Positions 1 through 64,000 of a stretch of 64,000 nucleotides of DNA are shown in pieces. The stretch is from Candidatus Saccharicenans sp. Lineage in GTDB: Bacteria > Acidobacteriota > Aminicenantia > Aminicenantales > Saccharicenantaceae. Numbering within the stretch: the stretch's first letter is position 1; each line of letters opens with the position of its first letter. Below the pieces are notes generated by a model that saw nothing but the letters and a program-made list of their open reading frames with translations, was not told the origin of the DNA and searched no databases. The stretch covers positions 1 to 64,000 of the forward strand of contig JASEIU010000004.1 in assembly GCA_030017715.1 (NCBI GenBank). Reading direction: 5' to 3'. The translations under genes and the position numbers were made by a program.

Positions 1-61
1 GCCTTGTCCATATACTACCCTTACCCTGGATACCATGTCTGTGCCTGAAAGAATACTTTGC

Positions 62-91
62 TTGACATCCCTCAAAACTATTTTTGATAAT
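62..91 (+). promoter_or_regulatory. Sigma-70-type promoter of the asparagine-synthetase-like gene
   Basis: TTGACA at 62-67 and GATAAT at 86-91 are separated by 18 bases. Transcription would start near 98, followed by a GAGAGGCGAG ribosome-binding stretch just before the ATG at 121. Both hexamers are close to consensus. This is seen in sequence only. Confidence 0.6.
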
Positions 92-120
92 ATAAACAAT
101 AAAATAAAGAGAGGCGAGTT

Positions 121-1662
121 ATGACTTCTGAGCAAATTGATGAAAGCTTCTTATTGTATAGAAGACAATTTATTTTTAGCAGATCACAATTATCGTTACC
201 AAAATTTTGGAAATATCTAAATATAAAAGCTTTGTTTCATCTATATGTTCATCCAGATTTAAATCTTTCCATAGCTACATTCAACGGAAGATCAATAATT
301 TTGCTTGGCTATATTCTAGATTATGAAAATGAGCATAAAACAGATCAGAAGATAATAGAAGATATAATAGAAGATATAAATTCATTTGATTCCCTAATTA
401 AAAAAATTAAAAGATATACTGGTCAATATGTATTGATTTATTTTGATGAAAATGAGTTCAAAATATTTCATGACCCATTAGGCCTTAGAGAGATTTATTA
501 TTGCAATACAAATAATAGAATTATATGCGGTTCTCAACCAAATATAATTATAAAATTTTCAGAACCAGAAATTCTCCCAACAAAGAATTGCAAAAAGCAG
601 AAATTTTATAAAGAGGATATGAAAAAGGTTAGAGACGGAAGGCTATGGGTTGGAGACGAAACATATTTTGATGAGATTAAACATCTCCTGCCAAATCATT
701 ATTTCGATGTTTATAAAATGAAGGCCTTTCGATACTGGCCCAATGAGAAGATTAAGAGATTAGACCTTAACGAAGTTGTCGATCAAACCTGCGCTTATTT
801 GAAGGGAATATTGAGGTCTGCGTCTAATAGATATGATTTAATGATGGCTGTAACCGCAGGTCATGATACCCGAACTTTGCTTGCAGCCTCTAAAGATATA
901 TCAGGGAAAATATATTATTTCATTAACAAGCATAAAAACATGAATGATGATCATCCTGATATTTTGATACCGAGAGCATTGTTTAATAAGATTAAACTTC
1001 CCTTTCATATTCATATTCCGGATGATAATGTGCCAAGTGCGTTCAGAACGATATTTTTTAATAATGTATTCCTGGCATCCGAAAAATATCTTCCGGTTAT
1101 TTATAATATTTATTTCCGTAGATATTCTAATAAAATAAACGTCCTCGGAGTTGGTGAAATTGGAAGGAGCTTCTATGGAAAAAGACCTGTAAAAATAAAC
1201 GGCTATTTCCTTTCAAGAGTTCTTAAATATAAAGATTCCTTATATGCTGTAGAACAATGCCAAAAATGGCTCGAAGAGACTATGCCGGTTGCTGAACGTT
1301 TCGGCATTGATATAATGACTCTTCTTTTGTGGGAACAGCTTCTTGGAAATTGGGGAACGGTGGCTGACTCTGAATCAGATATAGCTATAGAACATTTTGA
1401 TCCTTTCAATAGCTATCATTTATATGAAATATTATTAGGAGTTGATAAAAAATATGCATCAAGCTATCTATTTATTGCTATAATAAAAAAAATGTGGCCA
1501 GAATTATTAGACTTTCCAATAAATCCGCCTATGAGTAAATATGATTATATTAAAAGCTGGTTACAAAAAATTGGCTTATTCGATTATATAAGAAATATTT
1601 ATTATAATGTTGAATATATAAAATTCAAGCTAAAAAAGGGAAGAATTTATACTGATTTATGA
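121..1662 (+). CDS. Asparagine-synthetase-like (AsnB superfamily) protein
   Basis: 513 residues. The N-terminal ~160 residues resemble the Ntn glutamine-amidotransferase half of AsnB (a DPLGLRE-like segment near 121) but lack the N-terminal catalytic Cys, since the protein starts MTSEQ. The second half carries a modified PP-loop, AVTAGHDTR at 243-251, where true synthetases have SGGxDS. Such divergent AsnB-like proteins are common in exopolysaccharide loci, where an amide or amine is thought to be added to a sugar or acyl group; the substrate here is unknown. The gene is strongly AT-rich, has its own promoter and a GAGGCGAG site, and converges on the flippase operon. Glutaminase activity is unlikely without the Cys. 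The AsnB-like fold is a reasonable call; the exact role is not. Confidence 0.65.
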   Translation: MTSEQIDESFLLYRRQFIFSRSQLSLPKFWKYLNIKALFHLYVHPDLNLSIATFNGRSIILLGYILDYENEHKTDQKIIEDIIEDINSFDSLIKKIKRYTGQYVLIYFDENEFKIFHDPLGLREIYYCNTNNRIICGSQPNIIIKFSEPEILPTKNCKKQKFYKEDMKKVRDGRLWVGDETYFDEIKHLLPNHYFDVYKMKAFRYWPNEKIKRLDLNEVVDQTCAYLKGILRSASNRYDLMMAVTAGHDTRTLLAASKDISGKIYYFINKHKNMNDDHPDILIPRALFNKIKLPFHIHIPDDNVPSAFRTIFFNNVFLASEKYLPVIYNIYFRRYSNKINVLGVGEIGRSFYGKRPVKINGYFLSRVLKYKDSLYAVEQCQKWLEETMPVAERFGIDIMTLLLWEQLLGNWGTVADSESDIAIEHFDPFNSYHLYEILLGVDKKYASSYLFIAIIKKMWPELLDFPINPPMSKYDYIKSWLQKIGLFDYIRNIYYNVEYIKFKLKKGRIYTDL

Positions 1663-1813
1663 AGAAACATCAAAACCTACCTTTTTATTAAAGTGTCTCT
1701 CGCTCGCGCACAGGACATTCAACAATTTATTATAAGAGCAGAGTGATCGCAAACACTCTTCTTGGCTAGTGTTCAGTATTGTTTGCAATTTGCGAAAAAA
1801 GTTTGTGTGCGAT
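1663..1813. repeat. Nested inverted repeats between convergent genes
   Basis: The 151-base gap between convergent genes holds an outer arm pair GATCGC (1745-1750) / GCGATC (1809-1814) and an inner pair AACACT / AGTGTT around 1753-1773. It could fold on either strand and end transcription from both sides, but no clear U-tract follows either stem, so a terminator role is only suggested. Confidence 0.35.
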
Positions 1814-3154
1814 CTAAAATAATATATTTTTAATTGAAATTAAGCTTGTATTTCTCTCTCTCTTAAAAACCATTCTTCCAACAATATATATCAGGAATAA
1901 ATTCAGAAAAGCGCCGATGATGGAAAAAATCATGACTGTATTAGTAAGATTTAAATACATACCGCCAAGCAATAGAGTAATGGTGCGTATTGCCAGCACT
2001 GCCAGGTCATAGAAAAACACAAGTCGCTGAACTCTAATTATCCTGGAAAAAATAACAGCAGGAAGATTACAAAAGACAAAAAGCATCCAGATCATCAAGC
2101 TCCTGGCAAGAACTCCTGCAAGTTGCCATCGGGCGCCAAAAATAAATGCAAAGATTTGAGGTGCCCAGATTATTAAGATCAGGGATGGTATCAAAGCGAT
2201 CGAGAATAATACCAGGGCGGTCCTTATATATAACAAAAAGATTCCTTTGCCCTGATGATGGAATTCACAGGCTTTTTGAAAAAGAACTTGACGCAGTGCC
2301 GTCAAAATAAGGCTCATGGGCGCTTGCAATATGCTGATTCCAAAAGCATAGGCTCCGGCTGCGGCCAGGCCATAGAATTTAGTTATCAATAGAACAGGCA
2401 ATCCCGATGAAATGGCGTTGATGAAATTTTGTGATGCTGAGTAGAGAGGAAAATCTATGTATGCTTTGGCTAAAGACTTAATCTTAATTAAGCTTATGTC
2501 TTTTCTGTAAAATTTAAAATCAGAAATAACCACCTTGATCAAATTAAGGCTGGCCATAGCGTTAGCTAATAAGTTACTGATAATGAGGCCTGCTGAACCG
2601 CTCTTGAATATACCAAATATAATTCTCGATCCGCTCGAGCCAACACTGCGAACTACCTGAGAGACGGAGGTCCTCTTAAACTCTTTTGACCTAATTGCCC
2701 ACGCCTGGAAGCTGCTGTTAATACCAGAAGTGATTAAAGTCAGGATGAACAAAAGAACAAACAACAAGCCTTTGGTTTTTGTAATATTAAAAAATACGGA
2801 AGGTTTCAATAAGCTAAAAATTGCTGCTCCAATGCTAATTAAGGTAGTTGATAGAACAGACAGGCAAAGCAGATTGACAGCTTCTGATTTTTCTTTTGGG
2901 AGCATTAAGGCCTGGCTATAGTCTAAGGTGATAAGAGCACCTATTATGCCGGCTACTGCAGTGAAAGAGCCGAATATCCCAAAATCTTCAGGGGTGAAGA
3001 GCCTGCTTATGATAGGGGAAAGGGCATAAGCTATAACCTGAGCGATGGCTGTCCCGCTCATTACAATCAAAATATTTTTTAGGAATGAAGATTGCCTTAA
3101 TTTAAAAATAAGATTTTTGATTATCCTTTTTTCTGAGACGGCTTCATTTGACAT
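1814..3154 (-). CDS. Polysaccharide flippase (Wzx/RfbX-like, MOP superfamily)
   Basis: 446 residues with about 12 hydrophobic segments spread evenly along the chain. The first segment, after a basic N-terminus, reads like a polysaccharide_synt/MATE-like transporter (GTAIAQVIAYALSPIISRLF near 34-53). Family members move undecaprenyl-linked oligosaccharide units across the inner membrane. It is the last gene of a three-gene minus-strand operon (O-antigen ligase, glycosyltransferase, flippase), 18 bases after the glycosyltransferase stop. Length and topology are normal for the family. The transported unit cannot be deduced. Confidence 0.85.
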   Translation of the reverse strand: MSNEAVSEKRIIKNLIFKLRQSSFLKNILIVMSGTAIAQVIAYALSPIISRLFTPEDFGIFGSFTAVAGIIGALITLDYSQALMLPKEKSEAVNLLCLSVLSTTLISIGAAIFSLLKPSVFFNITKTKGLLFVLLFILTLITSGINSSFQAWAIRSKEFKRTSVSQVVRSVGSSGSRIIFGIFKSGSAGLIISNLLANAMASLNLIKVVISDFKFYRKDISLIKIKSLAKAYIDFPLYSASQNFINAISSGLPVLLITKFYGLAAAGAYAFGISILQAPMSLILTALRQVLFQKACEFHHQGKGIFLLYIRTALVLFSIALIPSLILIIWAPQIFAFIFGARWQLAGVLARSLMIWMLFVFCNLPAVIFSRIIRVQRLVFFYDLAVLAIRTITLLLGGMYLNLTNTVMIFSIIGAFLNLFLIYIVGRMVFKRERNTSLISIKNILF

Positions 3155-3172
3155 TCTTTAAATAAGGTTAAA

Positions 3173-4090
3173 TTAAAAATCTCTTTTTTTAATTAATTCT
3201 ATTCCAAAACGCGCCATAATCTGGCTGAAATGGTGAGCCCCCTTTTCAAGACATTTGACATACCAGACGGGGCCAAATATAAGAGAAATAGGAAACACAA
3301 CATAATAAAATCCTACAGCAATTATTGATTTAAACAGAGTAAATAATTGCCAGCGAATTGGTGCGCCTTTAATGTTATTTAGGTAAGAGTTATAACCATG
3401 GACGATGGCCCTTTTTATGAAATATGTCTTGTTCCATCTTTCAGGTGGGACTGTTTCGTAAACAGGAGCTTCGGCCACAAAAACAAATTTATAGCCATGC
3501 TCGATCGCTTCTTTGAAAAAAGCCCGGTCAGAACCACTGGTTTTCCATTTGATATCAAATTTTAACCCATGCTCATCAAAGACTCTTCTTTTCAATAATA
3601 CGTTACCTGTTCTTGTTTGATACCAGTTCAAAAGAGTCCCGGTTCTATAAATCGGGCGTTGGCAAAATTTTCCTTTTATCAGCCAGTCCGGAGGTTTTTG
3701 CTCGAAATATGGGAGGACAGGTCCAAGAGCTCCATCCACATCGAACTTATTAATAGCCTGATAGAGTTGCAATAACCAATCATTTGAAGGAAATTCATCA
3801 TCGTCGATGATTGCAATATAATTACCGCTTGCAAGCATTAGGGCATGATTCCTGGCTGCAGGTATCGACCTTTCAGGCTCAATATCATAATAGATTTTTA
3901 TGTTGTTTTCTTCCGAGATCTGCTTAACAAGCTCTTTTGCTGACCCTGAAAGATCGTTGTCTATAACTATTATTTGTACATCAAAAAGGTCATTGGTTTG
4001 CTGGTTATTAACTTTTATTAAAAGGTTTTTCAGCATAGGCAATCGCTTATAAGTGCAGATGCAGATTGATATAAGGTCTTTATTTGGCAT
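3173..4090 (-). CDS. Family 2 glycosyltransferase
   Basis: 305 residues. A GT-A fold glycosyltransferase begins at once with the nucleotide-binding strand ISICICTYKR (7-16). VIDND (42-46) and the metal-binding DxD-type IDDDE (95-99) are clear. The C-terminal ~60 residues hold hydrophobic segments that would anchor it to the inner face of the cytoplasmic membrane, where it would add a sugar to a lipid-linked intermediate. It starts 7 bases after the ligase stop and lies 18 bases before the flippase, so the three are almost certainly co-transcribed. Donor and acceptor are unknown. Confidence 0.88.
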   Translation of the reverse strand: MPNKDLISICICTYKRLPMLKNLLIKVNNQQTNDLFDVQIIVIDNDLSGSAKELVKQISEENNIKIYYDIEPERSIPAARNHALMLASGNYIAIIDDDEFPSNDWLLQLYQAINKFDVDGALGPVLPYFEQKPPDWLIKGKFCQRPIYRTGTLLNWYQTRTGNVLLKRRVFDEHGLKFDIKWKTSGSDRAFFKEAIEHGYKFVFVAEAPVYETVPPERWNKTYFIKRAIVHGYNSYLNNIKGAPIRWQLFTLFKSIIAVGFYYVVFPISLIFGPVWYVKCLEKGAHHFSQIMARFGIELIKKRDF

Positions 4091-4097
4091 ATTCCTC

Positions 4098-5441
4098 TTA
4101 TCCTGGCATTTCTTTCTCGGGGTTGATTAATATATCTTCTTTTGTATTGATTATAAACGACCAGCAAAGCACCAGCCACATAGAAAGGCTATCAAATTCT
4201 CCCAGTGGTGATTCAGTTATGCCTCGCATAATTATAATAAAGATTAATGATAGGAAAAAAAATGCTGAAAAAGCATTATTTTTTATGAATGATGAGCTTT
4301 TTTGTATTAGTTTTAGCAAATAGAAAACAAAAAGGATTAATCCCGTTAATCCAAGCTCAAGAATTGTGTCCAAATATCCATTGTGAGCATGGCTGGCGAT
4401 CTGGCTTCTTAATTCGGTGGTCCAAAAACTACCATAACCATGGCCTAACAATATTTTCTGTTTTGCCTGGGGGACCAAAGAGCTCCATATGAGAGTTCTA
4501 TCAGTTAGGGTTTCGCTTCGGTTTAAAATTCTTGGCAATGTTGTTGAGGGCAGCTTTCCAGAGAATGGCATAGAAATTCCAATAAAGATTACTATAACTG
4601 CTGAAATTATAATTATTTTATTCATTTTGACTTCTTTTTTTGAAGCGATTCTTACTGAAAGCATGACGATTATCCCTGTAATTAGGGCCAAGAAAGAAGT
4701 AGCGGAATAGGTAAGAGAATGTTGCGGTCCCATCATGAGATATGTGGCTAAAATGATCATGAATATATCAATAAAAAAAACGAGACTCAATTTGTACTCG
4801 TTTGACTTTTTCAAGTCCTGCCAGGTAGACCATAATAAAAATAGAATTGATATTGCACATAACATAGCTAAGCCATTTTTCTGGCTGGCAATTCCTGTCC
4901 ACAATAGCTCACCCGACCATCGGCCATATTCACGGCCATAAACAGGATAGTATTTAATAAGAAGTATGGATAATGGAAGTGCAGCGTATATAGATTTCTT
5001 AAATGCACTTGTTAGTGTTTGAATAGGATTATTTTCTGAAGCAAGAAGCAAAGCTATGATTAAAGCAATGGCTTCTCTTCCCCATCTTCTGAAGGATATT
5101 GCTGGAAATTGAGACCAGGCTACGCTTATTAGCATATATGTAATAATTAGAAGAACAATCCAATTGCTCTTTAGCATTGTGATTATAGGAAATTTCCTTT
5201 TAATGAGAATAATTGTTGCAAGCGCCCCTAAAAATAGCAAAAAGTTTCGGTCATAAGGACTGCCCTGTTCTATTGTAGTCTGGACCTGAAAGAAAAATCC
5301 AAGGCCTTTGCTAACGGAATATAGAATCCAGATCGCAATTATCCAGACCGCCCCGCTTATGCCTTCGGACCTTTTATGTTCAATGTATATTGCAAAGAAA
5401 ATGAATGCTAATACGAGCATAAGAGCAATTTGAGGATTCAA
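4098..5441 (-). CDS. O-antigen ligase / Wzy-type polymerase family membrane protein
   Basis: 447 residues, 10-12 hydrophobic segments. The large periplasmic loop in the C-terminal half has the Wzy_C pattern HGYGSFWTTE followed by SHAHNGYLD and an ELGLTG helix, as in O-antigen ligases and polymerases (PF04932). Such proteins polymerise or transfer lipid-linked glycan on the periplasmic side. The first codon in frame is TTG at 5441, preceded by AAGAAGGG at about 8 bases; an ATG at 5420 lacks an obvious ribosome-binding site, so TTG is preferred. It leads the three-gene polysaccharide operon. Ligase and polymerase cannot be separated from sequence alone. Confidence 0.82.
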   Translation of the reverse strand: MNPQIALMLVLAFIFFAIYIEHKRSEGISGAVWIIAIWILYSVSKGLGFFFQVQTTIEQGSPYDRNFLLFLGALATIILIKRKFPIITMLKSNWIVLLIITYMLISVAWSQFPAISFRRWGREAIALIIALLLASENNPIQTLTSAFKKSIYAALPLSILLIKYYPVYGREYGRWSGELLWTGIASQKNGLAMLCAISILFLLWSTWQDLKKSNEYKLSLVFFIDIFMIILATYLMMGPQHSLTYSATSFLALITGIIVMLSVRIASKKEVKMNKIIIISAVIVIFIGISMPFSGKLPSTTLPRILNRSETLTDRTLIWSSLVPQAKQKILLGHGYGSFWTTELRSQIASHAHNGYLDTILELGLTGLILFVFYLLKLIQKSSSFIKNNAFSAFFFLSLIFIIIMRGITESPLGEFDSLSMWLVLCWSFIINTKEDILINPEKEMPG

Positions 5442-5641
5442 GTCGTGGCCCTTCTTGTAGTTTTCCTTTATATTCTTGATAAATGATATTAAAGATTTTT
5501 TGTTGATATGTCAATTTTATGATGAGTTATATGGTTCGATATTAATCATATCCATGCCGCTAAAAACATTTAATAAAGCTTACTGAGGGTTTGGGGCCTT
5601 AAAAAGCACTAATTTAGCTAATAAAACTGGCGGAGTATCAA
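5442..5641. other. Divergent intergenic region, left part
   Basis: AT-rich spacer between the divergent ligase and PKD genes. I see no open reading frame or convincing hairpin here. The right part of the gap holds the palindrome and leader element described separately. Confidence 0.4.
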
Positions 5642-5658
5642 TTGACAATTATTGTCAA
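5642..5658. promoter_or_regulatory. 17-bp palindrome, candidate operator
   Basis: TTGACAAT-T-ATTGTCAA is a perfect palindrome with 8-base arms and a one-base centre. It lies 118 bases upstream of the PKD-protein start and would overlap a -35 element. This length and symmetry are typical of a dimeric repressor or activator site. The cognate regulator is unknown. Confidence 0.5.
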
Positions 5659-5666
5659 AAGATAAA

Positions 5667-5738
5667 CCAATAAATGCCCCTCAAAATCACCGCCGGGGGT
5701 GATACCGCCGTGGCTCCCCGACCGACAAAATTCATTGG
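5667..5738 (+). promoter_or_regulatory. Candidate structured mRNA leader of the PKD gene
   Basis: A closing stem pairs 5667-5675 with 5730-5738 (8 of 9 bases). Inside it a 6-bp hairpin, ATCACC (5686-5691) / GGTGAT (5698-5703), has the GC-rich loop GCCGGG, and CGGGG (5694-5698) can alternatively pair with CCCCG (5716-5720). The GC-rich core stands out in AT-rich surroundings and ends 37 bases before the start codon. It does not match any riboswitch class I know by eye, including c-di-GMP types. Confidence 0.4.
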
Positions 5739-5775
5739 ATTTTGAATAACTAAATGAATTTTGCGAGGTGAGTAG

Positions 5776-8700
5776 ATGGCTAAAAAATCGGCCGCCCTCC
5801 ATATTTCTATCTTATTGATAGTTTTAAGTTTTATCATCTTTTCCGTTGCCTCTGGTCAATCGAACCTTTCAAAGATATTAAAAGATAAGACTGGCTCTAA
5901 CAGCGGACTCAAAGCTTCTGTAAGCTACAGCCCTGTGGTCCCAGTTACCGGCGTACCTATCAGGTTCATTTGCCGTACCAATAATACCCCGGAATCCTGG
6001 CTCTGGGAATTCGGGGACGGGGAGATAAGTTATGAACCCAGCCCGGCCCATATCTATGAAAATGCGGGAGTCTATAATGTTAAGCTGACAGTAACTCTAA
6101 ACGGAACAACCGCCAGCGCCACAAAAAAAGTCCGTGTTTACGCGGCCAGGGTCGAATCTACCCAGACAAAAAGCCAGGAACTTGTGGCTGCTTTTGAATT
6201 TTCTCCAGCCACACCGGAAGCCGGGACTAACGTTCAATTTACCGACCAATCAACCGGTGGCCCAACTTCCTGGAGATGGGATTTCGGCGATGGGAGTCAG
6301 AGCTCAGCCCAGAATCCCCAGCACCAGTACAGCAATCCCGGGACTTACAATGTTATGCTTACTATCTCTAATGGAAGTGCTACAAAAAGTGTGACCAGAA
6401 CTCTGACTGTAATTGCCGCTTTAACTCCTGGCTTCAGCTATTCTCCGGTCAATCCAGAATCAGGCGAGTCAATTCAATTTCAGGACACTTCATCGGGGAA
6501 CCCATCTTCCTGGAACTGGAACTTTGGAGACGGTACGACCAGCAACCTTAAGAATCCCACTCATATTTATAATAATTCCGGATCTTTCACTGTCACCCTT
6601 CAGGTTTCTAACGGCTACTATACAAAGAGCATTTCAAAGTCGGTAACCATCTTAGCTCCTATTACTGTTGATTTCAGCTATTCTCCGGCGAACCCTGTCG
6701 CCGGCCAGGATGTCCAGTTTGTGAACGGCTCTACCGGTTCAATTACCGGCTATTCGTGGAATTTTGGCGACGGCTCAACCAGTACTCTGAAAGACCCGAC
6801 CCATAAATTCAACAGCGCTGGTTCATATACGGTGACTTTAACTGCCACGGGCCCAAGAGGGTCGAAGAGCACCAGCAAGACCATAACGGTGAATCAATCC
6901 TTAAGCCCATCCTTCACTTTTAGCCCGGCTTCTCCTTACGCCGGACAATCAGTCCAGTTTACAGATACCTCAACGGGGAGTCCGACCTCCTGGCAGTGGA
7001 ACTTTGGGGATGGTAGCAATTCAACCGCCAAGAACCCCACTCATACCTACTCAACAGCCGGAACCTATACTGTCACCCTGACGGTATCTAATGGTTCAGA
7101 AACAAAGACTACGAGCAAGAGCATCACAGTCAAGCCTGTTGTCCAGGCCGATTTTACCTACAGTCCGACCAATCCTCCGGTTGGAACAACCATCCAGTTC
7201 ACCGACAAATCATCTGGAAATATTACCAGCTGGTCATGGCAATTCGGAGACGGCACCACCAGCACCCAGAGAAATCCTTCAAAAGCTTATTCTGCCTCCG
7301 GATCATATAATGTAAAGCTAACGGTTTCAGACGGAACGAGCTCAAATTCAATGACTCAGACTGTGACCGTAGTGGCCAGTCTGGTTGCGGATTTCAGCTT
7401 TAGCCCATCTGCACCAGCGGTTGGTCAGGAAGTTCAATTCCTGGATAATTCTCAGGGATCTCCAACCAGCTGGTCCTGGGATTTTGGCGATGGGTCTGCC
7501 AAAAGCACAGTTAAGAATCCCACTCATACTTATTCGCAGGCTGGAACTTTTTCAGTGAAGCTTACGATAAGCAACGCTACGGCTTCATCCACTCAAACCA
7601 AATCTTTGACTGTTTCCAGCTCATCAAAAAGAATAATCACCGCCGCCAGCTGCGCACTGGCTGATGTTCAGGCGGCTATTGCTCAGGCCAATCCGGGTGA
7701 CACGGTAATAGTTCCGAACGGGCAAGCTGTTTGGTCACAAAAGCTGGTAATCAGGAAGGGGATAATTCTTAAGGCTGCGAGCAAGGGGGGCGTTACTATA
7801 AAGAGCAACTATGCATCATCTCGGGATTATTTAATTGTTTACAGTCCAGATAATCCAGCTTATGATGAGCCGTTCAGGATATCTGGCTTTTTATTTAACC
7901 TGGATGGTAATTCTGGGGGAATTTCTATTGAAAATTCTACTCTATATCCGTTGAGGAAAATAAGGATAGATAATAACCAATTTACAAACCCGAACTGGTA
8001 TTTTTTAAGAATAAATGGCACTGTATATGGGGTTTGCGACAATAATATAGTTACCACGGACACTGTTGCTAATGCTTGTTATGGATTAAATGCACAGACA
8101 TGGAATAATTTAATTTTTGACTTTGGGACTGCTGACAATTTTTATTTTGAGGATAACTTATTTTATCTCAAAGACACATTTACAGGTTCTGGGGCTGCAG
8201 GTCGGTATGCAATTAGGTACAACAAATTTTACAACATGAGTGGTGGCACTATTAGCCCATTTATTGATATGCATGGTAACATGGGAACCGGTGGTAATCA
8301 CTCAGGAATGGGTATTGAGGTTTATGAGAATGAATTCTATTTGAATGGATATGGCTGTAGAATCGTTGATCAAAGAGGGGGCAAGGGATTAATTTATAAT
8401 AACAGAATCATCACAACGCCAAGCGTCTGGGCGAATTTCAATGTTCGAGAAGAGTATTATGATTATTTGAATCCGCCGGCCAAATCTCCAATTAACGGGC
8501 AGCCTCAACATGTGTCAGATACATATTCTTGGGGTAATACGAAGAACGGAGTGCAGATTGTTAATGACCATGATGATAATCTTAAGGTTACCCAAACTCT
8601 TAATTATGAAGGTGAAGGGGTCGTTCCAAGTCTGGACATTCATTTTTGGAGGTCGGTTTCTCCATTTAATGGGACTTCTGGAGTTGGAGTTGGGACCATT

Positions 8701-8850
8701 TCGCAGCGGCCGGCAAGCTGCAGTAAGGAGGGGGTGGCCTGGTGGGCGACGGATGAGAACAGGCTTTATCGCTGGAGGAATGGGAAGTGGGAGCTATACT
8801 ATGTGCCCTATACCTACCCGCACCCGCTGAGAACTATACTCGGTGATTAA
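5776..8850 (+). CDS. Secreted protein with seven PKD domains and a C-terminal beta-helix domain
   Basis: 1024 residues. An N-terminal Sec signal (hydrophobic 8-26) is followed by seven tandem PKD domains from about 46 to 617, each with a WxFGDG motif and a YSPxxPxxG-like start; repeats 2-7 are very alike. The rest looks like a right-handed parallel beta-helix, with NNxF/YNxF-type coils such as IDNNQF, EDNLFY, IRYNKF, YENEFY and IYNNRI, as in pectate-lyase-like folds. A substrate or host-polymer binding role is likely; enzyme activity is not proven. GAGGTGAG precedes the ATG. From residue 638 the gene is identical to the neighbouring copy over 1151 bp. There is no PEP-CTERM tail. Confidence 0.85.
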   Translation: MAKKSAALHISILLIVLSFIIFSVASGQSNLSKILKDKTGSNSGLKASVSYSPVVPVTGVPIRFICRTNNTPESWLWEFGDGEISYEPSPAHIYENAGVYNVKLTVTLNGTTASATKKVRVYAARVESTQTKSQELVAAFEFSPATPEAGTNVQFTDQSTGGPTSWRWDFGDGSQSSAQNPQHQYSNPGTYNVMLTISNGSATKSVTRTLTVIAALTPGFSYSPVNPESGESIQFQDTSSGNPSSWNWNFGDGTTSNLKNPTHIYNNSGSFTVTLQVSNGYYTKSISKSVTILAPITVDFSYSPANPVAGQDVQFVNGSTGSITGYSWNFGDGSTSTLKDPTHKFNSAGSYTVTLTATGPRGSKSTSKTITVNQSLSPSFTFSPASPYAGQSVQFTDTSTGSPTSWQWNFGDGSNSTAKNPTHTYSTAGTYTVTLTVSNGSETKTTSKSITVKPVVQADFTYSPTNPPVGTTIQFTDKSSGNITSWSWQFGDGTTSTQRNPSKAYSASGSYNVKLTVSDGTSSNSMTQTVTVVASLVADFSFSPSAPAVGQEVQFLDNSQGSPTSWSWDFGDGSAKSTVKNPTHTYSQAGTFSVKLTISNATASSTQTKSLTVSSSSKRIITAASCALADVQAAIAQANPGDTVIVPNGQAVWSQKLVIRKGIILKAASKGGVTIKSNYASSRDYLIVYSPDNPAYDEPFRISGFLFNLDGNSGGISIENSTLYPLRKIRIDNNQFTNPNWYFLRINGTVYGVCDNNIVTTDTVANACYGLNAQTWNNLIFDFGTADNFYFEDNLFYLKDTFTGSGAAGRYAIRYNKFYNMSGGTISPFIDMHGNMGTGGNHSGMGIEVYENEFYLNGYGCRIVDQRGGKGLIYNNRIITTPSVWANFNVREEYYDYLNPPAKSPINGQPQHVSDTYSWGNTKNGVQIVNDHDDNLKVTQTLNYEGEGVVPSLDIHFWRSVSPFNGTSGVGVGTISQRPASCSKEGVAWWATDENRLYRWRNGKWELYYVPYTYPHPLRTILGD
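7687..8837 (+). repeat. Perfect direct repeat, copy 1 (1151 bp)
   Basis: By eye this segment is base-for-base the same as 9739-10889 (offset 2052). It covers codons 638 onward of the first PKD/beta-helix gene and stops 13 bases before the end of the gene. Flanking codons differ at once on both sides. Confidence 0.9.
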
Positions 8851-9021
8851 AAACATATTCTACTTATGACAGTTAGCATTATTGCCTTGATATAGAAATA
8901 TCGTTATTTACAAATAGCGAATTAAGATATTGACAGCCCATCAAAGTTCTGATAACCATCTTTATACCGGCAGTTTGAAGACAATAGCACTAAAACAAAG
9001 GGAAAAAGGGAGAGACTATAT

Positions 9022-10902
9022 ATGGAACTCAAAAGTTTTATAAAAGCAGATAAATTTATCTTTATAATATTCATTTCATTATTTATGCAACTTGGAAAAA
9101 TTGATGTGTTTTGTTATGTAATAGAAAGAAATATTTTATCTAAATCTGGTAATGATAATAATATAAAAGCTGATTTCTTTTTTCATCCGTTTTTGCCCTC
9201 GCCTGGTCAAGAGATATATTTTATCAATGCTTCAACTGGAGATGCGGAAAAATATTTCTGGAATTTTGGAGACGGGCAAATAAGCTTTGAAAAAAATCCT
9301 GCTCATAACTACATAAATTCTTCGTTATATTATGTAACTTTGTGTGTTTCCAACGGGAGCTTAATGAGTCAAGCCACAAGAGCTGTCTTAATAAAGAAAT
9401 CTTCTGATTTGCAAAGCTCAGCTTCTGAAGAACTCAAAGCTGATTTTGTGTTTGATCCAGAAAGACCTGAAACTGGAGTTCCAGTAAGGTTCTATGATAA
9501 ATCTACCGGAAATCCATTAAAAAGAAAGTGGCAATTTGGATACTTCGGGATTAGCCTGTTGCAAAATCCTATAAGGACATTTTTCTCAAAAGGTAAATAT
9601 GCAGTAACATTAACAGTGGAAAATGAATCTGGGGCTGATCGGGTCATTAAATGTGTCGAAGTAGTTCCAAGTACATCTAAGAATATTATTATCGCGAAAG
9701 GCTGCTCTTTTGATGAGATAAGAAAAGCAATCAACAATGCCAATCCGGGTGACACGGTAATAGTTCCGAACGGGCAAGCTGTTTGGTCACAAAAGCTGGT
9801 AATCAGGAAGGGGATAATTCTTAAGGCTGCGAGCAAGGGGGGCGTTACTATAAAGAGCAACTATGCATCATCTCGGGATTATTTAATTGTTTACAGTCCA
9901 GATAATCCAGCTTATGATGAGCCGTTCAGGATATCTGGCTTTTTATTTAACCTGGATGGTAATTCTGGGGGAATTTCTATTGAAAATTCTACTCTATATC
10001 CGTTGAGGAAAATAAGGATAGATAATAACCAATTTACAAACCCGAACTGGTATTTTTTAAGAATAAATGGCACTGTATATGGGGTTTGCGACAATAATAT
10101 AGTTACCACGGACACTGTTGCTAATGCTTGTTATGGATTAAATGCACAGACATGGAATAATTTAATTTTTGACTTTGGGACTGCTGACAATTTTTATTTT
10201 GAGGATAACTTATTTTATCTCAAAGACACATTTACAGGTTCTGGGGCTGCAGGTCGGTATGCAATTAGGTACAACAAATTTTACAACATGAGTGGTGGCA
10301 CTATTAGCCCATTTATTGATATGCATGGTAACATGGGAACCGGTGGTAATCACTCAGGAATGGGTATTGAGGTTTATGAGAATGAATTCTATTTGAATGG
10401 ATATGGCTGTAGAATCGTTGATCAAAGAGGGGGCAAGGGATTAATTTATAATAACAGAATCATCACAACGCCAAGCGTCTGGGCGAATTTCAATGTTCGA
10501 GAAGAGTATTATGATTATTTGAATCCGCCGGCCAAATCTCCAATTAACGGGCAGCCTCAACATGTGTCAGATACATATTCTTGGGGTAATACGAAGAACG
10601 GAGTGCAGATTGTTAATGACCATGATGATAATCTTAAGGTTACCCAAACTCTTAATTATGAAGGTGAAGGGGTCGTTCCAAGTCTGGACATTCATTTTTG
10701 GAGGTCGGTTTCTCCATTTAATGGGACTTCTGGAGTTGGAGTTGGGACCATTTCGCAGCGGCCGGCAAGCTGCAGTAAGGAGGGGGTGGCCTGGTGGGCG
10801 ACGGATGAGAACAGGCTTTATCGCTGGAGGAATGGGAAGTGGGAGCTATACTATGTGCCCTATACCTACCCGCACCCGCTGAGAACTATCCTAGGAGATT
10901 AA
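9022..10902 (+). CDS. Secreted PKD / beta-helix protein, shorter paralogue
   Basis: 626 residues. A hydrophobic N-terminal segment (11-30) acts as signal or anchor. Two PKD-like domains follow: the first (about 50-130) keeps WNFGDG, the second (about 138-220) is degenerate with WQFGYFG. From residue 240 to the end the protein is identical to the upstream paralogue's beta-helix region except for synonymous changes in the last codons. The N-terminal third is AT-rich and clearly diverged, so the two genes are old paralogues whose 3' parts have recently been homogenised or copied. AAGGGAGAG precedes the ATG. Probably surface-exposed or secreted, with a ligand like that of its neighbour. Confidence 0.83.
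   Translation: MELKSFIKADKFIFIIFISLFMQLGKIDVFCYVIERNILSKSGNDNNIKADFFFHPFLPSPGQEIYFINASTGDAEKYFWNFGDGQISFEKNPAHNYINSSLYYVTLCVSNGSLMSQATRAVLIKKSSDLQSSASEELKADFVFDPERPETGVPVRFYDKSTGNPLKRKWQFGYFGISLLQNPIRTFFSKGKYAVTLTVENESGADRVIKCVEVVPSTSKNIIIAKGCSFDEIRKAINNANPGDTVIVPNGQAVWSQKLVIRKGIILKAASKGGVTIKSNYASSRDYLIVYSPDNPAYDEPFRISGFLFNLDGNSGGISIENSTLYPLRKIRIDNNQFTNPNWYFLRINGTVYGVCDNNIVTTDTVANACYGLNAQTWNNLIFDFGTADNFYFEDNLFYLKDTFTGSGAAGRYAIRYNKFYNMSGGTISPFIDMHGNMGTGGNHSGMGIEVYENEFYLNGYGCRIVDQRGGKGLIYNNRIITTPSVWANFNVREEYYDYLNPPAKSPINGQPQHVSDTYSWGNTKNGVQIVNDHDDNLKVTQTLNYEGEGVVPSLDIHFWRSVSPFNGTSGVGVGTISQRPASCSKEGVAWWATDENRLYRWRNGKWELYYVPYTYPHPLRTILGD
9739..10889 (+). repeat. Perfect direct repeat, copy 2 (1151 bp)
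   Basis: Same sequence as 7687-8837. The boundaries fall inside coding sequence, in the same codon phase in both genes. No inverted repeats or transposase flank it, which favours gene conversion or unequal recombination over transposition. Confidence 0.9.
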
Positions 10903-11011
10903 GATAAGTCTTCTGTAGTTTGTTCCTCTCTGATATGATCTGATAATAAGTTCTAACTAAAATGGCCATAATTTTTGTATAATTAATGGCAAGAGAGGGC
11001 ACAGGGAGAGG

Positions 11012-12106
11012 ATGATTAAAGTTGCCATAATCGGGTGCGGCAAGATCGCAGAGTCGCACGCAGATGTAATCAAAAGCATTAAAAATGCCAGGTTAGCTGC
11101 CACTTGCGATCGAGAAATCCTTATGGCCAGGCAGCTGGCGGAAAGATATGGAGAAGGGGCATATTATGACGATTTAAGTTTGATGCTGGATAACGCCAGA
11201 CCAGAAGTGGTTCATATCACAACACCTCCTCAGAGTCATTTCGAGATTGCCCGGACTTGCTTAAATGCTGGATGCCATGTCTTTGTAGAAAAACCATTTA
11301 CAGTCAACGGTGATGAGGCAACAGAGCTCATAAACCTTGCCGTGTCTAAGAATTTGAAAATCACAGTTGGCACAGATGAACAGTTTTCTCATATTGCCGT
11401 GGAGATGAGGCGTCTGGTGGCCGAAGGATGGCTGGGAGATCCGCCATATCATATGGATTGTTATTACTGTTATGATCTTGGTGATGAGCGATATGCCCGG
11501 GCTTTCCTCAAGAATCGTTCTCACTGGCTCTGGCAGTTACCCGGTCAGCTTATTCAAAATATTATTCCTCATGCCGTTATGAAAATATGTGAATTTTTAA
11601 GTTATGAAGGGGTGGATGTTCAGGCACTTGGTTTTACCAGTGACTTTCTCAGAAGATTAGATGAGTCACACCTGAAAGATGAACTCAGAGCAATAATAAA
11701 AGATGGAAAACAAAGCACTGCCTATCTGACATTTTCAACTCAAATCAGACCACCTATAAGGCAATTTTCCATATTTGGCACCAAAAATGGATTGATCCTG
11801 GATCAGGACCACCATGCTCTGCTAAAAATTCCGGGTGTTCAACATAAAAGTTATGTAGAGAAGACAGTCCCCCTCAACAATTTAGCCCGCCAGTACCGGA
11901 AAAATATGTTTACTAATATCAGACTCTTTTTGAAGCGACAATTTCAAATGAAACGTGGGCTGTATAACCTGATTGATTTATTTTATAAGTCCATCGAGAA
12001 TGACGCCGAGCCGCCAATACCATATGAGCAAATTCTGATGTGCTCCAGAGTAATAGATTCAGTAGTACGTCAATTATATTCAGGCCAGCAGAAAACACGG
12101 AGTTAA
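11012..12106 (+). CDS. Gfo/Idh/MocA-family NAD(P)-dependent sugar oxidoreductase
   Basis: 364 residues. The N-terminal Rossmann fold opens with VAIIGCGKIAESH (4-16). The family EKP motif is at E93-K94-P95, and a C-terminal Gfo/Idh alpha/beta domain follows. Members oxidise or reduce sugar nucleotides, inositols or amino sugars; here a nucleotide-sugar step for the polysaccharide is likely. A perfect TATAAT lies at 10978-10983 and GGGAGAGG directly precedes the ATG. It is followed after 9 bases by a glycosyltransferase and then an epimerase on the same strand, a probable operon. Confidence 0.85.
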   Translation: MIKVAIIGCGKIAESHADVIKSIKNARLAATCDREILMARQLAERYGEGAYYDDLSLMLDNARPEVVHITTPPQSHFEIARTCLNAGCHVFVEKPFTVNGDEATELINLAVSKNLKITVGTDEQFSHIAVEMRRLVAEGWLGDPPYHMDCYYCYDLGDERYARAFLKNRSHWLWQLPGQLIQNIIPHAVMKICEFLSYEGVDVQALGFTSDFLRRLDESHLKDELRAIIKDGKQSTAYLTFSTQIRPPIRQFSIFGTKNGLILDQDHHALLKIPGVQHKSYVEKTVPLNNLARQYRKNMFTNIRLFLKRQFQMKRGLYNLIDLFYKSIENDAEPPIPYEQILMCSRVIDSVVRQLYSGQQKTRS

Positions 12107-12115
12107 GCAAGTCAG

Positions 12116-13183
12116 ATGAAACAGGTCTTTCTTTTTCATGCCGGGAAAATTCAGCATTACCGGATTGGCGTTTATAATTATTTGCATAATTTTCTAAAAA
12201 AGCATGGCTATTTTTTAACCATCATTTCTGAAGGGCTGCCCTCGAATCTTAACCTAACGATAAATTTTCCCGAGATAGAGTTGCTTTTCTCTTTCCGGAT
12301 GCTTGCAAAATTGGTAAGATGTCAACGGCCCTGGGCAAATATCCTTTTTATAAACCACCGGGAAAAATATTTTTATCCTTTTTTGCTATATTTAAGGTTA
12401 AGAGGAAATAAAGCAATTACCTGGACCCATGGAATCAATTTTCAAAAGAAATCGGACAGATTAAGCCGTATTGCCCATCACCTCGAGCATGCTCTTTGCC
12501 ATAGGATCATTCTGTATTCAGAAGAAATAAAAAAATATTTACTACCGGGTCATCGCCAGAAGGCTTTTGCTGCCAATAATACATTGAACTTAACAGATTA
12601 TATTCCCGATAAGAAAATTAAAGAGCAGGTCCTCAATAGATATAATATTTTTACAAAAAAGAATATTGCTTATTCCGGCAGCTTTGATGAAAGAAAAAGG
12701 CTTCTTGATCTGATGAATGCTTTTGAAAACATATGTGACGAAGAAACTGGACTGATATTGATAGGCAATGGTAAAGATAAAACCATATCAGAAAGGATCA
12801 AGAATAATCGGCAGATTTTTTATTTAGGGCCTTTATATGGAAAAGAGGTCCTGGATGTGCTTACAGCCAGCGATGTCTGCTGTATTCCTGGGGCTGTTGG
12901 TCTGGGGATTGTGGATTCGATGTACTGCGGGTTGCCGCTGGTGACAGAAAATGTCGATCAGGGACCGGAAATTATGTATTTCAAAGAAGGAGTTAATGGT
13001 TTCATGGTTCCGAAAGGAGACATAATTGCCTTATCTGAGAAACTGAGGTTACTTATTAAAAATGATGAATTACGGGAAAGAATGAGTCAGAATGCCAGAA
13101 ATGAGATATTAACCAATGGGCATATTGATAATTTATGTAATGGCTTTCTCAGGTGTTTGAGGTCGCTAGAAAATAAAGACTGA
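12116..13183 (+). CDS. GT-B glycosyltransferase (family 4-like)
   Basis: 355 residues. The C-terminal half has the family 4 pattern: a domain start KNIAYSGSFDERKRL, then IGNGKD, and a GLGIVDSMYCGLPLVT segment that places the conserved donor-binding acid in G-x-(V/E)-D-x-M-x-C-G-x-P. The N-terminal half is the acceptor domain. Such cytoplasmic or membrane-associated enzymes transfer sugars from nucleotide donors. It sits 9 bases after the oxidoreductase gene. Its donor could be the product of the flanking oxidoreductase or epimerase, but that is inference. Confidence 0.83.
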   Translation: MKQVFLFHAGKIQHYRIGVYNYLHNFLKKHGYFLTIISEGLPSNLNLTINFPEIELLFSFRMLAKLVRCQRPWANILFINHREKYFYPFLLYLRLRGNKAITWTHGINFQKKSDRLSRIAHHLEHALCHRIILYSEEIKKYLLPGHRQKAFAANNTLNLTDYIPDKKIKEQVLNRYNIFTKKNIAYSGSFDERKRLLDLMNAFENICDEETGLILIGNGKDKTISERIKNNRQIFYLGPLYGKEVLDVLTASDVCCIPGAVGLGIVDSMYCGLPLVTENVDQGPEIMYFKEGVNGFMVPKGDIIALSEKLRLLIKNDELRERMSQNARNEILTNGHIDNLCNGFLRCLRSLENKD

Positions 13184-13244
13184 ATTGTTAACAATGCTTA
13201 AAATTAATTGGGCTGGGAACTGAACCTATTATGAATGGATAGAA

Positions 13245-14315
13245 ATGGAAACAGGTCTGAGCAAAAATTTCATTATAAATTATGATGAGCCGATTCTGGT
13301 CACCGGTTCAGCTGGTTTTATTGGCAGATATGTAGTCGGCCAGCTGCTTAAAAAGGGATTCAATAAAATTAGATGTCTGGTAAGAGAGACGAGCAATCTT
13401 GAAGGGTTGGAGAAGATAATTGATTTAGAAGGCGGCAGGTCAAAATGTGAGCTTATTCAAGGAAATCTGCTTCTGCCTGACGACTGCCGAAATATTACTG
13501 AAGGAATAAAATTAATCTATCATCTGGCTGCAGGAACCGGTAGCAAATCGTTTTCTGAGGCCTATCTTAATTCGGTTGTCGCAACCAAAAATTTAATGGA
13601 AGCCAGTCTGGAACATGGTGCCTTAAAACGCCTGGTGAATGTCAGTAGCTTTGCCGTCTATACCAACATGAAAAAGAAAACCGGCAGAAACCTTGACGAA
13701 ACTTGCCCCGTAGAAACTTCTCCCGAGACAAGAGCAGAAGCGTATTGTTATGGCAAGGTAAGACAGGATGAACTGGTCATTGCCTATGGGCGGGAAAAGG
13801 GTTTCCCCTACGTTATTGTTCGCCCCGGCAGCGTTTATGGTCCAGGGAAAGCCTTTATTCCCGGAAGGGTTGGCGTAGATACATTTGGCTTCTTCCTTCA
13901 TCTGGGAGGCTCAACTCCTCTGCCTTTAACTTATGTTGAGAATTGCGCTGAAGCCATTGTTCTGGCCGGATTGGTCCCCTGCCTTGAAGGGGAGGTTTTT
14001 AACATTGTAGACGATGACCTTCCAAGCAGCCGGGAGTTTTTGCGCCTTTATAAAAGGATGGTTCGAAAATTCAGATCAGTATATATACCCAAAATTCTTA
14101 GTTACTCATTCTGTTTTTTCTGGGAGAAGTTTTCGCGTTGGTCTCGGGGCCAGGTGCCGCCTGTTTTCACCCGGCGAGAATGGCACGCCTACTGGAAAAA
14201 AACTTACTATGCTAATGGGAAAATAAAAAAAATGACAGGCTGGAAGCCAGACATAAAGACTGAAGATGGCCTAAGAACTTTTTTCGAATATTGTCGGCAG
14301 TCAATAAAGATTTAA
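13245..14315 (+). CDS. NAD-dependent epimerase/dehydratase (extended SDR)
   Basis: 356 residues. The nucleotide-binding GxxGxxG is at 21-27 (GSAGFIG) and the catalytic YxxxK at Y167/K171, with the upstream Ser in VNVSSFAVY. Extended SDRs of this kind interconvert or dehydrate nucleotide sugars. The C-terminal 60 residues are basic and aromatic, and longer than in GalE. It closes the plus-strand operon begun by the oxidoreductase at 11012. Its stop codon overlaps, by two bases, the stop of the convergent FemAB-like gene, so the two transcripts must overlap at their 3' ends. Confidence 0.85.
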   Translation: METGLSKNFIINYDEPILVTGSAGFIGRYVVGQLLKKGFNKIRCLVRETSNLEGLEKIIDLEGGRSKCELIQGNLLLPDDCRNITEGIKLIYHLAAGTGSKSFSEAYLNSVVATKNLMEASLEHGALKRLVNVSSFAVYTNMKKKTGRNLDETCPVETSPETRAEAYCYGKVRQDELVIAYGREKGFPYVIVRPGSVYGPGKAFIPGRVGVDTFGFFLHLGGSTPLPLTYVENCAEAIVLAGLVPCLEGEVFNIVDDDLPSSREFLRLYKRMVRKFRSVYIPKILSYSFCFFWEKFSRWSRGQVPPVFTRREWHAYWKKTYYANGKIKKMTGWKPDIKTEDGLRTFFEYCRQSIKI

Positions 14316-15307
14316 TTCGAGCAATTTTGATGCTGATGTCCCTTCATTTTGCGTTTTTCAGCATCAACAATGTCTCCTTTTCTCAATATCTTTACAGCAA
14401 GCTGATAGCCCAGGGATCTAAATGGATTAAGATAATATTTCCACATATAGCCCGGGTATAATTTTCCGCCAAATCTTTCTTTGTATTGATACAGTCCTTC
14501 TTGTTTTGAGCCTTTTTCGGGACTGATTCTCACACCTACAAAATCGTAAAATCGAACCCCTAATTTGCGGAAATGGCGTATAGCTTCCCAGTGCAGAAGG
14601 TTGGTGGCACCTGTTATCGGGCTGGCTATGCTGCCCCCATATACGTAATAAGCCGAGTACTGACTGAAAGGAATAACGACACAGGCCTGGATTGAATTTT
14701 GGTATTCCGCTATGAATATTTTAACCCAATCACCCAGCCCTTTTATATATTTCCTGAATTCATTAATATCCATAAAACCAAGCCTGGATCTTTTAAATGT
14801 CTCTTTGATGAGCTGATAGGCAGGGTCCACAAATTCTAAGCCACTTTTAACAGCCACCCTATTCTTTTCTGCTCGTCGCACTTTTCGCCGGTGACTTTCG
14901 CTAATTCCTTTCCATATTTCTTCTTCTTCTTGCCTCAAGTCGATCTTAAAAGTTCCGTAGGGGGCAACTATTGCTCCATCTGGATAGGTTCTGAAAATCG
15001 TATTGGTTGTAGCCGGAATGATCGTGTCCACTTTCATTTTGCGAAGGATATAAAGCACTTGATTTAAAAAATCTTTTTCTTCATCGAGGCTAAGCCCCGT
15101 TTCCATGGGGATCGTTTCAACCCGGAAACGGGCGAGCTTAAAGAAAAATTTATTTATAATCGTAAAAGGGATTATACATTTGAGATTTCCTTGCTCATCG
15201 AAGCCTCCCAGCCAGCCATATTGATCACTGACAGCTTCAAGGAAGTTTTTAGAGGCGAAAATTGGCATTTCGGGGTTCCAGTTAATGTCAATGATCTTAA
15301 CCAGCAT
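14312..15307 (-). CDS. FemAB-like (GNAT-fold) acyl/aminoacyl transferase
   Basis: 331 residues. Shows the tandem GNAT layout of FemAB/lipid II aminoacyltransferase-type proteins: a basic ISESHRRKVRRAEKN helix in the middle, a YYVYGGS strand, a LLHWEAIRHFRKLG helix and the closing YDFVGV segment. Relatives in exosortase loci are annotated as PEP-CTERM system-associated FemAB proteins. Presumed role: transfer of an amino acid or acyl group to a lipid-linked sugar at the cytoplasmic face. Last gene of the five-gene minus-strand operon starting at 20800, 6 bases after the deacetylase gene. One of four intact FemAB-like paralogues in 12 kb. The substrate is unknown. Confidence 0.78.
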   Translation of the reverse strand: MLVKIIDINWNPEMPIFASKNFLEAVSDQYGWLGGFDEQGNLKCIIPFTIINKFFFKLARFRVETIPMETGLSLDEEKDFLNQVLYILRKMKVDTIIPATTNTIFRTYPDGAIVAPYGTFKIDLRQEEEEIWKGISESHRRKVRRAEKNRVAVKSGLEFVDPAYQLIKETFKRSRLGFMDINEFRKYIKGLGDWVKIFIAEYQNSIQACVVIPFSQYSAYYVYGGSIASPITGATNLLHWEAIRHFRKLGVRFYDFVGVRISPEKGSKQEGLYQYKERFGGKLYPGYMWKYYLNPFRSLGYQLAVKILRKGDIVDAEKRKMKGHQHQNCSN

Positions 15308-15313
15308 AAATGT

Positions 15314-16315
15314 TCATTTTCCCTTTACGATTTGTTCAAAAACAGGCCCAAAAGTTGTGATTCTCAGCTCCTGGCATTTTAAGAACGCAAGGTAATGCTC
15401 AATTATAGAATTGTCCGGGTTATCTTTGGTATGTCCTATGAGCACAATCGGCCTGTATTCATCGGGTTTATCTCTGTCAGCCCTGATAATTTCTTTTGTG
15501 ATATATAAGAGTTCATTATAACTTAGTCTGCAGTAGTCAAGTTTTACGGGAACTTTCCATCTCATAAAATCTCTGAACCTGCGCTTTATCTTATTCAGGA
15601 AACTATCTGTTGAAGCAGATGATTTTTCAAGCGCAAGGCGCTTTCCGCGCATGAATTTCCAGAGGGGAATCATCTTAGTAAATACGGGAAGTTCAAGCAT
15701 CGGCCCATGGGAGTCGGGGGTCAATACATCGTTTGAAAATCGCCAGTAAAAAAGGTCTGCCGGCGCTCTCCTGTAATCAAGACCAGTGCTATATTGATAG
15801 CCGCCTTTGAAAACAGATGAATCGATTCTAACACCTTCGTTGTAAAGAATTCTGGAGATAATATCTGAAGGGGTCATAAGCCAGTTCCCGCCTCGATAAG
15901 CGAGAGGTATAAAGGACGGATCATCTAATTTATCTCTGAGGAAACTTATAGCTCGCCTTATTATTTCGCTAATTCTTTCTTCTGGTAGAAGACAAAGGTT
16001 GTATTCATCATAATTAAGAATCCATTGTCCATTTTGGAATCTGCCTTTATACCATTGAGGGTGGATGTGAAGACCGATTTCGTGGCCTAATTTTCTTATT
16101 TCTTTTATTTGGAACAGAACCAGATCTATTGCCGGGTCAGAGCCCACGCTTTCCATCATTTCGAGTTCTGCCGCTTCGATAAAAAAAACCAGATTTGAAT
16201 CATAAACCGAAAACAGGTCGATTAACCTCTTTGCTGGCTTGTAAACCAGTTCATCTAAAGAGCCACTCCCATTTCCATATATTTCATAATCAACGGTAAA
16301 GATGAAATCAAGCAT
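15314..16315 (-). CDS. Polysaccharide deacetylase-like (NodB superfamily) protein
   Basis: 333 residues. The start MLDFIFTVDYEIYG puts the metal-binding or catalytic acid at D9. The metal-binding histidines are in GHEIGLHIHP (H83, H85), and a conserved AYRGGNW block follows near 148. This is the NodB-fold arrangement of polysaccharide deacetylases that remove N- or O-acetyl groups from glycans. No signal peptide is seen, so it is likely cytoplasmic and acts on precursors. The start has AAGGTG just upstream, within the stop region of the preceding toroid gene (gap 6 bases). Confidence 0.82.
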   Translation of the reverse strand: MLDFIFTVDYEIYGNGSGSLDELVYKPAKRLIDLFSVYDSNLVFFIEAAELEMMESVGSDPAIDLVLFQIKEIRKLGHEIGLHIHPQWYKGRFQNGQWILNYDEYNLCLLPEERISEIIRRAISFLRDKLDDPSFIPLAYRGGNWLMTPSDIISRILYNEGVRIDSSVFKGGYQYSTGLDYRRAPADLFYWRFSNDVLTPDSHGPMLELPVFTKMIPLWKFMRGKRLALEKSSASTDSFLNKIKRRFRDFMRWKVPVKLDYCRLSYNELLYITKEIIRADRDKPDEYRPIVLIGHTKDNPDNSIIEHYLAFLKCQELRITTFGPVFEQIVKGK

Positions 16316-16321
16316 GACACC

Positions 16322-17533
16322 TTAAGGTATAACAGATTTGAGGCAATCGATAAACGCTGTCTTTTTATTCTTTAACAACTCTGCTAAGGCCAGAAGCATC
16401 CAGGCCTGGGACCAGCGCATATAGGAAATACGATTTTTATAAAATCGCATGACCTGATAGTAGAAATATCCTCGCTTGTTCCACATGTTCTTAAGCGTCC
16501 AATCTAATACTGATAAAGCCAGCGCCTCATTACTTATATCAAGATCTCTGAGGGCCTCCAGCGTGATTATACTCTGGGCCGCGCAATGGATGTCAATGGG
16601 ATAGAGTTTATTGTGGTAATACTTTGGCGAACCGTCTTCTCTGAAGAAGCTTTTTTTATAGAACTCAAACCCCCTTCGTATGGAATCTGAGAACTCATCG
16701 CTTCTTGTGTATAAGGACATATCTCGCAGGGCCAGCAAGTTGTATCCTGTATGAAAATTATCTATCCAAGCGGTGCCCGGTGTTTCGCCGTAGTACCAGG
16801 AACCGTCCTCATTCTGTCTGGAAACGGCATATCTGGCTACCGTTAAAGCAGGTTCAAGATATTGTTTATTATCATTTACGAAAGATAGCCTTGCCAGCAG
16901 GGCCGAGGCCAGCAAATCTGCGTTATAAATGTGAATTTTGATACCAGGCTGGGGATAGCTGAATCCGGAATTGCCATTATCATTCCAGTAAAGCTCGTTC
17001 AGGATGTATTGGCCGGCGCTCATAGCCATTTCTAAACAGTGGTTATCGCCCGTAGCCTGCCAGGCATCCAGAAGAGAGTCAGCAACAAACACAGTGCAGA
17101 CCAGATTGGGAGAACCGGCCGGGACCAGAATGGTTCTGGTTTGCCAGGGAAAGCTGTAGCCCCAGCAATAATAGGAAAGGCCTGGAGATCTGAGTTCTGA
17201 AATTCTTTTTATTAGATATGAAATCTCATCGGAGGCCTTAATGATCCCGGCTTCATTTAACCGTAAGGCTGCTTTTGAGAAAATAGCCAGCGCTTTGGGG
17301 TTCTGGGTCCTGGGAATCAGAAGAAGCGGTCTTATGTTGATGGGAAGCCTTTTAAGCCCCTGGGTGGCAGCCAGCCTGAAAAACCGGGTTCCGCCTCCAG
17401 GCAAAAGCTTCAATAATTTGCTATTCAGGGCATCGTAGGGATCGTATCCTGAAAAATTATTTTTTAGACAGTAATTCCACAATTTAATGGCCACATCTTT
17501 AATTTCGTCTTTAGATAGATTCGAGAAGCTCAT
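16322..17533 (-). CDS. Alpha/alpha-toroid protein of unknown function (glucuronyl epimerase / glycan-lyase-like)
   Basis: 403 residues, without signal peptide. Repeated helix pairs with aromatic motifs (EDGSWYYGE, DNFHTGYNLLAL, YYHNKLYPIDIHCAAQS, WSQAWMLLALAELL) suggest an (alpha/alpha)6 toroid like those of glucuronyl C5-epimerases, AGE-type isomerases and glycan lyases. I cannot name a reaction. It is common in exopolysaccharide clusters next to deacetylases, so polymer or precursor modification is plausible. A broken paralogue lies at 21870-23053, also beside a FemAB-like gene, suggesting the two work as a pair. It follows the UDP-GlcNAc epimerase by 22 bases. Confidence 0.6.
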   Translation of the reverse strand: MSFSNLSKDEIKDVAIKLWNYCLKNNFSGYDPYDALNSKLLKLLPGGGTRFFRLAATQGLKRLPINIRPLLLIPRTQNPKALAIFSKAALRLNEAGIIKASDEISYLIKRISELRSPGLSYYCWGYSFPWQTRTILVPAGSPNLVCTVFVADSLLDAWQATGDNHCLEMAMSAGQYILNELYWNDNGNSGFSYPQPGIKIHIYNADLLASALLARLSFVNDNKQYLEPALTVARYAVSRQNEDGSWYYGETPGTAWIDNFHTGYNLLALRDMSLYTRSDEFSDSIRRGFEFYKKSFFREDGSPKYYHNKLYPIDIHCAAQSIITLEALRDLDISNEALALSVLDWTLKNMWNKRGYFYYQVMRFYKNRISYMRWSQAWMLLALAELLKNKKTAFIDCLKSVIP

Positions 17534-17555
17534 AATTGTCTTACATTCTTTCTGT

Positions 17556-18749
17556 TTATCTTCCGGCTGCTGATGAATCGGCTTTGATTGAGGAGGCTAC
17601 AAGGTATTTTATAATCCGCTCGGCCGTTCGGCCGTCCCAGTATTTTGGAACATTGCCCCTTTTGGTCTTGCCTTTAAGGATCCTGTTGACATCGGCCTCC
17701 AGGCTTTTCAGGCTGGTAAGCTGGTTTGTTCCAATTTTAATTGTTACCGGTCTTTCTGTGTTCCGGCGCAGGGTCAAGCAGGGTGTTCCAAAATAAGTCG
17801 TCTCTTCTTGCAATCCGCCCGAATCTGTGAGCACCAATCGAGCGTATTTGGCCAGCCAGAGAGAATCAGTATATCCGATTGGCTCAATTAGCATTAATTG
17901 AGGATAATCTTGAGCCCTGAACTCGAGCGGGGCCAGCATTTTTCTAGTCCTGGGATGAAGGGGGAAAACAATGGTTATCTTTTTCGATATTTTGCCGAGC
18001 TTGTTCATTATCGAGTGCAGGATTTTCGGGTCGTCAACATTGGACGGTCGGTGCAGAGTAACATAAACAAATTCACCGGGCTTCAGGCCGAGCTGGCTCG
18101 GGAGTGTGCTTTTTTCTGCCTCAGGCAGTCTGGAGATCAGGGCATCAATCATAATATTGCCGACCAGCTTTATTTTCCTGGCCGGAAGGCCTTCTTTTTT
18201 CAGGTTCAAGTTAGCGTCGGCTGATGGTGTAAATAGCAAATCAGCCAGGGCATCTGTGACCAGTCTGTTTATTTCTTCGGGCATAGTTCTGTCGTAGCTT
18301 CTCAGACCGGCTTCGATGTGAGAGGTTTTAATTCCCAGCTTGGCGGCAACCAGGGAACAGGCTAAGGTAGAATTTACATCTCCGACAACTACCACCCAAT
18401 CGGGCTTTTCCCTGAGGCAGACCGGCTCGAAGGCCAGCATAATTCTGGCTGTTTGCTCAGCCTGGGATCCAGAGCCCACTCCAAGGTTGATGTCGGGTTC
18501 AGGGATGCCCAGTTCCTGGAAAAAAATATCGGACATATTATTGTCATAGTGCTGCCCGGTATGAACCAGCATAAAATCGATTTTCGGCCGGTGTCTCCGG
18601 TCTTGATTATAAGAACGAATGGCTTTGATCAGCGGAGCGATTTTCATAAAGTTCGGCCTGGCCCCGGCGACCAGGATAAGCTTAAGAATCTTCATTCTTG
18701 TGTTTCGATGGTATCCTATAAACGTCCTCCGGTCATTCATTTCGGTCAT
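17556..18749 (-). CDS. wecB: UDP-N-acetylglucosamine 2-epimerase
   Basis: 397 residues. Matches the non-hydrolysing UDP-GlcNAc 2-epimerases along its length: VAGARPNFMKIAPLI near the start, the HTGQHYDNNMS segment, SHIEAGLRSYDR, and the C-terminal DSGGLQEE sugar-nucleotide loop. It makes UDP-ManNAc in the cytoplasm for polysaccharide synthesis. The ATG at 18749 overlaps the stop of the upstream fusion gene (ATGA), which supports translational coupling; a later ATG at 18695 lines up with the usual family start but has no good ribosome-binding site. The product suggests that ManNAc or ManNAcA is part of the polymer. Confidence 0.9.
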   Translation of the reverse strand: MTEMNDRRTFIGYHRNTRMKILKLILVAGARPNFMKIAPLIKAIRSYNQDRRHRPKIDFMLVHTGQHYDNNMSDIFFQELGIPEPDINLGVGSGSQAEQTARIMLAFEPVCLREKPDWVVVVGDVNSTLACSLVAAKLGIKTSHIEAGLRSYDRTMPEEINRLVTDALADLLFTPSADANLNLKKEGLPARKIKLVGNIMIDALISRLPEAEKSTLPSQLGLKPGEFVYVTLHRPSNVDDPKILHSIMNKLGKISKKITIVFPLHPRTRKMLAPLEFRAQDYPQLMLIEPIGYTDSLWLAKYARLVLTDSGGLQEETTYFGTPCLTLRRNTERPVTIKIGTNQLTSLKSLEADVNRILKGKTKRGNVPKYWDGRTAERIIKYLVASSIKADSSAAGR

Positions 18750-20800
18750 CTTCTTTTTTTTATGATCCTTATAATATCTTCAATATTATCCACAATATCT
18801 GCAAGGGCCGGTCTCCAGTCCTTATTAAAGTTTTGATCCTTTGGCCTGGGTTCGAACTTAATCTTTTTCCATACTTCTTGTTTATTCTGTATCAGCACCA
18901 AACGTCCCTGCTCATGGAGCATTCTATCGATGTTTCCAATTTTGCCCCGGAAGATGCTATAAACGGGGACTCCCAGGGCAGCAGCCTCTCTGTTCATAGT
19001 TCCTCCGCCACTGACCACCAGATCTGATAACCAGATAAGATTGAGTCCATCAATAGCTCTGGGAGGAACAATAGTTTTTCCTTTCTCAAACCATTCAGGA
19101 TAATTCTGGCGTAACCGTTTTTCTTGATCGTGATGTCTTGGAAGAAGTATGGCCCTAACTCCATCTGTTTTTGAAATTCGATTCATTAATTCTACGAACA
19201 GCAAAGTGCTTTCCGGGTTGTGATAGTGAGCTTCTTCTGCCGGTGGCCTTACAGTGACAACTATCTCATTTTCTCTGAGGCCGAGTTCTTGAGCGAGGGT
19301 AAAATCCGGTTCAAAATATGGGACGTAAACATCTTCTTTTAAGCCCCGATAATAGCGTATCTGGTTTGCCCGGAAATTTCTGACATTTCCCATCAGGGCC
19401 TCAGGCACTATCAACCATCTCGCCCGGGCGGGAGGAATTGTTTTGGAATGTTCATAATCTGACATCAGGATTGATGGAAAGCCAAAAAGGTTAGACATAA
19501 ATACCTGAGATCTGGCTCCATGAGAAAGAGCCAGCTCTGGCTTGTTTTTTCTTACAAATGGAAAAAGCTGGACACCGCGGAAGAATAGTCCCCATACTTT
19601 TTTAAAAGGATTTTTTCCGTAGTGTTTGCCGATTTTTATATAGTTCAGCCCTTTCTGGCTGGCCAGCTCGCATACCTGAAAAGCATCCCTGGCGCTGATT
19701 ACTATTTGATGTCCGCGCCTTTCCAATTCTCTTATAATCGGAATGAATAAGGGCACGTGGGGAGTGTTGTCAAGGTCTATCCATATCCTGGTAGGCGGGG
19801 CGAGAGGTTTCTTTAGGGCTGGCCCGTCTTTAGGTTCCAGGGCCGATTTGGCCCTTTGCCCTGGATCAGCATATTTTGCTTTGAGTTCCGAAACATAATT
19901 TTCTCGCCAGAATTGAACCATCTCTTTTGGCAACGCCAGCCAGTATTGCCCTTCATATTTTTCTTTAATATATTTTATAAAATCAATATAAAGGTCTACC
20001 GGGTAATTATCCAGAGCCCACTTATTTTCAAAATTCAAATAATCGGGGTGGACATTAATCATAGCCAGCCCGCCTTTTTCAGCAATCCAGTCGATTTTTC
20101 TTTTCCAGATTTGATTGTCCTTTTCTTCCAGGATTATAAACAGGCAATGATCCTGGGGCAAAGTGTACGGTATTTCGATATATCCCGAACTCGGCCCTGG
20201 CCCTTTAACATAAAAAGGAAAAACGGTGTGAACATCCTGACGCTGGGGTTCAAATGGATCTGTATCAAACGTTGAACAGGCCCATTCTATTTCAAGTTCT
20301 GCCAGCCATTTTTGGTTACATATCATTGATGGGGCCACAAACCCAACTGCGTTCCAGAGGTCAAGATAGCGTTTTATTTTACCGGAACCTCTATCGAATC
20401 TTTCTCTTGACAGAAAATGCCTGCCGTCATGAGTAAGCCCGTGTAAGGCTACTTCAAATCCGCTGTCTTCAATTTTTTGCCGAAACCAGGGAGGAACCCA
20501 GTAGTCTTCAGCCACAAAATTGAAAGAAGCTTTAAGGCCAAGATTAAGGTCCAGGTCCAGCAGGCGCAGGCAGTTAGAAAGTCCCCGAATAGTGTCAATA
20601 TCGTGAAGTATTACCAGAGCAAATTTTTTGTTATCCGGCCAGCCTTTCCATCCCACGGGCTGGCGTCCGGCTTTTTCCAGAATCGGCCAGGTAGCAGTAT
20701 GCCGTCTCCTTCGGATTCTGGCCACCTGCCTTCTCAAACCAATCTGAACAGGACGAGGTATTAACGGCTTTAATCCATAATAGAATCTTATCAGGCTCAT
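18746..20800 (-). CDS. Fusion: polysaccharide deacetylase-like domain + DUF354 glycosyltransferase-like domain
   Basis: 684 residues from the ATG at 20800, which has AAGGA 6-7 bases upstream; a TTG seven codons earlier is less likely. Residues ~60-310 are NodB-like: VILHDIDT (HDID 66-69), then the HxxxH pair H120/H124 in ALHGLTHDG. Residues ~338-684 are a DUF354/UDP-GlcNAc 2-epimerase-like GT-B domain beginning IWIDLDNTPHVPLF, with LSHGARSQ and SDLVVSGGGTMNREAA. The two domains are usually separate genes. One chain could couple deacetylation to a sugar step. It heads the five-gene minus-strand operon and has a promoter at 20937-20909. Confidence 0.78.
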   Translation of the reverse strand: MSLIRFYYGLKPLIPRPVQIGLRRQVARIRRRRHTATWPILEKAGRQPVGWKGWPDNKKFALVILHDIDTIRGLSNCLRLLDLDLNLGLKASFNFVAEDYWVPPWFRQKIEDSGFEVALHGLTHDGRHFLSRERFDRGSGKIKRYLDLWNAVGFVAPSMICNQKWLAELEIEWACSTFDTDPFEPQRQDVHTVFPFYVKGPGPSSGYIEIPYTLPQDHCLFIILEEKDNQIWKRKIDWIAEKGGLAMINVHPDYLNFENKWALDNYPVDLYIDFIKYIKEKYEGQYWLALPKEMVQFWRENYVSELKAKYADPGQRAKSALEPKDGPALKKPLAPPTRIWIDLDNTPHVPLFIPIIRELERRGHQIVISARDAFQVCELASQKGLNYIKIGKHYGKNPFKKVWGLFFRGVQLFPFVRKNKPELALSHGARSQVFMSNLFGFPSILMSDYEHSKTIPPARARWLIVPEALMGNVRNFRANQIRYYRGLKEDVYVPYFEPDFTLAQELGLRENEIVVTVRPPAEEAHYHNPESTLLFVELMNRISKTDGVRAILLPRHHDQEKRLRQNYPEWFEKGKTIVPPRAIDGLNLIWLSDLVVSGGGTMNREAAALGVPVYSIFRGKIGNIDRMLHEQGRLVLIQNKQEVWKKIKFEPRPKDQNFNKDWRPALADIVDNIEDIIRIIKKRR

Positions 20801-20908
20801 CTGCGTTCCTTGAAAAGACAATATAAACGAGTTAAATCCCGAGCTTCTACTCTATTAGTGTAAATATCTAAGGCAAAAACGTCATGCAATTTATTTTGCT
20901 TTTTACTA

Positions 20909-20937
20909 TTAATATAATTTATCCATTCAAATGTCAA
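20909..20937 (-). promoter_or_regulatory. Promoter of the deacetylase-fusion operon
   Basis: On the minus strand TTGACA (20937-20932) is followed after 17 bases by TATTAA (20914-20909). It faces away from the plus-strand promoter at 20957-20986; the two -35 boxes are 19 bases apart. The -10 box is only moderate. Confidence 0.45.
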
Positions 20938-20956
20938 ATAGGCAGCTTTTATTCTC

Positions 20957-20986
20957 TTGACTCAGGTAAAGGCTTAAAATTAGAAT
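20957..20986 (+). promoter_or_regulatory. Promoter of the broken FemAB-like gene
   Basis: TTGACT (20957-20962), 18-base spacer, TAGAAT (20981-20986). Transcription would begin near 20993, only a few bases before the ATG at 20999, so the mRNA would be nearly leaderless. Confidence 0.45.
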
Positions 20987-20998
20987 ATATTATGTTTT

Positions 20999-21868
20999 AT
21001 GTCTATTGAAATCGTTAACCACTTGCCAGAGGAGAGCTGGTCAGATTTCGTTTACCAAACTCGGGGCGGTAATATTTTCCATACTCCAGAAATGTACGAA
21101 GTATTTTCCAGAACAGAAAATTTTTCTCCTGAGTTATGGGCGGCAGTCGATAAGGGCAGAATACTGGTCCTTTTAATGCCTGTATACATAAATCTGTTTT
21201 CATCACCGTTTCTAAGGAAGATCACAACTCGAGCCGTATGTTTCGGGAGTGCCCTTTTATCTGAGCAGCCAGATGGTCGGCAGGCATTGAAATATCTATT
21301 AAAAGAATATACGGGTCAGGCGGGGAAAAAGGCAATTTTTTCTGAGCTACGAAACATTTGCGACCTTACTTGGGCCAGATCCTTTTTTCATCAGTGTGGC
21401 TTCCGGTATGAAGATCACCTTAATTTTTTGATAAATTTAGAGCCTTCATCTGAAAATATTTTTAGTAGAATTGGAGCACGGACCCGAAAAAACATCAAGC
21501 GAGCAATAAAAAAATAGTTGGTAGAGATAGAGGAAGTAAAGGAAGTTGACAAGTTAAAACCGTGTTATGACCTTCTTAAAAGTACATACCGGAGGGCGGC
21601 CGTTCCACTGGCAGATTTCTCATTGTTCAGAACTGCCTTTGAGGTATTGTTACCTAAAAACATGATCAGGATTACCCTGGCCAGAGTTAAAGGTCGGCCG
21701 GCGGCCGTTTCATTTGACCTGCTTTATAAAAAGACTATTTATGCCTGGTATGGAGGAGTGGACCGCCAGTATAAAGGTTATTTACCAAATGAATTGCTTA
21801 CCTGGGATATTTTAAAATGGGGTTGTCAGAATGGTTTTGAGCTTTATGATTTTGGCGGGGCCAGGTAG
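20999..21868 (+). pseudogene. FemAB-like transferase, broken by an in-frame amber codon and shortened at the 3' end
   Basis: Codons 1-172 and the stretch after them are in one frame, separated only by TAG at 21515-21517, which sits right after a run of seven A. The FemAB core helix (ARTRKNIKRAIKK) is just before the stop; the second GNAT half (AWYGGVDRQYKGYLPNELLTWDIL, shortened here by position: about 21750-21815) follows it. The second part ends at FGGAR then TAG (21866-21868), about 40 residues short of its intact relatives, which continue with an FK-x-FGG-like tail. Readthrough or a sequencing error could explain the first stop but not the missing end. Best read as a decaying gene. Confidence 0.7.
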
Positions 21869-21869
21869 C

Positions 21870-23053
21870 ATGGAAAATTTGAGTGGTAAAATTTTTCTGA
21901 TCAAAAACAGTCTTGAAAAAGTAATCCGCTGGGTTGAGGTTCATGATTTCCGTGGATACGATCCGGGCGATGGGCTTACCTCCTTTTTGAGGCCGCTGAC
22001 TTTTAACAAACTGCTTTTAGAAAGAATTTTGATGCAGATAATTTGGAAGAGCCCTGTTAATCTTAGGCCGCTGTTCGGGGTTAAACCACGTGATTCATGC
22101 ATAGCCAGGGGGTTTTTTGCCCGAGGATATTTAAAATTGTTTCAGATGACCGGAAAGAAAGACTATGAGCAGAAAGCCCGGGAATGTCTTGAATGGCTGA
22201 TGGCCAACAGATCGCCTTTTTCCGAGGAATATGCCTGGGGAAAGATGTTTGATTTTTCCTCACGGGGCGGGCGTCAGAAGAAATACGAACCGATAACCAT
22301 CTGGACAAGTTTAATCGGCCAGGCTTTTCTTGATGCTTTTGAAATTCTCGGCGAAGGGAGGTATCTATCGGTGGCCGAAAGCGTTTGCAGGTGGCTGTTG
22401 AATGTTCCCAGAACCATCACTGATAGCGGATTCTGTATTAACTACACTGCATCTGGAAAAGGAGATTGCACCATTCATAACCAGAGTATGGAAGCTGCTT
22501 TTATGCTGGCCAGAACCTGGAAATATATTAAGAATCCGGATTTCAAGTCAGTAGCCAGTGAGGCAGTTAAATTTACCTGCCGCCGGCAAAGGCCTGATGG
22601 TTCCTGGTGGTATGGCGAAGATAAAAAATCCTTAGGATTGATAACTTTCATACCGCGTATGTTCTGGATGGACTTAAAGGCCATATTGAAAATACTGGAG
22701 ATGAAACGCATCTCGATGTCCTGGAAACAGGATTCAGGTTTTATGTGAGAAATTTTTTTTCCTCTGAGGGCCTGCCTGGATATTATCATAACCGCCGGTA
22801 TCCGGTAGATATTCAATGTGCCGCTCAGGCTATCGATACTCTTGTATTTTTCTCTGATTATGATCAGGAAGCGCTGAACTTGGCTTTTAAGGTGGCGCGC
22901 TGGACGATCCTGAACATGCAGGATAAAAGCGGATATTTTTACTATCGAATATATCCACTGGTAAAAAACAGAACTCCGATGATTCATCGGGGACAGGCCA
23001 CCATGTTTAAGGCTCTGGCCTTTCTGCTGGCCAAATTAATTTTAGGTAAATAG
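21870..23053 (+). pseudogene. Alpha/alpha-toroid protein, frameshifted
   Basis: Paralogue of the toroid gene at 16322-17533. The ATG at 21870 aligns with that protein's start (MENLSGKIF versus MSFSNLSKD; RGYDPGDGL versus SGYDPYDAL). The frame breaks at the A6 run 22623-22628: reading one extra A restores RIDNFHTAYVLDGLK, which matches DNFHTGYNLLALR of the intact copy, and continues into the ORF ending at 23053 (YYHNRRYPVDIQCAAQAID). Without the shift, translation stops at 22748. The cause may be a true mutation, a homopolymer sequencing error, or slippage on A6. It begins one base after the FemAB fragment's stop. Confidence 0.75.
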
Positions 23054-23117
23054 TTTTGATTTCTTACTGTGGTTTCCGGTAGCGGGATAAAGTTTAATCC
23101 ATGGGTCAGGATGGAAA

Positions 23118-24179
23118 TTATTCAAGAAAGAATCTGTAATACATATGGCTGGCCAGGAAATAAACGGGGGAAGGAAGAATTTGATAAATTGAAGCGGCCA
23201 TTATCTTCAATTTTTCAGTTTTTAATCGTTGAGCTTTTTCATCCGGAAAGATGAATTCAGGCAGCTCTATTTCTTCTGTTCCCCAGTTTCGCTTAAAAAA
23301 CAACAGGTCCCCGTGCTCTATAGAGGTTCTACCAAAATCAAAGTATTTAAATCCGCGCTGACTGGCCAGTTTAATTGCTTCCCAGTAAATGAAAGGCACA
23401 GGTCTGAGGGATTTAAAAGCTGTCTCCCAGCCCAGGGCCTCAGTCGAGCATCTATTTTTATATAAAAATATCAATAATGAAGCTACAGGGATATTCCCGT
23501 GTTCAGCCAGCAGATAGATGGCTTTTCCTGATGGTCCGAACAGGTTGAATATCTGGCTATAAAAGCTGAAGGGTATAGCTGGCAGCCCAAGACGTTTTCT
23601 GGTTCTTGAATATAGCAAAAAGAATCTTGACAGTTCGTCCTGATCTTTAATAATTCTTGTCTTAAGATTGCTTTTTTCTGCCTTTCTGATGTTCTTCCTG
23701 ATGCACGTCCGGTCAAATTTACTGAATATTTTGTCCAGGTCATCATCAAGTGATAGGATGTGAGTAACGTATTCACTTTTTAATGAGCAGTTGCCCAGAA
23801 GGAACAGATCTTTTGTCCTGAATATCTTGATCTTTATATACTTACCATTCAGCTGTTCGAGGAAGTTCTTAGCGGCCTGAATAAGAAGTTTAAGTTCAGC
23901 AGGGTTTGAAATCAGTGGATCAAAAAAAGTTGCCAGGGGAGCTCCAACGAATCTTTTTCCTGAAAAGGGCGATTTAATAAAATAAAGCGGAAGACCAGCG
24001 GTTATCTCTCCGGTCTGTTCATTGTTGATAGCAAATATGAAAAGCTGACACTCTTTGATAAAACCGGACAAGATCTTATGCCATTGACTAAAATGGGTGA
24101 GCCAGCCTGCGGGGTGTGAATCAACAAAATGGTCCCAGCGGTGATACTCTGTCTCCGCCAGGATAGAAACTGTGGTCAT
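23118..24179 (-). CDS. FemAB-like (GNAT-fold) transferase
   Basis: 353 residues. Central basic helix FDRTCIRKNIRKAEKS, then a TRKRLGLPAIPFSFY segment, CSTEALGWETAFKSLRPVPFIYWEAIK, and the closing FKYFDFGRTSIEHGDLLFFKRNWG, all typical of the FemAB-like proteins in exopolysaccharide loci. Its ATG abuts the stop of the upstream FemAB-like gene with no gap, so the pair is translationally linked. Expected to be cytoplasmic, adding an aminoacyl or acyl group to a glycan or lipid precursor. The three neighbouring paralogues are divergent enough to have different substrates. Confidence 0.78.
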   Translation of the reverse strand: MTTVSILAETEYHRWDHFVDSHPAGWLTHFSQWHKILSGFIKECQLFIFAINNEQTGEITAGLPLYFIKSPFSGKRFVGAPLATFFDPLISNPAELKLLIQAAKNFLEQLNGKYIKIKIFRTKDLFLLGNCSLKSEYVTHILSLDDDLDKIFSKFDRTCIRKNIRKAEKSNLKTRIIKDQDELSRFFLLYSRTRKRLGLPAIPFSFYSQIFNLFGPSGKAIYLLAEHGNIPVASLLIFLYKNRCSTEALGWETAFKSLRPVPFIYWEAIKLASQRGFKYFDFGRTSIEHGDLLFFKRNWGTEEIELPEFIFPDEKAQRLKTEKLKIMAASIYQILPSPVYFLASHMYYRFFLE

Positions 24180-25334
24180 TTAGGTGCTTCCAATAAATTT
24201 ATAGAATATCTTTTCTGTCAGGCTGTAATTAGCCAGATAAGGCATTATAGTACGCGCCAAAAAATTTATTAATGGATTCGAAAAATGGATTAAACCAGGC
24301 TGTAGATTTACAATCATACCGCCGAATCCGGTCTTAAATCTTACATCCTGCATCTCTAAATAATTTTCCCGGGCATCGTAGATTTTTCCTCTCTTGAGGA
24401 GGTAGGTGCCAAAGGGACCTAGATCAGCACTTATGCAACCTGCAGATTTAGCCCATTTTATTATTTCCCAGAAAAGTAGTTCGTTCGGCCTAAGATGAGG
24501 ATATTCTCCCGACCAGCCAAATTTCCAGAGAGAAACATGCTCACCCATAATTATGACTATGAGAGCGGATATAATGATGTCATTCAGCCGGGCAAAAAAA
24601 AGCGCAATTTTCCCCCTGATGGAGAACAGATCCCATATTTTTTCCAGAGTTCTTAAACTTGAAGGGTTCGGTCTGACTCCGCGTCGTTGACAGGTGGTGT
24701 TCATAAGTTTGAAAAATAGGCCAAGTTCTCCTCTGCTGCCCTGCCTCACTACTATTCCTGCGTTTTGCGCTTGTTGTATGTTCTGTCTTTTTTGCCTCTT
24801 CATTTTTTTGAACAACTGATCTTCTGATAGATTTAGATTAATCCTGACGTTAGCGCTTTTTATTATCCATTTAATGAAATTCGGCCTGAAACCTATTTGC
24901 CTTAATTCTGAAGTTATCCGGTCTTCTCTGTCTGGGGCCTGGACGAGGACAGCAAAAAACTTGTGACGTATGAATATTTTCAGGTAATTTAAGATAGATT
25001 TCATCACAATAAAGTCGTCGCTGGCTATAACCGGACCTTTCATCAACAGGCCAAATTTCAAGAATTTTAGCTTTTCTTTGTATAAAATCTGAAAGCCCCC
25101 GACAATCTGGTTGTTTCTGATAGCTATGATTCGACCGGTTTTCCAGCCTTCCGGTTTTTTGGCTTCACCCCATAGGCTTGTCTGTTCAAAATGCTCAAAG
25201 CCAGTGCTGAACAGGAAATTGTCCCACTCAGGATCAGGACAGGAAACAGATTCCCAGAAAGTCAGACTTTCCCCGGCAAGGTGAATTTCACCAATTTTTT
25301 TGCGAACATTGTCACAGCGACCGGCAATAGACAT
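24180..25334 (-). CDS. FemAB-like (GNAT-fold) transferase, lipid II aminoacyltransferase type
   Basis: 384 residues, the longest FemAB-like paralogue here. Diagnostic parts are FEHFEQTSLWGEAKKPEGW near residue 41, the paired basic helix MKRQKRQNIQQAQNAG, and the C-terminal LRPNELLFWEIIKWAKSAGC followed by DLGPFGTY. This order is close to true FemX/FmhB-type enzymes, which use aminoacyl-tRNA on peptidoglycan precursors. It is joined without a gap to the FemAB-like gene downstream. A peptidoglycan or polysaccharide acceptor cannot be decided from sequence. Confidence 0.76.
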   Translation of the reverse strand: MSIAGRCDNVRKKIGEIHLAGESLTFWESVSCPDPEWDNFLFSTGFEHFEQTSLWGEAKKPEGWKTGRIIAIRNNQIVGGFQILYKEKLKFLKFGLLMKGPVIASDDFIVMKSILNYLKIFIRHKFFAVLVQAPDREDRITSELRQIGFRPNFIKWIIKSANVRINLNLSEDQLFKKMKRQKRQNIQQAQNAGIVVRQGSRGELGLFFKLMNTTCQRRGVRPNPSSLRTLEKIWDLFSIRGKIALFFARLNDIIISALIVIIMGEHVSLWKFGWSGEYPHLRPNELLFWEIIKWAKSAGCISADLGPFGTYLLKRGKIYDARENYLEMQDVRFKTGFGGMIVNLQPGLIHFSNPLINFLARTIMPYLANYSLTEKIFYKFIGST

Positions 25335-25402
25335 AATTTAAGATTATTGTAAAAAAGTAAAAGGATAAAAGCAACCAGCAACCAGATCTGATTTACCTCT
25401 GG

Positions 25403-26437
25403 TCATTCCAGATGTTTGTAAGCTATGGTTCCAGCCAGACGAAGAAGAGAAGGAGGCATGATCTGAAAGATTTTCTTAAACAAATTTCGTTTTCTGGCCT
25501 GAATAAAATTCAGTTTAATGCCCCTTGCCAGAACTATCCGGTAATAGCAAAGCTTTGATTCGACTGAACCCCAAGAACGTTTGTATGATAAAAGTCCCTG
25601 ATCTTCTGGATCTGTTCTTCCAAGGCTCAATGTGTAACAGCCATTTTCCTGATGCCAATTAATAGATTCCCACATTATGAGATTATTCGGTCGCAGATGG
25701 TGAAAAGTATGATCGGAAGCTCCAAATTTGAAGAGAGCCTTCCGGTTGAAATGGAGAAAAATTGAAGCAGCAATCATTCTGTCCCGGTAATAAGCCGAAG
25801 CTATTATGCCCAGATTTTTTGCTATCATTTCATCGTAAATGTTTCTAAAAAACTTGAAGGGCTGTGGAGGAATTCCATGGCGTTTTCTGGTGATGACCTG
25901 CAATCTGTAGAAGTTTCTCATGGCTTCCGGGCTTTTTTCGAATCTTACCTTAAGACCGTATCTCATTGCCTTTTTAATGTTACGTCTGTTGCTGTCTCTC
26001 AGACTGGACCAGAGATCAGTCGATGGTTTTGACAGGTCTATATTGTGAGTATAGTATGTTTCTGAAGGTTTGCCCGGGAAGAAAAAAATTGAACTTCTGA
26101 ATTCAACATATTTACATTTTTGGGTTACCCCATAATTGATAATTCCTTTGACAGGTTCTTCCAACTGGTCTGGTTCTTTGATGAGGGGATGGCAAAAATC
26201 AGAAAAAGGCAAGCTGACAACTCTTTTTCCAGTAATCAGGCTGTTTATCTCTATTAAAGGAATGATTGCAGTTGGCTTTTGCTCGTCATAAATCGCAAAA
26301 TACAGAGGATTTAAATTATACGTTAATTTAAGAACCTGACACCATTCTCGGGTATGAAAAATATCGGGATCAAAGTGGTGTTTGATCAGACTATTCCAGT
26401 CCGCACAGAAGGCAGGATCAACGATCTTGATTTTCAT
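25403..26437 (-). CDS. FemAB-like (GNAT-fold) transferase
   Basis: 344 residues. Opens with WNSLIKHHFDPDIFHTREW, then WSSLRDSNRRNIKKAMRYG as the central basic helix, TRKRHGIPPQPFKFF, and LRPNNLIMWESINWHQENGC leading to LGRTDPEDQGLLSYKRSWG. It is closest by eye to the 23118-24179 protein (shared TRKR-G-P-P-F and FKRxWG/YKRSWG ends). It precedes the other two by 68 bases, so the three probably form one transcript. Family function is transfer of an acyl or aminoacyl group; the acceptor is unknown. Confidence 0.77.
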   Translation of the reverse strand: MKIKIVDPAFCADWNSLIKHHFDPDIFHTREWCQVLKLTYNLNPLYFAIYDEQKPTAIIPLIEINSLITGKRVVSLPFSDFCHPLIKEPDQLEEPVKGIINYGVTQKCKYVEFRSSIFFFPGKPSETYYTHNIDLSKPSTDLWSSLRDSNRRNIKKAMRYGLKVRFEKSPEAMRNFYRLQVITRKRHGIPPQPFKFFRNIYDEMIAKNLGIIASAYYRDRMIAASIFLHFNRKALFKFGASDHTFHHLRPNNLIMWESINWHQENGCYTLSLGRTDPEDQGLLSYKRSWGSVESKLCYYRIVLARGIKLNFIQARKRNLFKKIFQIMPPSLLRLAGTIAYKHLE

Positions 26438-26632
26438 TTTCAGGTCATATTTCTTTCTTGATGTTAAATTATTATTGTCCAGAAGGTCAAATTATAAATT
26501 TGTTTAAATACACGTTGGCTGATAAAGCCAGCCGGGTTGTTTTCTGAAGTGCGGGAGATTATTCTTAACGGGGAGAAGTTTTAGATATGAATAGTTTTGA
26601 TCTGAAAAAAATTTTTCAGTTTTTGAAGACTC

Positions 26633-27754
26633 TCATAAATTGACAATTATTTTCCTCTTGAACATGAAATAACACAGAATACACATCAGGGACAGGCAAC
26701 CGAGGGCGGTGCCGGCCTGGACCCAGCAATCGCCGGCCCAGCCGAGGATGGCTTCGGAAAAAGGGCTGACCAGGTTGCTGAACCAGTCGGCCCCGCCGCT
26801 ACGGGCGAAAAGGTAAATAAAGAGGGGATTCATGCCCACAGCCAGCGGGATAAGGAACAACCTGCGGAATTTAATGATGTCGACCACCCAGTAAGCCAGG
26901 GCCAGAAAAAGCAGGCTAAAGCCGAGACTGACCAGCATAAAGGAGCTGGTTGAAATCTTTTTGATGATAGGGGTGATTGGGTCCAGGGCAAGTCCGAATA
27001 ATGCTGCTGCTAATCCAGTAATGATGAGGATTTTTAGCTTCTTGCCAGGGGTGATATCAGCCTTCATCATTTTCCCGATGACTGTTCCCCAGATCAGATA
27101 GGCGGCCGAAGGAATCATATTAAAGGTTACCCAGCCTTCTGGATTAGAACTGCCCCAGAGCTTGATGTCCAGGTATGACCCGAAGTTGTGCCCGGCCACA
27201 AATGGCTGATTAAAACTCTCAACCGGCCACAGTCTGTAGAGGAGTTCAGCCATCAATAGGAGCGCGCCGGAGAAGGCGATCTGCCAAACTGCCGACCACC
27301 GGAATACAAGAAAAGCCGCCAGACTGCCGAAGGCCAGAGTCGGCAGGATGTCAAGGAGAAAAGCCCAGCCTGGCGCGCCCTCAGGCGGATTGACAATGTA
27401 AAGCGCCCAGCCGAGAAGAAAAAGCGCCAGGGCCCTGACTTCGGCATGTTGAAAACATTTGCCCCAGCTGGTGCCTCTTTCTAATCTATTGCCGTAAGAA
27501 AAAGCCATGGCCACGCCGCTGATAAACATAAAGAAAGATTGTCCCATATCCCAGAGGGTCAATCCGTGCCAGGGATGGTGCTGGAATTGATTTCCAATAG
27601 TGTGGATTAAAGTTCCCTGAAGTGAGGGGCTGAGCATCAGGTCATAAAGTCCTGTGGTCTCGACGATTAGAAACAACATGGCAAAGCCACGGTAGATATC
27701 AAGAGAAAGGAGCCTGCCAGACGGGACTTCACTGAGCCAGTTAGGATTTTTCAT
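26633..27754 (-). CDS. HGSNAT/NagX-like membrane acyltransferase (DUF5009-type)
   Basis: 373 residues from ATG 27754 (GGCGGG upstream); an earlier in-frame TTG at 27784 has no ribosome-binding site. About ten membrane segments. The LLSLDIYRGFAMLFLI start and the HHPWHGLTLWDMGQSFFMFISG block are hallmarks of the heparan-alpha-glucosaminide N-acetyltransferase-like family, which moves acetyl groups across the membrane onto amino sugars. Located downstream of the exosortase (83-base gap, same strand), so it may be co-transcribed with it. With the deacetylases nearby, a cycle of amine exposure and re-acylation is conceivable, though inferred. Confidence 0.78.
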   Translation of the reverse strand: MKNPNWLSEVPSGRLLSLDIYRGFAMLFLIVETTGLYDLMLSPSLQGTLIHTIGNQFQHHPWHGLTLWDMGQSFFMFISGVAMAFSYGNRLERGTSWGKCFQHAEVRALALFLLGWALYIVNPPEGAPGWAFLLDILPTLAFGSLAAFLVFRWSAVWQIAFSGALLLMAELLYRLWPVESFNQPFVAGHNFGSYLDIKLWGSSNPEGWVTFNMIPSAAYLIWGTVIGKMMKADITPGKKLKILIITGLAAALFGLALDPITPIIKKISTSSFMLVSLGFSLLFLALAYWVVDIIKFRRLFLIPLAVGMNPLFIYLFARSGGADWFSNLVSPFSEAILGWAGDCWVQAGTALGCLSLMCILCYFMFKRKIIVNL

Positions 27755-27837
27755 ATCGGATTTCCCGCCTATAAGCTTAATCAAAATTCAGCCTGAATTT
27801 CAAAATATTATTGCCGCATTCAAAATGATCTTCAGAG

Positions 27838-28716
27838 CTAAGGTTGGCCTGATGATTGTTGTCTTGTTTCCTTCTTTTCAAGCTGCCAAAGGAGAAGTCC
27901 CATTATGATCAGAACAACAATGAACATACCATACCCGACCGATCGGTGAATGAACCCACCCTCCATGAATCTTTCGTCGATGAAATAGGCGATTAAATAG
28001 AGGACAACGATACGGATGCCATTTTTGATGATGATCATCGGAATGGCCACAGCCGCCAGCAGTAGTTTATGCTTGAATTCTTTTATGAAAAGATGGCCGG
28101 CCAGAAGACTTATCATCACCAGGGCAATGCTTGAACGCCATCCGGCGCATTCCGGTCCGACCACCAGGATGTACCCGGGAAGATAGATCTCAATGCCTTC
28201 TCTCACAAAAGGGATTCTAATCAGGGAAAAAGCTATATCGGTGATATGGACAGAAGACCCGGCAATCTCCTTAACCAGCCAGTTCATAATTGATGGTGGC
28301 AGGGGGACGGCAAAAAGTAAAAACCCAATGGGAAATATTGCCAGTTTGAAAGATTTGAAGCCATAGAAGGCAAGGTAGGTGCCAGCCCAGAATGTTATGG
28401 CTGAAAATACAGCCAGGGATATTGAATATTCATCCATCAGGTCTGAAAATCGGCTCAATAGATAAAACGTCAATCCTGCAGAGGCTATCAAAATACCCGG
28501 AAGAGTAGCCGGAGCCGGAGCTGAAAACAGGGCTTTTCTCTTCCCGAAAAGAAGGAAGATGGTAATTATCGGGACAATTGGAATATGAGTGTAAAAGAGG
28601 TCAATGCGGGGGTCGCTCAGGAGTCTTTTTATGGGATTAAAAGCTAATACAACGGCCAGCAGGTAAAAGAAGAGAAGAAGAATAAAATAAACCCGCCCTC
28701 GCTTAGACTCCACCAT
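27838..28716 (-). CDS. Exosortase (EpsH/Xrt family)
   Basis: 292 residues, about eight membrane segments. The three family catalytic residues are visible: Cys190 in VVGPECAGWRSS, Arg235 in IKNGIRIVVL, and His257 in FIHRSVGYGMF. The FLLFAVPLPPSIMN stretch near 132-145 is also typical. Exosortases cut and transfer proteins with a C-terminal PEP-CTERM-type tail at the membrane and co-occur with exopolysaccharide genes. The only evident substrate in the window is the small gene 55 bases upstream (28772-28990), which shares its strand and probable promoter. No fused C-terminal EpsI-like domain is present. The subclass is not assigned. Confidence 0.9.
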   Translation of the reverse strand: MVESKRGRVYFILLLFFYLLAVVLAFNPIKRLLSDPRIDLFYTHIPIVPIITIFLLFGKRKALFSAPAPATLPGILIASAGLTFYLLSRFSDLMDEYSISLAVFSAITFWAGTYLAFYGFKSFKLAIFPIGFLLFAVPLPPSIMNWLVKEIAGSSVHITDIAFSLIRIPFVREGIEIYLPGYILVVGPECAGWRSSIALVMISLLAGHLFIKEFKHKLLLAAVAIPMIIIKNGIRIVVLYLIAYFIDERFMEGGFIHRSVGYGMFIVVLIIMGLLLWQLEKKETRQQSSGQP

Positions 28717-28771
28717 TAGAAAAAATTAAGCTGTCGATGACCTGGCCCCGCTCAGGCTATCGGGAAGAAAG

Positions 28772-28990
28772 TCAGTTCTTTTTCCTATTTTTCAAGGCAT
28801 AAATCCCAAGACCTGCCAGCCCGATGCCGACCAGAGCAATGGCCACCGGTTCGGCCACGCCACGTCTGCCGCCCTGGCCCCTGTCTCTTTTGCCCCACGG
28901 ACCGAAATCATCGCTCCAGGCATAGGAGATTGTGGTCGTCAACAGAACAAGCAACAGCAGCGCGACCAGAACCAGAATAGTCTTACTCAT
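28772..28990 (-). CDS. Minimal PEP-CTERM-type exosortase substrate
   Basis: 72 residues from ATG 28990, chosen because AAAGGGG lies 9 bases upstream and the promoter's predicted start (~29019) rules out an ATG at 29020. Residues 4-23 are a Sec signal, with probable cleavage after SYA (24). A mature spacer of only about 22 Gly/Arg-rich residues follows, then the sorting tail: E47-P48, a hydrophobic run VAIALVGIGLAGLGIYAL (49-66) and the basic end KNRKKN. This matches the three-part PEP-CTERM layout with AEP in place of PEP. It precedes the exosortase gene, so it is likely its dedicated substrate. The function of such a short processed peptide is unknown. Confidence 0.8.
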   Translation of the reverse strand: MSKTILVLVALLLLVLLTTTISYAWSDDFGPWGKRDRGQGGRRGVAEPVAIALVGIGLAGLGIYALKNRKKN

Positions 28991-29025
28991 GACAATTAAC
29001 CCCTTTCGGTAATCTTGCATCTACT

Positions 29026-29053
29026 ATTATCAGGATAAATTCTTTTTTGTCAA
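29026..29053 (-). promoter_or_regulatory. Strong promoter of the PEP-CTERM / exosortase operon
   Basis: On the minus strand: TTGACA (29053-29048, perfect), 16-base spacer, GATAAT (29031-29026, 5 of 6). Predicted start about 29019, giving a 29-base leader to the ATG at 28990. Confidence 0.7.
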
Positions 29054-29063
29054 GCACTTTTTA

Positions 29064-29092
29064 TTGACATTTTTGCCGGTTTTGTGATAGAA
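29064..29092 (+). promoter_or_regulatory. Divergent promoter of the acyltransferase / ACP / ligase operon
   Basis: TTGACA at 29064-29069 is perfect. The -10 is weak: ATAGAA at 29087-29092 (17-base spacer), or GATAGA one base earlier. The two divergent -35 boxes form TGTCAA-N10-TTGACA, so both promoters could share a regulator. Confidence 0.5.
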
Positions 29093-29148
29093 AAACTTTG
29101 CTTTTTTATTATTTACAGGGAGCTTACCGGGCAGGCGGGGAGCAGAGC

Positions 29149-29652
29149 GTGAGAATTTTTCAGCGGATTTTAAGACGCCTTGCCTATTTTATCCCAGGCG
29201 GGGGGTCCCTTAGGCCCGGGCTGAACAGGCTGCGTGGCGTCAAAATCGGAAAAAATGTCTGGATCAGCCAGTATGTCTACATAGACGAGCTCCATCCTGA
29301 AGCCATAGAGATTGGAGATAACGTCACAGTTGGCATCGGCACGGCCATCATCTCCCACCTTTACTGGACTAAATCAAAAGAAACGGTGGTCAAACCGGTG
29401 GTTATAGAGCCCGGTGTCTTTATAGGTCCGCACTGTGTGATACTTCCTGGCGTCCGGATCGGGCAGGGCTCGGTCATCCAGGCCGGAACGGTGGTTTCTC
29501 ACAATGTTCCGCCGGGAGTCTTTTTCGGCCATGCGCCGGCCACCGTCCTGGGCAAAGTAACGGTGCCGCTCACACCCGAGCATACCTATCAGGAATTTGT
29601 CCATGGCCTCAGGCCATTCAGGAAAAAAGGCGAGTCAGATGATCAGGGATGA
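29149..29652 (+). CDS. Hexapeptide-repeat (left-handed beta-helix) acyltransferase
   Basis: 167 residues from the GTG at 29149, which has GGCGGGGAG 4-6 bases upstream; a TTG at 29098 would lie at the predicted transcription start. The chain is mostly [LIV]GxxxxI hexapeptide repeats (IGKNVWI, IEIGDNVTVGIGTAI, VFIGPHCVILPGVRIGQGSVI), the fold of sugar and serine O-acetyltransferases. The family acylates hydroxyls or amines from acyl-CoA or acyl-ACP. Because an acyl carrier protein overlaps its 3' end by 14 bases and an acyl-activating ligase follows, an acyl-ACP donor is plausible here (inference). Confidence 0.78.
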   Translation: MRIFQRILRRLAYFIPGGGSLRPGLNRLRGVKIGKNVWISQYVYIDELHPEAIEIGDNVTVGIGTAIISHLYWTKSKETVVKPVVIEPGVFIGPHCVILPGVRIGQGSVIQAGTVVSHNVPPGVFFGHAPATVLGKVTVPLTPEHTYQEFVHGLRPFRKKGESDDQG

Positions 29653-29887
29653 AATAAAAAAATTCATAGTCGAAAAATTTCTTTTTAATTGCGCAGACCA
29701 GCTCGACGATGAGGCCTCACTCCTGGAGACCAACACCGTGGATTCAGTCGGAATCCTGGAAATTGTGGGCTTCATCGAAAACCGGTTCAACCTTAAAGTT
29801 GAGGACGAGGAACTGACAGCCGAGAATCTGGACAGCATCAATAAAATCGCCAGATTTGTCGAAAAAAAGCTTGGTTTACAGGGTTAA
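29639..29887 (+). CDS. Acyl carrier protein
   Basis: 82 residues from ATG 29639 (AAGGCGAG upstream), overlapping the acyltransferase by 14 bases. A four-helix ACP-size acidic protein. The phosphopantetheine attachment Ser is S36 in the VDS36VGILEIVGFIE segment, where D-S-(L/V)-x-x-(L/I/V)-E is the ACP signature. The ligase starts four bases after its stop. It would carry the acyl or aminoacyl group activated by that ligase. It is too isolated from fatty-acid genes to be the housekeeping AcpP. Confidence 0.88.
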   Translation: MIRDEIKKFIVEKFLFNCADQLDDEASLLETNTVDSVGILEIVGFIENRFNLKVEDEELTAENLDSINKIARFVEKKLGLQG

Positions 29888-29891
29888 ACAG

Positions 29892-31472
29892 ATGCAGTTT
29901 GACCCGGTGCTTCTCCATGACTGGTTGACCCGAACTGCCAGCCGCCGTCCAGGCAAAACCGCTCTTGTAAGCCGCGGCCAGAGGCTTACCTACAGGGAAA
30001 TAGAGGAAAAATCCACCCGCCTGGCCGAAGCCCTGGTTCTGATGGGATTTAAGAAGGGCGAGCGCGGGGTCATCTGTCTCGACAACTGCCCGGAAGCGGT
30101 CATCGCCATTTACGGAATTCTTAAAGCCGGAGGAATTTTTGTCGTCATCGATTCAAAGAGTCCCTGGCCGGTTGTCGATTCTATCCTGGAGGACTCCGGA
30201 GCCAGGTTGCTCGTAACCTACAGACGAAAAATTTATCAGAGGGATAGCTCTAAGAATCTACTGGCGGACCTTCAGCTCGTCATTGTAGACGGAAGCCAGT
30301 CCCCGCCCCGAACCTGCCCTAAAGCGCTTAATTTTTCCGGTCTGGTTGAGAAACTTTCGGTCGAGGTTAAGTTGCCCCGGCTTCTGGAAAACGACCTGGC
30401 CTGCCTGATTTATACTTCAGGCTCAACTGGAAAATCCAAGGGCATCGTCTGCACTCATCACAACATGGTGACTGCCGCCCGGAGCATCATCCAGTACCTG
30501 GAAAATACTCCGGACGATATAATTCTGGATGTTCTGCCGCTGTCTTTTGATTACGGTCTCTACCAGGTCTTGATGTGTTTTATGTTCGGTGGAACGCTGG
30601 TGCTTGAGCCTTCCTTCGCTTACATTCAGGATATACTGGCGGCCATCGAAAAGGAAAAAGTTACCGGCTTTCCCATAATTCCGTCGATTTCGGCCATGCT
30701 CCTGAGACTCAAAAAATTTCCAGCCCGACAGCTTCGTTCGCTTCGCTACATAACCAATACCGGAGCCGCCTGGCCGGTCTCCCATATCCGCCAGTTCCGG
30801 GAATTGTTGCCATGGGTGAAACTCTATTCAATGTATGGCCTCAGCGAATGTAAAAGGGTGAGCTATCTTCCGCCGGAATTGATAGATCAGCATCCGGATT
30901 CGGTTGGAATTCCTATGCCGAACCTGGAAGTGGCTGTGGTTGACCGCCGCGGAAAGCCGGTGCCGCCAGGAAAATCCGGACAGCTCGTCGTCCGGGGACC
31001 GTCGGTCATGCAGGGCTACTGGCGGGACAAAAAACTGACCGATAAAGTTTTCCGGCGGGGGAGATATCCGGAAGAACGCTGGCTTCAGACCGGCGACCTT
31101 TTCCGCCAGGATGAAAACGGGTTGCTCTATTACCTGGGGCGCCGCGACCGTCAGATTAAATCCTACGGTCACCGCATTAACCTGGCTGAAGTGGAAAAGA
31201 CGATAGCGAGCCTGAGTGGCGTGGTTGAGACGGCGGCCGTGCCCATCCCCGATGACATCGGCGGGGCTGTTATCGGAGTATTTATTGTTATGAAGAGGGA
31301 AGCCGGGCTCAGTGAAATCCAGGTCAAACAGCACTGCCAGCAGAATTTAGAGCCCTATAAAATACCGCGCCACATCTGGTTGCTTGACGCCCTGCCCAAG
31401 ACACCAAACGGCAAGATAAATTATAAAGAGCTGAGGTCACGGCTCTATAAGAAAACCCGGGGCAGTCAATAG
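29892..31472 (+). CDS. AMP-dependent acyl/aminoacyl ligase (ANL superfamily)
   Basis: 526 residues from ATG 29892, four bases after the ACP stop. ANL core motifs occur in order: the P-loop YTSGSTGKSKG (174-184), MYGLSE (A5-type), TGDLFR with a GRRDRQIKSYGHRI hinge region, and the C-terminal catalytic Lys in PKTPNGKI near 510. It activates a carboxylate with ATP and would load it on the neighbouring ACP. Related adenylating ligases are known beside exosortase systems. Whether the substrate is a fatty, hydroxy or amino acid cannot be read reliably; the small-domain architecture is also like amino-acid adenylation enzymes. Confidence 0.87.
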   Translation: MQFDPVLLHDWLTRTASRRPGKTALVSRGQRLTYREIEEKSTRLAEALVLMGFKKGERGVICLDNCPEAVIAIYGILKAGGIFVVIDSKSPWPVVDSILEDSGARLLVTYRRKIYQRDSSKNLLADLQLVIVDGSQSPPRTCPKALNFSGLVEKLSVEVKLPRLLENDLACLIYTSGSTGKSKGIVCTHHNMVTAARSIIQYLENTPDDIILDVLPLSFDYGLYQVLMCFMFGGTLVLEPSFAYIQDILAAIEKEKVTGFPIIPSISAMLLRLKKFPARQLRSLRYITNTGAAWPVSHIRQFRELLPWVKLYSMYGLSECKRVSYLPPELIDQHPDSVGIPMPNLEVAVVDRRGKPVPPGKSGQLVVRGPSVMQGYWRDKKLTDKVFRRGRYPEERWLQTGDLFRQDENGLLYYLGRRDRQIKSYGHRINLAEVEKTIASLSGVVETAAVPIPDDIGGAVIGVFIVMKREAGLSEIQVKQHCQQNLEPYKIPRHIWLLDALPKTPNGKINYKELRSRLYKKTRGSQ

Positions 31473-31627
31473 GCAGGGCAAAAAATTTTAAGACAATTAA
31501 TTATTAAAAGATTATTCCGGAGAGAAGGCGGGAAGAATTTAAGGTTGCCGGGAGAATGGAGGCCAAAAAGAAATTTTATCGGTTCCCCGGATAATCTTCA
31601 GGTTAATTTGATATAGCGAGGTGCTCG

Positions 31628-32614
31628 ATGACTGCCAAAGAACATATGAATGAATTTTCATATGACAGTCTCAAACTCGACTGCGAAAAAGAAACTGCCC
31701 GTCTCACTGCCTTTATTTCTGAGGCGGTCGGGCGCCGTCTTCGCAGGCAGGGAGCGGTGGTGGGTATTTCCGGGGGCATTGACAGTTCAGTCACGGCCGC
31801 CCTCTGTGTCCGGGCTCTGGGTGCCGAAAAGGTCATCGGCCTCCTGATGCCCGAGCGCGACTCCCACCCGGACACCCTGAAGCTAAGCCGACTGGTGGGG
31901 GAGAGCCTGGGCATCAAAACCTTTTATCGCGACCTGACTCCGATACTTACCGGCCTCGGTTTTTACCAGGACATGACTGCCTGCATAAGGGAAGTCATTC
32001 CGGAATTTGGAGAAGGCTGGCGATGGAAAATTTCGGCTTCCGAAATCTCGGAAGACCGGGTCTTTACCTTTTTCTGGCTGGTGGTCCAGTCGCCGCCGGG
32101 CGAGATCATCAAAAAAAGGCTTCTGGCCGAAAAGCTCCTTCACCTGATTGCCCTCAGCAATTTCAAGCAACGGACAAGAAAGATGCTTGAGTATCATTAT
32201 GCCGACCGCTTCAATTATGCCGTCGCCGGGACCTCCAATCTACCTGAAAGCGACCAGGGATTCTTTGTCAAGCTCGGTGACGGGGCCGGCGATTTTAAGC
32301 CGATTGCCCATCTCTATAAAAGCCAGATCTATCAGCTCGGCCAATATTTAGGTTTGCCGGAAGCCATAACCGGACGCCAGCCGACGGCCGACATTCACCC
32401 GCTTTCCCAGGGGCAGGACGAGTTTTTCTACGGCCTGCCCTATGAGCAGATGGATGCCTGTCTTTACGGAGAAAAAAACAGTCTGCCGCCCGAAGCGGTG
32501 GCCCGGGCTACGGGACTTAGCCCGGAACGGGTGAGTTTAATCTACAAGCAGCTGGCCCATCGCCGGGCAGTAAACGAGTACCTCAGCCTGCTGCCGCTTT
32601 ATCCTGAGCCTTAG
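31628..32614 (+). CDS. NAD synthetase-like ATP pyrophosphatase
   Basis: 328 residues, start ATG 31628 with GCGAGGTG upstream. PP-loop SGGIDSS at 48-54. AGTSNLPESDQGFFVKLGDGAGDFKPIAHLYKSQ (about 32224-32325) fits the NadE family, in which adenylated nicotinate dinucleotide is amidated. No nitrilase-type glutaminase domain is present, so ammonia would be the nitrogen donor. It is longer than ordinary ammonia-dependent NadE (~250-280 residues), with an extra insertion around 115-175. Its position 155 bases after the ACP ligase raises the alternative that it is an amide-forming enzyme of the surface pathway rather than the housekeeping NadE. Both remain open. Confidence 0.75.
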   Translation: MTAKEHMNEFSYDSLKLDCEKETARLTAFISEAVGRRLRRQGAVVGISGGIDSSVTAALCVRALGAEKVIGLLMPERDSHPDTLKLSRLVGESLGIKTFYRDLTPILTGLGFYQDMTACIREVIPEFGEGWRWKISASEISEDRVFTFFWLVVQSPPGEIIKKRLLAEKLLHLIALSNFKQRTRKMLEYHYADRFNYAVAGTSNLPESDQGFFVKLGDGAGDFKPIAHLYKSQIYQLGQYLGLPEAITGRQPTADIHPLSQGQDEFFYGLPYEQMDACLYGEKNSLPPEAVARATGLSPERVSLIYKQLAHRRAVNEYLSLLPLYPEP

Positions 32615-32814
32615 CGCGCTGGAAATATAATTTAAGGACAGACCTGCTTCTTAAATCTGAGTCTGAGTTCGGCGACCTGATCTTTGATGGATAATATCTT
32701 CTTCCAGCCATTCACAAACTTTGAACGCGACCTTGAGAAAAATTCGGCCGCTGCCGCCTGCCCTGTCTGTTAATAATTGCATATTATAACTTTGTTGAGT
32801 TTTTGATCGGAAAC

Positions 32815-32843
32815 TTGCTCAGCCTGGTTATAACCTGTATCAT
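32815..32843 (+). promoter_or_regulatory. Promoter of the gamma-carbonic-anhydrase-like gene, with a palindrome in the spacer
   Basis: TTGCTC (32815-32820), 17-base spacer, TATCAT (32838-32843). The spacer contains the perfect 10-bp palindrome GGTTATAACC (32826-32835), a possible repressor site. Confidence 0.45.
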
Positions 32844-32889
32844 AAACTATCCGCTTTAATTTATATCTGAAATTAGCGATGCGAGGTTA

Positions 32890-33408
32890 ATGATGACTAT
32901 GGAGAGCAAAAACAACCTGGCAATAATTCACCCGGAAACTTTTGTGGCCGAAAAAGCGGTCATTATCGGACGGGTCATCCTCAAGCAAGGGGCCAGCGTC
33001 TGGTATAACGCCGTGCTCCGGGCCGACATCGCCGACATTGTTATCGGCGAATATTCCAACATCCAGGACAACTGCGTGCTTCATGTTGATTACGACACCC
33101 CGACCATCCTTGGCGACTATGTCACGGTCGGCCACGGCGCCATCCTTCATGCCTGCAAAATCGGCTCCAACACCCTGATCGGCATGGGAGCAGTGGTTCT
33201 TGACCGGGCGATCATACCGGATAACTGCCTGGTGGCGGCCGGAGCCCTGGTTCCGCCCGGAAAGACTTTCCCCGAGGGCACCCTAATCCTGGGCAACCCG
33301 GCCAAGGTCGCCCGCACTCTCACCGCCGATGAAATCCAGCACCTGCGCCAGCACGCCCTCGGCTATTATGACCTCTGGAAGAAAAACTACCGTCCTGACA
33401 GCAAATAG
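32890..33408 (+). CDS. Gamma-carbonic-anhydrase-family hexapeptide protein (YrdA/CaiE-like)
   Basis: 172 residues. Left-handed beta-helix with the gamma-CA pattern: DNCVLHVD, then VGHGAILHACKIG, providing the three metal-binding histidines, and the GNPAKVARTLT end. Members bind Zn or Fe; only some are active carbonic anhydrases. The start lies in ATGATGACTATGG; GCGAGG at 32881-32886 best serves the first or second ATG. It has its own promoter and looks like a single-gene unit. A housekeeping role is more likely than a link to the polysaccharide locus. Confidence 0.85.
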   Translation: MMTMESKNNLAIIHPETFVAEKAVIIGRVILKQGASVWYNAVLRADIADIVIGEYSNIQDNCVLHVDYDTPTILGDYVTVGHGAILHACKIGSNTLIGMGAVVLDRAIIPDNCLVAAGALVPPGKTFPEGTLILGNPAKVARTLTADEIQHLRQHALGYYDLWKKNYRPDSK

Positions 33409-34021
33409 ATTTTGCCCTGAATGAAGCTTGTTTTTCTTCCCACCATATCCGGAGATTAGTTTGATGAGTTTATTGCCGCACAGTCTCTCTCAGCCGGCTA
33501 AGAAATGTCTGAACGGGCAATTGTATGACTCAACTTAGCATAGAGCAGAGTTGTTGATCATAACCTCAAGCTATGAAATTCGAAAGATCCGCTTTTGAAT
33601 TTGCCGGAATTATTATTTATTCTGATAATGTGAGAAAAATTTATCGTTTTTCTCTCAAAGCAAGGGCAGCTTTGCGACGGAAGGCTCCGGTGAATTCCTC
33701 ATATTTCCCGTTAGCAGTCCCTATTTTGGCTCAGTCTATATCTTGAACTGCCGGCCAGGCTATCAATACCATGGCCCATTGTCTCAGGTTGTGTGTTCCT
33801 TGCTGCCGGCAATATTAATTACCCTAACTTAGGTATAGTTAACATTCAATATTACTGACAACATTACCGACAATCTGATTTTGATATTACTTCATCTTAT
33901 AAGAGAATCTGGCTTTTGCCCTAAATATATCTTTAGAGGCCTTTAGCAGGGAAAGGATATCGAAAACAGGCTCAAAAATCAGGAACATTTTAGCGGGTGT
34001 CTTTCTCCCGGTCACCTTCCC
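33409..34021. other. Long intergenic region, no gene found
   Basis: About 600 bases with no convincing coding sequence. A weak A/U-rich hairpin, GAGAAAAA (33632-33639) / TTTTTCTC (33647-33654), is the only clear structure; it might end transcription in either direction. Confidence 0.4.
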
Positions 34022-34076
34022 TTAACCTCGGGCAAAGGTTAAATTTAAACTTGACAATATCTTAACGAATTGTTAA
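34022..34076. promoter_or_regulatory. Promoter and two inverted-repeat operator candidates of the XRE gene
   Basis: TTGACA at 34051-34056 with a weak -10 (TAATTA, 34074-34079). Upstream, TTAACC (34022-34027) / GGTTAA (34037-34042) are 9 bases apart. Between -35 and -10, TTAAC (34062-34066) / GTTAA (34072-34076) are 5 bases apart. The shared half-site suggests autoregulation by the XRE protein encoded immediately downstream. Confidence 0.5.
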
Positions 34077-34109
34077 TTATAGGGCGGAAGGTTCGCCGGG
34101 GAGATCAGA

Positions 34110-35234
34110 ATGAACGAACTTTTCGCCGCCCGCCTGAAAAAACTGCGTGAGGAGTCCGGTTTAACCCAGGAAGAGCTGGGCCAGGCTGTCGGCCTTTCTT
34201 CCGAGTACATCTCGCTCCTGGAAGCCGGCAAGCGCACTCCCTCGATCATAGCTCTAAATCGTATCTCAAAATACTTTCAGAAAAATGTTTCCTATTTCCT
34301 GGAAACACGCGAAAATCCCTTTTTCATTCTCCAGGCTGACGAGCGCCTGAATTCAGCCACCAAAAGGAAACTGGCCCGATTCCAGGAAATCTGCGAAGAA
34401 TACCTTGAGCTGGAAAGGGTAACCGGACGCCACTGTCAGCTGGCGCCGCTCTACTCGGGCAGCCTTTCTCCGCAGAACATGGCCGAAGAAGAACGCCGCC
34501 GCCTCGGCCTGGGCAACGAGCCCATCCGCGATATTTTCCGGCTGGGCGAAACCAACGGATGCCGTTACTTCCGGGTCAGCCTGCCTGAGGAAGCCCGTAT
34601 CTCCGGAATTTTCATCTACCTTGAAGAAAAGGATGCCGCTTTTGCCCTGATAAATTCCAGTCTGTCACCCGGAAAACAGGTGGTAGCGGCCGCCCATCTC
34701 TACTGCCACTATTTGCGCGACCGAAATGAATCTCCGATCATAGACAACCTGGATGTCATCGTCGATGAATATGTGACCCTCTACTCGCCGCGCGAACAGT
34801 TTGCCCAGGCCTTTGCCACCAGCTTCCTGATCCCGGCTTCCAAGGTACGAGAACTCGTCGAGCGGGACATAAAAACCCGCCGCCTGAGCTATCCGGAAGT
34901 GATCTTTCTCAAGAGATACTTCGGCGTCAGCACGCCGGCCATGCTCCGCACCCTGCGCCTGATGGGCTATCTGAGCCGTTCCCAGTTTGAGAATTATTTC
35001 AAGCTGGACCACGAGGCTGAGGAACGGGACATTTTCGGCGACATCTCGGTTGAGGAAAGAGAAACCGGCCAACCCGGTCCCGAGCTGGTGCTTCCGGAAA
35101 GGTTTTACTTATTAAAGAAAGAAGCCGAGCTGGTGGAAGAGGCTGAAGAGGAACAACCTGGAGAAAAAATTAAATCCCGGGAGCCCGGCTCCGGCGGAAA
35201 AGAAGAACCCGGGCAGGAAAACGAAGAAAGCTGA
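34110..35234 (+). CDS. XRE-family regulator with degenerate ImmA/IrrE (DUF955) domain
   Basis: 374 residues, GGGGAG upstream of ATG. Residues ~5-62 are an XRE helix-turn-helix (LTQEELGQAVGLSSEYISLLEAG). Residues ~150-300 follow the IrrE/ImmA layout, including REQFAQAFATSFLIP, which normally supplies the third metal ligand. The zinc-protease motif HExxH is HLYCH at 196-200: both His remain but the catalytic Glu is Leu. The tail (330-374) is acidic and disordered. IrrE/ImmA proteins cleave a partner repressor; this one probably cannot, and may act as a sensor or plain repressor. Two inverted repeats in its own promoter fit autoregulation. Confidence 0.8.
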   Translation: MNELFAARLKKLREESGLTQEELGQAVGLSSEYISLLEAGKRTPSIIALNRISKYFQKNVSYFLETRENPFFILQADERLNSATKRKLARFQEICEEYLELERVTGRHCQLAPLYSGSLSPQNMAEEERRRLGLGNEPIRDIFRLGETNGCRYFRVSLPEEARISGIFIYLEEKDAAFALINSSLSPGKQVVAAAHLYCHYLRDRNESPIIDNLDVIVDEYVTLYSPREQFAQAFATSFLIPASKVRELVERDIKTRRLSYPEVIFLKRYFGVSTPAMLRTLRLMGYLSRSQFENYFKLDHEAEERDIFGDISVEERETGQPGPELVLPERFYLLKKEAELVEEAEEEQPGEKIKSREPGSGGKEEPGQENEES

Positions 35235-35746
35235 AATTGGCCGGGTTGCCCTGCTTCCGGAATCCGCGCGGGGCCGGTAATGAGGACCGAAGCTCCGGTT
35301 TAATGGATTTTCCCGCAAGAAATGAGTAATGAGGCGAAGCTTATGGCCGTTAAGGGCCCGGACTTCGGGCCTGACTCTTCTGGCCGCCGCCCGAGAGAGG
35401 TTAATGATGAGCGACGAGCCGGTCATCTATGAAGAGAAACAGAGATTGAACATCGGTCTGCTCTGGCTCCCGGTCCTGACCCCGGCGGTTATGGTCTGGT
35501 ACAGCTTTTACTGGCAGATTCTCCGGGGGCGTCCGGTCGGCAGCCGGCCGGCGCCGGATGCCATTCTTATCATTCTTTTCGTTGTTTTCGGCTTTCTCTT
35601 CCCGTATCTGATGCTGAAAACCAGGCTGATTCTTCAGGTGAGACCGGACGGCTTTTATTTCCGCTATCTTCCCTTTCATCTCCGCTATCACAAAATTTCC
35701 TGGCTGGAGATAACAGATGTCCGGCCGGTGGAATTTTCCCCCCTGT

Positions 35747-35809
35747 TGCCTCACATAAGAATCTACACGAAATAGGATTCATTGCCTCACGTAAGAATCT
35801 ACATGAAAA
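35747..35809 (+). repeat. Left terminal inverted repeat with two internal direct repeats
   Basis: Two units begin TTGCCTCAC at 35747 and 35782. The paired units are likely transposase-binding sites. The second overlaps the 3' end of the transposase coding region. Confidence 0.75.
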
Positions 35810-36976
35810 TCTTGATGTTTTTTCTTCCTCAAATTGACCCGATAAAGCTTCTCCTGGAGTCGATCTATGTTCTCCTTTATCTCCACGATATCCAGCCGTT
35901 CATACTCCCGGCGAAGCTTCCTCTTTACCTCTGCCGCAACATAGGGACTCTCTAGCACTCTCTGATAGGGAGTCTTCGGCTCATCATAACGCTTCTCAAC
36001 CCGGCTGCCTATCCTGCTTTTTTCCCGAAGCTTCATCGTTACCCGAAAGAAGTTATAATAGAGCCTGGCCCAGGAGTAAAGCTGCTGGATGCGCTCCTAT
36101 CGTACCTGAGGTAACCGACTAACTTCCGCACCGCCGTGTAGTTCTTTTGCTCCACATAACAGCTATCGTTCTTCCTTCCGGCTCGGCCGCGAGTAAAACT
36201 GAGGTGTCTTTCCTGGCAGTAACGGATAAGATGGGCATTGATGAAGGCCGCGTCATTGTCTGAGTCGAGGCCCAGCAACTTAAACGGCAATCGCTTTTCT
36301 ATCCTCTGGAGAGCTTCAAATACCCAGACCTGGGCGCGGTTCCTGACCACTTCCGCCTCCGTCCAGCTAGTGGCCACATCGGTGGCATTGAGGCTGTGGC
36401 AAAAATCACCCCGCGTCACTCCTCCGTCATGACCTACCAAGTCCATCTCTAAGAAACCTGGCTTCTGCTCATCCCAGTCAGAAAAAGTCCTCACCGGAAT
36501 CTGATGCTTCAGGAGCGTGCCCGGTTTTGTCCTCGCCCGTGACCTCAGCGCCATCTTCCGACGCTCCGGCTGCAGCAGCCGGTCCGCCGTCGAGGCGGAA
36601 ACCCGCCAAAGCTTCTCCTTGAGCCGGAATGGAAGTTTCACCCTCCCCATCGCTTCTAGCTTCGGGCAAACCTCCCGCATCATGACCACCAGAGGCTTGC
36701 CACAAGGATAATTGAAAAGCCACCAGAACCAACCCAACCATTCCTTAACCTTCTCGTCATATACCGGCTTCCTCCGGCGCTTCACCTTCCTTAGCTCCAC
36801 TACCCTACCACCTTCCGACCACAGTTCCGTAGCCACCAGCTGGCATACCCACGATGGTATCCTGTCAAAGCACAAAATTCGGCCAGCATCGCCCCTTTCC
36901 TCTTCTTCGAAGCCCGCTGGTAGGCAGGAGCCGGTTCCTTAAGCACCGCTCTTTTTGTCTTCATGTCCAGCCCCAT
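35779..36976 (-). pseudogene. Integrase-core (rve) transposase with two frameshifts
   Basis: The start ATG at 36976 has GGGAGG upstream. The N-terminal part (KRAVLKEPAPAYQ, then LTGYHRGYASWWLRN, helix-turn-helix-like) runs to about 36815. A -1 shift there leads into the catalytic part with LEMDLVGHDGG, LGLDSDNDAAFIN and NDSCYVEQKN, which supply the D, D and E residues. A second -1 shift near 36100, just after VGYLRYDR, restores RIQQLYSWARLYYNFFR and the KRYDEPKTPYQRVLES tail. The length of 1198 bases plus two would be exactly 400 codons, so two single-base deletions are the simplest cause. Neither site is a typical slippery sequence. Confidence 0.82.
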
Positions 36977-37029
36977 GTCTTTGCCTCCCTGAGAATTATC
37001 TTCTCCCCAGAGAGGCAATTGGCAATAAA

Positions 37030-37091
37030 ATTTCGTGTAGATTTTCTCGTGAGGCAACGAATCCATTTCATGTAGATTTTAAGTGAAGCAA
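37030..37091 (-). repeat. Right terminal inverted repeat with two internal direct repeats
   Basis: Read on the minus strand, units begin TTGCTTCAC at 37091 and TTGCCTCAC at 37057, mirroring the left end. Confidence 0.75.
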
Positions 37092-37529
37092 TTCGCCCCT
37101 TCAAAGAGTTCGGCGGCTATGGTATAAAATATGCAAAAGGGGCGAAATTTTGCACCGCCAGGGGAAATAAAGGGCTGGAAATTCATCTGGCCGGCGGACG
37201 CAAACTCATTTTCAGCAGCGACCATCCGGAGATGCTTCTGAGTTATATGGCCGGGCACTGGAACCGGAAACCCTGAACCCGATCAGGCCGGCGGGACTTT
37301 CTTTCCCCGTCGAGTCACGACCGAGCCTGGAACTGAGATATTAATATTTCAGATATACAGCCGGGGTTTTTTGATTCCAGGTGATAAAAGCAAGATTAAT
37401 CAGCCATGATAACAACTGCGGCTGCCGTTTAAGACTGGTGAAGGTCGCTGCACGCCGTCGCAGAATAATTTTATTGTTATTGAGTCCCGGCCTCTGTTAG
37501 AATGAAAAATCATGTCGAAGGAGCCCCTG

Positions 37530-40500
37530 ATGAAAAAAAATTTCAGCCGTCATAATTTTGGGAGAATGTTTTTAGGGCTATCAAGCCTTCTTGTTCTCTC
37601 TCTGTGGTTGCTTTCAACGGCCGGCCTCGTTTCCGCCGAACAACAGATGCGTTCCGGAAGCGATGGCCTTTCACCTGACCAAAATCGGCCGGTCGCTCAG
37701 GAACAGCAAAAACAGGAACAGATAAAAACAGAACAGACCGGCGTCGGACAGACGGCGCCCCGCCCGATTGAGATAAAGGACATACTTGCCTGGAAAAATA
37801 TCAGCCTGGCCTTAGTTTCGAATGACGGCCGCTGGTTTGTCTATGCCCTGACTCCCAATGAGGGCGACAGCGAGCTGGTGATAAAGGAAGTCGACGGCAA
37901 AAAAGAATACCGTTTCCCGCTGGGGGAGGCCCCGCGGTCTCTTTTTGATTCAGTCCTGGTCTCCGATGATTCCCGCTGGGTAAGTTTTCTGTCGCACCCT
38001 TCTTCTCAGGAAATGAAAAAACTGCGCAAAGAGAAAAAGAGGGTAGAACCTAAAGCCATTCTGGTGGATTTAAGAAGCGGAGAGCGGACGGAGTGGACCA
38101 GAGCCCGGAAGATTGCTTTTTCCGGGGAAAGTTCGGCTTACCTGGCCGTTCACCGGCTGGCTCCCGAAGCCCAGGAAAAAGAAAAGGATAAATGGACCGG
38201 CTCGGACCTGGTGTTGAAAAACCTGGTCGGCGGGCAGGAAATCGGCCTGGGAAATGTTTCCGAGTTCGCCTTCAATAAATCCGGCCAGTGGCTGGCTTTT
38301 CTGGTCGACGCTCAGGACAGGAGCGGCAACGGACTCATGCTTCAGAATATAAAAACGGGAGAGGTCAGGAGTCTGGATTCAGGCCGCTTCTGGTATAAGA
38401 ATCTGAACTGGGATGAAAAAGGCCAGGCCCTGTCGGCGCTCAAGGGTCGGGAAGATAAAAAGTATGAAGATAAGCTTTACAGCCTGGTGGCTTTTAAGCT
38501 CAACCCGGCTTCAGGGCAGGAAGAAAAATACGAATACGACCCGGCCGGAGACAGCTCTTTCCCTGAAGGCTTCAGCCTCAGCCCGGATTTTACCCCATAC
38601 TGGCTTGAAGATTACGAGGCGCTGGCTTTTGGAATCAAACAGCTTAAGACCAGCTCCGGAACCGACAGGGGGAAAGAAGGAGACGATAAGGGAAAAAAGG
38701 AAGCCGCCCCGCCTTCGAGAGGCGAAGAGGTTGAGGACGAAGACCTGCCGGACCTTATTCTCTGGCACTGGCAGGACCCCAGGCTGCAATCGCAGCAGCA
38801 GGTGGAAGAAAGACGGGATGCTTCCTTCAGCTATCTTTCAATTTTCCGGGTTAAGGAGAAAAAATTTGTCCGGCTGGCTGACGACGAGCTGCGTCAGGTT
38901 GAGCTCGGGCGGAGGTCAGACCTGGCGGTTGGCTACGACCGCTCCCTGTATGAACTGGAGGGCAGTCTGAGCGGCCAGCGTTTTCAGGATATTTATGTGG
39001 TTGACCTTAAGACCGGCCAGAGAAAGCCGGCCCTGAAGCAGAACCGCTGGTCCTATGACCTTTCGCCCGACGGCCGGTATCTTCTTTATTACCACGAGGG
39101 GCATTTTTACGCTTACGAGCTGGCCACCGGCCAGAGCTTTAATCTGACGGCCAGGCTTCCGGCTTCTTTCATCAACGAGGATGACGACCACAACGTGAAA
39201 AACCCGCCCGACCGACCTTTCGGCTGGTCTAAAGACGGCCGCTATGCGCTGCTGTCGGACGGCTGGGATGTCTGGCTGGTGGAAGCCCGCGGCCGGCAGG
39301 GCTATAACCTGACCGGAAACGGCTTCAGGGAGCAGATCCGTTACAACCGGCGTTTTGTTCTGGACCCGGAAGAAAAGGGAATCGACCTGGACCAGCCGCA
39401 GTATTTTCAGGCCTACGGAGAATGGACGAAAAAGCAGGGAATCGCGCTGGTTGAGCCGGCCAGAAGAACTATGAAGATGCTACTCTTCGACGATGCTCAG
39501 TTCAACCGTCTGCTTAAAGCCAGAAAGGCCAGCCGCTATTTTTACACCAGGGAAACCCACCGGGATTTCCCCGATTTCTATGCCTCTGATGCTTCGCTCG
39601 GCCGGGCTACCAGAATCACTGAAGCCAATCCCCGGCAAAAAGAATTCTTGTGGTCGGCCGGAGCCCGGCTGGTGGATTATGTCAGCTCCAAGGGAAAGAA
39701 ACTTCAGGCGGCTCTTTTCCTGCCGGCCGATTACCAGGAAGGGAAAAAATACCCGACCATCGTTTACATCTATGAAAAGCTTTCCAGCGGCCTGAACCGC
39801 TATTTTCTGCCGACGGCCAACGGCTTTAACAAGTCCTATTACACCAGCCAGGGCTATGCGGTCCTGATGCCGGATATAACTTATACCATCAACGACCCGG
39901 GAATGTCGGCTGTCTGGTGTGTGCTGCCGGCGCTGAAGGCGGCCATCGAAACCGGCGTGGTTGACCCGGAAAGGGTGGGGTTACAGGGACATTCCTGGGG
40001 CGGTTATCAGACGGCTTTTCTGATAACCCAGACCGAAGCCTTTGCCGCCGCCGTGGCCGGAGCGCCTCTTACCAACATGATTTCCATGTACAGTTCAATT
40101 TACTGGAACACCGGCTCGGCCAACCAGCCGATCTTTGAGAGCAGCCAGGGGCGGTTTACCGGCGGCTACTGGGAGAATCTGGAGGCTTACACCCGGAATT
40201 CTCCCGTCTATTACGCCACCCGGGTCAAGACTCCGCTGCTGCTGCTGCACAACGATAAAGACGGGGCGGTGGTGTTCAACCAGGGGGTCGAGTATTACAA
40301 CACCCTGAGGCGGCTGAAAAAACCGGTGGTCATGCTGGAGTATGTCGGAGAAAACCACGGCCTGCAGAAGCCGGCCAACCGCAAGGATTACACGGTCAGA
40401 ATGAAGGAGTTCTTTGATCATCACCTGAAAGGTCAGCCAGCGCCGGAGTGGTGGGAAAAAGGCGTTCCTTACCTGAAGCTCAAGGACCATTTAAGAGATC

Positions 40501-40556
40501 GGGTCAGGTCCCTCAAGGCGGAAGGCGAGGAAAAATCCGCTGAAGCCGGAAAATAG
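37530..40556 (+). CDS. Secreted prolyl-oligopeptidase-family (S9) serine peptidase
   Basis: 1008 residues from ATG 37530, chosen for AAGGAG 6 bases upstream; an ATG at 37512 has none. A Sec signal peptide (hydrophobic 13-38, SA/EQQ cleavage) is followed by a low-complexity Q/E linker, a beta-propeller-like region (~80-650, with WD40-like DDSRWVSFLS, SPDGRYLLYY and SKDGRYALL strands) and a C-terminal alpha/beta-hydrolase. Catalytic triad: Ser822 in GHSWGG, Asp911 in NDKDGAVV, His943 in GENHG. Such enzymes trim peptides in the periplasm or outside the cell, consistent with a protein-degrading lifestyle. It has a weak promoter (TTGTTA / TAGAAT, 37474-37503) and stands alone. Confidence 0.88.
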   Translation: MKKNFSRHNFGRMFLGLSSLLVLSLWLLSTAGLVSAEQQMRSGSDGLSPDQNRPVAQEQQKQEQIKTEQTGVGQTAPRPIEIKDILAWKNISLALVSNDGRWFVYALTPNEGDSELVIKEVDGKKEYRFPLGEAPRSLFDSVLVSDDSRWVSFLSHPSSQEMKKLRKEKKRVEPKAILVDLRSGERTEWTRARKIAFSGESSAYLAVHRLAPEAQEKEKDKWTGSDLVLKNLVGGQEIGLGNVSEFAFNKSGQWLAFLVDAQDRSGNGLMLQNIKTGEVRSLDSGRFWYKNLNWDEKGQALSALKGREDKKYEDKLYSLVAFKLNPASGQEEKYEYDPAGDSSFPEGFSLSPDFTPYWLEDYEALAFGIKQLKTSSGTDRGKEGDDKGKKEAAPPSRGEEVEDEDLPDLILWHWQDPRLQSQQQVEERRDASFSYLSIFRVKEKKFVRLADDELRQVELGRRSDLAVGYDRSLYELEGSLSGQRFQDIYVVDLKTGQRKPALKQNRWSYDLSPDGRYLLYYHEGHFYAYELATGQSFNLTARLPASFINEDDDHNVKNPPDRPFGWSKDGRYALLSDGWDVWLVEARGRQGYNLTGNGFREQIRYNRRFVLDPEEKGIDLDQPQYFQAYGEWTKKQGIALVEPARRTMKMLLFDDAQFNRLLKARKASRYFYTRETHRDFPDFYASDASLGRATRITEANPRQKEFLWSAGARLVDYVSSKGKKLQAALFLPADYQEGKKYPTIVYIYEKLSSGLNRYFLPTANGFNKSYYTSQGYAVLMPDITYTINDPGMSAVWCVLPALKAAIETGVVDPERVGLQGHSWGGYQTAFLITQTEAFAAAVAGAPLTNMISMYSSIYWNTGSANQPIFESSQGRFTGGYWENLEAYTRNSPVYYATRVKTPLLLLHNDKDGAVVFNQGVEYYNTLRRLKKPVVMLEYVGENHGLQKPANRKDYTVRMKEFFDHHLKGQPAPEWWEKGVPYLKLKDHLRDRVRSLKAEGEEKSAEAGK

Positions 40557-40622
40557 GACTTGCGTCGGAAGCCTGGATCGCTAAAAATATTTTTGTGAAA
40601 AATTAATAAGGGGGAGCGAAGG

Positions 40623-41840
40623 ATGAAAGAGGTCAGGGACATGAAATATTCGCATTCCAAGCTGTCAACCTATGAAGATTGTCCCTTAAAATTCAAGCTG
40701 GCTTATATTGATGGGATAAAGGTCGAAGAGGAAGGCATAGAAGCCTTCCTGGGAAGCAGGTTTCATGAAGCCATGGAAAAGCTCTATTCTGAACTTCGCT
40801 TCCGGACGATGACCCTGGATGAGGTTAAAGCCTTCTACGAGAGCCAGTGGAAGAAAAATTTTCACGATAAGGTGGTGGTGGTTAGGCCGGAAAGAACTCC
40901 GGATGATTATTTCCGTCTGGGCCTGAAATTCATAGAAGATTACTACCGGCATTATTTTCCGTTTAATCAGAACCGGGTTCTGGGCCTGGAGCAGTTCATC
41001 GAGATAGAACTGGAAGGGAAGCGCCGCTATATTCTTCAGGGGTATGTCGACAGGATAGACCTGACGCCGGACGGGGTAATTGAAATTCATGATTATAAGA
41101 CCGGCAGCGGGCTGCCGGAACAGGCTCAGGCCGATGCCGACCGACAGCTGGCTCTTTACCAGCTCGGGGTCAAGAAAAAATGGCCCTGGGCCGAAAAATT
41201 CCGGCTGGTCTGGCATTATGTGGCCTTTGACCTGGAAATTTCCTCTACCAGGACGCCCGAAAATCTGGAAGAGCTGAAAAAGCAAATCGTGGCCGCGATT
41301 GAAAGGATTGAAGAGGCCAGGGCTGCCGGGGATTTTCCGCCCCACGAGAGTCTTCTCTGCAACTGGTGCTCTTTCTGGGATTACTGCCCGCTTAAAAAGC
41401 ATCAGGCCAAACTTGAAGAATTGCCGGCCAATGAATACCTGACCGAAGAAGGCGTGGTTCTGGTCAATAAGTATATAGAGTTTTTGAATCAGAAAAAGCG
41501 GGCGGAAGAAGAGCTGGAAAAACTCAGGGAAGCTATAATTGCTTACGCTGAAAGGAACGGCTTAATCAGGGTGGTCGGAAGCGATTTTCATGTGACTCTG
41601 AGCCGTCAGGACAGGCTGAAGATTCCCAATGCCGGCGATGAGAAAAGGGTGCTGCTCGAAAATTTAATAAGGGAAGCCGGGTTGTGGGACAGGTTGTCTT
41701 TGCTGGACAGGTTTGCCCTGGAAAAGGCTATCAAGCTCGGTCAGCTTGATTCCCGGCTGCTGGAGAGGTTAAAAGAACTGGTTACCAAGGAAACACAGAT
41801 TGCCCTTTATCCGGGAAAAAACGAGGGCCCCTCGGATTAG
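40623..41840 (+). CDS. PD-(D/E)XK nuclease with 4Fe-4S-type cysteines (RecB/Cas4-like)
   Basis: 405 residues. Nuclease motifs in order: H48 in GSRFHEAME, D143 (GYVDRID), D157-x-K159 in EIHDYKTG, and Q175/Y179 in ADRQLALYQ. Four cysteines, C20 and C246, C249, C255 (CNWCSFWDYC), give the split arrangement that holds an iron-sulfur cluster in AddB and Cas4. No helicase partner, cas gene or CRISPR is nearby. Stand-alone proteins like this occur widely and are thought to act in DNA repair. The C-terminal ~120 residues are a helical, charged extension (KRAEEELEKLREAI). GGAGCGAAGG precedes the ATG. Confidence 0.85.
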   Translation: MKEVRDMKYSHSKLSTYEDCPLKFKLAYIDGIKVEEEGIEAFLGSRFHEAMEKLYSELRFRTMTLDEVKAFYESQWKKNFHDKVVVVRPERTPDDYFRLGLKFIEDYYRHYFPFNQNRVLGLEQFIEIELEGKRRYILQGYVDRIDLTPDGVIEIHDYKTGSGLPEQAQADADRQLALYQLGVKKKWPWAEKFRLVWHYVAFDLEISSTRTPENLEELKKQIVAAIERIEEARAAGDFPPHESLLCNWCSFWDYCPLKKHQAKLEELPANEYLTEEGVVLVNKYIEFLNQKKRAEEELEKLREAIIAYAERNGLIRVVGSDFHVTLSRQDRLKIPNAGDEKRVLLENLIREAGLWDRLSLLDRFALEKAIKLGQLDSRLLERLKELVTKETQIALYPGKNEGPSD

Positions 41841-42231
41841 GTGTCCCGCACCGGCGAGGCTTCCGGACATCTTGAGAGAAGAGGGCCAGCAGTTCAATTT
41901 TTCCATTTCTTCCCCCGGTTTCTTTCTGTCAGAATGCCCTGGCCTGGCGCTTCAGAATTTGAGGCATATCCGGCATTTTATGGGCCAGACTGATGGATGA
42001 TTTCGCTTTTATTCTCACTTTGAGGCTGTGCTTTTAATTCCTGCCCTCGGTCCGGTGAAATCTTATAGTTATTCGACCAGATATTTTTCTTTTGACCAAC
42101 TGATGGAATATTAACTGAAAATAACAATGAGGCTAATTTTAAAAAAAGCCGGCCAAGATTTCCTATCCGGAGGTAACAGTTGTTTTTGAACCGGGAAAAT
42201 TCTAAAGAATATAAATACGGGCGGACTTGTC
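41841..42231. other. Intergenic region without recognised features
   Basis: Gap of 391 bases between convergent genes (nuclease and HAD phosphatase). I see no coding sequence, strong hairpin or repeat. Confidence 0.4.
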
Positions 42232-42906
42232 TCAGCCCCGCCTTTCTGGCTCTTCTGAGAAAATCAGGGGTAGCAGGTCGCGGGGTGTTTTAAGCAGCAC
42301 CTGAGCGCCGCTCCGGACAAGCTCCTCCTCGCTCCTGAAACCCCAGAGGGCGCCGGCGGCCAGCAGACCACCGGCCCTGGCGGTTTCCATGTCGACCGAA
42401 GTGTCGCCGACATAGACCACTTCCTCGGGTCTGAGGGCCAGCTGCCGCAGAACTTCGTGAAGCGGGGTTGGGTCAGGCTTGACCGGAGTTCCGGGCTTAG
42501 CTCCCAGGATGACATCGAATTCAACAGGGAGAAGTTCCCGGGTCATACGGACGGTAAATTCGTGCGATTTGTTTGACAGAACGGCCATCTTAATGCCGGC
42601 TTTTTTCAGCTCGGCCAGGACTTCCAGAATGCCGTCGTAGGGACGGGAGCGCTCCTTGTAGGTGATGGCGTATTCGCGGCGGTATTCCTGAATCAGGTCC
42701 TGAATTGCCCGGTCGTCGTCGGCGATTTCCGGGACCGCCCGCTTGACCAGGACCTCCATTCCGTCTCCGACCATCAGCTTGCATTCTTCTTCAGAATACT
42801 TACGGTAACCGCGCCGGGAAAGGACCAGGTTCAGGCTGCGGGTGATGTCCTCGATAGTATTGAGCAGGGTGCCATCCAGGTCGAAGATAATGCCTTTGAA
42901 TTTCAT
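42232..42906 (-). CDS. HAD-family phosphatase, phosphoglycolate phosphatase-like
   Basis: 224 residues from ATG 42906 (a GTG two codons earlier is possible). HAD motifs: IIFDLDGTLL (motif I) at the start, LSNKSHEF (motif II), a Lys in PGTPVKPDP (motif III), and VYVGDTSVDMETARAG (motif IV). A C1 helical cap of the Gph type lies between I and II. Members hydrolyse 2-phosphoglycolate or other small phosphates in the cytoplasm; the exact substrate is not fixed by sequence. It is a single-gene unit. Confidence 0.85.
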   Translation of the reverse strand: MKFKGIIFDLDGTLLNTIEDITRSLNLVLSRRGYRKYSEEECKLMVGDGMEVLVKRAVPEIADDDRAIQDLIQEYRREYAITYKERSRPYDGILEVLAELKKAGIKMAVLSNKSHEFTVRMTRELLPVEFDVILGAKPGTPVKPDPTPLHEVLRQLALRPEEVVYVGDTSVDMETARAGGLLAAGALWGFRSEEELVRSGAQVLLKTPRDLLPLIFSEEPERRG

Positions 42907-43244
42907 GAGCACTAATTTTAACGGCCGGGCGCCGTTTCGTCAACGCCGCAGGTTCACTTTCCCGGATGAAGTCATACTGCCATAATTGTCAGCTGAAGGG
43001 GAGTCCCGTCAGGCCGACTGTTGCCTTATAAACAGGATAACAGGATAAGCGTTTTTTGCCCTGGAATTTTCCCTTAAAAATATTTCTGGGTCCGAAACCA
43101 ATTTACTGGCTTTTCAGCCCTTTCTCACGATGCCTTTTCTTTTCTGTCTTTAAGTTATGCTTATGGCCGGATTTCGCAATGCCCGGCTGATGGAAAGCGG
43201 CATCTGCTTCTCGGCTCAAAATTATGTTTTAAGGAATCCGGCCG
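42907..43244. other. Intergenic region without recognised features
   Basis: About 338 bases between two minus-strand genes. No coding sequence. An ACAGGATAACAGGATAA near-repeat around 43032-43048 is the only pattern noticed. Confidence 0.35.
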
Positions 43245-44840
43245 TCAACCCGATTTTTCCAGAACTTTGAGTTCCAGGATCCGGTCGAGCCGGAAGTGCC
43301 GCTCCTCTTTCCTCAGGTGGCAATAAGCCACCAGAGCTTCGAAGGTTCGTCCCCGGGACTCCATCATCGTCAGGGAAATCGGCCGCACCCGGCGCCGGCT
43401 CTTGGTGTCGTCGGGCTTGAGGTAAGTTATTTCCAGCAGCCTGTTCTTCTTAATCGCTTCCTTGATTTTCTGCCTTTTTAATTCGACCGGGGTCTGTTCT
43501 TCGGCCTTTCTGTACTGAAACTGGGTCAGGAAGCGAACTACCCGGTAGTCCATCATGATGTGGCCCTTCTTGATGGGCTTCTTGAGAACCAGTCCCTCGA
43601 AGCTGGTGCAGCGGCTGAGGGCCACATAGACCTGGCCCGGGGCGAACGCCCCGCGCCCGATGTCCACCACCACCCGGTCGAAGGTCTTGCCCTGGCTCTT
43701 GTGAATGGTGACCGCCCAGGCCAGGCGCAGGGGATACTGGGTGAAGGTTCCGGTGACACGACTGATGATCTTTTTTCTCTGGCGGTCGTACTCGTATTCA
43801 AAAATTTCCCATTCGTGGGGCAGGACATCCACCAGCGAGCCGTTCAGCAACCGCACCATGACCGTATCCGGCCGGTCCTCGGCCTCAATGATTTCTTCCA
43901 CCCGGCCGATGCTGCCGTTGACCCAGCGGTCGTAGGCGTCGTTGTTTAAGAGCATGACCTGGGCTCCCTCCTTGAGGGCCAGAATGCGGGAGGCGGGCAG
44001 GCTGTCCGGGTCGAAGTCGCCTGAAATCACCCCCGGGTAGCGACGCCCGGCTCCGGGCAGCTTTTCCAGCTTTTCCTGGTTAATCCGGTCGGCGGCTTCG
44101 TTGGTGCTGGTCAGGGTGATATAAAACCTGTCTTCCGGCGGGACGAAATCGGGCAGACAGCGGGCGTTGAGCCTGGCCAGTTGCTCTTCGCTGATCGACC
44201 GGTTGCGGATAGCGTTCAGCAACTCCAGAAAATCGACTTCTTTCTGCCGGAAAACCTTTTCCAGCTCGACAAATTCCAGCTCGAAATTGGGGTCGTTGAA
44301 GGCCCGGGCCGAGAAGAAATAAGGAGATTCATAGTGAAGGCTGAAGGCCGGCTTTTCGTTGCCGGTGACTACCGGCGGCAGCTGGTAGAGGTCGCCGATT
44401 AAAATCATCTGCACTCCGCCGAACGGCAGTTCCGGGAAATCCCGGTTTATCCGCAGCGCCCGGTCGACGCAGTCCAGCAGGTCGGCCCTGACCATTGAAA
44501 TCTCGTCGATGATGACCGCATCGAGATTCTTTATCAAAGCCTGCTTCCTGGCCGGGAGTTTCTTCACCCGGTCCAGGGTGATATCGGGCCGGAAGGCAAA
44601 GAAAGAATGGATGGTCTGCCCGCTGACGTTGAGCGCGGCCACCCCGGTCGGGGCCAGGACCACAACCTTCTTCCCGGTGTTATTACGAAAATAATCCAGC
44701 AGGGTTGATTTTCCGGTGCCGGCCCGGCCGGTGATGAAAACCGACTTGTTGGTGTTTTCCAGCAGGTCCAGAGTTCGCTGAAATTCCGGAGTGAATTCCA
44801 GGTCCGGTTTTTCCGGCTTTTTACGGGCGCTGTCAGTCAT
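43245..44840 (-). CDS. PIF1-like helicase with C-terminal WYL-like domain
   Basis: 531 residues. Residues ~15-440 are a superfamily 1B PIF1/RecD2-type helicase: Walker A GRAGTGKS (38-45), APTGVAA, Walker B IIDEISM (DE 112-113), GDLYQLPPV, and the late TIHKSQGKTF and VALSRCTS motifs. Residues 452-531 resemble a WYL domain (LLEITYLKPD, RRRVRPISL, FEALVAYCHLRKEERHFRLDRI), a ligand-binding module usually found in transcription regulators and defence proteins. In PIF1 fusions it is thought to bind nucleic acid or a nucleotide signal. It would unwind DNA, with possible regulation by the WYL part. Single gene, no obvious partners. Confidence 0.85.
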   Translation of the reverse strand: MTDSARKKPEKPDLEFTPEFQRTLDLLENTNKSVFITGRAGTGKSTLLDYFRNNTGKKVVVLAPTGVAALNVSGQTIHSFFAFRPDITLDRVKKLPARKQALIKNLDAVIIDEISMVRADLLDCVDRALRINRDFPELPFGGVQMILIGDLYQLPPVVTGNEKPAFSLHYESPYFFSARAFNDPNFELEFVELEKVFRQKEVDFLELLNAIRNRSISEEQLARLNARCLPDFVPPEDRFYITLTSTNEAADRINQEKLEKLPGAGRRYPGVISGDFDPDSLPASRILALKEGAQVMLLNNDAYDRWVNGSIGRVEEIIEAEDRPDTVMVRLLNGSLVDVLPHEWEIFEYEYDRQRKKIISRVTGTFTQYPLRLAWAVTIHKSQGKTFDRVVVDIGRGAFAPGQVYVALSRCTSFEGLVLKKPIKKGHIMMDYRVVRFLTQFQYRKAEEQTPVELKRQKIKEAIKKNRLLEITYLKPDDTKSRRRVRPISLTMMESRGRTFEALVAYCHLRKEERHFRLDRILELKVLEKSG

Positions 44841-44964
44841 TGGCTATATTTTTACCACAAATCCCCCGAAGCTTCATCCTGGCCATAATAATGGGTTGAC
44901 AGCAAGCGGCCGAAAAAATTCTCATTTCAGAAAAAATTAACCGCCAATTTCTTTTGCCGCCATC

Positions 44965-44990
44965 AAAAAACCCCGCCGCCCGAGACGGGG
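44965..44990 (-). terminator. Rho-independent terminator (minus strand)
   Basis: Read on the minus strand: CCCCG (44990-44986), 10-base loop, CGGGG (44975-44971), then six T (44970-44965). It would stop leftward transcription from the large 45511-48705 gene before the helicase gene. On the plus strand the T-rich tract after the stem is poorer. Confidence 0.5.
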
Positions 44991-44995
44991 TCGGT

Positions 44996-45024
44996 TTGTT
45001 TTCCGGCCCCTTTTCATCTATACT
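44996..45024 (+). promoter_or_regulatory. Promoter of the small acidic protein gene
   Basis: TTGTTT (44996-45001), 17-base spacer, TATACT (45019-45024). Start near 45031, followed by AAGGAG at 45049-45054 and the ATG at 45061. Confidence 0.5.
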
Positions 45025-45060
45025 GAAAGGAACGATTTAGTGTTTTTTAAGGAGAAATCC

Positions 45061-45501
45061 ATGGAACTTAAATTAAGCAAGGAGCAGTACGAGAAACTGC
45101 TGGAGCTGGTCTACCTCGGAAACTGGATGGTCAACGCCTACCGCACCGACGATTACCTGGAAGAATATTCCGATGTGGTTTCGCATATATTCTCTCAAGC
45201 CGAAGCGGCCGGCCTGGAAGGCAAGGCCGTCAAGGACGAAACCGAGGGCAAGTATCTGCCCTCCTATGATTTTGAGGAGAGCCTGCACGATTTCATCAGC
45301 GATTATGACGGCTTCTGCTTCTGGGAAGAGCTGATCAACCGCCTGGCCGAGCGGGATGCCCTGAAGGATTACGGCAGCACCCCCCTGGATAAGATTGACC
45401 TGGAAGAATACCTGAACAAAAAGTCAGTTTACCTGCGGAAGTACGAGCGGGAAGTGGAAGAGAACGGCATCCTGAATTTCGAATTCGTCAAGGGTTCCTG
45501 A
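45061..45501 (+). CDS. Acidic conserved-looking protein of unknown function
   Basis: 146 residues from ATG 45061 (AAGGAG 6 bases upstream; an ATG at 45040 lacks a site). Mostly helical and strongly acidic, with no signal peptide, membrane segment or cysteine cluster beyond a single Cys in DGFCFWEELINRLAERDAL. Repeated aromatic-acidic pairs (YLEEYSD, YDFEESLHDFISDYD) suggest a small cytoplasmic helical bundle. A clear promoter and ribosome-binding site and GC-rich codon use like its neighbours support a real gene. I do not recognise the family. Confidence 0.72.
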   Translation: MELKLSKEQYEKLLELVYLGNWMVNAYRTDDYLEEYSDVVSHIFSQAEAAGLEGKAVKDETEGKYLPSYDFEESLHDFISDYDGFCFWEELINRLAERDALKDYGSTPLDKIDLEEYLNKKSVYLRKYEREVEENGILNFEFVKGS

Positions 45502-45510
45502 GCCGGCCGA

Positions 45511-48500
45511 TTATTTCTGAACGGCGTCCCTGAGGCAGCGGAAGCCGATGGTGGCGTTGCGGTCAAGACCCGGCGATAGGAGTAGTAGCGTTTGCTGGCG
45601 GGCCACCGGCAGCGGTCCGCTTTTCGGGTACCAGATGCTGGCTTCCGGAGAATAGTGGCTTCCGCCCTTGATCATCACGTAAGTATAAACCCCGTTGTCA
45701 TAAACATCTGCGGTCAACTGCCAGACATTTCCCACCAGGTCTTCCACCCCGAAGGGGCTGGCTCCGGCCGGGTGGCTGTCAACGGCTGTGGTCTGTCCGG
45801 TTTTGTGGTTGCAGCGCTCGGGGGCGAGTTCATTTCCCCACGGGTAAAGGCGGTTGTCGGTGCCCTGGGCGGCATACTGCCATTCGGCTTCGGTCGGCAG
45901 GCGTTTTCCGGCCCAGCGGGCATAGGCCTCGGCATCCTCCAGGCTGACCCAGACCACCGGGTGATTTTCCATGCCGGCCGGCGGCCGGCCGTTTACCCAG
46001 TGCCTGAGGAAATTGGTCGGATCCTCAGGTTTATAGCCGGATTTTTTCAGGAATACGGCAAATTGAGCGTTGGTCACCGGGTACCGGTCAATGAAAAAGC
46101 GCGGCATCTTCAATTTTTCGCCATCAGCTTTTTCCGGGTAGGGGATGACCGGATTGGCGTCGTCCGGGTTGCCGGCTGTCGTATAAATATATTCGCCGGC
46201 CGGAATTTCAACCATGCCCTCCGGCGCTCTGTCGGCCGGCGGAGTGGGCTTAACCGGGTTGACCAGGCGGGGCAGGGCTGTCGGCAGGGGGATGATGGCT
46301 TCGTCAAGCAGTTCCCCGGCGGCCGAAAAGAGCTGGATGACGACCTTCTCGCCCTTTGCCTGGAATAACTCCCGGAGGGAAAATTCTGTCTCAGAAGCCT
46401 CAAGAACGGCTGATTTTGCCTGGTAGGTGGGATCGCCCGGGGTGATCACCAATCGTCCGCCCTCGGGCTTTTCAGCCAATTTGACGGCAATTCTGTCCCT
46501 GTATCTTTGAGCCCGGATGATTTCCGGAAACGCGGCCAGGCAGTCTATGCTCCCTTCCAGGCGGGTCTCCAGGTGATGACGGCTGAAGCCTTCCAGCTCG
46601 GCCGGGAGGTAAAGCCTGTCCCCGACCTTTTCCGGTTTAATTTCCTGGTGCCGCCAGAGGCTTACGAAATGGTAGCCCGGCCTGTCTTTAACCGGGATGA
46701 GCGGTCCGCGGAAACCCTCGGGTTTCAGGCTGAAGACTGTGAACAGGACCTTGTTTTCGGCCGGCCAGCAGTTTGCCCAGAGGCCGTCCTCCAGCAGCGG
46801 GTAGAGAGGAATCCAGTCCTGGTTGATAAAAGCCGAATGGTTCTCGCGCAGAATCTTAAGCGTCCGGCCGAGATAAAGCAGGTCTTCTTCCACGGTTTCC
46901 GGGCGTCCCGGTCTCATGGTATTGACCTCGCTGCCGTAACCGTTAAAAAGGGCCACTGAAGCCTCGCGCCGGAATCGTCCTTCTCCGAGCTGAATCACCC
47001 GGAAGATGGCGTTATCAGGTTTGATGAACTTGTTGGCGTTTAGCGGCGGCGGCAGGTACAGGGCGTCGTGGACTCTTCCGGTGACGATGCCCGGCATATC
47101 CCCGGGCACGGCCATGCCTTCGCTGTACATGATAATGCCAGGCTTCACCCGGTCAGCCATGGCCTGGAATTCCCGACTGGATTCGCCCCAGGTGTCCAGG
47201 ATGATTCCGTCGGCGTCAATTTCGCGCAGAATTCCCTCCATAGCCTGCAGATGCTCTTCGCGCCGGGTGCTTTCGTCCCAGGGATTGTAGGAGATGAAAT
47301 ATTTTTTCCCCCTGTTATGGACCCAGGCCACCTGTTTTTTAAGCTCGTCCAGTCCGCCCGGCAGGTCGCGGTACATATCCCACTGGTTGCGCTGGTCGAG
47401 GCCCAGGCGGGGCCAGGTCGGCCAGAGAGAATATATATCGACGCTGCCGATAAGTTTCTCCCAGGCCGGAAGATTGTCGTAAAAAGTGTACTTCCGGTTT
47501 TGCCGGTCGTAGTAGGTGCGGTCCCAGGCGAACTGAAGCAGCATGAAATAGGCCTTTCTGACCCAGGCCAGGTCCTGGCGCTCATAAAGGCTGTGGTCGA
47601 ATTTCTCAAGGTCATAAAGATAACGCTGCCGGAACATCATTTTCAGGCCGCCGAACCAGGGCTCGGGCGGGAAGAGAAGCTCGGAAGCCAGGCCGGAGTA
47701 GGTCGCAGTTTGAGCCGGATGGACGTCAAGGTGCAGGTTATATTCCAGCCAGCCGCCCGGTTCCAGAGTGGCCGCCCAGCGGCGGATTTCGGTTTTTTCG
47801 CTCCGACCCCGTCTGGCCAGTCCGGTCAAATGAAGACCGGAAGCTATTTCCAAATCGCAGAACCCGAGATGCCAGGCATTGTCGGGAAGCAGTATGCCCA
47901 GCGGTTTTTTCCCGGGGCGATAGAGAAGGGTGCGGCTCAGGTAATGCGGCCATTTATTGGGAAGTCCGGCGGTGATGTAAACCCGGTCGGAGCCTTCGGC
48001 CAGAGGGACCAGATTTTCAACTTTTGCCTTATCCCGGCCGGTGTTTTCCAGCCGGAGCGTCAGGCTGAGGCCCGGATAGGCAGAATCTATCCGGCTGACC
48101 GTCGCCCGGAGATTATCGTCCAGGCGGAACTTGAGGTCTGAGGCGTTTAATTTTTCGTCGCCGAAAACGACCCTGATTTCTTTTCCGGCCTCGGGCCTGA
48201 CTCCGGTGGCCGAAAACAATTTTTCCTGAAGAAGCAGGCTGAAAAGCGGAAGAGGAACGGACGGCCTGATTTCGCGGCCGTCGGACAGCTTCAGGCTTTT
48301 CAGGGTCAGCCCGTCTTTCGGGCTGAGGGTCAGGGTTATCTGTTTTAATTCGGGTTGAGCCGCCGTCTGAGCCAGTGCCCTGTGCGCAGCGGACGAAAAG
48401 ATAATTAGATTGCAAATTATTATCAACAGCGAAACCAGAGAGCCGGCTGACCGCCGTCCGGAAAAAATTTTATCGGCGGTTTGTTTTTTAATTCTTAAAT

Positions 48501-48705
48501 GAGATTTAACCGCCTTTTCTTTAGTGACTCCGGACGGCTCTTTTCGTGCCAGAACCGCCTCGACGGCCATCCTGAAAAAATTGCCGCGCCGGATTGAGGC
48601 CGGGTCAATCCAGTCAGGCCGGAGGAACCGAAGCGGCGACTTTATGGAAAAACTTGAATTTCCGACGGAGCTCTCCTGAAAATTTTTAAGAAGCAATCTT
48701 TCCAT
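45511..48705 (-). CDS. Membrane-anchored TIM-barrel (glycosidase-like) protein with C-terminal FGE/sulfatase-modifying domain
   Basis: 1064 residues; GAGGTGAG just before ATG 48705 supports this start. Residues 1-87 are basic and would be cytoplasmic, with a membrane segment at ~88-108. The middle (~340-700) resembles a glycoside-hydrolase TIM barrel: YFISYNPWD, DADGIILDTWGESS and MYSEGMAVPGD carry likely active-site acids. Residues ~830-1062 are an FGE/EgtB/PvdO-type domain (PAGEY, FFIDRYPVTNAQFAVFL, KRLPTEAEWQYAA, YPWGNE, DLVGNVWQLT, IGFRCLRD). The paired cysteines of true formylglycine-generating enzymes are not seen, so this domain may only bind a ligand. Extracytoplasmic glycan processing is likely. 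Specificity is unknown. Confidence 0.72.
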   Translation of the reverse strand: MERLLLKNFQESSVGNSSFSIKSPLRFLRPDWIDPASIRRGNFFRMAVEAVLARKEPSGVTKEKAVKSHLRIKKQTADKIFSGRRSAGSLVSLLIIICNLIIFSSAAHRALAQTAAQPELKQITLTLSPKDGLTLKSLKLSDGREIRPSVPLPLFSLLLQEKLFSATGVRPEAGKEIRVVFGDEKLNASDLKFRLDDNLRATVSRIDSAYPGLSLTLRLENTGRDKAKVENLVPLAEGSDRVYITAGLPNKWPHYLSRTLLYRPGKKPLGILLPDNAWHLGFCDLEIASGLHLTGLARRGRSEKTEIRRWAATLEPGGWLEYNLHLDVHPAQTATYSGLASELLFPPEPWFGGLKMMFRQRYLYDLEKFDHSLYERQDLAWVRKAYFMLLQFAWDRTYYDRQNRKYTFYDNLPAWEKLIGSVDIYSLWPTWPRLGLDQRNQWDMYRDLPGGLDELKKQVAWVHNRGKKYFISYNPWDESTRREEHLQAMEGILREIDADGIILDTWGESSREFQAMADRVKPGIIMYSEGMAVPGDMPGIVTGRVHDALYLPPPLNANKFIKPDNAIFRVIQLGEGRFRREASVALFNGYGSEVNTMRPGRPETVEEDLLYLGRTLKILRENHSAFINQDWIPLYPLLEDGLWANCWPAENKVLFTVFSLKPEGFRGPLIPVKDRPGYHFVSLWRHQEIKPEKVGDRLYLPAELEGFSRHHLETRLEGSIDCLAAFPEIIRAQRYRDRIAVKLAEKPEGGRLVITPGDPTYQAKSAVLEASETEFSLRELFQAKGEKVVIQLFSAAGELLDEAIIPLPTALPRLVNPVKPTPPADRAPEGMVEIPAGEYIYTTAGNPDDANPVIPYPEKADGEKLKMPRFFIDRYPVTNAQFAVFLKKSGYKPEDPTNFLRHWVNGRPPAGMENHPVVWVSLEDAEAYARWAGKRLPTEAEWQYAAQGTDNRLYPWGNELAPERCNHKTGQTTAVDSHPAGASPFGVEDLVGNVWQLTADVYDNGVYTYVMIKGGSHYSPEASIWYPKSGPLPVARQQTLLLLSPGLDRNATIGFRCLRDAVQK

Positions 48706-48839
48706 AACTCACCTCATTCGCCCTAATTTTCCTTGATTTTAAGTTCTAAGACAACCATTAAGGCTCGGCGGCAAGAATTTGAATCTGCTGGGCTTTTCGG
48801 TTCAATCCGGGTTGAGTCCGGGCAAGCAGTTTCCGGCGG

Positions 48840-48868
48840 TTGACGGGACTGCCCTGACAGGGGATAAT
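48840..48868 (+). promoter_or_regulatory. Promoter of the thioredoxin-reductase-like gene
   Basis: TTGACG (48840-48845), exactly 17 bases, GATAAT (48863-48868). Start near 48875, then GCGGAGG before ATG 48895. Confidence 0.65.
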
Positions 48869-48894
48869 AGAAAGAAATTGCAGCGGAGGCTCTT

Positions 48895-49803
48895 ATGGTT
48901 AAGAATCTGAAAACGGAGGTGTTGATAATCGGGGCCGGGCCGGCCGGGCTGACCGCCGCCCTCTACGCGGCCAGGGCCGGGAAAAAAACACTGGTCCTGG
49001 AAGGGCGGAACCCGTCTCGAATGGCCATCGGCTACGAGATAGAAAATTACCCCGGCTTTCTCAGCATCAACAGCCGGGAACTCCTGAATAAATTTCTGGA
49101 GCAGGCCAGCCATCATGGCGCAGAAATCCTCAAGGAAGACGCCCTGGCTCTGGCCCTTGAAGGTCAGCCTAAATACGTGACCACCAGGAGCGCTTTTATT
49201 GAGGCCCGGGCGGTGATCATCGCCACCGGCAGGCCGTTCAATAAGGAAAGGATGATTCCGGGAGAAGAAGAACTTACCGGACGCGGGGTCAGCTACTGCG
49301 CCACCTGCGACGGCCCGCTTTACCGCGGGCGAGAGGTTCTGGCCTACGGTCTGTCGGAAGAAGCCATCGACGAAGTTCTGGAACTGGAACAGATGGGCTG
49401 CCGGGTCAAGCTGGTGACCGGAAGGAAAATCAAGCCCGAGCATGAAGCGGAACTGGAAAAGTTAAAGAGCAGGGGAGTCGCAGTCCTGACCAATTATGAA
49501 CTTAAGGCGATAACGGGCGAAAAGAGAGTGGAAAAAGTCCTGGTGGAAAAGGAAGGGCAGCCGGAAGAGATCGCGGTTTCGGCCGTTTTTATTTTCCGCG
49601 AAATTCCATCAACCTCCCTGTTCACCAGAGCCGGGTTGCAGCTCGACCAGAATCAGTGCCTGCTGGTTGACCGCCGTCAGAAAACCAACCTGGAGGGCGT
49701 GTATGCGGCCGGAGACGTGACCTGCGGCAGCCTGCAGGTGGCTTCAGCCGTGGGCGAGGGCTGCGTGGCCGCCATGCAGGCCCTGGCTTACCTGCGAAAA
49801 TAA
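48895..49803 (+). CDS. Thioredoxin-reductase-like FAD flavoprotein, NADPH motif missing
   Basis: 302 residues. FAD site GAGPAG (13-18). Redox-active C135-x-x-C138 in SYCATCDGP, as in low-molecular-weight thioredoxin reductases. C-terminal FAD motif GVYAAGDVTCG, then QVASAVGEGCVAAMQA. The second nucleotide domain is odd: where NADPH-dependent enzymes have GGGxSA it reads AYGLSEEAIDE (150-160), and the HRR-x-x-x-R phosphate-binding motif is replaced by VTGRKIKPE. Relatives with such losses use ferredoxin or unknown electron donors. Name as thioredoxin reductase with caution. Own promoter; no thioredoxin gene adjacent. Confidence 0.82.
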   Translation: MVKNLKTEVLIIGAGPAGLTAALYAARAGKKTLVLEGRNPSRMAIGYEIENYPGFLSINSRELLNKFLEQASHHGAEILKEDALALALEGQPKYVTTRSAFIEARAVIIATGRPFNKERMIPGEEELTGRGVSYCATCDGPLYRGREVLAYGLSEEAIDEVLELEQMGCRVKLVTGRKIKPEHEAELEKLKSRGVAVLTNYELKAITGEKRVEKVLVEKEGQPEEIAVSAVFIFREIPSTSLFTRAGLQLDQNQCLLVDRRQKTNLEGVYAAGDVTCGSLQVASAVGEGCVAAMQALAYLRK

Positions 49804-50393
49804 ATGCCGGCTCTGGCCCGCAAACTGGAAAACCCGACCGCCCGGCAGCAACGGTTCGACAGAAGAAAATTTTTCCGACCGTCCGGGATCCGGGTCTCAG
49901 TCGCCCTTAAATTTTTATCCCGGCGGGAATCATCTGCCGGCGAAATTAACCATTTTTTCTGCGATGTCGGGTTCTGTCGGGCCTAAGTTTCCGGCAGGCA
50001 AGCCACCTGAGTCTTTTTGCTTCGTTGGCATTTTTAATCGGCAGCCGTGAAGGTTGATTTCTCTCCGGGGATTATAAGAACGGCGCATCGGTAAAATTAC
50101 TCAAAGCAGATTCGGCCGACCGGCTCCGGTTTTCTGTTAATATTCCAATAAGTGCTCTTGCCGGCCGTGGACAAAGCTTATTCTGCTCCGTTAATGATGT
50201 CCCGGTTCTTTCATCATCAGCCGAAAGAAAAGCAGAAAGGCCTGGTTTTTTGATTCTTCTCAAAACAGTTGAAACTAAATCGGACGAATAACTAAAAAAG
50301 ATTTCGTTGACGGAGAGTATCCTTCGGGCCCGCAGATCTTTCTTGATTCCGGACGGATTCAATCCCGGCCAGAGACCTGTTTACAGCCGCGGC
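49804..50393. other. Intergenic region without supported genes
   Basis: 590 bases between convergent genes. Short open frames on both strands have no ribosome-binding site or recognisable sequence and are not called. No strong terminator seen. Confidence 0.4.
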
Positions 50394-51368
50394 TTAAATC
50401 TTCCGGCCGTTTTTCCGGGGACGGTGCAGGCGGAAGGTGATATTCTTGTGGCGGTCGATAACCACGTGGCCGCCGATGGGCACGGCCATCAGGTCGTCGG
50501 GAATGTTATGGCCGAAGTTGGACACGGCCAGGATGGGCAGGGGATTGCCCCGCAGCTCTCTCTTTCTGATGATGTCTCGGAGATAATTCCGGACAAACCT
50601 CAGGTGTTCCCTCTGGATCAGCCGGTAATTTCCGTTTTTGCTGTAATAGGCCAGAGAGCCGATGACCAGGCCGCGGATTTCGTTGAAGACCTTGTGCCGT
50701 CGCAGGGCGGCCAGCAGACGGTGCAGGTCTTCGACGTCAATCTGGACATCTTCGAAGAACAGAACATATCTTTTCCAGTTGTAGGTGGGCGGGTTCTTGC
50801 GGTTCAGGTAATTTACAAAGGTCGACAGGTTTCCGCCCAGCGGCACTCCGGACAGCCTTCTTTTGGGCGGCCGGGTCAGCCAGAGCATGCCGTGGTAAGT
50901 GACCGGCTCGTCGAACAGCAGAGAAGCCATTTTTTTGAAATTGCCGGGGCCCAGGCGCAGGGTGGGAAAATAGACGGCCGGGATTCGGGTATGGTAGTGG
51001 ATGTCGGTCAGCAGGAAGGTAAAATCGGAAAAGCCCATAAAAATCGGCTTCCGCTTTTTTATGGTCTGATAATCCTTCTGGTCTATCTTGAACAGGATGT
51101 CCTCGGCTCCGGTGCCGCCGGCCACCGACAGGATCAGGTCCGATTCCCGGATGGCTTTCTTGAAGACTTCGGCCCGGTCTTCGATCGGGGCGGTAACGTG
51201 GTCTATGAGCTGGTCGCTGGAGAACAGGTGAGGACTGAGCTTGATCTCAACCGGGCCCAGGATTTTCTTCAACCGGCGGATGGTTTTATTGACCAGGCCT
51301 TTTTCGCACAGGGGTAAACAGGTGGATGGGGCTATAAAACTGACCTTTCTTATCTGAACCCCATTCAT
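50394..51368 (-). CDS. Peptidase S66 (LD-carboxypeptidase / MccF-like)
   Basis: 324 residues. S66 catalytic set: Ser114 in MGFSDFTFL, Glu206 in VLFFEDVQ, His287 in SNFGHNIPDD. The SVAGGTGAEDIL oxyanion loop (81-92) also fits. Members are cytoplasmic serine peptidases that cut LD bonds of murein tetrapeptides or, in MccF, the acyl bond of microcin C. No microcin genes are present, so murein recycling is more likely. No signal peptide. Its start lies 127 bases from the sigma-factor stop region on the same strand; whether they are co-transcribed is unclear. Confidence 0.88.
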   Translation of the reverse strand: MNGVQIRKVSFIAPSTCLPLCEKGLVNKTIRRLKKILGPVEIKLSPHLFSSDQLIDHVTAPIEDRAEVFKKAIRESDLILSVAGGTGAEDILFKIDQKDYQTIKKRKPIFMGFSDFTFLLTDIHYHTRIPAVYFPTLRLGPGNFKKMASLLFDEPVTYHGMLWLTRPPKRRLSGVPLGGNLSTFVNYLNRKNPPTYNWKRYVLFFEDVQIDVEDLHRLLAALRRHKVFNEIRGLVIGSLAYYSKNGNYRLIQREHLRFVRNYLRDIIRKRELRGNPLPILAVSNFGHNIPDDLMAVPIGGHVVIDRHKNITFRLHRPRKNGRKI

Positions 51369-51495
51369 TGCGGGAAGTATCCTTACCTGGTGTTTGGTTA
51401 ATAAAGACTAACAAAAATGAAATCCTTTGGCAAGACTCCCGGAAAAAAATCCGAAAAATTTAGCCCTGGTCGATAAATATTTGATTTTGAATGAT

Positions 51496-52923
51496 TTAAG
51501 ACGCCTGAAAGGTCTCCAGCAGAGGTCCCAGTTCGGATTGCCTGATTTTCTTCAGAGCCCGCAACTCAATCTGCCGGATGCGCTCCCTGGTCAACCTGAA
51601 GTGGCGACCGATTTCCTCCAGGGTGTACTCCCGGCCTTCTTCCAGGCCGTACCTCATGCTGAGAATGGCCTTTTCGCGGTCGGACAGCAGTTCGAAGGCC
51701 TTTTTCAACTGGTCCTTGAGACTCTGCAGGATGCAGGTTTCGGCCGGGTCCTTGACCTTGTAGTCTTCCAGGAAATCGCCGAGCAGGGTGTCGCCGGAAT
51801 CGTTGACCGGGGTTTCCAGAGAGACCTGGTCCTGGGCAAAACTCACCATCTCCAGTACCTTGCCGGCCGGAAGATTCATCTTCCGGGCCAGGGCTTTTGC
51901 GTCCGGTTCTTTTCCTTCGGCCTGGTATAACTGCTGGGCGGTTTTCTTCATTCGCTGGATGGTTTCCACCAGGTGGACCGGCATCCTGACAGTCCGGGCC
52001 TGGTCGGCGATGGCTCTGGTGATGGATTGTTTTATCCACCAGGTGGCGTAGGTGGAAAACTTATGGCCGCGGCGGTAATCAAACTTTTCGGCCGCCCTGA
52101 TTAGCCCCAGGTTTCCCTCCTGGATCAGGTCCAGAAGGCTCAGGCCCTGGTGTTGAAATTTTTTGGCGATAGACACCACCAGGCGCAGGTTGGAGGAGAC
52201 CAGTTGATTTTTCGCCTGTTTCTTGAGCTCCTGGGCCCGCTCCAGGCGACGGCTCAGGTCGAGCCATTTCTGCCGGCGGGACTCGGGGACACGGACGGCT
52301 TCGGCCAGCAGCCTGTGCTTGATGCGGTCGATGAGTTCGTATTTCTGGTCCCAGCGAAGGTCGAGGTTGAGGGCCAGGTGCAACACCCGCAGAGCCAGCC
52401 GGGCCCGGCGGCGGCGGTGCTTCCTGCCGGCCGGAAGCCCGGTCAGCCTGGAGGCCAGGCGCCTGATTTCTTCCAGCCGGGCCATGGCCTGGCGGTGAAC
52501 CCGCTTCAGGTTTTTGGGGCTGAAATCGTTTTCCGGAAGGTTGAACCAGCGGGAGACGAGCTCGGGCTGGCTTTTCAACAGCCGGTAAAGTTGATTTATT
52601 TCTTCCAGGGCCAGAGGGGTTTGCAGAAAGACTTTAACGGTCTCCCGGTCGCCCTTTTCCATCTTCCTGGCCAGTTCCAGCTCGCCCTCGCGGGAGAGAA
52701 GGGCATAGCCTCCCATATCGTGAAGGTAAATTTTTACCAGGTCGACCGGAACCCGGCTCTCGGGGCAGGCCTGATCGCCGGCCGGAGCAGGATTAAAATA
52801 GCGGCCCGTTTCATCCAGCAGAACGGCGTAATCGTCTCCGTCGCCCGGGGCTACGGCCTTCAGCCGGAGCAGAGACCGCAGTTCTTTTTCCCTCGATTCT
52901 GGATTATCTATGCCGGTTATCAT
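51496..52923 (-). CDS. RNA polymerase sigma factor, sigma-70 family (RpoD-like)
   Basis: 475 residues. Short region 1.2 (DLVKIYLHDMGGYALLSREGELELARKME), a non-conserved insertion (~130-225), region 2 (NLRLVVSIAKKFQHQGLSLL, GNLGLIRAAEKFDY, FSTYATWWIKQSITRAI), region 3, and region 4 ending in a helix-turn-helix (YTLEEIGRHFRLTRERIRQIE). Conservation in 2.3-2.4 and 4.2 matches primary or group 2 sigma factors recognising TTGACA/TATAAT, consistent with the promoters seen in this window. AAGGAGG precedes the ATG. The full acidic region 1.1 is missing, so group 2 is possible. Confidence 0.9.
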   Translation of the reverse strand: MITGIDNPESREKELRSLLRLKAVAPGDGDDYAVLLDETGRYFNPAPAGDQACPESRVPVDLVKIYLHDMGGYALLSREGELELARKMEKGDRETVKVFLQTPLALEEINQLYRLLKSQPELVSRWFNLPENDFSPKNLKRVHRQAMARLEEIRRLASRLTGLPAGRKHRRRRARLALRVLHLALNLDLRWDQKYELIDRIKHRLLAEAVRVPESRRQKWLDLSRRLERAQELKKQAKNQLVSSNLRLVVSIAKKFQHQGLSLLDLIQEGNLGLIRAAEKFDYRRGHKFSTYATWWIKQSITRAIADQARTVRMPVHLVETIQRMKKTAQQLYQAEGKEPDAKALARKMNLPAGKVLEMVSFAQDQVSLETPVNDSGDTLLGDFLEDYKVKDPAETCILQSLKDQLKKAFELLSDREKAILSMRYGLEEGREYTLEEIGRHFRLTRERIRQIELRALKKIRQSELGPLLETFQAS

Positions 52924-52945
52924 CGGTTCCTCCTTAATTCCTATA

Positions 52946-52993
52946 ATTCCTATCGGAATACTATAAATATAGGCATATTTTCCGGGAAATCAA
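52946..52993 (-). promoter_or_regulatory. Sigma-factor gene promoter with an inverted repeat at the start site
   Basis: Minus strand: TTGATT (52993-52988), 16 bases, TATATT (52971-52966). The inverted repeat ATTCC-TATC-GGAAT (52946-52959) covers the predicted start (~52959), and AAGGAGG follows before ATG 52923. The repeat may be an operator. Confidence 0.5.
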
Positions 52994-53273
52994 GTAAAAA
53001 TTATTATTTTTTGATTAATATTCCTGGACGATGGCTGCCGGCTTGATATAACAGGGGAAAAATGCTGCCCCTGCTCCGAAATAATTCTTAAAAATTGGGT
53101 CCTCAGGTCTCTTTCGAGCCCCGGGTTGAGTTCCGGGGCCGGCTTCAATGGCTTCTTTTAGAGGCTTGCAGGCCGGCCTTTTCTTTGAAGGCGGTCGGCA
53201 AAGCCGGCTTTCTATCCCGGCCTTGCTCCGGGTTGTTTACATTTTAATTGGAATCCTATTGAGCCGGCTGAAG
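52994..53273. other. Intergenic region, GC-rich palindromes only
   Basis: Contains short palindromes such as AAAGCCGGCTTT (53200-53211) and AGGCCGGCCT, a pattern frequent throughout the GC-rich half of the window. No gene found. Confidence 0.35.
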
Positions 53274-53981
53274 CTAATTGTGGCCTGAGTTCTTATTCCG
53301 GCATGGCTTGTTTCCAGGGGGAGAAAGTTTAAGGTTCTGGGTGAGATGGTGAGCTCTTCTCAGGGGCTCCGGCACCCGGAATCCCCTCAGCCCTTTCCGG
53401 ACCAGGTTCAGGGCGTCCCGGGGGCTGACCAGGTGGCCGGGCGAAACAAAAATCGGCCGGACGGCCGTCCGGCTGCGGAGCACATAGCCGACCAGCTGGC
53501 CCCGGTGGGTCAGCCGGCAGCAGCTGCCGCCTGAGCGGGCCGGCATTCTGAACTCGCCGACCAGATGGGACTTGGCGCACCCGACGCTCGGAGTGTCAAG
53601 AATTATCCCCAGAAAGGTGGCAATTCCCAGCCGGCGGGGATGGGCAATCCCCTGGCCGTCGACCAGCAGCAGGTCGGGCTTACGGCTGAGCTTTTGCAGG
53701 GTGTGATAAATGGCCGGGCCTTCCCGGAAAGACAGGAAGCCCGGAATATAGGGAAACCTGACCGGCTCGATTCCGGTTTGTTCTTCCAGAAGCTCCAGCT
53801 CCGGGAATGAAAACAGACAGACGGCGGCCAGGACCAGCTCCTCGGTAAAGGCGGCATCGACCGCGGCCAGCAGGCGGGGCGACTCCGTCAGCGGCCGGAG
53901 TTTCAGCTTTTTAAGAAGATGAACCTGGACCCGGCGGGCCAGGTCAACATTTTCCGGGTAGAGTATCTGTTCGAGCTTCAT
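53274..53981 (-). CDS. nfi: Endonuclease V
   Basis: 235 residues, normal length. Catalytic acids match known EndoV positions: D42 (AAVDAAF), E87 (FLSFREGP), D108 (LLLVDGQGIAHPRRLG), with H114 nearby. PYIPG at 77-81 is the wedge that inserts at the deaminated base. SVGCAKSHLVGE is the conserved core that usually reads GVAKS-x-L. The enzyme cuts DNA (or RNA) next to inosine. The C-terminal ~25 residues are a basic tail. Divergent from the HAD gene at 54096. A perfect TATAAT lies on the minus strand at 54007-54002 but no -35. Confidence 0.92.
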   Translation of the reverse strand: MKLEQILYPENVDLARRVQVHLLKKLKLRPLTESPRLLAAVDAAFTEELVLAAVCLFSFPELELLEEQTGIEPVRFPYIPGFLSFREGPAIYHTLQKLSRKPDLLLVDGQGIAHPRRLGIATFLGIILDTPSVGCAKSHLVGEFRMPARSGGSCCRLTHRGQLVGYVLRSRTAVRPIFVSPGHLVSPRDALNLVRKGLRGFRVPEPLRRAHHLTQNLKLSPPGNKPCRNKNSGHN

Positions 53982-54095
53982 CTTGCCCTGGCTTAATTAT
54001 TATTATAATCTTTTTTCTGGCGGAAGCACTTTCTGGCGGCATAAGCCCGACCGGTTTTTTTCTGGCTCCAGAGCGGGCAGAGGAGAGAGGGACTG

Positions 54096-54854
54096 ATGTT
54101 AGTCTGCTTTGACGTTGACGGGGTGCTGGTGGAAGTCAGCCAGAGCTATTACCGGGCGCTGGCCGAGACGGTATCTTACTTTCTCAACTCCGGCGTTGAT
54201 TCCGAACTGTTGCTCCGGCTGAAATTCAGGTTAAATCTGAACAACGACTGGGATGCCGCCCTGGCCGGTCTTCTTTTTTACCGCAGCGGCCTGGAATTTG
54301 AAGACTTCGTGAACCGGCTGTCGCCGGGACCGCCGGACTTTCGCAAATTCTATACCCGCGGGGCCGCGGCCGGAATAGAGCTTCCGCATTACGGGCTGCT
54401 GGTGGATAAGTTTGAGGCTTTCTATCGGCAGTTCCGTTCTCAGGAGGAGCTGAACCTCTCCCCGCAAACCCTGGCCGAGATAAAATCAGTGTCCGACACC
54501 ATGGCTGTGATTACCGGCCGGACCAGAGAAGACCTGGATTACACTTTCAAGACCTTTTCGCTCTATAAATATTTTGACCTGATCATTGCCGAGGACGACC
54601 TGCCGTCGGTTGAAACCCGAAAGCCCTCGCCCTATCCGCTGCAACTCCTGTTTGAGAAAGCAGATTATTCCAGTCCGGCCTTTTACATCGGCGATACTCT
54701 GGCTGATGGATTAATGGTCGAAAATTTCAATCGTCAGGACGAACGCAGAGTCTTTTTTGTGCTCTATCGCCATGCTCATAACCGTGGTGTCAGGGCCGAT
54801 TTTTATGTCAGCCGGGAAAAGGATTTGCTACCGCTACTCAAGAATTTTTCTTAA
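54096..54854 (+). CDS. HAD-superfamily hydrolase
   Basis: 252 residues. Motif I CFDVDGVLVE with D6 and D8, motif II VITGRTRED, motif III Lys in ETRKPSPYPLQLL, motif IV YIGDTLADGLM. A helical C1 cap lies between motifs I and II. The family hydrolyses small phosphate esters; a substrate cannot be named. Related archaeal and deep-branching bacterial HADs sit near histidine or sugar genes, but there is no such context here. Ribosome-binding site GAGAGAGGG 5 bases before ATG. Confidence 0.82.
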   Translation: MLVCFDVDGVLVEVSQSYYRALAETVSYFLNSGVDSELLLRLKFRLNLNNDWDAALAGLLFYRSGLEFEDFVNRLSPGPPDFRKFYTRGAAAGIELPHYGLLVDKFEAFYRQFRSQEELNLSPQTLAEIKSVSDTMAVITGRTREDLDYTFKTFSLYKYFDLIIAEDDLPSVETRKPSPYPLQLLFEKADYSSPAFYIGDTLADGLMVENFNRQDERRVFFVLYRHAHNRGVRADFYVSREKDLLPLLKNFS

Positions 54855-54868
54855 GGCAAACATTTCAG

Positions 54869-54898
54869 TTGACATTGCCGGAATGGGTTTTCTATAAT
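54869..54898 (+). promoter_or_regulatory. Consensus promoter without a downstream gene
   Basis: TTGACA (54869-54874) and TATAAT (54893-54898), both perfect, 18 bases apart. The next plus-strand gene is more than 3 kb away. The predicted start (about 54905) coincides with the first base of a 9-bp stem. Confidence 0.7.
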
Positions 54899-54904
54899 CA
54901 AATT

Positions 54905-54975
54905 GCTGGCTGGAGAGGGATCCTCCTTAGCCCCGCTTCCTTTTCCTTAAAAACCTTGGCTCCTCACCAGCCAGC
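54905..54975 (+). ncRNA. Candidate small RNA (unrecognised family)
   Basis: GCTGGCTGG (54905-54913) pairs perfectly with CCAGCCAGC (54967-54975). After an A-A mismatch, GAGG (54915-54918) pairs with CCTC (54962-54965). The first paired base is at the predicted transcription start of the consensus promoter. The apical ~40 bases are pyrimidine-rich. The 3' end is not clear; a further GC hairpin, CCGGCC (55017-55022) / GGCCGG (55033-55038), lies downstream, so the transcript may be longer. No match by eye to 6S, SRP, tmRNA or RNase P RNA. Confidence 0.5.
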
Positions 54976-55408
54976 CTGTGAAACCAAACGCCCGGGGATC
55001 TCATAAATTGATCTTGCCGGCCGCGAGGGGAAGGCCGGGTTCAAAACTCCGCCGGTTAAATTTGCCCGAATATTATCTCCGACCGAACCTGAAACCTTTT
55101 GCCATCTAATTTCTTTCAGGTCTTGTGGCCGGCGGAGTAACCGGCCGGAGCCAAAAAAACTGAAAATTGAATCTGAATGGATTCAATTTATTTATATTTC
55201 CTCAGACGCCCAAAGCTTTGCTTGCCGTCATTGCGGCTTCCGGCCGGGGGTCATCAGCCAGATCTTGGCGGAGTCTTATTTCCTGATCGGAGAAAGAGCC
55301 GGCTGATTTCAGGACAGACTTAAAATAACGCCCTGGTTCCGATTTCAGATTTCTGGTTACCCGGCGTTCTGATTTCTTTTCAGATTAATACTAGCCACCG
55401 CACGCCGC
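54976..55408. other. Intergenic region downstream of the small-RNA candidate
   Basis: No gene seen. Two GC-rich hairpins of the GGCCGG/CCGGCC type occur (55017-55038 and 55127-55146), neither followed by a T-tract. Confidence 0.35.
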
Positions 55409-56203
55409 TCACCATTTAAGCTCCGAGCCAAAAAGAGAATGGGGTATGAGATAGATGAGCAGGGTGATGACCGAAGCCGCCAGCACCCAGCCTCTCTTCG
55501 GGCTGGTCCGCCGCCCGGAAGCCAGGGCCGCAATCCAGGCCAGCATGGCCAGCAGGGTCTTGGTGTCGGTCAGGTCTGTGCCCAGCGGAAAGCCGCTCCA
55601 GTAAACTCCGAAGGCCATTTTCTGAACAACTGCCCCGAGAATAAAACCGCCGATGAAGAACAGCACCGCCGTCCACCTGGTCAACCGGGTCGGGTCTTCC
55701 TGCCTGTTGAGGGCCGCCAGCCCGGAGCGCACGGCCAGGAGCATGGCCAGGAACATGACGATGACGTGGGCAATGAGAATCGTCGGAGACACCCGCCCCT
55801 TGAATCTGATGACAACCGGTTTTTCTCCGGTGAGCGATGTTTCCTCAGAGCCGCTCACCAGGTGGACCAGGTATTCCAGTTTGCCGGCCGGGGGCTGTTT
55901 GGGCAGGTAACCGACCAGCTGGCTGCCTTCCTGCTTCATGGCCAGAATGTTCCAGGGGCTGTCGCTCTTATGACGCTTGAACTGAAGAAAACCCTGGACC
56001 TGGCCGGCCAGTTTGTCCGGCAGGCTGACAATAATCCGGCAATTTCCGGTGGATTCGGCGCTGCGGGGCAGCCGGTATTTTATTTCCTGCCCTAGAAAAA
56101 CCGTCCGGCTGCGAACAGGATAGGTCGGTCCGGTCATCCGCTGATAAACGGCTGAACTCAGGGTGATGATGATGGCCAGCAGCCACAGCAAAACTTTTCT
56201 CAT
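55409..56203 (-). CDS. Membrane protein of unknown function
   Basis: 264 residues from ATG 56203 (GAGGAG upstream; an in-frame TTG at 56218 is less likely). One N-terminal membrane segment or uncleaved signal (3-18), a ~110-residue extracytoplasmic beta-rich domain (YPVRSRTVFLGQEIKYRLPR to EYLVHLVSG), then four C-terminal membrane segments (IAHVIVMFLAMLLAV, WTAVLFFIGGFILGAVV, TLLAMLAWIAALAS, VLAASVITLLIYLIPHSLF). No family recognised. It follows a small LiaI-like membrane gene by 27 bases, so they may share a transcript. Confidence 0.7.
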   Translation of the reverse strand: MRKVLLWLLAIIITLSSAVYQRMTGPTYPVRSRTVFLGQEIKYRLPRSAESTGNCRIIVSLPDKLAGQVQGFLQFKRHKSDSPWNILAMKQEGSQLVGYLPKQPPAGKLEYLVHLVSGSEETSLTGEKPVVIRFKGRVSPTILIAHVIVMFLAMLLAVRSGLAALNRQEDPTRLTRWTAVLFFIGGFILGAVVQKMAFGVYWSGFPLGTDLTDTKTLLAMLAWIAALASGRRTSPKRGWVLAASVITLLIYLIPHSLFGSELKW

Positions 56204-56230
56204 CTTGCTTCTCCTCAAACCGGATGAGCG

Positions 56231-56569
56231 TCAGCTCTTTTTCCCGGCCCGGGGCTTGAACATTATCCACAGGCCCAGGACTATCAACAGCACCGGCCAT
56301 AAATAACGCCAGAGGTGCCTGTCTATCAGGTGAAATTTGATCAGCAGCAGGAAGGCGCCGAGGATGATCAGAAACATAGCCTCGTTGGAAGACTTAAAGC
56401 CATTGCTGATAAATATTGACAGGCCGATCAGGATAAAGATAGCCGGCCAGTAGGTGAAAATTATCCGGCCGACATCGACGTAACCTGCCTGCTCCAGCAG
56501 GAAGAGCAGGCCGATAAGGACCAAAAAAAGGCCCCAGAAAATTCGCCCCTGCCCGCTTTTTGAGCTCAT
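56231..56569 (-). CDS. Small membrane protein, LiaI/LiaF-like transmembrane domain
   Basis: 112 residues. Four short hydrophobic segments with the repeated G-x-x-(L/F)-I-x-x-G-(L/I) pattern (FWGLFLVLIGLLFLLEQAGY, WPAIFILIGLSIF, LWRYLWPVLLIVLGLWIMF) of LiaI-LiaF-like / DUF5668 membrane domains, often tied to envelope-stress sensing. AAGGAC precedes the ATG. Upstream partner of the membrane protein at 55409-56203. A role as stress-linked membrane component is inferred from the family only. Confidence 0.72.
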   Translation of the reverse strand: MSSKSGQGRIFWGLFLVLIGLLFLLEQAGYVDVGRIIFTYWPAIFILIGLSIFISNGFKSSNEAMFLIILGAFLLLIKFHLIDRHLWRYLWPVLLIVLGLWIMFKPRAGKKS

Positions 56570-56668
56570 CGGTTGTCCTTTCTATGTCCGAATTTACAGA
56601 AGTTTTATACCATAAAAGCGGCCGGCCTGGTTAACGAAAATTTTCGGACCGCAAGCTCTGCCTTGACC

Positions 56669-57877
56669 TCAATCGGCAGTCAGGATCATGAAAGGTTTCT
56701 TGTAGAAGTTTTTGTAAAGCGGCCGCAGCCTGTCGCGGTCGTAATATTTGTCGACATCGATTTGTTTCTTATAGCTGGTAACCACATCCAGCGGCACATG
56801 GTCGTATTCTCCGTTGCGCAGGCAGACCATGCGTCCGCTCCTTCCTTCCAGAACCAGGTCCAGGGCCAGGTTGCCGTAGGCCATGGGCACCAGGGAATCC
56901 ATGGCATCCGGGTCGCCGCAGCGGACCAGGTATCCCAGCTTCTGGTTGATGACGTTGATCCGGCGGCCGTGGTTGTATTTGGGAGACAGCTCTTTGAGCT
57001 GGTTGGAAACCCGGTCGCCGATGCCGCCGAGTTTTTTGTGGCCGTACATATCGGTTTCTTCGCTCTCGAAAATCATATCTTCGCCCTCGAAGGCGGCGCC
57101 TTCGGAAACCAGAACGACCGAATAACGACTGGGATTGTGGGCCCGGTCCTCACTCATCAGCTCGCAGAGTCTTTCGATGTTGAATTTGTATTCGGGGATG
57201 ACGCAGCGGTCGGCCGCCCCGGTCATGGCCGGCAGCAGAGCGGTATAGCCGGCATAGCGACCAAAGACTTCTATCACCAGAAAACGCTCGTGCGAGCCGG
57301 CTGTGGTCCGCAGTGAATGGGTCAGGCTGATGGTCCGAGTTACGCAGGTTGAAAAACCGATGCAGTAGTCCGTGCCCGGAACGTCGTTATCCATGGTTTT
57401 GGGAATGGCAATGACTTTGACTCCGAGTTTATGCAGTCGAACCGCATAGCTGAGGGTGTCATCACCGCCGATGGGAATGAGGTAATTGATGCCGAGAAAT
57501 TCCAGATTTTTCAGGACTTCATCGGTCAGGTCGTTAATTTTCTGATTATAGCGGTCGCGAAGATGAGCCGGGACGTTGATCGCCGGGATGTTGCTGGGAC
57601 GGGTGCGGGAGGTGTGGAGGAAGGTTCCCCCGGTGCGTCCGGCTTTGTTGACCACCTCTTCGGTCAGTTCGGTAAAGAATTCGTGATTGGGAGCCTCTTT
57701 ATCCCTGACCATTTCCACCAATCCGGCCCAGCCGCGACGGATGCCGATGACCCGGTAGCCTTCCTTGATGGCCCGGATGGTCACGGCCCTGATGGCCGGA
57801 TTGAGGCCGGGAACGTCGCCGCCTCCGGTCAGGATGCCGATCACGCCTTTTACCGGCCGGTTCATTTCTCTGGCCAT
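56669..57877 (-). CDS. Phosphofructokinase with PPi-type active-site residues
   Basis: 402 residues from ATG 57877 (AAGGAG upstream). PFK-A family: LTGGGDVPGLN (17-26), GGDDT (137-141), PKTMDNDVPGTD (159-170), GRYAGYTALL. Where ATP-dependent PfkA has Gly, this protein has Asp140 (GGDDT) and Lys160 (PKT), the pair that marks pyrophosphate as phosphoryl donor in characterised enzymes. The reaction is fructose 6-phosphate to fructose 1,6-bisphosphate, reversible if PPi is used. Longer than E. coli PfkA (~320), as in many PPi or mixed-type members. Promoter at 57949-57922. Confidence 0.88.
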   Translation of the reverse strand: MAREMNRPVKGVIGILTGGGDVPGLNPAIRAVTIRAIKEGYRVIGIRRGWAGLVEMVRDKEAPNHEFFTELTEEVVNKAGRTGGTFLHTSRTRPSNIPAINVPAHLRDRYNQKINDLTDEVLKNLEFLGINYLIPIGGDDTLSYAVRLHKLGVKVIAIPKTMDNDVPGTDYCIGFSTCVTRTISLTHSLRTTAGSHERFLVIEVFGRYAGYTALLPAMTGAADRCVIPEYKFNIERLCELMSEDRAHNPSRYSVVLVSEGAAFEGEDMIFESEETDMYGHKKLGGIGDRVSNQLKELSPKYNHGRRINVINQKLGYLVRCGDPDAMDSLVPMAYGNLALDLVLEGRSGRMVCLRNGEYDHVPLDVVTSYKKQIDVDKYYDRDRLRPLYKNFYKKPFMILTAD

Positions 57878-57921
57878 AGCAGTTCTCCTTATTTCGGAAT
57901 AACAGAAAACTTCAACCAGAT

Positions 57922-57949
57922 ATAATAATGCAGAAAAAGCGAAGGTCAA
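57922..57949 (-). promoter_or_regulatory. Promoter of the phosphofructokinase gene
   Basis: Minus strand: TTGACC (57949-57944), 16 bases, TATTAT (57927-57922). About 45 bases of leader to ATG 57877. Confidence 0.6.
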
Positions 57950-58338
57950 GCCTTCGGCCGCAGGAATTATGAATTCTTCCAGATTATAGAATAAAAAATC
58001 AGGGCGGGCAATCCGTCCGGCCGAGTCGCCCCGAATCGGCCGGAAATCGACCGGCGGCCGGAACGAATATCCGGCTCAGGAGTGCGGGCCAGGCGATTGA
58101 ACGGATATCGGGTTCAAACTTTTACCGGCCGGGGGAATCAGCCTCTGCCCGGGCCAGAGGCAGTTTTCCAAAAGGCAGGAAAGTAGGCCGACCCGGGATT
58201 GAAAGGGCCGACTTCATCCGGATAATGCCTCTGGCCGGAATACCCGGTTTTAAGGTAAAAAAAGGAAAGTATTTCATTTTAGGAATTGACTTGGGTATAA
58301 TTTTTAAGGCCAGGATAAGAAAGCAAGGAGGAAGAAGA
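57950..58338. other. Intergenic region with a -10 element for the downstream secreted protein
   Basis: Mostly featureless. A perfect TATAAT lies at 58296-58301 with only a poor -35 (around 58273), followed by AAGGAGG before ATG 58339. No other gene seen. Confidence 0.4.
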
Positions 58339-59223
58339 ATGCGAAGAAAAATTATATTGTCGGCTTTATGTTTCCTGCTGCTCGGACTTTTTATTTCAGC
58401 TACGGCCCAGGAGAAGACTTATAAAAGTCAGCCTGTGGCTGAACCCAAACAGATCGACGCCCAGGAATCAGACTGGGCAGGAGCTAATTTTGCGAATTTC
58501 AGCAAGGCTGGGGTTGATTATGCCGTCGCCCATGATAACAACTACCTGTATCTGATTCTGGTTTTCAATAATAAAGATGGCCTGAGCACGGCTGAAGAAG
58601 CCGGTCTGTTTGTCTACCTGAGCCAGGCCGGCAAGAAAAATAAAGATACGGGTTACCATTTCATTCGCAAAACTGTAACTGCCGACGAGGCCATACTCAG
58701 GCTGGAAAGCTACGGCGAAACGCTATCGGAAGAAAGAAAAGCCCAGATCAGAGAAAAGAAGATGTTCGTCTTCTATGAGGGCCAGCCAGTGGGTAAGAAA
58801 TTTCTGGCCGAACTGAAGAAAATCAGTGGCCAAAAATTCGAGCCGGCGATTTTTCGTTGCCGGGTGCCGCAGTCCAGAAGAGCTCCGGGCCCGGCCGCCC
58901 AGCAGTCGGGAGCCTTTCAAAAAGCGGTGTTTGAAATCAGGATACCTCTAAGACCGTCTCCGGCGCTCCCGCCCCTGCTGGAACCAGACAGGCCCATCAA
59001 CCTGGGCTTAGAGTGGGGCGGGCTGACCGAGGAAATGAAAAGAGACCTGATGGCCCGACGAGCCGCGGCAGCCACCAGAGCCACCGGCAGTGATTCCCGT
59101 ATGGTGGTCTCGGGCGATGAGCCCTCGGAAGGCGGTTTTGACCGCGGGGGCGGCGAGCTTGATATGAAGAACCTGCCCAAGAAATTTAATTTCTGGTTCA
59201 GCCTGGTTGTGCCGGCAAAATAG
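58339..59223 (+). CDS. Secreted protein with CBM9/DOMON-like domain, function unknown
   Basis: 294 residues from ATG 58339 (AAGGAGG 6 bases upstream; the longer frame starting at 58225 has no site). Sec signal MRRKIILSALCFLLLGLFISATAQ. Residues ~35-110 (IDAQESDWAGANFANF, VDYAVAHDNNYLYLILVFNN) have the opening of CBM9-like domains, which bind sugars or haem. The rest is less clear, ending NFWFSLVVPA, a typical closing strand. A Pro/Arg-rich linker lies near 185-225. Periplasmic or secreted; ligand unknown. Single gene. Confidence 0.72.
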   Translation: MRRKIILSALCFLLLGLFISATAQEKTYKSQPVAEPKQIDAQESDWAGANFANFSKAGVDYAVAHDNNYLYLILVFNNKDGLSTAEEAGLFVYLSQAGKKNKDTGYHFIRKTVTADEAILRLESYGETLSEERKAQIREKKMFVFYEGQPVGKKFLAELKKISGQKFEPAIFRCRVPQSRRAPGPAAQQSGAFQKAVFEIRIPLRPSPALPPLLEPDRPINLGLEWGGLTEEMKRDLMARRAAAATRATGSDSRMVVSGDEPSEGGFDRGGGELDMKNLPKKFNFWFSLVVPAK

Positions 59224-59652
59224 CTTCTGACGGTCTTCGCCGGGAGAGTTCCGACGGCCAGTTTTTGATTTTCTTATTTCAGACCGCACTGAGAGCAGGC
59301 GATTCAGCTCAGGTTTTTTGGTCGTCTCTTAAAAGTAATAATTCAAGCAGAGCAGATTCCAGAATCAGAGCGAATAGCGGGGCTTCCTGTCTCCTGGCCG
59401 GAGGCGCCGGCTGTTGGCTTGCCGGTTTCCAGTCCTCGCCCGGCCCTCCTGATGCTCCTTAGGCTGATTTTTAATTTCGGCGCCGTGACCGGATTGTCTG
59501 GATTTGAGAATGGCCGGCCGGGGCATTCTCTTTCCGGCTTGTTTCTGAAATGGATGCGTGTATCCTGAACGACCGGGTCTCAGGCGGCAGAGGTCAGTGT
59601 TGAAAGGATTCAGATGAACGTCATCAATTCTTTCGCCAGGAAAGGAACTTGC
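59224..59652. other. Intergenic region without recognised features
   Basis: 429 bases between convergent genes. No supported coding sequence, repeat or clear terminator. Confidence 0.4.
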
Positions 59653-60549
59653 TCAGAAAGTGGCCAGAAAGGCGCCGACGAAAGCCAGAGCCACGGCCAG
59701 GATTCTCCAGGTGGTCGCTTTTTCTTTTAAGAAGACTGTCGCCAGGATGAAGATGAAAATGGTGTTGAGCTGGTTGAGGGCTGAAGCCACCGAGGCAAAA
59801 GTGTATTTCATCCCGCCGATCCAGAACATCAGCGACAGATAGGTGCCGAGAAAGGAAGCCGGAGCCAGGATTTTCCAGGTGGATAATTTCATCAGGGGGC
59901 GGAAATCGTCGCGCCGGGCGGGGAAAAACGGGAATAAGACCAGCGGCAGTGTTCCGCCTATGAGTCGCACCCCGGTGGCCCAGACCACCGGCACGTCCTT
60001 CAGCACCGGCTTGATGATGACGATGCCCACGGCCACGAAGGCCATAGCTGTCACTCCCAGAATGATTCCCAGGAAGAGGTTTTTCCTGGTAAGTGGGCCG
60101 CGGCCGTTGTCGGTGTCCCTGGCGGAAATGGTGACCACCGCCGAGACTATCATTACCACTCCCAGGAGCTGGACCCGGGTCAACCTTTCGTCCAGGAAGA
60201 GATAGGACAGTCCGATGACAAAGGGGGCGTAGACGCAATCAACAATGGCCGTCAGGCTGGCCCCGATGAGTTTCAGGGTCCACAGGAAAAGAGTGTCGGA
60301 GACGGCGATGCCCAGGAACCCGCTCAGAAGAAGCAGCAGGGTGGGCTTCAGGCCGGCCCCCGGCCAGAAACCGGCCCCGGTTATCAGGGTGGTGAGAATA
60401 ATCAGTAACAGGGCAAACAGATTCTTGCCGAGGTTGATGCCCAGAGGATGCAGGTCGAAGCCGCTTATCCTGAAAAGAATGACCGCCACTGCCCAGACCA
60501 CGGCCGAGGCCAGGGCCAGCCATTCTCCGGAATAAATGATATTATCCAT
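59653..60549 (-). CDS. EamA-family (DMT superfamily) transporter
   Basis: 298 residues from ATG 60549 (AGGAAA upstream). Ten membrane segments in two EamA halves: WLALASAVVWAVAVILFRISG at the start, LTAIVDCVYAPFVIGLSYLFLDERLT closing the first half, and SVASALNQLNTIFIFILATVFLKEKAT in the second. The alanine-rich helix followed by an acidic-basic LDERLT / LKEKAT loop is the family mark. Members export amino acids, nucleotide derivatives or other metabolites across the inner membrane. No substrate is implied by its neighbours. Confidence 0.87.
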   Translation of the reverse strand: MDNIIYSGEWLALASAVVWAVAVILFRISGFDLHPLGINLGKNLFALLLIILTTLITGAGFWPGAGLKPTLLLLLSGFLGIAVSDTLFLWTLKLIGASLTAIVDCVYAPFVIGLSYLFLDERLTRVQLLGVVMIVSAVVTISARDTDNGRGPLTRKNLFLGIILGVTAMAFVAVGIVIIKPVLKDVPVVWATGVRLIGGTLPLVLFPFFPARRDDFRPLMKLSTWKILAPASFLGTYLSLMFWIGGMKYTFASVASALNQLNTIFIFILATVFLKEKATTWRILAVALAFVGAFLATF

Positions 60550-60721
60550 CAAATTTCCTGTTCCCGCTGATAACCCGCATGCGGAGTATCTGCTGGAGAA
60601 AATTTAAAAGGCTTTATACCAGAATAGACAGCGTTCGTCAAACCGGAGGTGAACAGAATTGGGTTGAAGGCCGGGCTTAAATTGGAGTATGCTTGTTCCC
60701 GATATTTTTTTGGAGGTGGCC

Positions 60722-61975
60722 ATGATAAATAAATCATTAAGAGTTCTAACAGTTGCGGTCATAGCTTTCTGGCTGGTCTGGAGTCTGGCCTGCCGACAGC
60801 CGGAGCGGGAAACCGGCCAGGCCAAACCAGCCCCGGTCCAGATCGGAGAAAAAGAAATTCAGGCTAAAGACGAAGCTATTTACAAGACCAGAGACTACAA
60901 TGGCCAGAAAAGAGAATACCTGTCGCTGGACTTCAATCGCTTCGAGCGGCCGGCCTCTCTTGACGAGTTTCAGAAAATCTTCCACCAGCCGCCGATCAGA
61001 CAGTATAACACCGGCACCTGCTGGTCTTTCTCCACCACTTCTTTTCTGGAATCGGAATTAAAACGTCTGGGCCGGGGCGAGTTCAAACTGTCCGAGCTCT
61101 ATACCGTCTACTGGGAATATGTGGAAAAGGCTCGCCGATTCATCAGGGAAAAGGGAGATTCATTCCTGGGCGAGGGCTCCGAGCACAACGCCGTCTTCCT
61201 GCGAATGAAGCAATACGGTGTCGTTCCGGCCGGGGCTTACACCGGCCTGCTGCCCGGGAAAACCGAGCATGACCACTCGGCCCTGTTCAAGGAGCTGCGG
61301 GATTATCTCGATTTCTGCCGGAAGAACCAGTACTGGGATGAAGAGAAAGCCATAGCTTACGTTCGGCTCATTCTGAACAAGCATCTGGGTGAACCTCCGG
61401 CAGAGATTGAATACAACGGGCAGAAGATGACTCCGAAAGAATTCCTGGACAACGTGCTCCGGCTTCCCCTGGACGATTATGTCAGCTTCATGTCGTTTAA
61501 GTATGTTCCGTTTTACACCAGGGGCGAATACCGGGCCCCGGACAACTGGTGGCATTCCCGGGATTATTACAACGTTCCACTGGACGAATTTTACCGGGCT
61601 ATAGTCACAGCCCTGAAGAACGGTTATTCCGTGGCCCTCGGCGGCGATGTTTCTGAGCCGGGAATAAGCGGCGATGAGGGCCTGGCTGTTGTGCCGACCT
61701 TTGATATTCTGCCGGCCCTGATTGACCAGGACAGCCGGGAATTCCGTTTCTACAACCGAACTTCTGAGGATGACCATGCGATTCATTGCGTCGGTCTGAC
61801 AGAGAAGGGCGACCACACCTGGTTCTTGATTAAAGATTCCGGGGCCGGCGCGCACCGCGGCCCGTATAAAGGTTATATCCTCTACCGCGATGATTATGTA
61901 AAGCTCAAAATGCTGGTGTTTACCGTCCATAAGGAGGCGGTATCTGACCTGCTGGCCAGATTTGAGCCGAAGTAA
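60722..61975 (+). CDS. C1-family (papain / bleomycin-hydrolase-like) cysteine peptidase, lipoprotein
   Basis: 417 residues from ATG 60722 (GGAGGT upstream). Lipobox S21-L22-A23-C24 after a hydrophobic segment predicts a lipid-anchored protein. Active site: Q94 and C100 in RQYNTGTCWSFST; H352 in DDHAIHCVGL. The third residue, Asn in papain and bleomycin hydrolase (ENSWG), is Asp372 here (IKDSGAG). The long insertion between Cys and His is like the C1B bleomycin-hydrolase group, but that group is cytosolic, so an envelope-anchored version is notable. Peptide degradation at the cell surface or in the periplasm is likely. Confidence 0.84.
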   Translation: MINKSLRVLTVAVIAFWLVWSLACRQPERETGQAKPAPVQIGEKEIQAKDEAIYKTRDYNGQKREYLSLDFNRFERPASLDEFQKIFHQPPIRQYNTGTCWSFSTTSFLESELKRLGRGEFKLSELYTVYWEYVEKARRFIREKGDSFLGEGSEHNAVFLRMKQYGVVPAGAYTGLLPGKTEHDHSALFKELRDYLDFCRKNQYWDEEKAIAYVRLILNKHLGEPPAEIEYNGQKMTPKEFLDNVLRLPLDDYVSFMSFKYVPFYTRGEYRAPDNWWHSRDYYNVPLDEFYRAIVTALKNGYSVALGGDVSEPGISGDEGLAVVPTFDILPALIDQDSREFRFYNRTSEDDHAIHCVGLTEKGDHTWFLIKDSGAGAHRGPYKGYILYRDDYVKLKMLVFTVHKEAVSDLLARFEPK

Positions 61976-62220
61976 ACCTCACCGGCGGGACCTGAGCGGC
62001 CAGGCCGGGGTGAAAACAGGGCTGACCGCCTGAGTTATCCCGATTTAGCAGATCAGGGAACTGTCTGAAGACCGCCGCGGTTGCCGGGTTGGAATTCAGG
62101 CCGGAGGAGCCGGGTTTAGGGGAGAAAAATCGTTTTTTTGTTTTTATTAGTCCTGGAAAATAAGGATCTGGGCCATTGGCCCGGTACGGGCGGCGGCAGA
62201 ACATTGCTCACCGAAGCCGG
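61976..62220. other. Upstream region of rlmN
   Basis: No gene. A T-rich stretch near 62130-62150 may be part of a promoter; I cannot assign hexamers with confidence. Confidence 0.35.
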
Positions 62221-62255
62221 AGACGGCCTGGCCTTTTACCGCCGGCCGTCTTTTT
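62221..62255 (+). terminator. Rho-independent terminator or attenuator before rlmN
   Basis: AGACGGCC (62221-62228) pairs with GGCCGTCT (62244-62251) around a 15-base loop, followed by TTTT (five T in a row with the last stem base). It lies only 31 bases before the rlmN start, so transcripts from upstream would end here unless it is regulated. A TATAAT at 62260-62265 has no good -35. Confidence 0.65.
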
Positions 62256-62286
62256 AGTTTATAATCATGGCTGGAAGGTAAAACCA

Positions 62287-63315
62287 ATGAAACAGAAGCT
62301 CTGTCTGACTTCATTCAGCCTGGCTGAGCTGGAAGAATATTTCAAAAAGACCGGCGAGAGAGCCTACAGGGCCAGGCAGATTTTCCAGGGCATCTACCGG
62401 AGGGGTTTGACTGCTCTGGTTGCCTTTACCGACCTGCCTCTGGCCCTGAGAAACAGACTGGCCGGTGAGCTGACCATCAATCCTCTGGAGCTGGAGCAAG
62501 CCGCCAGTTCAGCCGACGGAACCGTTAAGTATCTGTTCCGGCTGCCGGACGGTTTCTTTGTGGAAACGGTGCTTATTCCGGCCGGGGACCGGAAGACGGC
62601 CTGCCTTTCCACCCAGGTCGGCTGCAAATTCCGCTGCGCTTTCTGCGCCAGCGGGCTTAACGGCTTCAAACGCAACCTGAGCGCCGGGGAAATAGTTGGC
62701 CAGGTGCTGGCCCTGAAATTCGGCTTCGGCCACAACCTGACCAATCTGGTTTTCATGGGCATGGGCGAGCCGCTGGATAATCTGGATAACGTGCTTAAAG
62801 CCATAATAATTCTCAACGAGGAGCGCGGCCTGAATTTCGGGTCCCGGAGGATTACCGTTTCCACGGCCGGAGTCATTCCCGGCCTCAAAAAGCTTCAAGA
62901 TTTCGAACACCAGATAAATCTTTCGCTTTCAATTCACAGTTCTTCCGACCGATTGAGAAGCCGGCTGATGCCCATCAACAGGAAATATCCGCTGCCGGAA
63001 CTGGTGGCCGCGGCTGAAGACTACCTTCGCTCCGGCGGAAGGCAATTGACCCTGGAATACATCCTGATCAAGGACCTTAACGACAACCTGTATGAGGCCG
63101 AAGGGCTGGCGGCCATTGCCCGCCGGCTGAGGGCCAAAGTTAACCTGATTGCCTACAGCCCGGTTCCGCAGCTCAATTACAGCCGGCCGGAAGCGGCCGA
63201 GGTGGCCAGGTTCCAGCGCTGGCTGGAAGAAAGAAAGGTTAAAGTGACAGTCAGGCAGTCCAAAGGCGTGGACATAGCCGCGGCCTGCGGCCAGCTGGCC
63301 GGTAAATTTCAGTAA
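62287..63315 (+). CDS. rlmN: 23S rRNA (adenine-2503-C2)/tRNA methyltransferase RlmN
   Basis: 342 residues from ATG 62287 (GGAAGGT upstream); an earlier ATG in frame at 62176 would add 37 unrelated residues. Radical-SAM cluster C113-x3-C117-x2-C120 (CKFRCAFC), FMGMGEPLDN, and the C-terminal substrate-binding Cys in GVDIAAACGQLAG near 335, all as in RlmN. The N-terminal helical domain (RAYRARQIFQGIYRRG) is also typical. It methylates C2 of A2503 in 23S rRNA and A37 of some tRNAs. The presence of both methyl-carrier cysteines makes RlmN firm; Cfr is less likely in this housekeeping context. Overlaps the next convergent gene by 7 bases. Confidence 0.95.
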   Translation: MKQKLCLTSFSLAELEEYFKKTGERAYRARQIFQGIYRRGLTALVAFTDLPLALRNRLAGELTINPLELEQAASSADGTVKYLFRLPDGFFVETVLIPAGDRKTACLSTQVGCKFRCAFCASGLNGFKRNLSAGEIVGQVLALKFGFGHNLTNLVFMGMGEPLDNLDNVLKAIIILNEERGLNFGSRRITVSTAGVIPGLKKLQDFEHQINLSLSIHSSSDRLRSRLMPINRKYPLPELVAAAEDYLRSGGRQLTLEYILIKDLNDNLYEAEGLAAIARRLRAKVNLIAYSPVPQLNYSRPEAAEVARFQRWLEERKVKVTVRQSKGVDIAAACGQLAGKFQ

Positions 63316-64000
63316 ACCGGCTTCCTGGCCTGAAGAACGGCCAGCGTTTCCAGGTGCGGGGTTCTCGGGAAAAAATCGAAACCGGTAATCTCGACGAGTT
63401 CATAGCCGGAGAGAAATTTCCTCAGGTCCCGGGCTAAGGTGGCCGGGTTGCAGGAAAGATAAAAAATCAGATTGGACGGATTGGCATTCAGGGCTTCTAC
63501 CAGCTCCTCGGCCATCCCCCGGCGCGGCGGGTCGATAACCATGGCTCCGGCTTTGAAGTCCAGGATGTCCTCAATCCAGTCTTCGCTCCGGCCCTCGGCC
63601 ACGGCCAGGTGTTGAATTCGATTGAGGCGCAGGTTTTTCTTCAGGAAGAAGATGTTGCCCGGGTCCGATTCTATGGCCAGAATTTCGGAGGCCGAGTCGG
63701 CCAGCAGCAGGCCGAAGGTCCCAAGTCCGGCATAGAGGTCGACCAGCTTGACCGGAGCCAGGGGCTGGAGTTTCCGCCGGATTCTATCGACAACTCTCTC
63801 CAGCATCGGCGGATTGACCTGGAAAAAACTTCCGGCTCCATAGCGAAAGACGGTCTGGCCGATTTTTTCTTCGAGGTAGTCGCGCCCGTAAAGTTTGTGG
63901 AATTTCCTTCGCCGCCCTTCGGGCACCACCCCGACCGCTCCGACCAGGGGCAAATCGACGGTCAGGGCCGGCACCCAGATTTCGGCCGCTTTTTCCAGAC
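63309..64000 (-). CDS. RNA (uracil-C5)-methyltransferase, TrmA/RlmD family (5' part outside window)
   Basis: The frame stays open to the right edge (63975-64000 adds LEKAAEIW), so the N-terminus lies outside. The visible ~230 residues are the catalytic half: FRYGAGSFFQVNP, the SAM site LVDLYAGLGTFGLLLA, VIDPPRRGM, the nucleophile Cys in YLSCNPATLARDL, and FFPRTPHLETLAVL at the end. These match class I m5U methyltransferases (RlmD/RlmC/TrmA); which uridine is modified cannot be told without the N-terminal TRAM and iron-sulfur part. Convergent with rlmN, 7-base overlap. Confidence 0.9.
   Translation of the reverse strand, partial: LEKAAEIWVPALTVDLPLVGAVGVVPEGRRRKFHKLYGRDYLEEKIGQTVFRYGAGSFFQVNPPMLERVVDRIRRKLQPLAPVKLVDLYAGLGTFGLLLADSASEILAIESDPGNIFFLKKNLRLNRIQHLAVAEGRSEDWIEDILDFKAGAMVIDPPRRGMAEELVEALNANPSNLIFYLSCNPATLARDLRKFLSGYELVEITGFDFFPRTPHLETLAVLQARKPVY

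Follow-up and report, generated by a model that had tools for sequence, protein, structure and literature searches.

The 64,000-nucleotide stretch of Candidatus Saccharicenans sp. DNA analyzed here, which we call the window, carries an exosortase gene and, directly upstream on the same strand, a gene for a PEP-CTERM-type protein of 72 residues (Table 1). The pair is real at these coordinates, and we favor, with moderate confidence, the reading that the two genes form a dedicated exosortase/PEP-CTERM system, in which the enzyme serves a single, very small substrate and would transfer its peptide to an acceptor linked to the adjacent locus. The anatomy of the miniature, the absence of another credible target in its genome, and the conserved pairing and setting can be read directly from the sequence. 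The miniature would mark the lower size reach of PEP-CTERM-type substrates in a one-enzyme, one-substrate system, and would be an unusually simple substrate for learning what exosortases do.

Anatomy of the exosortase and the miniature

The earlier note had described an exosortase with its three catalytic residues in place, and the enzyme stands up to closer analysis: it scored above the cut-offs of PF09721 and TIGR02602, and its Cys, Arg and His (C190 in ECAGWR, R235 in KNGIRI, H257 in HRSVG) were unchanged in all nine aligned exosortases, the window's among them. The CxG, NxxR and HxxxG motif set of exosortases (excerpt of PMC1569441) is complete, with C190, N232/R235 and H257/G261. The nearest named type was Exosortase A (XrtA, TIGR03109; 122.3 bits, cut-off 208), and no model in the tested list of named exosortase types reached its cut-off. 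A single exosortase was detected in the window's genome. The Aminicenantia exosortases formed one clade with a support of 1.0 and a long stem (FastTree, 40 sequences, one method). A sequence search of solved structures gave no relative of the enzyme, and a structure prediction from a 4-sequence alignment had a mean pLDDT of 43.7, too low for use.

Table 1. Features of the exosortase-miniature cluster in the window.
Feature	Coordinates	Strand	Basis or remark
FemAB/GNAT-fold transferase	23118..24179	-	TIGR03019 138 bits, under cut-off 260
FemAB/GNAT-fold transferase	24180..25334	-	TIGR03019 32 bits, under cut-off
FemAB/GNAT-fold transferase	25403..26437	-	best model PEP-CTERM-system FemAB TIGR03019, 110 bits, under cut-off 260
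Membrane protein, 3' of exosortase	26633..27784	-	no Pfam match
Exosortase, 292 aa, C190/R235/H257	27838..28716	-	PF09721 133.9 bits (cut-off 25.7); TIGR02602 118 bits (cut-off 105.55)
Miniature PEP-CTERM-type protein, 72 aa	28772..28990	-	signal peptide, 21-residue core, AEP, TM helix, KNRKKN; orthologues adjoin 10/10 model-spanning class exosortases
Sigma-70-like promoter of miniature	29026..29053	-	TTGACA-16-GATAAT, 11/12 positions; promoter scan and alignment
Hexapeptide-repeat acyltransferase	29149..29652	+	divergent from miniature; GTG start inferred via orthologues
Acyl carrier protein-like	29597..29887	+	PP-binding 19.6 bits (cut-off 20.8); ACP models under cut-off
AMP-forming acyl ligase	29856..31472	+	nearest model TIGR03098 'exosortase A system-associated', 425 bits (cut-off 592)
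NAD-synthase-family protein	31628..32614	+	NF002048 above cut-off

The small neighbor had been described as almost only signal peptide and AEP tail, and so it proved. From its ATG start it reads as MSKTILVLVALLLLVLLTTTISYA, WSDDFGPWGKRDRGQGGRRGV, AEP, VAIALVGIGLAGLGIYAL and KNRKKN, where WSDDFGPWGKRDRGQGGRRGV is the stretch of about 21 residues between the signal peptide, which ends in SISYA, and the AEP, and 18 hydrophobic residues separate the AEP from KNRKKN. The automatic ORF call began at 29020, 10 codons upstream; the inner ATG matches the start position in most orthologues. The exosortase gene follows after 55 nt. By inspection, the protein has a signal peptide and then a C-terminal motif, a TM helix and a basic cluster. 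Among the ten exosortase-linked miniatures E47 and P48 are invariant and A46 occurs in nine, so that the near-invariant PEP of the classical motif is replaced by AEP (9/10) or TEP (1/10), with the E and the second P retained.

The predicted mature peptides, counted through EP, have 20-29 residues in the ten orthologues and about 24 in the window. They are rich in Gly, Arg/Lys and Pro, poor in Ser, Thr and Asn, and contain no Cys. A very short, Gly-rich processed peptide (here Gly/Arg/Pro-rich) had been foreseen and is also what we predict; the term 'basic' was too strong, as the net charge (K/R minus D/E) is +1 in the window and 0 to +3 over the ten.

The miniature of the window scored 14.4-14.5 bits with TIGR02595, under the cut-off of 16, and therefore receives no automatic PEP-CTERM call. 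That score, with processing that is itself a prediction, leaves some room for a different reading, in which the miniature stays uncut and, with its two helices, acts in the membrane as a partner for the exosortase or the polysaccharide machine; it is made almost wholly of hydrophobic segments, and the two genes are tightly linked, to the point of overlap in one relative. We consider this unlikely, since the tail has the complete motif-helix-basic anatomy of ordinary PEP-CTERM tails, the signal-peptide ends of the orthologues resemble cleavage sites on inspection (an invariant GP comes next), and seven of the ten exosortase-linked orthologues pass the TIGR02595 cut-off (G000 and G009 are under it, and G011 is absent at E <=0.5).

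Conservation of the gene pair

A search of 60 relatives with the exosortase protein matched 10 genomes, the window's own included. The family model PF09721 matched 12 of the 142 Aminicenantia genomes, 10 of them with matches spanning the model, and 143 of the 396 genomes of the phylum sample. Two class matches were left out of the ten, namely a 187-aa frame of 32 bits in G470 and a partial match under the cut-off in G046; the tail filter detected no miniature within 1.5 kb of either. In G050 the exosortase frame is broken by stops and ambiguous bases in its assembly.

The earlier note had tied its reading to the presence of the small gene beside orthologous exosortases. A miniature directly adjoins the exosortase on the same strand at all 10 model-spanning loci of the 142 class genomes, which is the target-adjacent arrangement of a dedicated sorting system. 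The linked miniatures span 66-82 aa (longest ATG/GTG/TTG ORF) in three genera, and gene order differs between genera: miniature-exosortase in the six loci of genus g1, and exosortase-miniature in the four others (three of genus g4, one of family f4), with a 4-nt overlap in G028. Within genus g1 both genes occur in 6 of 19 genomes and neither in 13, several of which are incomplete. The pair loci in named genomes (n=3) belong to Candidatus Aminicenantes, Candidatus Saccharicenans and an 'uncultured bacterium', all metagenome-assembled. As a control, the same tail filter, which had found all ten linked miniatures, was applied to the best 30 phylum exosortase loci (L022-L051, flanks <=1.5 kb) and found no miniature; these loci include one ORF of 180 aa that carries a PEP tail.

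A promoter scan of the region yielded three promoter-like sites, compared to 2.2 expected by chance, and therefore conservation is the stronger evidence for the promoter of the miniature. Its TTGAC is retained in all six aligned g1 loci, and GATAAT stands at the aligned place in four of the six.

Search for other targets in the genome

In a dedicated sorting system the enzyme has just one target per genome, a concept defined for rhombosortase/GlyGly-CTERM (excerpt of PMC3237569). The assembly that contains the window comprises 2.9 Mb in 18 contigs and is 92.6% complete. Over the whole genome TIGR02595 matched three places at E <=10, with the miniature best at 14.4 bits. The second place is part of the exosortase reading frame, and an 82-aa frame on contig C11, at 10 bits, makes up the third; we judged neither a credible target. 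The model matched at E <=10 in 12 of 14 control genomes as well, in two of them above the cut-off, and its score alone is therefore weak evidence. We also searched with A2, a profile of the tails of the ten orthologues, which gave the miniature at 1.4e-18 (a score due to construction, because the window tail is one of the ten rows) and then places at E 0.43, 0.64 and 1.3, none of which we judged credible as a tail. Many ordinary-length PEP-CTERM proteins served by this exosortase had been named as the finding that would speak against the pairing; neither TIGR02595 nor A2 found one in the genome at its 92.6% completeness. The miniature is thus the single target seen in its own genome, the next-best tail being that at E 0.43. 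Relatives G025 and G028 each have a second miniature.

Over the 142 class genomes A2 returned 21 rows in 16 genomes at E <=0.01, of which 16 rows in 14 genomes were kept. The five dropped (G021, G022, G026, G027 and G028; E ~0.008-0.01; frames of 366-447 aa) are internal to ORFs of 340-430 aa, a long way from the C-terminal end. Three further tail matches in relatives were likewise rejected: the TIGR02595 matches in G011:C31 (17 bits, above cut-off) and G009:C11 (15.2) are frames of 125-126 aa that overlap a permease-like 332-aa ORF, and that in G028:C46 sits among overlapping frames of other genes.

Miniatures elsewhere in the phylum

A full-length profile of the miniature (A1), which has 15 invariant columns, gave at least 38 matches in at least 33 genomes of the phylum sample, with up to 14 candidates scored per genome. 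Among the matches listed, eight rows lie within Aminicenantia, with frames of 70-92 aa and one of 170 aa (longest ATG/GTG/TTG ORF 99 aa). Outside the class, 30 rows from 26 genomes are among those listed, and 29 of the 30 frames span 186-510 aa (frames, not verified starts). The exception, in another family (G365, L145:972-1238), looks like a genuine small protein and has 88 aa from the first ATG and 67 aa from an inner ATG; the small size is therefore rare but not unique, and the unusual part is the consistent pairing of the miniature with one enzyme. This protein has two Cys and a VPEP, and the same genome contains a longer A1 match.

The claim that the miniature is conserved beside orthologous exosortases thus holds, but miniatures are not confined to the pairing, as there are paralogues without an adjacent exosortase besides the 67-88 aa example in G365. 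In the class, six rows have no exosortase next to them: those of G021, G026, G030 and G031 and the second copies in G028 and G025, the last about 3.5 kb from its exosortase. No exosortase was detected in G021, G026, G030 or G031, three of which are fragmented genomes; miniatures in genomes where none was detected are evidence against an absolute one-to-one rule. The miniatures of G026, G028, G030 and G031 (L076, L079, L073 and L075), a second miniature family, lie directly upstream, on the same strand, of one secreted-looking peptidase family, which matches Pfam Peptidase_C69 in two cases and has a similar N-terminal sequence in the other two.

TIGR02595 does detect ordinary targets: in seven other genomes of the phylum, picked because an exosortase and tails had already been seen there, it made 59 matches above the cut-off, whose open frames have a median of 243 aa. 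One of these frames is of 100 aa or less (57 aa, with a 53-aa ORF and no visible signal peptide), and another of 121 aa contains a 91-aa ORF.

Sequence variation

Replacing differences were rarer than silent ones (pN < pS) in the core of the miniature in all 15 g1 pairs, and in the core plus the first half of the tail also in all 15. For the exosortase this held in 14 of the 15 pairs, the remaining pair being nearly without differences. The miniature is not a chance ORF, because of the 10/10 pairing, the 15 invariant columns, the conserved promoter and this excess of silent differences. The ordinary PEP-CTERM proteins of the phylum are longer, which would suit a decaying remnant of such a protein; that reading is already contradicted and in our estimate very improbable, as all ten linked copies are short in three genera, the promoter element, GP and tail are conserved, and the core and first tail half vary mainly at silent sites.

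One comparison, G004 with G009, is curious. At the ligase locus the DNA identity of the two over 3.7 kb is 90.2%. From the miniature onward they have 10.4 kb in common with 88 differing alignment positions, 40 of which fall within about 150 nt, the miniature core and the first half of the tail; the 10.2 kb downstream (99.6% identity) account for 39 and the upstream part for 9. Within the miniature the identity is 94% in the signal-peptide part, 57% in the core and 100% over the tail's final 45 nt. The core most like that of G009 belongs to G002 (80% identity), although the exosortases of these two are only 61% identical, as if cores had been swapped. On the left, the common 10 kb, shared by two species (L113:1164-11581 against L114), has its edge between the miniature and an integrase-like gene. 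An integrase-core (rve) gene is also present near the cluster in the window (36039-36875), and a 61% identical relative borders the pair on its left side in G009.

Such a concentration of differences might suggest that the peptide, once trimmed, is set free as a signal, pheromone or antimicrobial with a core that differs from strain to strain. We find this quite improbable: the exchange is one event on metagenome-assembled contigs, the core pairs (pN < pS in 15/15) give no sign of diversifying selection, and no receptor, immunity or exporter gene was recognized by Pfam among the 28 window neighbors, several of which have no family match. Diversification into a hypervariable core was rejected for G004/G009 too, since silent differences there exceed replacing ones (0.86 vs 0.30). 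Large silent differences fit rapid selection less well than recombination that brought in an old allele at the border of a transferred segment, and the G004/G009 core difference looks like such an event. The usual ATG of the G009 miniature is out of frame, so an assembly fault at the exchange is possible in this single case.

Neighboring genes

The surroundings of the miniature were compared over nine fetched related regions. An acyl-ligase homologue lies within the cluster in seven (72-78% identity in four, ~34% in the three of genus g4); the two regions without it are short contigs, one of them with a distant paralogue. Eight of the nine carry a NAD-synthase-like gene, and eight, three of them in part, a homologue of the membrane protein at 26633..27784, which we take to resemble the heparan-acetyltransferase-like COG4299 group. 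The FemAB protein at 25403..26437 has homologues at >=43% identity in five. For each of the three FemAB/GNAT proteins of the window TIGR03019 was the best model. A DUF354 protein and a UDP-GlcNAc 2-epimerase are also encoded downstream of the exosortase in the window. Ligase homologues (E <=1e-60) occur in 12 of 34 family genomes, covering all nine with an exosortase; that of G009 is on a separate contig. In the three with a ligase and no exosortase (G014, G016 and G023) the contig terminates at or near the ligase, and therefore the absence of the exosortase there cannot be told. Of the surface-assembly setting proposed earlier, the recurrence of polysaccharide and acyl-ligase genes in relatives is upheld, while 'compact surface-assembly system' is a name that the neighborhood alone suggests. 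The roles put forward earlier for the peptide (anchor, primer or signal) are conjectural.

Proposed mechanism and comparison with known systems

We infer export, cleavage, transfer, acceptor and function by extending published PEP-CTERM/ArtA mechanisms to the miniature. The 72-aa precursor would be exported by Sec and cut by signal peptidase after SISYA, and the AEP-TM-KNRKKN tail would retain it in the inner membrane. Export by Sec and anchoring of such precursors in the membrane follow from the general behavior of Sec. The PEP-CTERM model (excerpt of PMC1569441) provides a second basis for the proposed export and anchoring. The neighboring exosortase would then cleave at or near AEP via C190, and what remains of the peptide, about 24 residues (20-29 for the orthologues), may be passed to a lipid or glycan that bears an amine and that the products of the adjacent acyl-ligase, ACP, FemAB and glycosyltransferase genes make or modify. 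The predicted product would be a short, flexible peptide on the cell surface, rich in Gly, Arg and Pro, with the probable role of helping to retain exopolysaccharide there. The passenger contains little Ser/Thr/Asn and much K/R/G, and its glycosylation is therefore not favored. FemAB homologues are clear in five of the nine regions only, which counts against the proposal. A bolder version, which we hold to be rather doubtful, makes the exosortase a conjugating enzyme that attaches a ribosomal peptide of 20-29 residues, as linker or cap, to a lipid or polysaccharide that the same locus builds, with the core exchanged between lineages as an allelic cassette; the peptide would then be a building block of a surface polymer and not a sorted protein.

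The proposed dedicated system shares with the PEP-CTERM/exosortase (EpsH) systems, as far as the excerpt of PMC1569441 describes them, the exosortase family with its C/R/H motifs, a signal peptide, the motif-TM-basic tail and an exopolysaccharide-type locus. It differs in having one credible target, compared to a median of eight PEP-CTERM proteins per genome, and AEP in place of PEP. Its passenger of about 21 residues is rich in Gly and Arg, whereas ordinary passengers have few basic residues and an abundance of Thr, Ser and Asn (same excerpt); and a sigma-70-like promoter precedes an apparent operon with the enzyme, whereas targets there stand mostly in single-gene operons (with a sigma-54 motif in Proteobacteria). 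Rhombosortase/GlyGly-CTERM (excerpt of PMC3237569) likewise has a single target encoded next to its sorting enzyme, but that enzyme is a rhomboid protease, whereas here it is an exosortase and the target is a miniature. Exosortase A loci for exopolysaccharide also have a TIGR03098-like acyl ligase, TIGR03019-like FemAB proteins and glycosyltransferases nearby; here the exosortase and both accessory models score under their cut-offs, and the enzymes belong to the long-stem Aminicenantia clade. For archaeosortase ArtA, cleavage and lipidation of substrates via Cys-173, together with lipid-synthesis enzymes, are proposed (excerpt of PMC7157517). Common to both would be a Cys acyl-enzyme, transfer to an amine-bearing lipid and a functional tie to lipid-synthesis genes; ArtA differs in being archaeal, in its PGF-CTERM signal and in having the S-layer glycoprotein among its substrates.

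In an Aquincola rpoN1 mutant, overexpression of PepA moved exopolysaccharide from the soluble to the bound fraction (excerpt of PMC9850573), and retention of EPS on cells by PEP-CTERM proteins is also argued for Nostoc (excerpt of PMC12188702). C-terminal cleavage, the linkage partner and the outer-membrane route of the exosortase reaction are presented as hypotheses in both excerpts (PMC12188702, PMC9850573). Full-text literature searches returned no paper naming both 'exosortase' and 'Aminicenantes', and no miniature PEP-CTERM substrate is described in the titles and abstract openings of the papers returned; the archaeosortase/exosortase paper of Haft, Payne and Selengut lies outside this coverage and may mention one. 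A 72-aa substrate with a passenger of about 21 residues could be synthesized chemically and followed whole by mass spectrometry, and therefore its cut site and acceptor would be directly readable.

Other features of the window

Rfam and tRNA scans of the window returned nothing, and two short tandem repeats lie elsewhere in it. A protein of 1024 aa in which PKD domains match seven times is encoded at 5776-8850; its gene lies beside those of an O-antigen-ligase-type (Wzy_C) protein (4098-5441) and a glycosyltransferase (3173-4090), and the PKD-domain protein may interact with the polysaccharide as a partner at the surface. At 43245-44840 a single protein of 531 aa combines a PIF1-like helicase with a C-terminal WYL domain.
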